NCBI GenBank assembly: GCA_937859895.1
Contig: CALMAV010000300.1
Location: forward strand, 1 to 34,667
Origin: an uncultured Bryobacterales bacterium
GTDB lineage: Bacteria > Acidobacteriota > Terriglobia > Bryobacterales > Bryobacteraceae
Length of the DNA stretch: 34,667 nt
Reading direction: 5' to 3'
Shown here: positions 1 to 34,667 of the stretch, one piece after another
How positions within the stretch are numbered: the stretch's first letter is position 1
Layout: each line of letters opens with the position of its first letter
Position numbers and translations under genes: made by a program
Notes under the pieces: generated by a model
The model's database searches: none
What the model was told of the DNA's origin: nothing
The model's input: only the letters and a program-made list of their open reading frames with translations

Positions 1-113
1 GATCCTTCAGCAAAACTCAGTTCAAAGAGGGTGGGTGTATAGAGTTCATCCAGTTCGCGCGCAGAAGGACTGACCTTCAAGGACGAGTAGGCGGTATCGC
101 TGGCACTCAGCAT
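1..113 (-). CDS. Tn3-family transposase (TnpA), N-terminus only, cut by window edge
   Basis: Minus-strand translation from the ATG at 113 gives MLSASDTAYSSLKVSPSARELDELYTPTLFELSFAEG, resembling the TAYPRLK...REL..YTPT..EL.FA start of DUF4158/Tn3 transposases; divergent resolvase next door. Absent from the ORF list because it is open at the edge. Confidence 0.7.
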   Translation of the reverse strand, partial: MLSASDTAYSSLKVSPSARELDELYTPTLFELSFAEG

Positions 114-249
114 GATGCATGGACTGCAGAACGGCCAAAATCTTTAGCTTTCGGCCAGCCCAAAGTAGAATACCAAAGTGGCCGGAAAACCTGCACTCAC
201 AACCATAAAACCAGCAAGGGTTTTTGGCCAGGCTCGGCGAAAACCTACG
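114..249. promoter_or_regulatory. tnpA-tnpR intergenic region, probable res site and divergent promoters
   Basis: Lies between divergent Tn3 transposase and serine resolvase, the classical res location; contains repeated ggccaaaa / ggccggaaaa / tttttggcc motifs. Subsites not resolved. Confidence 0.4.
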
Positions 250-870
250 ATGGCTCTCCGCGTAGCCCTTTACGCTCGCGTCTCCACGCATGATCAGCAA
301 ACCTTGCCACTTCAATTGCGGGCCATGAAAGAGTACATCAAACAGAGAGGGTGGTCCGTTGTTGAGGAAGTAAGAGAGATAGGATCTGGATCCTTGCAGA
401 GGCCGAAACGCGAACAGTTGATGAAGATGGCTCGGCAGAAAACGATAGACGTCATCCTGGTATGGCGTTTGGATCGTTGGGGCCGCTCGGTTGCCGATTT
501 AGCCGTCAACCTGAAGGAGCTCAATGAACTCGGAATCGCTTTTGTTTCCTTAACAGAAGCTCTCGATCTCACCACGCCAAGTGGTCGTGCCATGGCGGGA
601 TTATTGGCAGTCTTCGCTGAGTTTGAAAGAGAGATCTTACGTGAAAGAGTAATGGCAGGACTGGCACAAGCACGGACCGAGGGCATCCAATTAGGTCGAC
701 CCCGCACTGCTTTCCGTCTTCAAAGGCAAATCCGAGAGCTATACGGTCAGGGTCTGAGTAAAGCTGCCATAGCTCGCCAGCTAAACGTTGGCCGAACCTC
801 GGTCCGGCGGATATTAGCGATCAAGGAAGAGGTTGACGCTGCCACGAAAGGCCGAAAGCCTGAACATTAA
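250..870 (+). CDS. Serine recombinase / Tn3-type resolvase
   Basis: MALRVALYARVSTHDQQTLPLQLRAMKEY, WRLDRWGRSVADL, FAEFEREILRERVMAGLAQAR, C-terminal Hin-like HTH (GLSKAAIARQLNVGRTSVRRIL). ORF open from 178; the start at 250 fits the domain better. Confidence 0.9.
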   Translation: MALRVALYARVSTHDQQTLPLQLRAMKEYIKQRGWSVVEEVREIGSGSLQRPKREQLMKMARQKTIDVILVWRLDRWGRSVADLAVNLKELNELGIAFVSLTEALDLTTPSGRAMAGLLAVFAEFEREILRERVMAGLAQARTEGIQLGRPRTAFRLQRQIRELYGQGLSKAAIARQLNVGRTSVRRILAIKEEVDAATKGRKPEH

Positions 871-1212
871 GCTCTATGGCGTCTCATTGCAGTAATCGTT
901 CTCGCCGGTGACATCGGACAGACTAGATCCTCTGCCATTGGCAACCAAGCTCGGATGTAAGGGGGGTGTCCTGGCGTTTATTGTGGCTTTTCCAGGCCGT
1001 ACTTGACTTCATTGCGTACTGCGCACAGTGTCACTCTGCCCTGACGTGCGGAAAGTAGCGCCACAAGGACGACATGCCGACTATCCGTCAACCTGGATTT
1101 TAAATTGCTCTACACTTGCCTTACGTCGGACCTATCATTGCGTGAACCAGAGTCTGGATTTCCACTGTTAAGCACGAACAGCGATTGGGCTGCCAACGTA
1201 AGACTGTAAAAG

Positions 1213-2169
1213 ATGAAGAAAACAACGCTAGATCCTGTCTCCTCAGAGCTGATCGACTCAGTTCGAAAGTTTGTCTCCGCGTGGTCTGCCGGTCTTATAG
1301 CTCGCCGACGACCCAGTGGCCCTATATACCACTACTGCGATGCGACTGCGCTCTTGAACATCTTTAGAACAAGATCGTTATGGGCAACCGGAACGCGTTA
1401 TCTAAATGATCAATCGGAACTGACGGCTTTGCTGGATAGACTGCCCGAGATGACACGGATGCACGAAGCCACTCCCAGTGGCCGGGCTACCCGTGAGCTT
1501 TCGAATGTTATCCGAACGTGGGGATCAAAAATTTTTGCTAATGCGATAGGGGCGGAGATTTTCGTCGCTTGTCTCTCTCAAAATGGAGACGTGCTCAGCC
1601 AATGGCGGGCGTATGCCGACGACGGTCACGGATTTGCCATTGGATTCGATTGCACGCAACTCGCCACGCTAAGTAGCTCGGAAGTTGGAGCTTGCGAACT
1701 GAAACGAATTTTATATGGCGGCATGGAGGAACAACAACTCTTAGATCAGCTGTTTCTGGGGTTTGCAGAGAGAATTCAGCCTTACCTGGATCAGCTTGAT
1801 AGTACCGGTTGGACTTCGGATCACGGAGACCAAATTTTGCGCGAGTGGCTAAGCGTCCGCATGTCCGAATGCTTGGGAGAACTCACCATGGAGTGCAAAC
1901 ACTCCTCCTTCGCTGAAGAACAGGAATGGCGTATCTATGCCGCCCCATCGCAAATGCAATTTCGGGTTTCGGGTGGCCGAATCGTGCCATTTAAACAAAT
2001 CGATATGTCATCTGCAACGAATCCGAATTTGATGCCGATAACCAGAATTGTAGTTGGTCCCAAGGCAGATTGGAGAGCTACCGAGCGGGTTCTTATGTAC
2101 ATAGCCGACCAATATGGGTATGGCCACTCAGGTCTTAACCTTACACGATCTAGCGCACCATATAGGTAA
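1213..2169 (+). CDS. DUF2971 domain protein
   Basis: IYHYCDATALLNIFRTRSLWATGTRYLNDQSEL ... FVACLSQNGDVLSQWRAYADDGHGFAIGFD, the typical DUF2971 pattern. Confidence 0.8.
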   Translation: MKKTTLDPVSSELIDSVRKFVSAWSAGLIARRRPSGPIYHYCDATALLNIFRTRSLWATGTRYLNDQSELTALLDRLPEMTRMHEATPSGRATRELSNVIRTWGSKIFANAIGAEIFVACLSQNGDVLSQWRAYADDGHGFAIGFDCTQLATLSSSEVGACELKRILYGGMEEQQLLDQLFLGFAERIQPYLDQLDSTGWTSDHGDQILREWLSVRMSECLGELTMECKHSSFAEEQEWRIYAAPSQMQFRVSGGRIVPFKQIDMSSATNPNLMPITRIVVGPKADWRATERVLMYIADQYGYGHSGLNLTRSSAPYR

Positions 2170-2462
2170 GAGCTCGCTTCAAAGAGTTGGATAGGCGATT
2201 AAATCTTCTGGTCGCCAAGGTTTGATTTATCTGCAATCCACTTTGCCGTAAAACGCGCGACCCGTAGATGTGCAACCCGCCGTTTACTTGTGTGTGACTG
2301 CGCAGTATTTAGTACCGCCTAGTCCAGGCCGCAAGGCGTAGTGCATAACCGTTCATTTAAGCAACGACCTGCTGACAACCATGAGCCGGCTCGGAAACCC
2401 TTCGCGACTACCCGCGGTAACAGCTCGGTCAGGTCTCGGAGGCTGCTCCGGGTCGAACGACT

Positions 2463-2790
2463 TTATGCCTGCGGAACCGTTATTCCAGCTTGCAACGCAC
2501 TGCGGCAATTTGGACATACTGTAGCCTTCGCGTGAATACGCTTGCGGCAGGCGGGACAGGTTTTTCCGCTGGCAGTGGCGGCGATGAGACAGGCCAAACC
2601 ACCGAGAATGACAATCCCGACCAATCCAGCAACTGTGCCTGCGAAGACGGACGCTAGGGCACCCAGCATGCTCATTGCGCCTGCCAGAATGGCAAAGCCG
2701 AACTTGGATGCTCCGCTACCTTTTGCGAATGAAGCGGCGACGAGCGGAGACACGATAAAGATCAGGAGAACTTCAAGAAGGGCTTCCATT
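2463..2790 (-). CDS. Small membrane protein with C-terminal zinc ribbon
   Basis: Start probably MEALLEVLL (about 2790); hydrophobic segments followed by CPACRKRIHAKATVCPNC. Confidence 0.6.
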
Positions 2791-2872
2791 GCGAAACAGG
2801 CAGGATATCTCATTGCTGGTAGCCGACTCATTGGGGACATTCTAACTAGTCACGACTGCTAGACATTTGCGT

Positions 2873-2895
2873 TGCATAAAGGACGTTGTTATGCA
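2873..2895. repeat. Perfect 7-bp inverted repeat, tgcataa-N9-ttatgca
   Basis: Read directly: tgcataa (2873-2879), aggacgttg, ttatgca (2889-2895). Confidence 0.7.
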
Positions 2896-3025
2896 CGATG
2901 ACCCCGTGTGTTGCAAATTGCTGGTTTAAACAACCTTTGTAGATGCTGCTGGACTACAGCGGTTCTAAAATTCCGCTATCCACCTTCCAAGTGGCCGACA
3001 ACACTTGAACTAATCTATGTGAATA

Positions 3026-4060
3026 GTGAACGCTCTTGGTCATGGATTCAAGCATGCGATCTTCCTAATCATTAGCTGCCTAGGTGTAGCCCTTCTCTGC
3101 GGAACTGCGTTCAATGCCTTTGAGAACTGGAATCTAAACCGGCTTCATCCAGCACCTGGACAGATCTACGCGGTCAGCTCTTACGCTATGCATCTTTACT
3201 GCATCGGGAAGGGCTCTCCGACCGTTGTTTTGGAGAGTGGTTTAGGAAATGACTGGCTAATCTGGCAGAAGATTCAATCGAAGATCGCTGCAAGCAGTCG
3301 TGTGTGCTCATACGATCGAGCTGGCCTTGGTTGGAGCGCACCACGTCTGGGATCAAGGGGAGCACCGGTCATAGCCAAGCAATTAGAGGCGCTGCTAAAG
3401 CAAGCAGGAATCAACGACGAACTTATACTGGTTGGCCACTCGGCTGGAGGTCTTTACGTCAGAGCATTTGCCGGGCTGTTTCCCCAACGTGTGGCCGGCC
3501 TTGTTTTCGTAGAAGCATCAAGTCCGGAAGCATTTCATGCCTCTCCTAGTCGACCTCGGCAACAATTAATTGCGGAGCGGCATCGAGAAGCTCCGTGGCT
3601 CTTCGCTAAGGTCGCAACGGGGCTGGCCCGTCTTACCGACGATTACTGCAATCCGAATACCAGTCAGCGTATTCCGGCTGTCCAAGATTTGGCCCGAGCT
3701 GAAGACTGCCGGCCACGGTATATGAATAGTTGGCTAGGAGAGTGGGACGAATTTGAGTCCTCGGCAGAGGAGGTTTTCAAGATGCCCTGCTGCAGTTCGA
3801 CACCGCTTGTCATTGTGTCCAGAGATCCAGGCCCAACCAAGCGAAGCACCGATGCAATGAGAAATCAGCAGACTTGGGACGATATTCAAGAAGGACTTAA
3901 ACGTTTGTCTACACGGAGTATGAGGATCATTGCCCGAGACAGTCAGCACTACGTCATGGTTGACAGACCTGACGTCGTTATTACAGCCGTTGAGATTGTC
4001 GAGGCGGAGATTACTAATAGAGCGAAACGCATCCAGCCTGGTCAGACAGTTTGGCGTTAG
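3026..4060 (+). CDS. Alpha/beta hydrolase with N-terminal membrane segment
   Basis: HLYCIGKGSPTVVLESGLGNDWLIW, CSYDRAGLGWS, LVGHSAGGLYVRAFA nucleophile elbow, late His in DSQHYVMVDRPDVV. Confidence 0.88.
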   Translation: MNALGHGFKHAIFLIISCLGVALLCGTAFNAFENWNLNRLHPAPGQIYAVSSYAMHLYCIGKGSPTVVLESGLGNDWLIWQKIQSKIAASSRVCSYDRAGLGWSAPRLGSRGAPVIAKQLEALLKQAGINDELILVGHSAGGLYVRAFAGLFPQRVAGLVFVEASSPEAFHASPSRPRQQLIAERHREAPWLFAKVATGLARLTDDYCNPNTSQRIPAVQDLARAEDCRPRYMNSWLGEWDEFESSAEEVFKMPCCSSTPLVIVSRDPGPTKRSTDAMRNQQTWDDIQEGLKRLSTRSMRIIARDSQHYVMVDRPDVVITAVEIVEAEITNRAKRIQPGQTVWR

Positions 4061-4149
4061 TCGCAGCAGTGAATTCGGTCCACTTTGGAGCTTTCGTCAA
4101 TTGCAATGAGAGCGACTTGTTAGAAGCTACAGGCCATTGTCGCTGCACC

Positions 4150-4398
4150 TTACCTGGTCGCGATAAAACACTCAGAAGTGCCGTCGTTATCCGCGGTGCA
4201 GGAGAATCCGACCACGTTTTCATCTCTCCCAATAAACGCACTTCCGCTATCTTGCCCAATAAACCTAACCTTTTTGACACTAACGACGAAGCCGCTGCTA
4301 CTTGCCCTTGCCACAGCAGGGTGCAAGATGAAAAGAATCATAATAACGGCCAGAAAGGCCGAAACGGAAATGCCGGTAACCCAAAACTTCTTTCGCAT
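4150..4398 (-). CDS. Small exported/membrane-anchored hypothetical protein
   Basis: MRKKFWVTGISVSAFLAVIMILFILHPAVARA signal/TM segment followed by a short domain with two Cys; start chosen at the internal Met. Confidence 0.45.
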   Translation of the reverse strand: MRKKFWVTGISVSAFLAVIMILFILHPAVARASSSGFVVSVKKVRFIGQDSGSAFIGRDENVVGFSCTADNDGTSECFIATR

Positions 4399-4929
4399 AC
4401 TGATTAATCGGCTGTAAGCATCAAAAACAATAGCAATATTACAAGACTTCGAACTGGTGCTTGGGCGCAAATGAACGAATGTGCTGCGATCTGACGAAGA
4501 GAACAGGTGTCAGTGGTGGAATAGTCCGATAGCGAAGCTTATTCCGTTCGTAGTATGGATTCTTTCTAAGAATCAACTAAAGTGGTCCCCAAGCCAGTTC
4601 TGTCTTAATTGCTCGTCGCTCATAATATTGCGTGCTTTGCAGCGCTGATCGCGAAGATGCGGCGGTGCACGCCATATGTCGCTAGCGAAGAGCTGACGAG
4701 CCAAGCGATCTCGGCGGAATTCAGATTATCGCAAGCACGGCGTCGCTCAGGTTGTTGCCGCACTGGACTTAAACCGCGGACTGGCTGATTGACGGGCTAT
4801 TTGTACCTTATTGCAGACAGGTGGGAATCCGTTCACCTTGTGAATCGATAAACATAGACTGTGCGCAAGCCAAGCAAGCGAACTTCACCAGAAGACCGTG
4901 ACCAGTTCCAACCAGCCACCGATAGCAGA

Positions 4930-5127
4930 CTATTTAGGTACTTTGAAAAACAACCCGTTCCTCAGATGGCTTCGACAGTACTGCTCATCCTGCATGGCAA
5001 AACTGCCGCAAGCACGGCCGTCCGAACGCTTTCCTTTGCAGATCTTCTTCTTGCTCTTAGATCTGCCGTTCTTCGATTTTGCTCCCGCAATGAGAACTCC
5101 CAGACCAAGTAACGGTAAAAGTGGCAT
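4930..5127 (-). CDS. Very small membrane-anchored protein with treble-clef-like CxnCxnCxxH motif
   Basis: MPLLPLLGLGVLIAG then KSKKKICKGKRSDGRACGSFAMQDEQYCRSH. Confidence 0.5.
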   Translation of the reverse strand: MPLLPLLGLGVLIAGAKSKNGRSKSKKKICKGKRSDGRACGSFAMQDEQYCRSHLRNGLFFKVPK

Positions 5128-5139
5128 CCTTCTTTCCTT

Positions 5140-5703
5140 TCAATGTTTTTGAGCCATCTCAAAGGCACAGAACAGGACAACAGCAAGTAAGATGGCGAGC
5201 CTACCTACCTTCCCTGAAACAAGCTGCTTTGGAGCTTGATAATCGAGGTGAGTCGGCATTTTGTTACTCTTCCTCAAATTTTCACTCCGCGGGATGACGC
5301 GGAGATTGTCGATGCTGTTGTCTCCCCATCGAGAAAAAGGAACGCGGTGATCGATCGCATGTGTCTTGCCATCGAATCGGCTCGCATCCCCCAGATCACG
5401 ACGAAGAACTGCCTGTCGTACGGCCTTGGGAATATAGCGGGAGCGGTTCGGAGGTTTGATCACAGCTATTGCTAACAGGTATGCGAACATCGCAGCAACG
5501 CCTGCTGCTTGAAAACTCGAGAGTCCGTGACTTGTAAGAAAGAGAGCAAGCACCAAGTACAATATTCCGCCAATCATGGTTCTCCGAAGCCGGAAGCGGA
5601 TGTATGCACGGCGAGCCTTAAGCGCCTTAATGCGCCACCAGTGCTTTTCAAACAGCACTGACAAAAAGAGAACCACCAGCCCGGTTTCGACAAAGACAAG
5701 CAT
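5140..5703 (-). CDS. Membrane-anchored HNH-family nuclease-like protein, Cys-less
   Basis: N-terminal hydrophobic helices, then SRYIPKAVRQAVLRRDLGDASRFDGKTHAIDHRVPFSRWGDNSIDNLRVIPRSENLRKSNK, which aligns with HNH folds but lacks the usual CxxC. Confidence 0.7.
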   Translation of the reverse strand: MLVFVETGLVVLFLSVLFEKHWWRIKALKARRAYIRFRLRRTMIGGILYLVLALFLTSHGLSSFQAAGVAAMFAYLLAIAVIKPPNRSRYIPKAVRQAVLRRDLGDASRFDGKTHAIDHRVPFSRWGDNSIDNLRVIPRSENLRKSNKMPTHLDYQAPKQLVSGKVGRLAILLAVVLFCAFEMAQKH

Positions 5704-5829
5704 TTCTAATCCGAATGGGTCGGAACGAACTAGCTGGTTAACAACTGTCCGCTGCGCTTATGAGTTCTATCGGTAGAAAAGCAGGAAGGCGATAGGAGAT
5801 CGATGACCGCTTGGCATCTCAGATTGCTC

Positions 5830-6453
5830 CTAACTCAGGATCAGAGTTACTACAACATAAAGGACAGTCGGTTGTACTAAAGCCCGCGAAAACACTGGAG
5901 GAAGCTCTTCGTTGCGTAGACGCTGCTTCTTGATGAAGAAGACAGAAGAGGCCATTCCCCCTGCAAACACAGCGGCTTCGACCAAGATTGCCTGGAGGGC
6001 GATGAAGGTACCTACCGCGCCCGCGATGAGGGCAAATACGACGTTACCGGTGTGAGTGTAAACTTCGTTTCTGGCGATCTGTTTCGATAATTGGTTATCC
6101 TCGGCCATGCCTAGAGCGAAGGCTGAACTGACGGCAGGAAAGATGGTGACCGCCGATCCGATTACTAATTGAACTGCGATCTGCGCGGCGAGACCTGGAA
6201 GCCATACGATGCTGAGCGCTCCGAAGGCAACGACAATGCCAGCCAGCGCAGTCAAAAGCCTTTTTCGGTGGGACTAATCAATGAGCTGGCCAGCTGCACT
6301 CTGGACCATGATGCCGGAAGAAGATAGCCAAGAAGGGGCCAAGGCCGGTCTGAATTCCAGCATTGCAAAATTCAGAGCATCGAGGGCACGGAGGCTTCGA
6401 TGCTTGTCTTCGTCACTTGCCAACAACCTATTGGAATCGGGAAATCTGCACAT
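5830..6453 (-). pseudogene. Truncated MFS transporter remnant
   Basis: N-terminal part (RSLRALDALNFAMLEF...QSAAGQLID) is followed in frame by a TAG (complement of 6274-6276) and then SHRKRLLTALAGIVVAFGALSIVWLPG...; only about half a normal MFS length. Confidence 0.7.
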
Positions 6454-6515
6454 TTCGGTAACTCTGTTCTCGTTCCAAGTTTCAGGTGCGGTTCTCGCGA
6501 GTAGGCCCTAGTTGG

Positions 6516-7685
6516 CTAGGGGAGGGGGCGGTACTGCGAGACCGAGCTTGACAAGGGGGCGAGCATCTTACTTCCTGCAGGGATCGTGAAATAGAATGTA
6601 GATCCCTGACCCAGCACCGACTCTGCCCAAATCCGGCCTCCCCACCGTTCGACGATCCGCTTACATGTTGCTAATCCAATGCCGCTGCCCTTGATCTCCG
6701 TTCCATGCAGGCGTTTGAAGGGTTCGAAGATATAGGCGGCGTTCTCGGCTCGGAAGCCCTGCCCGTTATCGGCAACCGACACGCGGCATTGTGTTCCCAA
6801 TGGAACGGCTTCAATAAGAATCCGCAAGGGACAGTCGTTACGCCGATACTTGATCGCATTGCCGATCAGGTTTTGAAGGAGCATCGCCGTTTGGGTGCGA
6901 TCTGTCTCGACACTTGGCAATTGACTGACGGTGATGGTAGCCCCACTTTCTTCTATGTGGTGCTGCAAGTTCGCGAGCGCGATTCTCAGGGGCTCGTCGA
7001 GCCATACCCAGGTAAACATCTGCGGAACGCTACCGGTTTCCGAATACGAGAGAAGGTCATTCATCAATCTGCCGAGCCGCTCCATACTTTCAATGGACTG
7101 TCGGAGCATCTCCCGTTCTTTCTCTTCGAGTTTTGCCTTGATCCGTTTCGCAAGCAACTGAGATAAGTGCAGAGCCGCATTCAGCGGGGAGCGCAGATCG
7201 TGGGCTGCGGCGTACGCGAACCGCTGCAAGTTTTCATTCGAACGCACCAGTTCGTCTGCAACGCGCTTGCGCTCGGTAATGTCCTCAATCGCAAGTAAGA
7301 TCAAGTTCGTCTCGGTGGCTTCTGCCCATAACTTCCGGGCGTTGAGAAGCATCACTCGGTCGCCAAGGACGGGAAAAGTATGACGAACCTCGTAGTCATG
7401 GAACTCCTTGTTCTTCGCGAGTACTTCCTCAAGGAGGGTGCGAAGTGCTGGAATGTTCCACTGACCGTCTCCGAGATCGTAAATCAAGCAGCTTTCCGTC
7501 TGCTCACGGAAGACTCCGAAGGTGTTGTAGAAGGAGCGGCTCGCTGTTTTAACGTGCAAGGTGCTGTCGAGCACCAGTAACGGTTCATGAACCGTATCGA
7601 CAATGCTCCGTGCGTACGCAAGTTCAAGCCTGTCAGCCTTAGGTCCATGCTCGGGTGCTTCTTCGGGAAGCGTGCCCGCCTTCAT
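6516..7685 (-). CDS. PAS-domain sensor histidine kinase
   Basis: PAS region, H-box FAYAAAHDLRSPLNAALHLSQLL, N-box LLQNLIGNAIKYR, G-boxes VADNGQGF and GSGIGLATCKRIVERWGGRIWAES. Confidence 0.92.
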   Translation of the reverse strand: MKAGTLPEEAPEHGPKADRLELAYARSIVDTVHEPLLVLDSTLHVKTASRSFYNTFGVFREQTESCLIYDLGDGQWNIPALRTLLEEVLAKNKEFHDYEVRHTFPVLGDRVMLLNARKLWAEATETNLILLAIEDITERKRVADELVRSNENLQRFAYAAAHDLRSPLNAALHLSQLLAKRIKAKLEEKEREMLRQSIESMERLGRLMNDLLSYSETGSVPQMFTWVWLDEPLRIALANLQHHIEESGATITVSQLPSVETDRTQTAMLLQNLIGNAIKYRRNDCPLRILIEAVPLGTQCRVSVADNGQGFRAENAAYIFEPFKRLHGTEIKGSGIGLATCKRIVERWGGRIWAESVLGQGSTFYFTIPAGSKMLAPLSSSVSQYRPLP

Positions 7686-7812
7686 GTTTTCATAGCCTCA
7701 AAAACGGGTGTACTGCCTTCAAGGTCCCGGTGGTCTTCGCTCATACAGCTCCGTCCCGCTTACGTCCGTCTACTCGAATTTTCCTTTGCTGATGGCACAG
7801 CAAACGCGGCGC

Positions 7813-8322
7813 CTATGCCGGTCGAAAGATGCGTCCATTCAGGACTTCGGCGATTGCTTTCGGCAGTTGCAGCACCGCAGATCCTTTAACAACGTACCCA
7901 TGAGCACCACGGTTCAGCACTTCCTCCATATACACGCGCGTCGCGTGGTTACTGACGATAATGATACGAGCCTCCGGAACACATTCTTGGATACGCTGCG
8001 CAGCCTCTATCCCGCCCATACGCGGCATGGAGATGTCGAGCAGTACAACGTCTGGTCGAAGCTGTTCAGTCATCTCGATAGCCGCGTAGCCGTCCGGGGC
8101 TTCGCCGACAATCTCGTAGTGCTCTTCCACGATCAACCTCAGGGTGTACCTGAGCAGCGCCTCATCTTCGGCAATTAGAACTCGCGCGGTTCGTTGGGCG
8201 GCGTTAGTTGCGTAATCGCGTACTCCGCGTAGTTGTGCTCCTGTATTCTGGTCAGCTAGGGCTGAGGTCTCAAGCTCCTCTCCCGGTTCCATAGAAAACG
8301 TGGTCTTCACTCCAGCGCTCAT
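7813..8322 (-). CDS. Response regulator, receiver domain only
   Basis: VLIAEDEALLRYTL...DVVLLDISMPRMGGIEAAQRI...IIIVSNHA...GAHGYVVKGS; no HTH output domain; good RBS upstream. Confidence 0.88.
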   Translation of the reverse strand: MSAGVKTTFSMEPGEELETSALADQNTGAQLRGVRDYATNAAQRTARVLIAEDEALLRYTLRLIVEEHYEIVGEAPDGYAAIEMTEQLRPDVVLLDISMPRMGGIEAAQRIQECVPEARIIIVSNHATRVYMEEVLNRGAHGYVVKGSAVLQLPKAIAEVLNGRIFRPA

Positions 8323-8372
8323 GCTTCTCCTGTCAGAACTTTCAACAGTGTGGTAGCGATGGCCTCGCGCAT

Positions 8373-8401
8373 CCAGTCAAGCCATTGCACGCCCTGACTG
8401 G
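8373..8401. repeat. 7-bp inverted repeat ccagtca-N15-tgactgg upstream of the response regulator
   Basis: Arms read directly at 8373-8379 and 8395-8401. Confidence 0.45.
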
Positions 8402-8504
8402 CCATTTAGTGGAAAGAAACGGTAAGACGTACACCGTCACTGCCTAGTATGACAGCGCTAAGTGTCGGCTTCACCGAATCGCGACTCTAAGTGCTTGTTA
8501 TAGA

Positions 8505-8522
8505 CGATAAAGTATATTATCG
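8505..8522. repeat. dif-like palindrome cgataa-agtata-ttatcg just upstream of integrase
   Basis: Perfect 6-bp arms with a 6-bp spacer; inner ATAA-N6-TTAT layout as in XerCD dif cores. Confidence 0.6.
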
Positions 8523-8534
8523 GCTACTAAGACC

Positions 8535-9491
8535 ATGGCAAACGAACTCATCCTCCGCGGCGACCTGGCAACCGTTCCGGCCCTCATCACAAACGCCGGA
8601 GGGAATGCCCGGTTTGCCTATGACGAGTTTTTCAAAGCCACCATTAGCAATCTGCACACGCGGCGGGCTTACGGCCGGATCGTGGATCGTTTTCTCCATT
8701 GGGCTCATGAACGCAAGTTGGAGCTGCACCGAATTACGCCAGGCCTGGCGGGGGACTACATCAGCCAAGTGGAGGGCTCACCTCAAACCAAAAATCAAGC
8801 TATCGCGGCGCTCCGGCATTTCTTCGACGCTCTGGTACAGCGCCATGTCGCGCCGCTGAATTCATTTGCTTCCGTGCGCGGCATCAAGCACAGCGTCATG
8901 GAAGGCAAGACGCCGGAGATCACCGTTGAGCAAGCACGGAAGCTTCTTCGTTCCGTGAGTGTGTCTGATGTGGTTGGCCTACGCGATCGCGCGGTGCTCG
9001 GGGTATTGGCTTACACTGGTGCGCGCGTCGGGGCCGTCGCGCAATTGCGGCTTCTCGACTATCGCAATCTCGGCGATCAGCGAACGCTCCGCTTCCGCGA
9101 AAAAGGCGGCAAAGACCGCGAAATCCCCGTCCGGCACGATCTGGAAGGCTGGCTGCGCGAATACATCACCGCGGCAGGAATTGAAAACGACTCCCGCACA
9201 TCGCCGTTATTCCGCGCTGCTGTGGGAAAAAGCAAGGCGCTCACGAATAATCGTTACGATGCGCATTCCCTTCGCCAGATGCTGAAACGAAGGTTAAAGG
9301 ATGCCGGGTTGTCGGAGCTGTTCTCGCCACACTCTTTCCGTGTTGCTGTGGTCACGGATCTTCTAAAGCAGGATGTGCCGCTCGAAGACGTTCAATACCT
9401 GGCTGGCCACTCGAACCCGAAGACCACTCAAATCTATGATCGGCGGCGGCGGCGCGTTACCCGTAACATTGTCGAGCGCATCTCAATTTAG
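8535..9491 (+). CDS. Tyrosine recombinase / integrase
   Basis: N-terminal SAM-like domain (TRRAYGRIVDRFLHWA), catalytic YTGARVGAVAQL, HSFRVAVVTDLL, LAGHSNPKTTQIYDRR. Confidence 0.93.
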   Translation: MANELILRGDLATVPALITNAGGNARFAYDEFFKATISNLHTRRAYGRIVDRFLHWAHERKLELHRITPGLAGDYISQVEGSPQTKNQAIAALRHFFDALVQRHVAPLNSFASVRGIKHSVMEGKTPEITVEQARKLLRSVSVSDVVGLRDRAVLGVLAYTGARVGAVAQLRLLDYRNLGDQRTLRFREKGGKDREIPVRHDLEGWLREYITAAGIENDSRTSPLFRAAVGKSKALTNNRYDAHSLRQMLKRRLKDAGLSELFSPHSFRVAVVTDLLKQDVPLEDVQYLAGHSNPKTTQIYDRRRRRVTRNIVERISI

Positions 9492-9515
9492 TTCAATCGC
9501 TTGGATCGTGTTACC

Positions 9516-9541
9516 ACAACATAACCAGAACATTATGTTGT
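9516..9541. repeat. Palindromic recombinase-core-like site acaacataa-ccagaaca-ttatgttgt
   Basis: Perfect 9-bp arms (9516-9524, 9533-9541) with an 8-bp spacer, 25 bp after the integrase stop. Confidence 0.65.
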
Positions 9542-9548
9542 AGTAAGA

Positions 9549-9965
9549 GTGATGAAAATCAGACATCATGATTTGATCGTTCCGTTGAAGGATGAATGGT
9601 GGGAAGAGGCAGGAATGAGGAACTTCACTCGTACCTCCCCCTCATACATCGTTGACGCAAGAACACTCGGTAGTCAGAAAGTATGTTTGATCGCTCTTAC
9701 TGATGTTGAGCCGGCGCGCCGGTTACCGGGCATTCCGATTTTCAATAGAAGCAAGTCTGTTATTTGTATCCTGCAAGGATTCGTAAGCAGCTCAGCGATA
9801 CCGCCGATTAAACTTGTCAGGACAACGGGTCCGCATCCTTACAAGCTGGCAGACGGCGTGCATCGTTTCTATTGTTCATTGGCTGCGGGGTTCACACACA
9901 TTCCGGCTATTAACAAAGGGTATGACCGGGAACCGGAAACGATAAATGACGAAGCCTTCTGTTGA
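9549..9965 (+). CDS. ParB-like N-terminal (ParB/sulfiredoxin fold) protein
   Basis: IPPIKLVRTTGPHPYKLADGVHRFYCSLAAGFTHIPAI, with a DGxHR-type motif. Confidence 0.65.
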   Translation: MMKIRHHDLIVPLKDEWWEEAGMRNFTRTSPSYIVDARTLGSQKVCLIALTDVEPARRLPGIPIFNRSKSVICILQGFVSSSAIPPIKLVRTTGPHPYKLADGVHRFYCSLAAGFTHIPAINKGYDREPETINDEAFC

Positions 9966-10410
9966 AGTCGAACTGATAATCCGGGACGGTCTCACTTTCC
10001 AGGTTCCACTCATTATCCGGACCAGCGGAGGATGTGCACCAAAGCGGTTCCTCGAGTTTTTCACCGTTCATATCCGCAATCCGAATACCCGTGCTGCGTA
10101 TGGCCGTGCTGCCGGTGCTTTTCTTCTCTGGTGCGAGGAGCACGGTTTGGCCGAGCTGCACCAGGTCCAGCCCATTCATGTCGCGGCCTATATCGAACAC
10201 TTAGGACGGAAGCACTCAGCACCTACGGTCAAGCAACATCTCGCCTGTTTGCGGATGCTCTTTGACTGGCTCGTCACCGGTCAGGTCATTGCCTTCAATC
10301 CAGCGCATGCCGTACGTGGCGCGCCACTCAGTTAGCAAGGGTGCTACGGCGGTGATTACTTCGGCGGAAGCTCGCGAGCTGCTGGACAGTATGGTGGTGA
10401 ACGATAACCG
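9946..10410 (+). pseudogene. Second tyrosine recombinase remnant (N-terminal SAM-like domain)
   Basis: NPNTRAAYGRAAGAFLLWCEEHGLAELHQVQPIHVAAYIEHLGRKHSAPTVKQHLACLRMLFDWLV...NPAHAVRG, stop at 10335; another frame continues HSVSKGATAVITSAEARELLDSM then terminates. Catalytic domain missing. Confidence 0.75.
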
Positions 10411-10523
10411 GATATGCTGAGCGAGATTGGATAAAGCTACCCTTTGCGGGATAGAAGCTTTGTCGGCCGCAGCTCCATCATGCTTTGTGTCCCTCCCCAC
10501 TATCCGGCTGTAGAATTTAATGA

Positions 10524-10778
10524 ATGCAGGAAAAACTCTTTTATTGGTGGGCATTTGATGGACCAGCCGTAAGGCTCTTTTGCGTACTTGGAAAAGACCT
10601 CGAAGACGCCCGCGCTCGATGCATCGAAGCCAACGTAATCGGCGAGAGCAAAGACCGTGGGGAAAATATCAAGCGCATCATTTCAACCAACGAGCCGAGC
10701 ATGAAAGAAGTACACAATGGAACATTTGACTTAAAAGTTAATTTGCCGACATCTCGCAACCCACTTTTCGGCCTGTAA
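10524..10778 (+). CDS. Small hypothetical protein
   Basis: 84-aa ORF beginning MQEKLFYWWAFDGPAVRLFCVLGKDLEDARARCIEANV; no other evidence. Confidence 0.35.
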   Translation: MQEKLFYWWAFDGPAVRLFCVLGKDLEDARARCIEANVIGESKDRGENIKRIISTNEPSMKEVHNGTFDLKVNLPTSRNPLFGL

Positions 10779-10802
10779 GTCTAGGCGTCAAGTTGTGCGC
10801 TT

Positions 10803-11927
10803 TTATTCGCCGCTTTCTGCGGCTTGTCGCAAGGCCAGAAATGCTTCTTTGAGGGTCTGGCTTACAGCGGAATCCGGCTCGGTCAACACAAGATTTTGAT
10901 AGGCGTTAAGATAGTCAACCCTGAGGCGATGGAACAAGTGCAGGAAGTGACGCAAAAAGCCAATGCAATCGAGAACAGCGATTTCAGTACCGCCTGTTTC
11001 TTCGTAGAACGTGGCGGCGTACTCGGTTACATCCGGGTCGATCTTATCAGTAGTGACAAATAGATAATTATTGATGCGCTGCTTGGCTCTGGCGATTTTC
11101 ATTACAGCGGCGTCAATATCGTCAATGGTGACGCGCTTCATTTTCATCTCGTAGGCGGTCACGACGGCATCATCACCGACAAGACAGATTTCAACGTCGC
11201 CCAAAGAACCTGTTTGCAAATCGGCGGCATTATGCGCGTTAAGGGGTAAGATGCTTTCAGCCAAACGAGGCCCGGCGGCTTCATAGGCGGCAGCAACGAC
11301 CAACACCGGCAAGCGGCTGGCGTTCTTGCAGCTAAGGTGCTGGCTTATCAGTACAACGATTGCTTCCGAGGATAACGGTAAAGCGCCTTCAGTGCTCTCC
11401 AGTGCTTTAATGAGCGAGCTCATGCGTGAAAGTTTTTCATCGCGCAGTAGGAGTAGGACTCGGACGGTTTCAACACAAACCACATCAGCAGATGTGCGGC
11501 TTTCAGCAACGTCATCCAATAATTGGAGCGTCTTTTTGTAGAGATCGCGGGGCCTTCCAACCAGGTCAAGATTGGTGGTCAGGGGGTAATCAATGTTGCG
11601 AAGCGTCGGCGTTAAAAAGGCCGTAGTGGGGTTAACAGGCAATCTATGGTCATTGATGAACTTTGTTAGATAGCGTTCGTCGTAAGTGCGCCCGGAAAAG
11701 CTGTCTTTACCTCCGATTTCGGTATAGGGTTTGCGCGGGTCAACGCTCGGATTGTGCAGCTTTCCTAAGAGGCAGGCCATGAGCAAGCGCACCCCAGCGC
11801 GATTACTGGTGCATCGGCAAACATAATCGACGCGCTCACGAATACCCGCATCTTCAATGACGGTCTTCTGCAGGGTCGCTGTCGCCCGCTCATAGATACT
11901 CTGCAAGATTTGTTCAGGAGAACTCAT
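10803..11927 (-). CDS. Type II restriction endonuclease, PD-(D/E)XK type, possibly SacI family
   Basis: GDVEICLVGDDAVVTAYEMKMK fits D-Xn-E-X-K; N-terminal GRTYDERYLTKFINDHRLPVNPTTAFLTPTLRN recalls SacI-family enzymes; overlaps the methyltransferase stop by 4 nt. Confidence 0.7.
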   Translation of the reverse strand: MSSPEQILQSIYERATATLQKTVIEDAGIRERVDYVCRCTSNRAGVRLLMACLLGKLHNPSVDPRKPYTEIGGKDSFSGRTYDERYLTKFINDHRLPVNPTTAFLTPTLRNIDYPLTTNLDLVGRPRDLYKKTLQLLDDVAESRTSADVVCVETVRVLLLLRDEKLSRMSSLIKALESTEGALPLSSEAIVVLISQHLSCKNASRLPVLVVAAAYEAAGPRLAESILPLNAHNAADLQTGSLGDVEICLVGDDAVVTAYEMKMKRVTIDDIDAAVMKIARAKQRINNYLFVTTDKIDPDVTEYAATFYEETGGTEIAVLDCIGFLRHFLHLFHRLRVDYLNAYQNLVLTEPDSAVSQTLKEAFLALRQAAESGE

Positions 11928-12877
11928 CTAAAAAGGCTTTCTTGCGGCTTCGCCTTAAAATTCGTCCATAACACCTCTTGGCGTGACCCTTTAGTTGAAT
12001 GAATGGTTTTGTCCTCGCCTTGAGTTTTGTGCCAGCGATTAGCAGGATACAATTCATCCATTAGAGAATGGTCATAACCAGAGATGGCGACCTTAGCGTG
12101 GCATTCATTCGCAACGGCAGCAAACTCGCGGTGTTCGGCTACGTTCATTTCAAAGCCGTAGGCTTTGGAATCTCCCCGCGTGGCATGAAGGTAGGGCGGA
12201 TCGCAATAAAAAAGCGTTGTCGGGCTGTCATACAGCCGCATGACGTCAACGGCAGGCCGGTTTTCAATTTGAACCCGTAAAAGGCGCTGTGCTATGTCGT
12301 TAAGAGCTTCGACCCCGCCTAGCCAGCGTGAGACGACGCCAGACATACCCGCACGGCTGGTATCTTTGCAATTTGCCCATCGGCCTAGCGAAGCGGTTTG
12401 AGCGAGTGCAGTTCTTGTTTGGCGGGCCTTGATGTAAAAGCGTCTCGCCCGTTCCACTTCGCTGAGACCCTGCGTCGCACCATAAATGGCGCGGTGGTAC
12501 TCTTCACGCGAAAAGGGAGTGAGGCCAATGGCTCGGATTAATTCTTCGTGGCGGTCGCGCAAAACACGAAAGAAGTTCACGACATCGCCGTCAATATCGT
12601 TGTAGGTTTCGACAGATGACGGGGGCCGATTAAGTAGAACGGCGCCCGAACCGGCAAACGGTTCGCAGTAGTGATGACATTTTGGCAGGAGAGGCAAAAG
12701 CCAGTCCAGATGTGAGAACTTGCCTCCGTACCATCCAAAGACGATGCGACGGCGGCGCGGACTTCGCAGGAGAACAACATTCGCATGATCCGGGTCGGCT
12801 TCCTCATCAAGATAAATCGGTGAGGCACTACGTTTGCCGAGTTTTACGGTCTCGTCTGTCTTTACGGATTTTGCCAC
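11924..12877 (-). CDS. D12-class N6-adenine DNA methyltransferase
   Basis: FGWYGGKFSHLDWLLPLLP, YCEPFAGSGAVLLNRPPSSVETYNDIDGDVVNFFRVLRD, FYCDPPYLHATRG. Confidence 0.93.
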   Translation of the reverse strand: MAKSVKTDETVKLGKRSASPIYLDEEADPDHANVVLLRSPRRRRIVFGWYGGKFSHLDWLLPLLPKCHHYCEPFAGSGAVLLNRPPSSVETYNDIDGDVVNFFRVLRDRHEELIRAIGLTPFSREEYHRAIYGATQGLSEVERARRFYIKARQTRTALAQTASLGRWANCKDTSRAGMSGVVSRWLGGVEALNDIAQRLLRVQIENRPAVDVMRLYDSPTTLFYCDPPYLHATRGDSKAYGFEMNVAEHREFAAVANECHAKVAISGYDHSLMDELYPANRWHKTQGEDKTIHSTKGSRQEVLWTNFKAKPQESLFR

Positions 12878-12899
12878 TGTAAAACCCTTTTCTTAATTA

Positions 12900-12919
12900 C
12901 GGGTCCGATCTCGGGCCCG
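12900..12919. repeat. Imperfect inverted repeat cgggtccga-tc-tcgggcccg upstream of the methyltransferase
   Basis: 8 of 9 arm positions pair; ctcgggccc recurs at 13072-13080. Confidence 0.4.
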
Positions 12920-13127
12920 ACTCTTAGAAGTAGTCCACCATCTCTACTATTTAACATTCTCAATAGAGTTGGCCATTTGGCTTGGCACGATATCGAGAAC
13001 TTGGGTTAGAGTGGAAAGTGCAGTACAGCCGGGGACGGCGATGACTGCCCAAGGATGAGGGTCTGGGGAAACTCGGGCCCTTTACTTTTATATGCAAGAA
13101 TACAACGCTCTCGATCGTGAGTAGAGC

Positions 13128-13361
13128 TTAGTGCTTGATCTCGAGGCGTCTCGCCTCAGCTTCAAGCGCTAGGTGCTCTGGCCAGATAAGCAAAGATCCG
13201 ACAACAATAGTCATTGTGAGAAGCCCGAACAGAAAAATATGAGACAGCCCTAGCTGTTCCATCAACAACATTCCAATTCCAGGGAAAGAACAGAAAAGTA
13301 GCTTCAGAATCAGCCCCGCTATTGCTTGCGGAGTCCACCTGTCGATCTTTGGATATGCAAC
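13128..13361 (-). other. Small membrane ORF or gene remnant without a canonical start
   Basis: Minus-strand frame reads VAYPKIDRWTPQAIAGLILKLLFCSFPGIGMLLMEQLGLSHIFLFGLLTMTIVVGSLLIWPEHLALEAEARRLEIKH*, two hydrophobic segments; not in the supplied ORF list. Confidence 0.4.
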
Positions 13362-13488
13362 TTAGCTCATGTCGCTCTCCTCCCTTTTTGGATCTTTTTC
13401 AATTAGATGCCGCATGATCGCGGTCGTGATGCGTTTCAATTATCACAAGTGGGCTTGCAGTGTGCAGCGCATGTTTGGCCTTCCTCGC

Positions 13489-14208
13489 TCACGCGGCCTC
13501 CTGCTGTTGTTCATCCGGCACTGCTTCAGGAAGCATGACGCTGATATCACCCTCTTCCTCGTAGCACGTCCCGCAAATTAATTGCGCCTCCGGCTTGGCC
13601 CAAGCGTTCAAGCCACAAGTGGGACAGGTATATTTCGTTTTGCTGGCCGCCTTTTTCTTGCGCTCGCCTCCATCGAAGGCAACAGACTGCCAATTGAGTT
13701 GGAAGCCGGTAGCCGCTAGTCGCGCATACGCTTGGGCAAACGGACCGCCAGAGATGATGTAATGCGTGACACTCTGACCGGTTTCCTTGCCGCCTGGCTC
13801 GCCGGTGGTAGACGGTTGCAAGCCGATCTCCTTCATTTTGCCGGCCCATTCTCGGTCGTGATAACAACGGCGCGGCGGCGTTCCGTGGCTCTGTTGCCAG
13901 ACATGCGCCATTTCGTGCGCGAGGGTGGACAAGATGAGCTGGTCGCTGCGCCCTGTGAAGACGTCCGGGTTCATTGCTAATTCGTGAGCTGTTGTGTCTT
14001 CGACACGTCCGGCGAAGCGATCGGGCGCAAAGTATCCCTTAGCTCGCGCATGACGCTGCAAGGTAACTAGAACATGAGGAAGGGTGCTACCAAACAGTTC
14101 GGCATTAAAGAAATTGTAAGCCTGTTGGAAGGCTCCATACTCGCGCTCGGTGATGGTCGGCTCTGCCCTTGTACCGTACGATACAGCCATTGACTTATCA
14201 GGACTCAT
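13489..14208 (-). CDS. SprT-like zinc metalloprotease with C-terminal zinc ribbon
   Basis: NFFNAELFGSTLPHVLVTL, LSTLAHEMAHVWQQSHGTP (HExxH), CYHDREW, C-terminal CPTCGLNAWAKPEAQLICGTC. Confidence 0.85.
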   Translation of the reverse strand: MSPDKSMAVSYGTRAEPTITEREYGAFQQAYNFFNAELFGSTLPHVLVTLQRHARAKGYFAPDRFAGRVEDTTAHELAMNPDVFTGRSDQLILSTLAHEMAHVWQQSHGTPPRRCYHDREWAGKMKEIGLQPSTTGEPGGKETGQSVTHYIISGGPFAQAYARLAATGFQLNWQSVAFDGGERKKKAASKTKYTCPTCGLNAWAKPEAQLICGTCYEEEGDISVMLPEAVPDEQQQEAA

Positions 14209-14258
14209 GAGTGGGTTCCTCTGAACTGGGATAAGAGTTTGCGAGGGAGAGGGAAGGC

Positions 14259-14672
14259 TTACGCCTTAGCCTCCTGCGCTTTGGCTTGTTGTTGTGCGGC
14301 GGCCGTTACGAATCCTTGCTCGCCAAGGTTGCGGTCCCACCCTTGGGCAAAGATGGTGAGCTGGCGTTTGAGCCGCGTATTCTCTGAGCCGGTGTCAAAG
14401 ACTTCCTGATAGATCGGCGGAATAGCCTGTTGAAACAGATAGGGCTCGTAAGTAACTCCCGCACCGTTCGGGACGAGTTCGAAGGCCATCTCCGGGTCTT
14501 GGCAGAGATCGCCATTCTGCTCGAAGTAATGAGCCACGCTGACCGCCTGGTGACCGCGTGGTCCACGTCCGATGTCCTCGATAACAAGGCGCATATACGG
14601 CTGGTTGTCAATGGAGGCGTATAGGTTCTTGACCCCTCCGAGAATGCTGATGATCTTTCCTAGGTTTTTCAT
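14259..14672 (-). CDS. DUF6908-like conjugative-element protein
   Basis: VSVAHYFEQNGDLCQDPEMAFEL recalls DUF6908; start MKNLGKIISILGG. Confidence 0.55.
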   Translation of the reverse strand: MKNLGKIISILGGVKNLYASIDNQPYMRLVIEDIGRGPRGHQAVSVAHYFEQNGDLCQDPEMAFELVPNGAGVTYEPYLFQQAIPPIYQEVFDTGSENTRLKRQLTIFAQGWDRNLGEQGFVTAAAQQQAKAQEAKA

Positions 14673-15010
14673 CTGTTGGTGTATCCCTTTCGGGGAGCGT
14701 TCGCTTTCTGCTCCCTTCACCTTCCATGGCCAGAGGCAATTGCGAAGTGCCGCCGGGTGTGCAAGGGCTTGAAATTCCGGCTATGGGGAATTTTTTTCGC
14801 ATCGAAAAACCCTTGTCGCGCCTGGTGGCCGTAGCGATACAAGATGGAACGGAAGGGAAGGATCCCCACGGGGAATGTTCGGGTGCGGAGCTTGTGTTGC
14901 AGAGGTCTACCGTGCTGCTCGACACGCCCCGCGATAGCTTTCCCTGTCTACGGAGCTACAACGCGTGGCAAGGGAAGCGAAGCAGTTTGATTGTTGGATG
15001 ATCCGAAATA

Positions 15011-15688
15011 TCAGTGTTTGGTGCCGATCAGTTGATTCATTCCGGTGGGGATGCGTTGGCCAAGGTCGATGAGGATCTGAGCAGCGGCGGTGACAATGGA
15101 TCGGCGGACGAGAGGGCTGTGGAAGGGGTACATTTCTTCGAAAGAGCCGCTGAAAGACCAACTACCCTCGGCGGCAATGACGGCTTCCCTTTCCGCTGTT
15201 TTATTGGGGAAGAGGTCATCGCGGGTAAGGGCAGCCAGAAGCTGCGCTCGTTGTTCGGAGTCTTCTTGAACTAAGTTGAGCTTCGCTGCGGTAACTGCGA
15301 TCAGCTCTCGGGCCTGATCGTTCCAAAAGTGATCGGCTTTGTTTTGTTTCGCTCGGTGCTGACGATGCGGGGCACGGTGTCCATTGCGGCTAGCCTGGAG
15401 AGCGGCTTCAGCCTGATCGATCACGAGCTGTATGGTTAGGTTCTCGGCTTCTTCCAAAAGCAGGGGCGGGATGCCTAACTGTTCGGGATGGGGGGACGGG
15501 CCACGGACGATGGGAAAGCCCTTGCTTGTTTGCTCCATTCGGCAGATGACGAATTGGCCGTCATCGGTGGGCAGGATTTGAAACTGGCCATCTTTGGTGA
15601 TGAAGTAGCCGGGTGTACTGGGTCGGTGCTGCCAGTCTTGGGGCTTGGGTAAGGGCGTAGAGGATGATTTGGACTTGGACTTGAACAT
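15011..15688 (-). CDS. Hypothetical protein of the conjugation module
   Basis: 225-aa ORF directly after ORF 15689-16054, co-directional; no recognised motif. Confidence 0.7.
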   Translation of the reverse strand: MFKSKSKSSSTPLPKPQDWQHRPSTPGYFITKDGQFQILPTDDGQFVICRMEQTSKGFPIVRGPSPHPEQLGIPPLLLEEAENLTIQLVIDQAEAALQASRNGHRAPHRQHRAKQNKADHFWNDQARELIAVTAAKLNLVQEDSEQRAQLLAALTRDDLFPNKTAEREAVIAAEGSWSFSGSFEEMYPFHSPLVRRSIVTAAAQILIDLGQRIPTGMNQLIGTKH

Positions 15689-16054
15689 TTATTTCCTTTC
15701 TGATGAGCAGTCGTTATCGCAGTGCAGAGTCGCCGGGCTAGCTTCGACGAAGAGTGCAAGTTGCCCATCCTCGATAGGGTCTTGATTGTGACGGGAGGAG
15801 AAGTCCCGCCATCGGGAGCTGTACTGATTCATAAGAGTGACGAGCTGCCGATGGGCTTGGTAGATCTCGTCGAGAGATCGGCAGTGCGGACAAGTTACAT
15901 CGACCGGGAGCGAGGACGATAAGGGATTGTAGGTAGGGTGAGTGGGGCATTTAGCGCGGAAGCTAACCGCTCCGAGTTTCAACATAAGATCATATAAGCG
16001 ATAGGAATTTTGTGGGCGAGGCGAAGCCTCCTTGACTCCTGGCCTTTTAAACAT
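15689..16054 (-). CDS. Hypothetical protein with CPTH...CPHC potential zinc site
   Basis: 121-aa ORF; CPTHPTYNPLSSSLPVDVTCPHC; 8-nt overlap with relaxase stop. Confidence 0.65.
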   Translation of the reverse strand: MFKRPGVKEASPRPQNSYRLYDLMLKLGAVSFRAKCPTHPTYNPLSSSLPVDVTCPHCRSLDEIYQAHRQLVTLMNQYSSRWRDFSSRHNQDPIEDGQLALFVEASPATLHCDNDCSSERK

Positions 16055-18806
16055 GAATACCTAAATCCTGTTTGGATGATTTCTCGACCTGCTTTTCTAC
16101 CTGCTGGATGAGCTGCTTCTGATAGTGGGCAAGTTGCTCGGATGACAGCGCTTTCTCTGTTTCATTCGGACGATGCAGGACTCGGAGAAGCTGCGCAGCG
16201 TCATCAGCAAAGACTTGGATGTCATGCTCGGGACGTGACGCGGCGACATAAGCAAATACTTCATTGAGCAAGCCGCGTAGCCGTGGATCGGAACTGTTCA
16301 CATTGATTAAGACCCGGTCTACCGTCTTCGATTGCGCTGAGTGGGAAGTCATGGAATAGGCGTGGTCGATTTGCCGATGCTCCTGCAAGTTGAACTTGAG
16401 GACCCGGCTCTTACGGTCCAGCACGAGCTCCGCATTGCCTTGGGCATCAATTGCACGAAGTGTTCCAGTGTCCCGAGTGTTGGTGCCAAGCTTCTTGTTC
16501 TTAGCGAGAAACTGAACACGTTCGCCGGCAGAAAACTCCTGCATCCGGGTCTCGAACGTGTTGACGCCATGAGCGCGCGCCGGATCATAAGTAACGACGC
16601 GGCCGTCTTGCGTCTTGACGGTGAGCTTGTTGGCATCTGTATTCCGGGCGAGGATGGTTGCGTACTGACCGGCCTTGACTCCGACCTGTTTGTTTGCGCT
16701 TCGATACTGCAGAGTGTCTCCAATCCGATAGGCGCTGGCCCGCGTGGTGTCGGCTACCGTGATGTCGCGGCCTACCAGAATCGAGAGCTGAAAGCCGTCT
16801 TTCGCTAGGCTCTCCTGCTTGCGCAACTCAGCTCGGATGGCGTTGTTCAGCTGCATCCGGCTGTCGTTGTCGGGCGAAACAACCAGCGTTCCTTTGGGAG
16901 ACAAGGCATATGCCGCCGCAATTTGCGCGAACCGTTCCCGGCTGTTGCTGTACTCATGGATGCGATTCTGCTCGGTCAGCAGACTCAGCGCTTGCTCGGT
17001 TTGGCCATGCCGAAAGCTGAGAACGACCTGCTTCAACTCCGGGCTTTTCTGGCGATAGATGCGGTTAAAGTGTGCCGTCTTCATCCCGGCTTCCTGCAGC
17101 ATCTGAAAGACACGCCCGGCTTCCACGGACGTATGCTGACCGACCTTCCCGCCGCCTGCGGGTGCGTCGTCGCCGACGAACAGAACGTGATCGTGTGGCG
17201 TCAGCGTTTTCAAGAATTCGAGAATGTTTTTGGTTGAGGCCAGGCTTGTCTCGTCCAAGATGTAGAAGGTTTTCTGAGCGCTTTGCCCGGGATGCGACGA
17301 ATGGATGTGCCGCTGCAGAGTTGTCGAAACAATGCCTTTGCCGCTCAGCTCTTGCGTGGCGCTACCGGTAGGGGCTAGGCCTCGGACCCGGAAACCTCGG
17401 GCTTCGGCGAACTCTTTGAGGATGCCGGCAGCGGTACTCTTCGCACTTCCGGCAGCGCCGTTTAACGCGACAATCTGATCGCGAGTTCCCAGGATGTCGC
17501 GCAGGATCTGCTGCCGTTTTGGATTGTCGGCGAGCTGTTGGAAGCGGCTGAGGTCCGCATTTTGCAAGATCGGCTCAACCGTGTTCTGCCCGGCCAGCAC
17601 CCGCTCAACGGTCGCCCGTTCTGCCTGGAGTGTCTCGTGGGTGGCATACCGGGCGCCGGGCGCCGTGTCCCGGTAATGATGGACCGGAACCAGCTTACCC
17701 GTTTCAATACGTTTGGCAATCTCGGCTTCGATGGCACTCCGGGGAACAGTACCGAGGCTGTAGCGGAGGGCTTCCCGCCCGAGTTGGTAGTGCTCGAAGG
17801 TGGCCAGTCGTTCGGAGAGGGATCGGGCTGCGTGGGACACGGCTCGCTCTGCCGTTGCTACCCGCTCGAGCTGCACAGGACCCCGCTCTATTGCCTCTGG
17901 AACCACCCGGAGTTCTTCCGTAAATGGCTGGCCGTGCTGAACCTGCGAGGCAATGAATTGTTCGGGCGTGAGGTCCAGTTTGGCTTCGCGGTTCCACGCG
18001 GACACAATGTGAGCGGACCGGCCGCCGCTCATACCGCGTCGTTCCATTTCCTCTTTGATCTGCTGTTTTCGATCGCTTTCGTGGTCTCGGTACTCGGGGG
18101 AGATGCCTCGGATTTCCGGAGCATAGGTGCCTTCGGCGAAGTCGATGTTGTAGCCAGCCTCTCGTCCTTGGCGTGTCAGTGAATCGTAAAAAGCTTGCAG
18201 CGCATACGACTTGGCGCGGTAAATCTCGACCGGATCAAGAGCCCGAAAGCGGTCATCGGTTTGCTGTACGTTCATCAGAACGTTGTGGAAATGAATGTGC
18301 GGTGCGCTGTATCCGTCAACCGGTCGGCTGGTCTCATGACGAAAGGTCGCAATGGCCCACTCGCCTGTGGTGATGCGCGGATTCGCCCCGCCGCCGTGTG
18401 CCTGCGCATACGTTTGGAGGGCAGTGAGTGCTTCTCGATTTGCCATCTCGGCCATCCGATAAATGCGGGGATCGCCGCCGACAATGGCGGCAATCGACCA
18501 GCTTTTCGGCAGTCCGAGGTTCACATCCCAGGCCGGAACGTGGGACGATTCGAGGCCTTCCCGCGTCAGTTTGGTGTCCCGGTGCTTAACTAATTGCTCG
18601 CCGGTAAGCGGATGTTGGCCCTCAATCATCCGCATGTATTGCTCTTCGGTAACTCGTCCAGAGAGTCCCAGCTTGGTCGCGAGTTCACCACTCCAGCGAC
18701 CGCGAGCGCTGCCATTTTCGGCGAAGTACGAGTTGCTGGCTGCTGCAAACTCGGCTTTAAAGTAATCCCGGGCCGTGCCCGCTCCTAGTTTGGCAATGAC
18801 GAGCAT
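16047..18806 (-). CDS. MobF-family conjugative relaxase/helicase (TrwC/TraI-like)
   Basis: N-terminal Tyr pairs (DYFKAEF...SNSYFAENGSARGRWSGELA), HIHFHN metal triad in APHIHFHNVLMNV, helicase P-loop LNGAAGSAKST, Walker B-like FYILDETSL. Confidence 0.93.
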   Translation of the reverse strand: MLVIAKLGAGTARDYFKAEFAAASNSYFAENGSARGRWSGELATKLGLSGRVTEEQYMRMIEGQHPLTGEQLVKHRDTKLTREGLESSHVPAWDVNLGLPKSWSIAAIVGGDPRIYRMAEMANREALTALQTYAQAHGGGANPRITTGEWAIATFRHETSRPVDGYSAPHIHFHNVLMNVQQTDDRFRALDPVEIYRAKSYALQAFYDSLTRQGREAGYNIDFAEGTYAPEIRGISPEYRDHESDRKQQIKEEMERRGMSGGRSAHIVSAWNREAKLDLTPEQFIASQVQHGQPFTEELRVVPEAIERGPVQLERVATAERAVSHAARSLSERLATFEHYQLGREALRYSLGTVPRSAIEAEIAKRIETGKLVPVHHYRDTAPGARYATHETLQAERATVERVLAGQNTVEPILQNADLSRFQQLADNPKRQQILRDILGTRDQIVALNGAAGSAKSTAAGILKEFAEARGFRVRGLAPTGSATQELSGKGIVSTTLQRHIHSSHPGQSAQKTFYILDETSLASTKNILEFLKTLTPHDHVLFVGDDAPAGGGKVGQHTSVEAGRVFQMLQEAGMKTAHFNRIYRQKSPELKQVVLSFRHGQTEQALSLLTEQNRIHEYSNSRERFAQIAAAYALSPKGTLVVSPDNDSRMQLNNAIRAELRKQESLAKDGFQLSILVGRDITVADTTRASAYRIGDTLQYRSANKQVGVKAGQYATILARNTDANKLTVKTQDGRVVTYDPARAHGVNTFETRMQEFSAGERVQFLAKNKKLGTNTRDTGTLRAIDAQGNAELVLDRKSRVLKFNLQEHRQIDHAYSMTSHSAQSKTVDRVLINVNSSDPRLRGLLNEVFAYVAASRPEHDIQVFADDAAQLLRVLHRPNETEKALSSEQLAHYQKQLIQQVEKQVEKSSKQDLGIHV

Positions 18807-18809
18807 GGC

Positions 18810-20789
18810 TTACTTCCTCTCTCCGGCGACTGGCTTGGCAGAGTTCTTGACGGGTGGCATGACGGCTTTGGGGGGAGTTGGCCAGACGGCTTGATTGTGG
18901 ATTGTGGAATTGTTGGCGATCACATGGAACGTAGGTGCGACAAAAGTTGAGTTGGTCACTACCGGCTCTGGTTCTGGCTCGACAGGATTTAGCGTCGGGA
19001 GTGGTTTTTTGACTACCTTGTTGCCCTTGCGCGGAACAAAAGCCGGGGCGGTTCCGATCTTTTGCATGATCGGCAGCTTGAATTTGACGACGAGGTTGCC
19101 GTATTTGAGGTAGCCTTCTCGGTCGCGTAGCCCGTGGAACTCAGCTGGTAAAAGCAGTTTCTCGATCACTCGCTCCGAACTGTAACTGTGTGCACCTTTC
19201 CCAGCGGCATGGGCCGGCCGAGTTTCTTTTACGCGCTCTCGTTCCACTTCTCCCACCATGTTCGAGACCCATTTCGACGCTTCATCTTCGGTCGTCCGCA
19301 TGAAGAACTTGGTAAAGGCTGCCGAGAAGATTGCCTCGGCTGTGTCGCCGTAGAGACTCTTAATTTGTGAGCGTCCCTGAAATCCCATCAAGGCTCGAAG
19401 GCTCTTGCGGCCTTCGGTTGCCATTGGCATTAGCTGCGGTAGTTTCTGAAACGTTTGCAGTTCATCGATCGCCATCAGCACGGGCGTAAGATCAGGGCGC
19501 TCGCCCTGCGAAAGCAGGTTAAGAATGAGCGAATCGAGCCATAACGATTGAATTGGACGGAGAGAATCTCGGGTCTTTTGAGTGTTGGTGACAAAAATCC
19601 AGCCCTTGCGGTGTTCGCACCAGTCGTTCAGAACGAAAGGCTTTTTCTCGGCACTTTCTTCGGGAAGCTGGCGAAGTGCGTGAGCAATCTGGGTGAGATG
19701 GCCGACCACAGCAGCCCGCTGATTGGGAGCGTTCTTGCCCATCATAGTCTCCAGTTCCGTTCCTTTCACTACGATGTCAATTAGGGGATCGGCATGCTCT
19801 AGCAGATGCGCCATCTCGTGAGAGTTCGGTTGAAAGTTGACGAGGATGTACCGCCAGATTAACTGGCTAGTGTAGGTGAAGAACCAGTTACGGTCTCCTG
19901 GCTCGCCTACGAAAAGGCTGGTGGCTTGAGCCATGGCATGGGTTCCGGCCAGCGCCGAATCGGACAAGTCGATCTCAGCGGAAGGGTTCCATGCCGGACA
20001 GCGAGCATCCATCGGATTCAGCACGACATCGCCGCGCTCTGCGTTGAAATAGCGGGAGATGAACTGCATGTGCGGGTCGCCGATAACCGCTGTTTCACCT
20101 CGTCTCGCAACCTCATCCAGGATCTGAAAGAAGAGGCTGGACTTACCTCCACCGGGATCGGCCATTGTGAGTATGTGGTTGTTCTCGTACTTCCGCTCGA
20201 TCCGAAGATACCTGCCGCTTTCGCCTTGCAGCCATTCGAGCGGGTTGCGTCGGTTCTCCAGCCGGAGAGGAAAACCATCGCCCTTTACTTGCCGATTAAA
20301 CTGCCATCGGGTTAGTAGATCCGGCCCTCGCAGCTTCACTCCGTCATGGGCTTTCTGCTTCCCCTTCTTCTTCAGGAATGTGCCGGCAACGAGCGACAAA
20401 AAGCACAAAGCGCCCCAAAGGCAGAGCGGAACCTCGGCAAACTGGAGCGGTGTCTTGCGCTCGTAGATCATCCATTGCAGCCAGTTTCCGAAGACTTGCG
20501 GCGTTGTGTAGGTGTATCGCAAACCCACGCCGTCCATGGTCTCGGGCATGGTGGCGAGGGTTGCGTCTTTGCCGTTCACCGTGATCACGCTGTAGCGTTT
20601 CGGCTTCTCTCCCCGACCGAAAAGGGAGAGCGATGGCATGTATTCGCAGGTCAGATAAGTAGCTAAGTACGAGCTCTGAATGGGTGCCAGAGTTTGATAC
20701 CAGAGGCTGAACGTCAGGGCTCCCGATAAGACGGCCAGGCCAGCCGTGAGCAGCAGACCGCCAGCTTTGGAAGGGAACACATTCGTCAT
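18810..20789 (-). CDS. Type IV coupling protein (VirD4/TraG/TrwB-like)
   Basis: N-terminal TM helices, Walker A MADPGGGKSSLFFQIL, AIDELQTFQKLPQLMPMATEGRK, GFQGRSQIKSLYG. Confidence 0.92.
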   Translation of the reverse strand: MTNVFPSKAGGLLLTAGLAVLSGALTFSLWYQTLAPIQSSYLATYLTCEYMPSLSLFGRGEKPKRYSVITVNGKDATLATMPETMDGVGLRYTYTTPQVFGNWLQWMIYERKTPLQFAEVPLCLWGALCFLSLVAGTFLKKKGKQKAHDGVKLRGPDLLTRWQFNRQVKGDGFPLRLENRRNPLEWLQGESGRYLRIERKYENNHILTMADPGGGKSSLFFQILDEVARRGETAVIGDPHMQFISRYFNAERGDVVLNPMDARCPAWNPSAEIDLSDSALAGTHAMAQATSLFVGEPGDRNWFFTYTSQLIWRYILVNFQPNSHEMAHLLEHADPLIDIVVKGTELETMMGKNAPNQRAAVVGHLTQIAHALRQLPEESAEKKPFVLNDWCEHRKGWIFVTNTQKTRDSLRPIQSLWLDSLILNLLSQGERPDLTPVLMAIDELQTFQKLPQLMPMATEGRKSLRALMGFQGRSQIKSLYGDTAEAIFSAAFTKFFMRTTEDEASKWVSNMVGEVERERVKETRPAHAAGKGAHSYSSERVIEKLLLPAEFHGLRDREGYLKYGNLVVKFKLPIMQKIGTAPAFVPRKGNKVVKKPLPTLNPVEPEPEPVVTNSTFVAPTFHVIANNSTIHNQAVWPTPPKAVMPPVKNSAKPVAGERK

Positions 20790-21139
20790 CGGGTTGCTCC
20801 TTTTCGGGTGGAGAGACTGAGCCAGCGCTCCACAATTCCCTCAGCGGAGGCTCGGGCTCGGCCTTCGATCTCCTCCTGGAAACTGTCGGTCGAGATGTCC
20901 TCACCTGAGTGCCAGGCGACCATTGTGAGCCGGTTCATCTCGCTCCCAATTGCCTGGAGAACCAGTCGCCGCCGCTCTTCAGGAGACACTTGGAGTGACC
21001 GCAGAAGCACCTCGCGGCTCATCTCGCCCGCGCTTTTCCGCAGTTCAACCGCCCGTGTTTCAAGGGCTTCTTTGTCGCTCGGGCGCAGCCGAATGTTGAG
21101 TTGCTCGGTAAAAATCCGTCCATTTTGCGCAGTTTGCAT
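20786..21139 (-). CDS. Relaxosome accessory DNA-binding protein (MobC/TrwA-like)
   Basis: FTEQLNIRLRPSDKEALETRAVELRKSAGEMSREVLLRSL; between oriT and T4CP as trwA is in R388; RBS aggagtg before the Met at 21139. Confidence 0.7.
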   Translation of the reverse strand: MQTAQNGRIFTEQLNIRLRPSDKEALETRAVELRKSAGEMSREVLLRSLQVSPEERRRLVLQAIGSEMNRLTMVAWHSGEDISTDSFQEEIEGRARASAEGIVERWLSLSTRKGATR

Positions 21140-21170
21140 GACACTCCTTTTCTGTTCTGAAATCAATGAG

Positions 21171-21208
21171 TTAGCGAAGGCTATACGCCGGATTAGCGAA
21201 GGCTATAC
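21171..21208. repeat. Two 16-bp direct repeats ttagcgaaggctatac with 22-bp period
   Basis: Exact copies at 21171-21186 and 21193-21208. Confidence 0.9.
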
Positions 21209-21219
21209 ACGGTATAGCC
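21201..21219. repeat. Inverted repeat ggctatac-acg-gtatagcc in oriT
   Basis: Perfect 8-bp arms. Confidence 0.85.
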
Positions 21220-21258
21220 GGGGCTAACCGAATGTTTGTAAATGCTAGACACCGAACG

Positions 21259-21276
21259 GGATAGCCCCGGCTATCC
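21259..21276. repeat. Inverted repeat ggatagcc-cc-ggctatcc in oriT
   Basis: Perfect 8-bp arms between the imperfect outer repeat tgctagacacc / ggcgtctagta (21243-21253, 21292-21302). Confidence 0.85.
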
Positions 21277-21430
21277 TGCAGATCCCTGGAAGGCGTCTAG
21301 TATTGTCTAAGTTCAAAAGGTGCGAAGCGCCGTCTCCCCTGGCAGAAGAAACGCTCCGGAAACACGCAACAACTCACTTATCCGACACAGCTGAGTCGCT
21401 AATAGATTGCTGACTGTGCGCTGAACTAAT

Positions 21431-22828
21431 TCAAAGAGAAACTCCGAAGTCTCGCTGAACTTCAGGAGTTTCGGCGGCTAATTGCTGCGCTCTCTCTGGC
21501 TGAATGAATACTGCTTGCTGCGGTTGAGAAATCGTCCAGGGTTGGGAAAGTTCTCGTGTGACTGTTGCAGAATTTGCCTGTGACAGTTGCTGAATCGCAA
21601 CGTCAAGATACGCATAGCGACTCGCCGGATCTTCTGCGCTTTGACCCGGAGTTTCCATGCGGTGAGAGGACTGAACAGACTCCGAAATACCGGCGGAAAC
21701 CTCCTGTTTCTGTAGCGTCTCGGATACTCGAACCGAAGCATTCTCGTACTCATAACTCGGGGCGGTAACAACGTGAGTGATGAAAAGCCGAGCCTTTTCT
21801 GCTGACGAAAAACGACCGTCCTCCAGAGAAACGCCCTGGTCTAAAAACAAGCCGGCTGTCGCGTCGAAGCCCTCTCCATTTGTCCAGACCGTAGCCAAAA
21901 CTTCACCCGTCTGATCCGCTAAAACCTGCCGTGATCCAGCTAAATCCCAAGTCAAGATAGGCTGTTCGGATACCGGGTCTTGCACATATACCGGTTCTTG
22001 TATATATCCTTCTTCCTCGTAATCCAGCATCTGTTCTTTGGTCATAGTCATCCCAGCAGAGTCTACGTATTGTGCTGAGACCGATTCTGGATAGAGAACA
22101 TGGTCATACTTGGCAAGATACTTTTCTTTATCTTCGCCATACAAATCTTCATCCGCGCAAAAGTTTACTTCACTCTTTAGTTCACTGAGTACTTCGCGTT
22201 CTAATTGATCGAAGCTGATGTCAGCAGATCGGTATTCGGAAGGCTTAGCGTTATGCTCGGCAACACGTTCCAAGTAATGATCCCGGATAGCTTCTGACTC
22301 CTCAGGAGAGCGCAGTAAATCGCGCGTCCAACGCTCTGCCAAATAGTCATGCATTGATTGTCCGGGTTCGTTTCCAATGTGGTTATCCGGCTGCATCTCC
22401 ATAACCCAATCGACCTCTTGTTGATACGCTGCGTCCTTGTGAGCAAGCAACCTTTCTGCGGGAAGATCAATAATCTCAGGAACGGTATCAAGGCTAAGAC
22501 CACTGTCTTTCGCGTAATCCCGCAGGTACTGAGCCAGCCGATTTTGTTCAGCCAGAACGGCCATAAAACGCTCGTCTAGGACAGCATGTTCCTTGTTGCC
22601 GGACGCCAAATCGTGCGCCCAATAGTCTGTCAGTTCCATGCGCGACTCCTGCAAGTAGCCAGCCACATCCGCAATGAGCGCGGCTTCTCCCATCCGGTGA
22701 CTCTCAGCCATTTTTTGTTCCGTCACACGGGCCTCCACCTCCACTTGGTAAGAGATTTCCTCCGGTGCTGGAGCCTGAAGTTTGTCAGTAAACAAATTGC
22801 GAACACGCTCGGAAAATGATGGCATCAA
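21431..22828 (-). CDS. Acidic 465-aa protein of unknown function adjacent to oriT
   Basis: Long ORF, 4-nt overlap with upstream ORF, end of the trb operon; no recognised domain. Confidence 0.8.
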   Translation of the reverse strand: MMPSFSERVRNLFTDKLQAPAPEEISYQVEVEARVTEQKMAESHRMGEAALIADVAGYLQESRMELTDYWAHDLASGNKEHAVLDERFMAVLAEQNRLAQYLRDYAKDSGLSLDTVPEIIDLPAERLLAHKDAAYQQEVDWVMEMQPDNHIGNEPGQSMHDYLAERWTRDLLRSPEESEAIRDHYLERVAEHNAKPSEYRSADISFDQLEREVLSELKSEVNFCADEDLYGEDKEKYLAKYDHVLYPESVSAQYVDSAGMTMTKEQMLDYEEEGYIQEPVYVQDPVSEQPILTWDLAGSRQVLADQTGEVLATVWTNGEGFDATAGLFLDQGVSLEDGRFSSAEKARLFITHVVTAPSYEYENASVRVSETLQKQEVSAGISESVQSSHRMETPGQSAEDPASRYAYLDVAIQQLSQANSATVTRELSQPWTISQPQQAVFIQPERAQQLAAETPEVQRDFGVSL

Positions 22829-23106
22829 GCGACCTCCTTTTGTGTTTTCGGAGTCTTCGAAGCCCTCGGTTTACGCTGACCAACCAGCGCAACTACTGCT
22901 GGCGCATTGCCTGTGCCACTGGCTTCCTTCCAGGCTTTCCAGTCTTTGTCGGCAAATAACAGCCGGACGGCCTGACCCACAACATAGTCTTCGCTGGAGT
23001 TAACTGCGGAAGCGTACAGCTTCAACTCTTCTAGTTCGTCAGCGCGAATTTTACACTTGAGATCGATAAGCGGTGTCTTGTCTTCGGGTTTAATGAGTGG
23101 CATCAA
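22825..23106 (-). CDS. Small hypothetical protein, possible RHH-like N-terminus
   Basis: PLIDLKCKIRADELEELKLYASAVNSSEDYVVGQAVRLLF; overlaps both neighbours. Confidence 0.65.
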   Translation of the reverse strand: MMPLIKPEDKTPLIDLKCKIRADELEELKLYASAVNSSEDYVVGQAVRLLFADKDWKAWKEASGTGNAPAVVALVGQRKPRASKTPKTQKEVA

Positions 23107-23623
23107 TCTTCCTTTCGGTAATGAGAAACGGGGTTACATGGTAGAGAACGGCCCGGCGTTCGACCGGTCCAAAGTAACGAGAGTCAAAGCTGTTCCGGTT
23201 GAATCGGCTAATGGCCCAGAGTCCCGTTGTGTACGTGCCGAATGGGTAATGAGGGAGTGGCTGACCGGAACTGGAGAGCGTTTTCGGTGCGGTGTTCGGC
23301 AGCAAGATTCCGTGCACTGAAAAGCCAGCAACCGAGAGCGTGACGGGAGCAGAAGGGGATGCCGAGACAAGTGGCTTGAGGATCGGCAGCACCTGCCCAG
23401 GACAGGAACCTTGCGGCAACTCAAGGCCGCGGTGTTGAGCATCCAACAGCACGGGAAGGGGCAAACAAAACGCAGCATACGGACCGTTAGGAGTCTCGCG
23501 GTATAGTCCGAGCGGCACCGAGTCTGACCAGTTCGGATGAAGGTGAGCGCGAGAGAGGAGAGGCGGAGCCACCGCAAAAGAACCGGCAAGCAAGAGCGTG
23601 ATCAGGGCAGGCTTGCGCTTCAC
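23090..23623 (-). CDS. TraF-like S26 peptidase (conjugative pilin processing)
   Basis: Leader/TM then NWSDSVPLGLYRE and SRFNRNSFDSRYFGPV, typical of TraF-type S26 peptidases. Confidence 0.82.
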   Translation of the reverse strand: MKRKPALITLLLAGSFAVAPPLLSRAHLHPNWSDSVPLGLYRETPNGPYAAFCLPLPVLLDAQHRGLELPQGSCPGQVLPILKPLVSASPSAPVTLSVAGFSVHGILLPNTAPKTLSSSGQPLPHYPFGTYTTGLWAISRFNRNSFDSRYFGPVERRAVLYHVTPFLITERKIDATH

Positions 23624-24993
23624 TTGGCCACCCTCATCGGTTCGTACGGACCAGGAAACACCATGTCCTTCTTCACGGAAACAGCAAAGATCTTGCCCGG
23701 TGGAATGTTCAAGGTTGGCTGGATGTTGAGGTTCCGCTGAGTTAACTGCTCGCCCAGTTGCGACGCTTGCGTACCCACTCCGGAGGCAATGACTTGTCCG
23801 GTAGATGGGTAAGACAACACGCTGCCGTTGGTGCGATTCTGCGAAATTTGCAGCCCTGCCGAGAGCAGCGAAGTGAGAGCAACGCCGGCAATCAATCGTT
23901 TGTAATGGTTGTCAACCTTGCCCGTCAGACCAGTCGAGCCATCGGCGTCGTGGGAAGGCATCCGGTCTAAATCGATGAAAGTTCCGTCAGGAAAGTAGAT
24001 AGCGGTCCAAACAATCTGGACGCGCTTCTGCGCGTAGCTGATGTTGGAGTTGTACTCCCCAACTAAGCGGGAACCAGCGGGAATCTCGACGTAGGTTTGG
24101 GTGGGCGAATCGAAGACATCGCGCACCACTTCGGCAACCAGATCGCCCGGCAAATCGGAGACGGCGGCGGCGGGAAGCGAGGCCGGAATGACTGTGCCGC
24201 GCTGCACAACCCAGCGGCTGATCGGAACACTGCGCGTGGTTTTTAGGTAGTCGTCGCCGGTCGGTTCGCCCTCAGCGAACTTACGCTTTTCTCCTTGCGC
24301 GTTCTGTGCTCGGTAGCCATCCTGGGTCTCGCCTGAGTTCGGGAAAAGCGAAGTCGAGGGAGCCGAAGCACTGCCGACGGCGGCTGCATTCTGCCGCAAA
24401 AGGGAATCGAGTTGCGGCAAAGGAGAAGTTGTTGGATCGGAAGAAGTAATCGTAGAGCGGCTCTGCTCGGTCGCTCCCGTGGGCGCTTGCATTGCTTGCT
24501 CCTCGCGCTCTTCTCGTCGGGAGCGGGCCTGTTCCTGACGACTCCGAGCGGTTTCAACGGGAGTTCCAGATGGGTACGAAGCAGGCTGATATTGCGGTGG
24601 ATAAGCTCCCGGGACAGGTGGGTACGGACCCGCATAGCCAGTTGGCGGAAGGCTTCCCGGTTGCCCTCCAGGTGTGCCGGGTATTCCTGGAGGGGTCGGA
24701 ACACCATTTGGCAGGGGAGATGGAGGAAGGGCTGGAATGATGGGTGCCGAGCCGGTCGAGGGTGTCTCGCGCTCTACTTGGCCGCGGTTGCTGGTCGCGG
24801 ATTCAGTCGAGACAGACTGTAGCTGCTGATGCTCCGTTTGCGCTCGTTTCCTTGCCGAGCGAACATGAAAACCATAAATGACAGAAAGAATTGCGACTAC
24901 CACAGCAGTGCCACCGATCCAGACCAGGCGTGGCGAAATAGGACTGGTTACGAAAGGGATTCGACCTTTCAAATCAATTGCCATGGCTCGCAC
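23620..24993 (-). CDS. trbI: TrbI/VirB10-family T4SS protein
   Basis: Single N-terminal TM, proline-rich linker, GTVIPASLPAAAVSDLPGDLVAEVVRDVFDSPTQTYVEIPAGSRLVGEYNS. Confidence 0.92.
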   Translation of the reverse strand: MRAMAIDLKGRIPFVTSPISPRLVWIGGTAVVVAILSVIYGFHVRSARKRAQTEHQQLQSVSTESATSNRGQVERETPSTGSAPIIPALPPSPLPNGVPTPPGIPGTPGGQPGSLPPTGYAGPYPPVPGAYPPQYQPASYPSGTPVETARSRQEQARSRREEREEQAMQAPTGATEQSRSTITSSDPTTSPLPQLDSLLRQNAAAVGSASAPSTSLFPNSGETQDGYRAQNAQGEKRKFAEGEPTGDDYLKTTRSVPISRWVVQRGTVIPASLPAAAVSDLPGDLVAEVVRDVFDSPTQTYVEIPAGSRLVGEYNSNISYAQKRVQIVWTAIYFPDGTFIDLDRMPSHDADGSTGLTGKVDNHYKRLIAGVALTSLLSAGLQISQNRTNGSVLSYPSTGQVIASGVGTQASQLGEQLTQRNLNIQPTLNIPPGKIFAVSVKKDMVFPGPYEPMRVAK

Positions 24994-26023
24994 TCCTGGG
25001 GTAAGTCAGGCCCTCGTTGGTGATGCAAGCGCGTTGCTGATGCCGTCCGGCGCCAGCCAGGAGACAGGCTTTGGCGAATACCGCATCTACGATTAGTTCG
25101 TTGCCGTCCCAACGTCTGTTTGCAGGAATTGGGCCCCGCGCATCTTTCAACTGAACAACCGGTAAGCCCCGGTGCCGCGCTTCTTCCGAGAGCGAGATGT
25201 GCGTGTGGACGCCATCGTCAGCGATCTTTTCCGGTCGCAGGTAGGCTGCATCTTTGCCGTGCAGTTGAATGTGGTAGTTCCAGTTCCGCAGAGGCTTGAC
25301 AGTGCTTAACCGCCTTAGATTCTCTGCCGCACTTGCGGCTCGCTCCTCTTCTTCTTTCTTGGCTGCGACGGCCGCTTGTCGCTTGTCTTCTTCCTCTTGT
25401 GGGTAGCGGAAGGCAACACGCGCCATGTGATCGTGGCTGGTAGAAACCAGCCGAACATAGTAGGGGCGCTTGTTAGTGCCAACGGTGAGGGTCGTATCTA
25501 AACCTGCCTGTTGAGGTTTGAAAACGAGGTAGGTGAACTCGTTGGAGCCTGATCCGGATGTTCGGGAAGCGACTTCGAAGCGATGATCTCCCCAATCGAG
25601 AGCGTCATGAACGGGCGTTTCGCCAGCCTGTAAATCGAGTTCGCAGACCTGGAGAATCGCGCAGACAATAACGGGTACTCCTTGCCCGTACGTATAGAGA
25701 ACCCGGCCATCTGCAGCCTGTACCGGCGTCGCCCCACCGGTTAACCAGCCCTCGGAAAGAGAGAGGGCCATGCGAGCGGAAGGCGATAGCGGAATCTGAC
25801 GCTGCATTTCAATCGCATCAATGCTGTTCACCGTTCCTTGAATAGTGGGCGCTTGTTTACGGCGTGCCGAGGGCCGGGACGATTTCGCCGGAGAGACAGG
25901 CGATGATGGCGCATCGCTTTTTAGAACAGCCAATGCCGCAGCGTAATCAGCCGGTTTTGGGGGCGCCTGCTGTTGCGCAAATGCCATTGAGGTGGCAAGC
26001 AAAAGTCCGTGAACCTTGAGCAT
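24974..26023 (-). CDS. trbG: TrbG/VirB9-family T4SS protein
   Basis: Signal peptide, C-terminal NYHIQLHGKDAAYLRPEKIADDGVHTHISLSEEARHRGLPVV; RBS aggaggac before Met at 26023. Confidence 0.85.
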   Translation of the reverse strand: MLKVHGLLLATSMAFAQQQAPPKPADYAAALAVLKSDAPSSPVSPAKSSRPSARRKQAPTIQGTVNSIDAIEMQRQIPLSPSARMALSLSEGWLTGGATPVQAADGRVLYTYGQGVPVIVCAILQVCELDLQAGETPVHDALDWGDHRFEVASRTSGSGSNEFTYLVFKPQQAGLDTTLTVGTNKRPYYVRLVSTSHDHMARVAFRYPQEEEDKRQAAVAAKKEEEERAASAAENLRRLSTVKPLRNWNYHIQLHGKDAAYLRPEKIADDGVHTHISLSEEARHRGLPVVQLKDARGPIPANRRWDGNELIVDAVFAKACLLAGAGRHQQRACITNEGLTYPRSASHGN

Positions 26024-26036
26024 AAAGAAAGTCCTC

Positions 26037-26726
26037 CTATTGAACGGGTTGAAACGATAACTCGGTACCCGAGATGCCAAGCGGGTTCTGCTGTCGGACA
26101 GCCTCGTTCTCCGACAGGTGCATGTCGTACACCAGGCGAGCCTGCCAAGTTTTAACCGAGATCACCTGGCCGGAGAGCGAGGTCGTGGTTTCTTCCCACC
26201 AGAGTCGAATGGTTCGCTTGCCCTCGCTGGTGTCGGATGTCTTATACCGAATGCTGACCAGTTCGCCCTTCTCGGCGCGCTTAAACGGATTGTTGGCGGC
26301 AAACCAATTGGCAATTGTTGAATTCGCCTGGCTTCCATCGGCCAGGAACATAAACGTGCGGTCCCAATCATTTGCTTGTGCGGTCCTATCGGTAGTGACG
26401 GTCCGCCAGGACTCCAGAAACCGGGTGAAGGATTGAATTTTGGTTTGATCCCAAGTTGCGTCATCCATGTCAACGGGCTTGGTAACACTGCCGCCGCTCA
26501 GCCGAGCGTTGGTTGATGGCGCGAGGTAGTTAATCGTGCGAGGCAGGGTGCCCTCGTAGACGAGTCCGCCGATGGCCAGCGCTAGCGCGAAAGCCTCAGC
26601 AAAGGCGATGCGTTGCCAATTCTTTTTGGCGGCAATTGGCTCGCTCCAAACCTCCGCAAATGCCCGTTTTGCGTTTCGATAACGAGTGTCTGAAGACACC
26701 TCCGGCACAGGTTCAGTCATTAGCAT
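26037..26726 (-). CDS. trbF: TrbF/VirB8-family T4SS protein
   Basis: Single N-terminal TM, VirB8-like periplasmic domain, position between TrbL and TrbG. Confidence 0.87.
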   Translation of the reverse strand: MLMTEPVPEVSSDTRYRNAKRAFAEVWSEPIAAKKNWQRIAFAEAFALALAIGGLVYEGTLPRTINYLAPSTNARLSGGSVTKPVDMDDATWDQTKIQSFTRFLESWRTVTTDRTAQANDWDRTFMFLADGSQANSTIANWFAANNPFKRAEKGELVSIRYKTSDTSEGKRTIRLWWEETTTSLSGQVISVKTWQARLVYDMHLSENEAVRQQNPLGISGTELSFQPVQ

Positions 26727-26741
26727 GTGTTTTCCTCTGTT

Positions 26742-27920
26742 TTAGTGGTGGAAACCGTTAAAGGTCGGTGGTGAGGATTGCCCGCCACCGTGTGGCATCT
26801 GGCGAGCTGCGGAAGCCATCGTTTGTGCCATCTGTCCAGCGGCCCGACCTATAGAAACGCCTCCTCCGCCAGAAGAAGGAGCGCTCGGCTGGGGTGGAGT
26901 TGCGCCGGAAGCTCTTCCTGCACCAGCTGCTGCGCCGGAGGCCCCGCCCGAACCGGAAGCGATACCTGCGCCGCCAGCAGCCGCCCCGGCACCAGCTCCG
27001 ATCCCCGATGCAATCATGGCCGCTGAAATAGCAGCTCCAATCATGGGAGCGGTTAGTGCAATAGCGTCTCCATGCCCTAAATTCGGACCCGCACCAAAGA
27101 AGTTGCCGACTAGCGAACTTAAGTTCCACACAATCCCGGCGTAGAGCATTGCTCCGGCAGCAATCAGCCAGGCGGCACTTACTCCCGACTGTACCGGGGA
27201 GACCTTGGCTGCCTGTATCGCCCAATTGTTGGTAATAAGCGAAGCCGCACCGGTCAACATATAAAGCACCATCAACTTCGCCCCCGCTGAGAAACAGAAC
27301 GCAAAGTAGCGTTCGACGTAAGTAGTTGTATAGCGGGAGGAGCCAAAGGCCAGAAAGAAGTACCCTGCCCCAAGCGCTACATAGCTCTGAATCAGCGTCA
27401 CAACAAACTGATAAGTGATCACTAGAAAGGAGATCATCACAAGGAAAGCCGAAACCATCAGAGCGAGACCGGCTGGCACGTTACTCAGAATGCCGGTCGT
27501 CAGGCCCCGAGCCAGCAAGGTGCCGAAGATGATAAATCCCTGAAACAGAACCGCCGAGGGGCTGAGCGACTTTACGCCGCTGGCTGCCTTGCCTACGGTG
27601 ACGAACATACTCATGATGTCGTCCATCCACGCTTGCCCATGGATCAGCAAATCCAAGAAAATGCCGATTGTGAGCAGTTTGCCAGTGGTCGCCATCATCG
27701 TGGCGCGAAGGTCGCCTGAGTGATTCTTGAGTAAATCCCAACCGAAGGCACCCATTTCCAGTAGGGCTAAGGCACCAAACACTTCATTCGCATACGGCCC
27801 GACCGCCCCTGTCCACTGTCCGACCAGCTTTTGGTAAATGTCGACGAAGTCGCTTGGATCGGAGATTTGGATATTCGTTGGCGCGTATGGCCCGACTTGC
27901 GCCAGCAGCGGAAGCAGCAT
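26742..27920 (-). CDS. trbL: TrbL/VirB6-family polytopic T4SS protein
   Basis: Multiple TM helices, Gly/Ala/Ser-rich tail; start MLLPLLAQVGPYAP in a TAATG overlap. Confidence 0.87.
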   Translation of the reverse strand: MLLPLLAQVGPYAPTNIQISDPSDFVDIYQKLVGQWTGAVGPYANEVFGALALLEMGAFGWDLLKNHSGDLRATMMATTGKLLTIGIFLDLLIHGQAWMDDIMSMFVTVGKAASGVKSLSPSAVLFQGFIIFGTLLARGLTTGILSNVPAGLALMVSAFLVMISFLVITYQFVVTLIQSYVALGAGYFFLAFGSSRYTTTYVERYFAFCFSAGAKLMVLYMLTGAASLITNNWAIQAAKVSPVQSGVSAAWLIAAGAMLYAGIVWNLSSLVGNFFGAGPNLGHGDAIALTAPMIGAAISAAMIASGIGAGAGAAAGGAGIASGSGGASGAAAGAGRASGATPPQPSAPSSGGGGVSIGRAAGQMAQTMASAARQMPHGGGQSSPPTFNGFHH

Positions 27921-28243
27921 TACCAAGACCTCTTGTCGTACGTAACTGTGGGGGGTGGCTGATTTGATAGCGCTGCCTGGCAAACCGAACCTTCCGCGCT
28001 GGTAACCCAATTTGCCTGGGCTGTTTTGAGAATCGGAGCGCACTCGGCACTAATTTGTAATGCCATCTTGGGATGCTGCTGGAACCAAAATGCTAAACCC
28101 TGCGGAGTGAATGTTGAGATATCGCCGCTCCCGGCAGCCTCTACCTCGCGTACGATCTTTGAACTCTGGGCGTGGGGGTCGTAACAAGCTAGCGATCCTG
28201 AGATCGCAGGAATCAATATGGTCAGAGCTAGAGTTCTTCTCAT
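27920..28243 (-). CDS. Exported small protein in the trbK slot
   Basis: MRRTLALTILIPAISGSLAC leader; between TrbJ and TrbL; C-terminus TVTYDKRSW. Confidence 0.72.
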   Translation of the reverse strand: MRRTLALTILIPAISGSLACYDPHAQSSKIVREVEAAGSGDISTFTPQGLAFWFQQHPKMALQISAECAPILKTAQANWVTSAEGSVCQAALSNQPPPTVTYDKRSW

Positions 28244-28956
28244 TACCAGGACCTCGCATCGTAGGTCAGCTTCGGCATAGTAAAACTGCTCTGCCCGGCT
28301 TGATCGGCGGCTTGGGCATTGGCTTGTTGTGCGGCAACAGCACCTTTTGCGGTCATGTCCGCAATCATCAACTGCCGTAACTTTTGGAGTTGCGCTACCT
28401 CCTCGGTCCCGATTACATTGCCGAGCTGCAAGGCTTGATCCTGGCCGGCAGGCGTTTGCAGCATGGCCTGAATCTTTGCCATGAAGTTCCGCTCATTGTT
28501 GAGCAGGTTCGCTTGCATTCCGGCTGTGTTGAGTGAACCGTGAATAGTGTTGAGGGTGGAGGTCGACCAGTTGCCATAGGCTGCTGCGTAGGAAGTGAGC
28601 CTGGGATCGAAGGAGGGGTACATTCTTTGAAACTGGGAATCCATCTGAGCCATGCCACCTGCTAAGCCCTGTGATTGCTGCAGGACATTGGCTAAGGTTG
28701 CCAAATCAGAGGCGATTGACGTGGTGGGATGCGTCACCAGTTGCTGTCCTTCTCGGACCATCATCTGCGCCATCTGCACCGACTGGAGTGCGGTTTGCGC
28801 TTGTTTCAAGTACGACTGGCAAAGCTGCGCATAATTGAGCAACTGCGTCCATTCGGTTGCATTACCAATTCCGAATAAATGAGCGTTCGCCCGGTGAGCC
28901 GGAATAATCAAAAGCCCGGCACAGACCGTGAAAGCGATCCATCCTCGTTTACGCAT
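28243..28956 (-). CDS. trbJ: TrbJ/VirB5-family T4SS protein
   Basis: Signal peptide, HLFGIGNATEWTQLLNYAQLCQSYLKQAQTALQSVQMAQ, long helical body. Confidence 0.87.
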   Translation of the reverse strand: MRKRGWIAFTVCAGLLIIPAHRANAHLFGIGNATEWTQLLNYAQLCQSYLKQAQTALQSVQMAQMMVREGQQLVTHPTTSIASDLATLANVLQQSQGLAGGMAQMDSQFQRMYPSFDPRLTSYAAAYGNWSTSTLNTIHGSLNTAGMQANLLNNERNFMAKIQAMLQTPAGQDQALQLGNVIGTEEVAQLQKLRQLMIADMTAKGAVAAQQANAQAADQAGQSSFTMPKLTYDARSW

Positions 28957-31456
28957 ACGTGAGTTCTTCCTTGTTTTCTTTCGTGTTAGTCAACGCATCA
29001 AACTCATCGGCCCAATCCGGCAAACCCCGCATCCGGAGCCATGGGCCCGGCCACTTGGCGCCGTACCTGACAATTAGCTGATCGACAAGCGCCCGGTCGC
29101 TGTCGTTTGAAGCCGCGAGGAACGAGAGAGCAACCTGCCCGAGTTCAAGCGAGATCATGCGCTTGCCGTCCGGCGACGCGACGTAGTACTCACTCTTTGG
29201 AACAGCATGGGCAATCAGTTCCCGGTCCCAATCGTTCATGCCGAGAGATTGATAATCGCCAGCACCTTCAAGCAAGGCTTGCGGGGAAGGCAGGCAGATT
29301 TTGGTAAAACATTGCTGCAGGACAGCGTTCTTCAAGGGCGAGGCGAGAACCTTCGATAGCTCCTGCACAATGAGCCACACTGCAGTATTGAGCTTTCCGC
29401 ATTCAAATAGGTAGTTCTCAAACGCGGCTGCCGCCATGGGATGCTCCAATGATTCGCGGAACTCATCGACCGCCATCAGTGTTGGAACGGCAGAGGATAG
29501 CCGTGTACTGATACGTCCAAATAGGTAGAAGAGCACCCCGTTCATCGTCTTTTTGTCGAGACGGTAAAGTTCATCCATTTCGAAGACACAAAACCGGCTC
29601 ATCGAAATGGTGTCGGTGGATCCATCAAGCAGACCACCCAAGTAGAACTGGAGACCGGCTTGGACTTCCTTCGAAGGCACGGCCATGTGGAAACTCGTTA
29701 GTGAGCGATCACCGCTGTAGGCACTCATCCGACGCAATGTTTCACCAATATCGTTCCGCATGTCGGGCGTCACCCGGACATCGTTGAGGGTAAGTAGTAA
29801 CTCTAGAATCTGGGCACCTCGGTCTCGATCACTCGGCGTTGCCAGTTCGTGCAAGGGGCACACCTTGGTTGTGACACTGTTGGGACTTAGATCGTAGAAG
29901 TCGCCGCCCATGGCCCTACAAAGTGTGTACAGCGTTCGCTTCTTGTCAAAGCAAAAGACCTGAGCGTTGGTATATCGAAAGAACTGACTGATGGCAAGAG
30001 CTTGCAGGGTTGTCTTGCCAGCCCGGGTGGGCCCCACAATCAACGTATGCCCTACGTCTCCCACATACGGATTGAACCGGTAGGGTGTCCCCCCGCTAGT
30101 GACTCCATACAGCAGCGGAGGAGAGTGGGGAGCAAAGTACGGAGATGGATTGTACTGATGACCGCGGAACGGAGCCGACAGCGGCATCATGTGAGAGGCA
30201 TTAAAGGTGTTTAGGAGAAAGGTCCGCGGGTCTTTGTGCTGCTGGCCCGGCAGTGAACCGAGCCAAGCTGCCACAACGTTTGTCGTTTCGATCCGGCATC
30301 CGAACCCACAGTGATACTTCACGACCCGGATCAGCGCCTCGCTTGCTTCTTTCATCCGCTCGGGATCTGAATCCATCAGGATCAGCTTGGCGTGAAACTT
30401 CACGGCAACCTCTTTGCCGTGTTCGACTGCGCTCGCCACAGTCTGGGCTTCCAGTTGCATTTTGAGTGCGTATGGATCGTCGCTGCTGCCGTCGTCTACC
30501 GCGCCCGGCATAGCCTGCTTGACGATGCTCTTTTTCTTAAACTTCCACTTACTCTTGTTGACCTCGTGCTTGTCTTTTCCTGCCTGTTCATCCAGCAGTT
30601 CAGCCTGCTGGGTATAGCGAAAGTCGTAGGAAACCGAATCTAATTCGCGTAACATGCCGGCGTAGCCGTTCTCGGGAAACGAATCAATTGCAATGACGGC
30701 AATGTACTTGCCAGGTGATAACTCGCTGTCAGGATCGCCCAGGTGTGGCCTGGCCCCGCCCGTGAGATCGTCGGTTGCCAAGTACTGGTTCAAGAACGCA
30801 GGGGTTCCGGGGACCGTAAATAGATGGTCCTCAGAGTTAATACATTGCCGAAGGAAGCGGAGTAGATCGTCGTACACATACGTCACCCCGAGCCGACCAT
30901 GCTCATGGGAGGTCAAGCGCTCGACTTGCGAAAACGTATTGGACAGCAGTCCATGGATTTCGGCAACCCGCTTTTCAAACAGCGCCAGCGACTTCTCATT
31001 AGCGGAGTTCGTGCCTTTCTCTTTGGAGGAAAACAACCACGATGAGGCCTTCGCTCCCATTCGCAGGCCTGGCTCATAGACAACGGTCAGAAAGTATCGG
31101 CTGCCCCGCGTTGCCGCCTCGCCTTGCATGTTGAAACGAGCTCGGCGTTCTTGCTCAATCAGGTACGAAACAGGATCGGGCCATTCTGAAGGGGCAGCAT
31201 ACTCGCGCCGTTCGCCCCGGATCAAATGAGCTTCAATGGTCCAGCCGGACCCAAGCCGCAGGCGACGCTCCAGGCGATTAGCGACCTGCCAGCAATCGGC
31301 TAGTGGCATCGCATCCATGTCGGGACTGACGTATTCCCAGCCAGCAATGAATCGTCCAGTACTGGTCAGAACCACGCCAGGCGCCACGAGTGCAAAATAG
31401 TCCAGCAGGTCGGAGAAGCCTTTGGCGTCGGTCTGAAACTCAGATGCAATGAGCAT
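28949..31456 (-). CDS. trbE: TrbE/VirB4-family ATPase
   Basis: VGDVGHTLIVGPTRAGKTTLQALAISQFFRY, PTLMAVDEFRESLEHP, 835 aa. Confidence 0.93.
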   Translation of the reverse strand: MLIASEFQTDAKGFSDLLDYFALVAPGVVLTSTGRFIAGWEYVSPDMDAMPLADCWQVANRLERRLRLGSGWTIEAHLIRGERREYAAPSEWPDPVSYLIEQERRARFNMQGEAATRGSRYFLTVVYEPGLRMGAKASSWLFSSKEKGTNSANEKSLALFEKRVAEIHGLLSNTFSQVERLTSHEHGRLGVTYVYDDLLRFLRQCINSEDHLFTVPGTPAFLNQYLATDDLTGGARPHLGDPDSELSPGKYIAVIAIDSFPENGYAGMLRELDSVSYDFRYTQQAELLDEQAGKDKHEVNKSKWKFKKKSIVKQAMPGAVDDGSSDDPYALKMQLEAQTVASAVEHGKEVAVKFHAKLILMDSDPERMKEASEALIRVVKYHCGFGCRIETTNVVAAWLGSLPGQQHKDPRTFLLNTFNASHMMPLSAPFRGHQYNPSPYFAPHSPPLLYGVTSGGTPYRFNPYVGDVGHTLIVGPTRAGKTTLQALAISQFFRYTNAQVFCFDKKRTLYTLCRAMGGDFYDLSPNSVTTKVCPLHELATPSDRDRGAQILELLLTLNDVRVTPDMRNDIGETLRRMSAYSGDRSLTSFHMAVPSKEVQAGLQFYLGGLLDGSTDTISMSRFCVFEMDELYRLDKKTMNGVLFYLFGRISTRLSSAVPTLMAVDEFRESLEHPMAAAAFENYLFECGKLNTAVWLIVQELSKVLASPLKNAVLQQCFTKICLPSPQALLEGAGDYQSLGMNDWDRELIAHAVPKSEYYVASPDGKRMISLELGQVALSFLAASNDSDRALVDQLIVRYGAKWPGPWLRMRGLPDWADEFDALTNTKENKEELTYA

Positions 31457-31761
31457 TAACGACTCCTCCAGCGAACGGCCCGAATTGGCTTGGCAGTCCA
31501 GAAGCCCTTCTTATACCGGCGGGCTTCGTCATAGACATTCAGAAAAATAGGGTCTTGTTTCGCCAGCTCCTGTAAGCCTTGGCGGAGCAGAAGAAACAGA
31601 ACGATAGAGCCTAAAATTCCCCACCACGTCAGCAAACTGTAGCCGGTGATCAAACACAGGAAGAATGCAACTGCCAGCGCCTTCGGTTCGCATCCCAGAA
31701 GCAAATGCGGACGATTTGCACTCTCATGGAAGCGGGAGCAATATACCTCTGGGATGTCCAT
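31456..31761 (-). CDS. trbD: TrbD/VirB3-family protein
   Basis: Short protein with two hydrophobic stretches between VirB2- and VirB4-type genes. Confidence 0.82.
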   Translation of the reverse strand: MDIPEVYCSRFHESANRPHLLLGCEPKALAVAFFLCLITGYSLLTWWGILGSIVLFLLLRQGLQELAKQDPIFLNVYDEARRYKKGFWTAKPIRAVRWRSR

Positions 31762-31783
31762 GTGTTCCCTTTCCTCCTCCCTG

Positions 31784-32107
31784 TTAGATCAAGGCCCCAG
31801 CAAGGCCAGGAAACAAAGAGAGTGTGCCCGTAGCGCCTACGACGAATCCGACAGCAAACAGAACAGCCACAATACCTTTCAAGCTGGCCGTCATCTCGTG
31901 ATGATTAAACGCCCAAACGCAGCCTCCGGCAACGATCGCGATAATGGACACCGCGTACGCCATTGGGCCGGACACCTCACCGGAGAGAGCTACCATCACT
32001 TGCGTTGAAGCTAAGCGACCGCCACCGACCGCAAACGCGGGCATGTTGGCGATGAGAAATACTGTAGTCATTCCCACAGCTTTGCGAATCTGTCTATGCA
32101 TAGACAT
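31784..32107 (-). CDS. trbC: TrbC/VirB2-family pilin precursor
   Basis: Leader ending PAFA, two TM helices, C-terminus GLAGALI; RBS ggagat before Met at 32107. Confidence 0.83.
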   Translation of the reverse strand: MSMHRQIRKAVGMTTVFLIANMPAFAVGGGRLASTQVMVALSGEVSGPMAYAVSIIAIVAGGCVWAFNHHEMTASLKGIVAVLFAVGFVVGATGTLSLFPGLAGALI

Positions 32108-32133
32108 CAGGAAAAGATCTCCTTCCAAAACCG

Positions 32134-33138
32134 TTATAAGTACTCCAGCGCGTAGTCTCCGCCTGGATTCAAGCCCCGAACCCAGCAGACCTCCCGCACC
32201 TTTCTACCAACCGGGAGAGAATCCTCCCCATCAATAAAAACCACTAAGTTCACCGAGGCCGCAATGCGCTCGCGGACTGAAGCTTCGTGACCGCCTACCA
32301 GCGTTTCTAACTTGCGGAGTCCGCTGGCCGCGTCGTTGGCGTGAATGGTTGCCAACCCGCCGGAGTGTCCGGTATTCCAGGCACTCAGCAATACTCGGGC
32401 AGGTTCCTCTTCCCGCACTTCCCCAATGACTAAACGTTTCGGGATCAGCCGTAAACTGGCCACCAGCAAATCGGCTTGTGAAATCGCCGCGGTCGCTAGC
32501 AGTGCAATGTGATTTGGAAGTCCACATTGCAGCTCCGGGGTGTCTTCAATCATCACCACCCTATCTTGCGGCGTCACGAGCGACCACTCGGCAATGATGC
32601 TGTTGGCCAAGCTAGTTTTTCCTGACCCAGTAGGTCCGACCAGCAGCATATTGAACCGGTACCGGCAAGCCAGCTTAAGCGCTTGCGCGTGATTACAACC
32701 CGTAACTCGTTCCGCAAAATCAGACTTATGCCGCTTTTGGTTCAGTGGGTCCGCTCCATCAGTGAAGATGCCGGAAGCCTCAAGCGCATCAATCGAATAA
32801 ATCTGCTTCTGCCGGGTACGGATGGCAAATACCGGATTCTCTACAATCGGGGCAATTAGCCCTTCGATACGGTCGCCGGTTAACGGGAAAATCGTTTCGA
32901 GGACTGGATTCTCGTGATTAAGCGATCGCTGCCGAATCGTGGCGATCCCGTTCAGCATGAGCTCGGCCATGTTGCAGTCAAGCTGGCTCTCGCATTCCCA
33001 GCCCCGACCGAGCCGGTTTACCCAAAGGCTGCCATCGCCGTTACCGACCACATCCAGGGTGTCCGAAGCGGCGAGCAAAGGTAGCAGCGGAGCAGCCAGT
33101 CCGTGTAGGGTCGTCAATTGTCTCGCGGCTTGGCTCAT
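32134..33138 (-). CDS. trbB: TrbB/VirB11-family ATPase
   Basis: MLLVGPTGSGKTSLANSIIAEW, MIEDTPELQC, LVIGEVREEEPARVLLSAWNTGHSGGLATIHANDAASGLRKLE. Confidence 0.94.
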   Translation of the reverse strand: MSQAARQLTTLHGLAAPLLPLLAASDTLDVVGNGDGSLWVNRLGRGWECESQLDCNMAELMLNGIATIRQRSLNHENPVLETIFPLTGDRIEGLIAPIVENPVFAIRTRQKQIYSIDALEASGIFTDGADPLNQKRHKSDFAERVTGCNHAQALKLACRYRFNMLLVGPTGSGKTSLANSIIAEWSLVTPQDRVVMIEDTPELQCGLPNHIALLATAAISQADLLVASLRLIPKRLVIGEVREEEPARVLLSAWNTGHSGGLATIHANDAASGLRKLETLVGGHEASVRERIAASVNLVVFIDGEDSLPVGRKVREVCWVRGLNPGGDYALEYL

Positions 33139-33329
33139 GCAATGACACGCTTGGGAACGAGATCGCGTTTAAGAACGATTAGGCTGCTAAGTCCATCGAG
33201 GGCTAGATAAGCTAGCTCAACTGTAAGGTCTCCTTGAAAAGTCCTAACCAACGGGGTAGCCGAGCATATTACGTTTTGTAGTTTCAAACTTGATCCCTTC
33301 AAAGTCTTTGATTTAGACGAACTCCTCAC
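33135..33329 (-). CDS. Small ORF translationally overlapping trbB start
   Basis: 64 aa; ATGA overlap with the trbB start. Confidence 0.4.
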   Translation of the reverse strand: MRSSSKSKTLKGSSLKLQNVICSATPLVRTFQGDLTVELAYLALDGLSSLIVLKRDLVPKRVIA

Positions 33330-33345
33330 TTATGCAAGCCAGCCT

Positions 33346-33546
33346 CTATGGCTTCACAAGTCCTCTTCGAATAGCAACTAACGTCAACTGAACTGAATTT
33401 CTAGCGCCAAGCTTGGACATCAAAGAAGAACGGTGATGGCGAACCGTGTTGAGCGATAGCTCGAGAGCTTCCGCTACCGGCTTCAGCCGACCATTTTTTA
33501 GGTAAAGGTCTAGCACTTCGTGTTCCCGCGGGCTTAGTTTCTTCAA
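33346..33546 (-). CDS. Solo LuxR/GerE-type HTH regulator
   Basis: KKLSPREHEVLDLYLKNGRLKPVAEALELSLNTVRHHRSSLMSKLGARNSVQLTLVAIRRGLV; TTG start, in-frame stop shortly upstream so no sensory domain. Confidence 0.8.
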   Translation of the reverse strand: MKKLSPREHEVLDLYLKNGRLKPVAEALELSLNTVRHHRSSLMSKLGARNSVQLTLVAIRRGLVKP

Positions 33547-33642
33547 AAGTTCTGTCGTTTTCTATCAGCGTTATAGGCTGTTGGTCCCATCAAATCCTGC
33601 GTGTCCGATTGCTTAGTTAAGCTTCTGGGTCTACACTACTCC

Positions 33643-33681
33643 GCGTGCGTTGCATAGTCAACTATTCTATGAGGCACACGC
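33643..33681. repeat. Imperfect 15-bp inverted repeat in the divergent control region
   Basis: gcgtgcgttgcatag ... ctatgaggcacacgc, 11 of 15 paired, 9-nt centre. Confidence 0.5.
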
Positions 33682-33803
33682 ATATTGATCTAGGTAGAGG
33701 TGTATCGTAACTCGTAGAATGTATAGGAGTTAGAAGTAGAAAATATTTTTTATCTACGGGTGGATTTCTGGGACAAAGCACGGATCAAAAGACTGATGAG
33801 GAT

Positions 33804-34100
33804 ATGTCCTTGCCTCCTGTGTTTCCGGCGAGCTACTATAGGCTCCTCGCACGAGGAGCAAAGGAACTCGGTATTAGCCGAGCAAAACTAGCAGTAACTG
33901 CGATTCGGCATTATTTAAAAGCCGTTGCCAGTCAAAATGCTCCAAAGGCCAAAGCTCTTGGAAGTGAAGATCTAGCTCAGAAATTTGCAGAAGCTCAGCG
34001 AAAGATTGCAAAGGAATGGTGGAGCACTTTAAGTCCAGAAGAAAAGGCAGCAAGAACCAAGAAGGCTAACCAAGCTCGTTGGCCTAAAAAAAAGAAGTAA
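33804..34100 (+). CDS. Small basic putative DNA-binding protein
   Basis: RHH-like N-terminus (YYRLLARGAKELGISRAKLAVTAIRHYLKAV), Lys-rich C-terminus. Confidence 0.6.
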   Translation: MSLPPVFPASYYRLLARGAKELGISRAKLAVTAIRHYLKAVASQNAPKAKALGSEDLAQKFAEAQRKIAKEWWSTLSPEEKAARTKKANQARWPKKKK

Positions 34101-34125
34101 GTCTTCGGGTAAATTGCTTCGACTT

Positions 34126-34359
34126 TTAGCGTCCTTGGCCAACGACTTTACTCAGGATGCTTTTAGCCTGCTCCCTCATTGGTTCAGTCGCATCTGGATT
34201 TTCGAGCAGTTGCCGAAGGTACTCAATATCCTCCTGGGGCTTTTCCTGCTTAACAGATTCTGTGATGATGCTTCTTAGAGGAAAAAGCTTTGGCACGGCA
34301 GTTAGCAAAAAGCCGATTGGGTTATGTGCTTTGCGGGCAGCTGCGAGCTTACTTTGCAC
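34126..34359 (-). CDS. Small hypothetical protein
   Basis: Start taken at the internal GTG (VQSKLAAARKAHNPIGFLL...) because the longer ORF crosses an apparent junction. Confidence 0.4.
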   Translation of the reverse strand: MQSKLAAARKAHNPIGFLLTAVPKLFPLRSIITESVKQEKPQEDIEYLRQLLENPDATEPMREQAKSILSKVVGQGR

Positions 34360-34389
34360 TTCGCAGCGCGAATGTTGGGTCGGCCCCTG

Positions 34390-34542
34390 TTCCGCTTGTT
34401 CTGGCGGCTGAACGCTTCGCTTCGGCCGCCGCGGGACGCCTTTCCGAACCTCCTTGCCCACCACGACCGGATGCTGGCCCGTCCAGCCGTTCAGCGCACC
34501 CTCGAAACAGAGGCCGCCATCGGTTATGAGCTGCCGGCCTGA
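34390..34542 (+). pseudogene. Possible glutathione S-transferase C-terminal fragment
   Basis: FPNLLAHHDRMLARPAVQRTLETEAAIGYELPA resembles GST C-termini; no N-terminal domain upstream. Confidence 0.5.
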
Positions 34543-34667
34543 GCGTCGTCCTCTGGTGGGGAGCGGCTGTAGAGGGCACGGTGCCTGGAGGTGTACGCAA
34601 CATCCTGCTGGCGAGCTTTGCAGGACACTATTCGGAGACTATTCCATGAAGCGTCTCGGGCTGCTCC

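Follow-up and report, generated by a model that had tools for sequence, protein, structure and literature searches.

The stretch at 21171-21335 very probably serves as oriT for a conjugative element of the MOBF/MPF_T type, whose host belongs to the Acidobacteriota, class Terriglobia. It contains a two-hairpin core that recurs at the oriTs of related conjugative elements and, on Terriglobia chromosomes, at Rhs toxin-immunity cassettes, and the presence of the same site in both settings suggests a possible route for toxin genes between cells. The window, i.e., the whole stretch of 34,667 nt analysed here, is a short contig of a draft genome (616 contigs, 73.6% complete).

The probable oriT of the window and its transfer genes

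The features of the window that bear on this assignment are the following.

16047-18806, minus strand: MOBF (TrwC-type) relaxase-helicase (PF08751, 4.3e-61; TrwC structure 1omh, 2.5e-19)
18810-20789, minus strand: TrwB/VirD4-type coupling protein (PF10412, 6.8e-52)
20786-21139, minus strand: gene of an accessory (RHH-like) protein in the TrwA position (structure model, NikA-like Pfam match, homologue in the second element C227)
21171-21276, no strand: predicted element-specific array of accessory-protein sites (16-bp direct repeats, inverted repeats, six half-sites)
21279-21335, plus strand: conserved oriT core, match of covariance model R1 (E = 7.9e-9, or 6.8e-8 in the whole genome; the window is among the 42 training sequences of R1, and the raw sequences show the common core and hairpin 2 without the model)
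21280-21298, plus strand: hairpin 1, IR2-like and weak, AGAT-c-CCT-GGA-AGG-c-GTCT, 5' of the nic (seen in alignment A2 and in the pair counts for the family)
21300-21309, plus strand: putative nic region GTATTGTCT/A (R388 identity; a counterpart at the homologous position of 57 out of 59 related relaxase loci)
21319-21331, plus strand: hairpin 2, GGTGC-GAA-GCGCC, 10 nt 3' of the nic on the putative T-strand (in the family, the stem covaries and the loop is of the cGNAg type)
23620-33138, minus strand, right of the oriT: MPF_T-type T4SS genes VirB10, 9, 8, 6, 4, 3, 2 and 11

The preliminary description had read this region as an oriT, and that reading holds on the nic motif, on the R388 gene order and polarity, and on the homologous core of relatives. 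The motif A-GTATTGTCT/AAG lies on the plus strand at 21299-21311, with the coordinates and letters first reported. Its 10-mer GTATTGTCTA (21300-21309) is identical at all positions to the 9 nt preceding the R388 nick plus the +1 base. This 10-mer has a single copy in the 34.7 kb, was found in none of 100 shuffles, and has an expected count of about 3e-4 on the correct strand of the 290-nt gap. The genes for the accessory protein, the TrwB-like protein and the MOBF relaxase, which retains the conserved H157, H172 and H174, follow to the left on the minus strand in the order and orientation of R388, as had been proposed, and the strand of the nic motif leads away from the relaxase genes. The nick is predicted at 21308/21309, after the ninth nucleotide. 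This candidate, also named at the outset, is supported by the R388-identical motif, the polarity and the homologous position in relatives, and the reading is consistent with R388, F, C227 and the family. The position is uncertain by 1 nt, the alternative in the window being one base earlier (TGTC/, 21307/21308) and the two choices in relatives being GTGT/C and GTGTC/.

Parts of the initial account had to be amended. The term "R388-like" applies to the nic letters, the gene order and the polarity, but the element is most closely related to Acidobacteriota MOBF elements rather than to IncW. The interval given for the oriT, 21165-21330, does correspond to it, but it splits hairpin 2, in which its right end falls, because the conserved core reaches about 21335. 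Within the family the window is divergent: its nic letters are those of R388, and its first hairpin is weak. By DNA folding, hairpin 1 is short, mismatched and weak, hairpin 2 folds on the plus strand, and the 59-nt core folds no better than its own shuffles. The alternative of a minus-strand nic, for which hairpin 2 would be the recognition hairpin, was rejected because that strand has no nic motif there and the polarity would be wrong. A Ti/RP4-like ATCCTG at 21274-21279 was judged to be a chance occurrence, and the single match of the oriT region to plasmid DNA was at chance level.

To the left of the core, the two exact 16-bp direct repeats of the preliminary description, TTAGCGAAGGCTATAC, were confirmed 22 bp apart at 21171-21186 and 21193-21208, as were its two perfect 8-bp inverted repeats, GGCTATAC-ACG-GTATAGCC at 21201-21219 and GGATAGCC-CC-GGCTATCC at 21259-21276. 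The half-site GGCTA[T/A] is present in six copies, in both orientations, from 21179 to 21274. These repeats (21171-21276) are plausible accessory-protein sites. The inverted repeats of 21201-21276 were rejected as the counterpart of the R388 IR2 and assigned to this element-specific array. The accessory gene has an ATG at 21139, and the listed open reading frame starts at a TTG at 21166. The N terminus of its product is modelled as beta-strand, helix, helix (pLDDT about 85 there, mean 73), which is consistent with an RHH fold, and its NikA-like Pfam match is sub-threshold (E = 0.0084). The accessory protein encoded beside the core of C227 is 40% identical to that of the window. Since the arrays of the window and C227 differ while the core is kept, the data fit a division in which the core would be read by the relaxase and the array by the accessory protein.

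In the mechanism that we propose, the RHH-like accessory protein would bind the repeats of the 21171-21276 array and bend or melt the adjoining DNA. The element's own MOBF relaxase would recognise, on the plus strand, hairpin 1 together with the 9-nt GTATTGTCT and, as the position and the R388 identity suggest, cleave the core at 21308/21309. The covalently bound T-strand would leave rightward, 5' end first, and trwABC, lying to the left, would enter the recipient last. With this direction of exit, hairpin 2, which follows the relaxase by 10 nt, would reach the recipient before any other structure. It probably acts on single-stranded DNA, its candidate roles being relaxase or helicase loading, termination or recircularisation, and priming.

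The same contig also encodes a serine resolvase (178-870), a histidine kinase/response regulator pair (6516-8322), a tyrosine recombinase (8535-9491) and a D12 adenine methyltransferase (11924-12877).

The two-hairpin core in MOBF elements of Acidobacteriota

The closest relatives of the window relaxase belong to Acidobacteriota MOBF elements (35 to 44% identity). The best plasmid matches are from Acidisarcina and Granulicella (35 to 39%), and 80 further relaxase loci in public genomes, nearly all from Acidobacteriota, show 38 to 44% identity. The core of this family lies in the gap preceding the accessory gene, on the strand that corresponds to the plus strand of the window. It consists of a mini-hairpin CCCN-NNN-NGGG, the 9 nt GTGGAGTGT, the putative nick, 9 to 14 nt, and a second hairpin with a cGNAg loop, such as CGGTGC-GAA-GCACCG. 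The 9 nt also occur as ATGGAGTGT, GTGACGTGT and ATCAAGTGT, followed by C, and a GTGTC-type nic is conserved between the hairpins. The exact TATTGTCT was rejected as the family motif because most relatives have GTGTC.

Both stems covary. In alignment A2, made of 42 cores that all come from relaxase loci and include the window and C227, 91.9% of the cells are paired versus 32 to 56% with slid partners, and there are 41 double-change cells, matched by none of 500 shuffles. The IR2-type hairpin 5' of the nic is clear and covarying in the family, whereas that of the window is weak and has a mismatch. The triloop of hairpin 2 is GNA closed by C-G in 55 of 70 cases (81 loci), and most of the others are ANA; the GNA rule applies to the strand bearing the nic motif. 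DNA mini-hairpins of the GCGAAGC type are noted for their stability.

With the covariance model, 57 of the 59 relaxase loci, part of which had served for its training, gave exactly one core each, and there was no other match in the 699 kb, with E-values from a short calibration. All 57 loci have it on the strand opposite the relaxase; the remaining two loci lack it. A second element of the same genome (G000), C227 (locus L050), has the conserved core with a nic region 85% identical to that of the window. Its accessory repeats, CGTAATACC, are about 21 bp apart and unlike those of the window. pACPOL1, the Granulicella plasmids pACIX903, pACIX904 and pACIX905, and ICE-like loci carry the same two-hairpin core in the same place, on the same strand and with the same gene order, but these Acidobacteriota elements differ from the window in having a GTGTC-type nic rather than TATTGTCT and a strong hairpin 1.

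The model gave no convincing match in more distant Acidobacteriota MOBF loci (28 to 30% identity) or in the loci of R388, an R388 relative, Nostoc, Marinobacter and Sphingopyxis; the best score over all these loci was 11.2 bits (E = 0.94). Among 199 genomes searched across the phylum, the core was confined to two families of the same class. The PLSDB gene tables examined list no oriT for the Acidobacteriota MOBF plasmids, and our literature search found no oriT paper for this phylum. With this core, the MOBF elements of soil Acidobacteriota have an oriT signature that is open to testing.

Relation to the nic sites of R388 and F

In R388 (IncW, MOBF11), GTATTGTCT/A lies 9 nt after the IR2 stem, and the window has identical letters. 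The two also share the oriT-accessory-trwB-trwC order with its polarity and, going by the model of the window protein, probably an accessory protein of RHH type, and the family hairpin sits 9 nt before the nic, as in R388. In IncW pIE321, the 33-nt R388 nic is found on the strand opposite mobF, trwB and the accessory gene, the same polarity as in the window. In contrast, the window relaxase is only distantly related to that of R388, the accessory sites are unrelated, and the strong IR2 hairpin next to the R388 nic has a weak and mismatched counterpart in the window. The R388 hairpin GCGCACC-GAAA-GGTGC, directly 5' of GTATTGTCT, is absent from the window; only the 9 nt plus A are common to both, and R388 has no counterpart of hairpin 2 in the bases after the nic.

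The F plasmid (MOBF12, TraI) is nicked at GTGGGGTGT/G, 9 nt after a hairpin arm, and its GTGGGGTGT is close to the family GTGGAGTGT. It differs in its accessory proteins, T4SS type and sequence 3' of the nic. The same 9-nt rule holds for GTATTGTCT in R388, GTATTGTGT in C227, GTGGAGTGT in the family and GTGGGGTGT in F, and it matches the single-stranded DNA site of F TraI, which spans -2 to +9 (PMC12117103). R388-type and F-type nic sites are joined in this way by one rule, natural intermediates included. The base after the 9 nt varies: GTATTGTCT/A in the window, GTATTGTGT/T in C227 and GTGGAGTGT/C in most relatives. In R388, nucleotides 12 to 25 are essential and the +1 base must be a purine (PMC4176350). 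Since C227 has T and most relatives have C at this position, either the +1 preference of the family must differ, or the predicted nick is shifted there.

Relaxase-free cores at Rhs toxin-immunity modules

When 237 genomes from the family and 299 from the class were searched, strong cores proved numerous. Among 81 fetched Terriglobia core loci, 48 have neither relaxase nor coupling genes in the fetched DNA, and we refer to these as orphans. To the right of the oriT core, 31 of the 48 have an Rhs C-terminal core, 0.6 to 2.7 kb away and always on the minus strand, as against none of the 32 relaxase loci; these counts come from an Rhs HMM trained on 13 sequences of these same loci, with which NCBIfam TIGR03696 agrees in genome G008. 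The HMM was used in place of a strict Rhs regular expression, which missed most modules. Because Rhs is always to the right and on the minus strand, the orphan core closes a module made of Rhs body, toxin tip, immunity gene and core. Genome G008 (6.7 Mb) has 11 Rhs sites, and each of its four orphan cores is found no more than 1.5 kb from one of them, in zones that make up 0.42% of the genome.

The Rhs-linked relaxase-free cores are those of L171-L210, L230, L232, L251, L252, L256 and L258, on Terriglobia chromosomes. Near the cores of L188, L202, L203, L205, L210, L244 and L249, no Rhs or transfer gene was detectable. The 17 orphan loci without an Rhs match include several cut by contig ends or truncated transfer loci. 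Pfam identified Rhs repeats, a Ribonuclease (barnase-type toxin) plus Barstar in L199, Colicin_E5 in L173 and HNH in L184, and L173 has two cores bounding successive modules. In pairs of orphans, homology extends over the left flank and the core as far as the foot of hairpin 2 (its end lies at a median of +2 nt, and at +6 nt or less in 118 of 177 pairs). It is absent over the variable toxin and immunity stretch and resumes in Rhs. The orphan cores alone, in an alignment fitted to the model, have 93.2% paired cells and 65 double changes. The comparison shows that the cores share structure and position as well as orientation and association.

Rhs polymorphic-toxin cassettes with orphan modules, as described in passages of PMC3967940 and PMC3482391, have the same conserved Rhs body, variable 3' toxin plus immunity, and stacked displaced modules as here; the modules found here differ in being closed by an oriT-like core. 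The same passages ascribe Rhs toxin change to homologous recombination with cassettes; those searched in PMC3482391 make no mention of relaxases, and those in PMC3967940 none of conjugation. The comparative literature credits Rhs cassette change to recombination only, and our search found no paper linking Rhs loci with oriT.

One explanation, to which we give somewhat less than even chances, is that the orphan cores serve as oriTs in trans, where MOBF relaxases would mobilise or exchange toxin-immunity cassettes. It draws on the exclusive link of minus-strand Rhs to relaxase-free loci, the clustering in G008, the toxin/immunity pairs of L199 and L173, and the homology that breaks off at hairpin 2. 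In addition, over 130 nt of the left flank in L232 and L258 recur beside the conjugative oriT of L237, and a copy of oriT on the chromosome is a site at which TrwC integrates DNA (PMC3264647). Against it stand the 17 of 48 orphans without Rhs and the small number of orphans, only 5 out of 44, that match left flanks of the sampled conjugative oriTs. We infer that a resident MOBF relaxase could nick the orphan core, upon which hairpin 2 would leave first, followed by the immunity gene, then the toxin tip and then the conserved Rhs region. In the recipient, Rhs homology and a matching core, as target of relaxase-catalysed integration, would allow cassette exchange. If orphan cores are cut, TrwC-type integration at a chromosomal oriT together with Rhs homology would suffice for this. 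Active Rhs-linked copies would then provide a mechanism for the movement of Rhs toxin-immunity cassettes between cells, and the transferred DNA would carry toxin and immunity genes in its leading region. The wider proposal, that relaxase-free MOBF oriTs end the Rhs modules of Terriglobia chromosomes and that conjugative relaxases thereby spread and exchange toxin cassettes, is equally tentative. The in-trans reading of the orphan cores complements the oriT reading of the window and does not replace it.

It is improbable that the core is instead an RNA element at a transcript 3' end, as a terminator or stabiliser. In transfer loci as well as at Rhs modules, the core does lie 3' of a minus-strand gene, and its hairpins would form in RNA too. 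However, searches found no intrinsic terminator at the core and no Rfam match, between the hairpins there is a conserved nic-like GTGTC, and in transfer loci the core is always upstream of the relaxase genes. Moreover, the GNA loop rule on the plus strand is the one known for DNA mini-hairpins, whose stability is reported in passages of PMC4686876. A recombination or transposition site of a Y1/RAYT transposase or another cassette recombinase, captured by plasmids, is still less credible: the structure is a cassette-like mosaic and Y1_Tnp/RAYT-like genes occur near some Rhs-linked cores (L184:4887-5600 by Pfam; L172 and L207 by sequence), but these are only a few, 57 of 59 MOBF loci have the core at the oriT position, and the 9-nt motif matches MOBF nic sites.

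In many cores, among them those of L191, L199 and other orphans, the nic region is enclosed by an inverted repeat, for example GGGGTGAC-GT-GTCACCCC; such a repeat might be extruded to form a cruciform whose loop contains GT.
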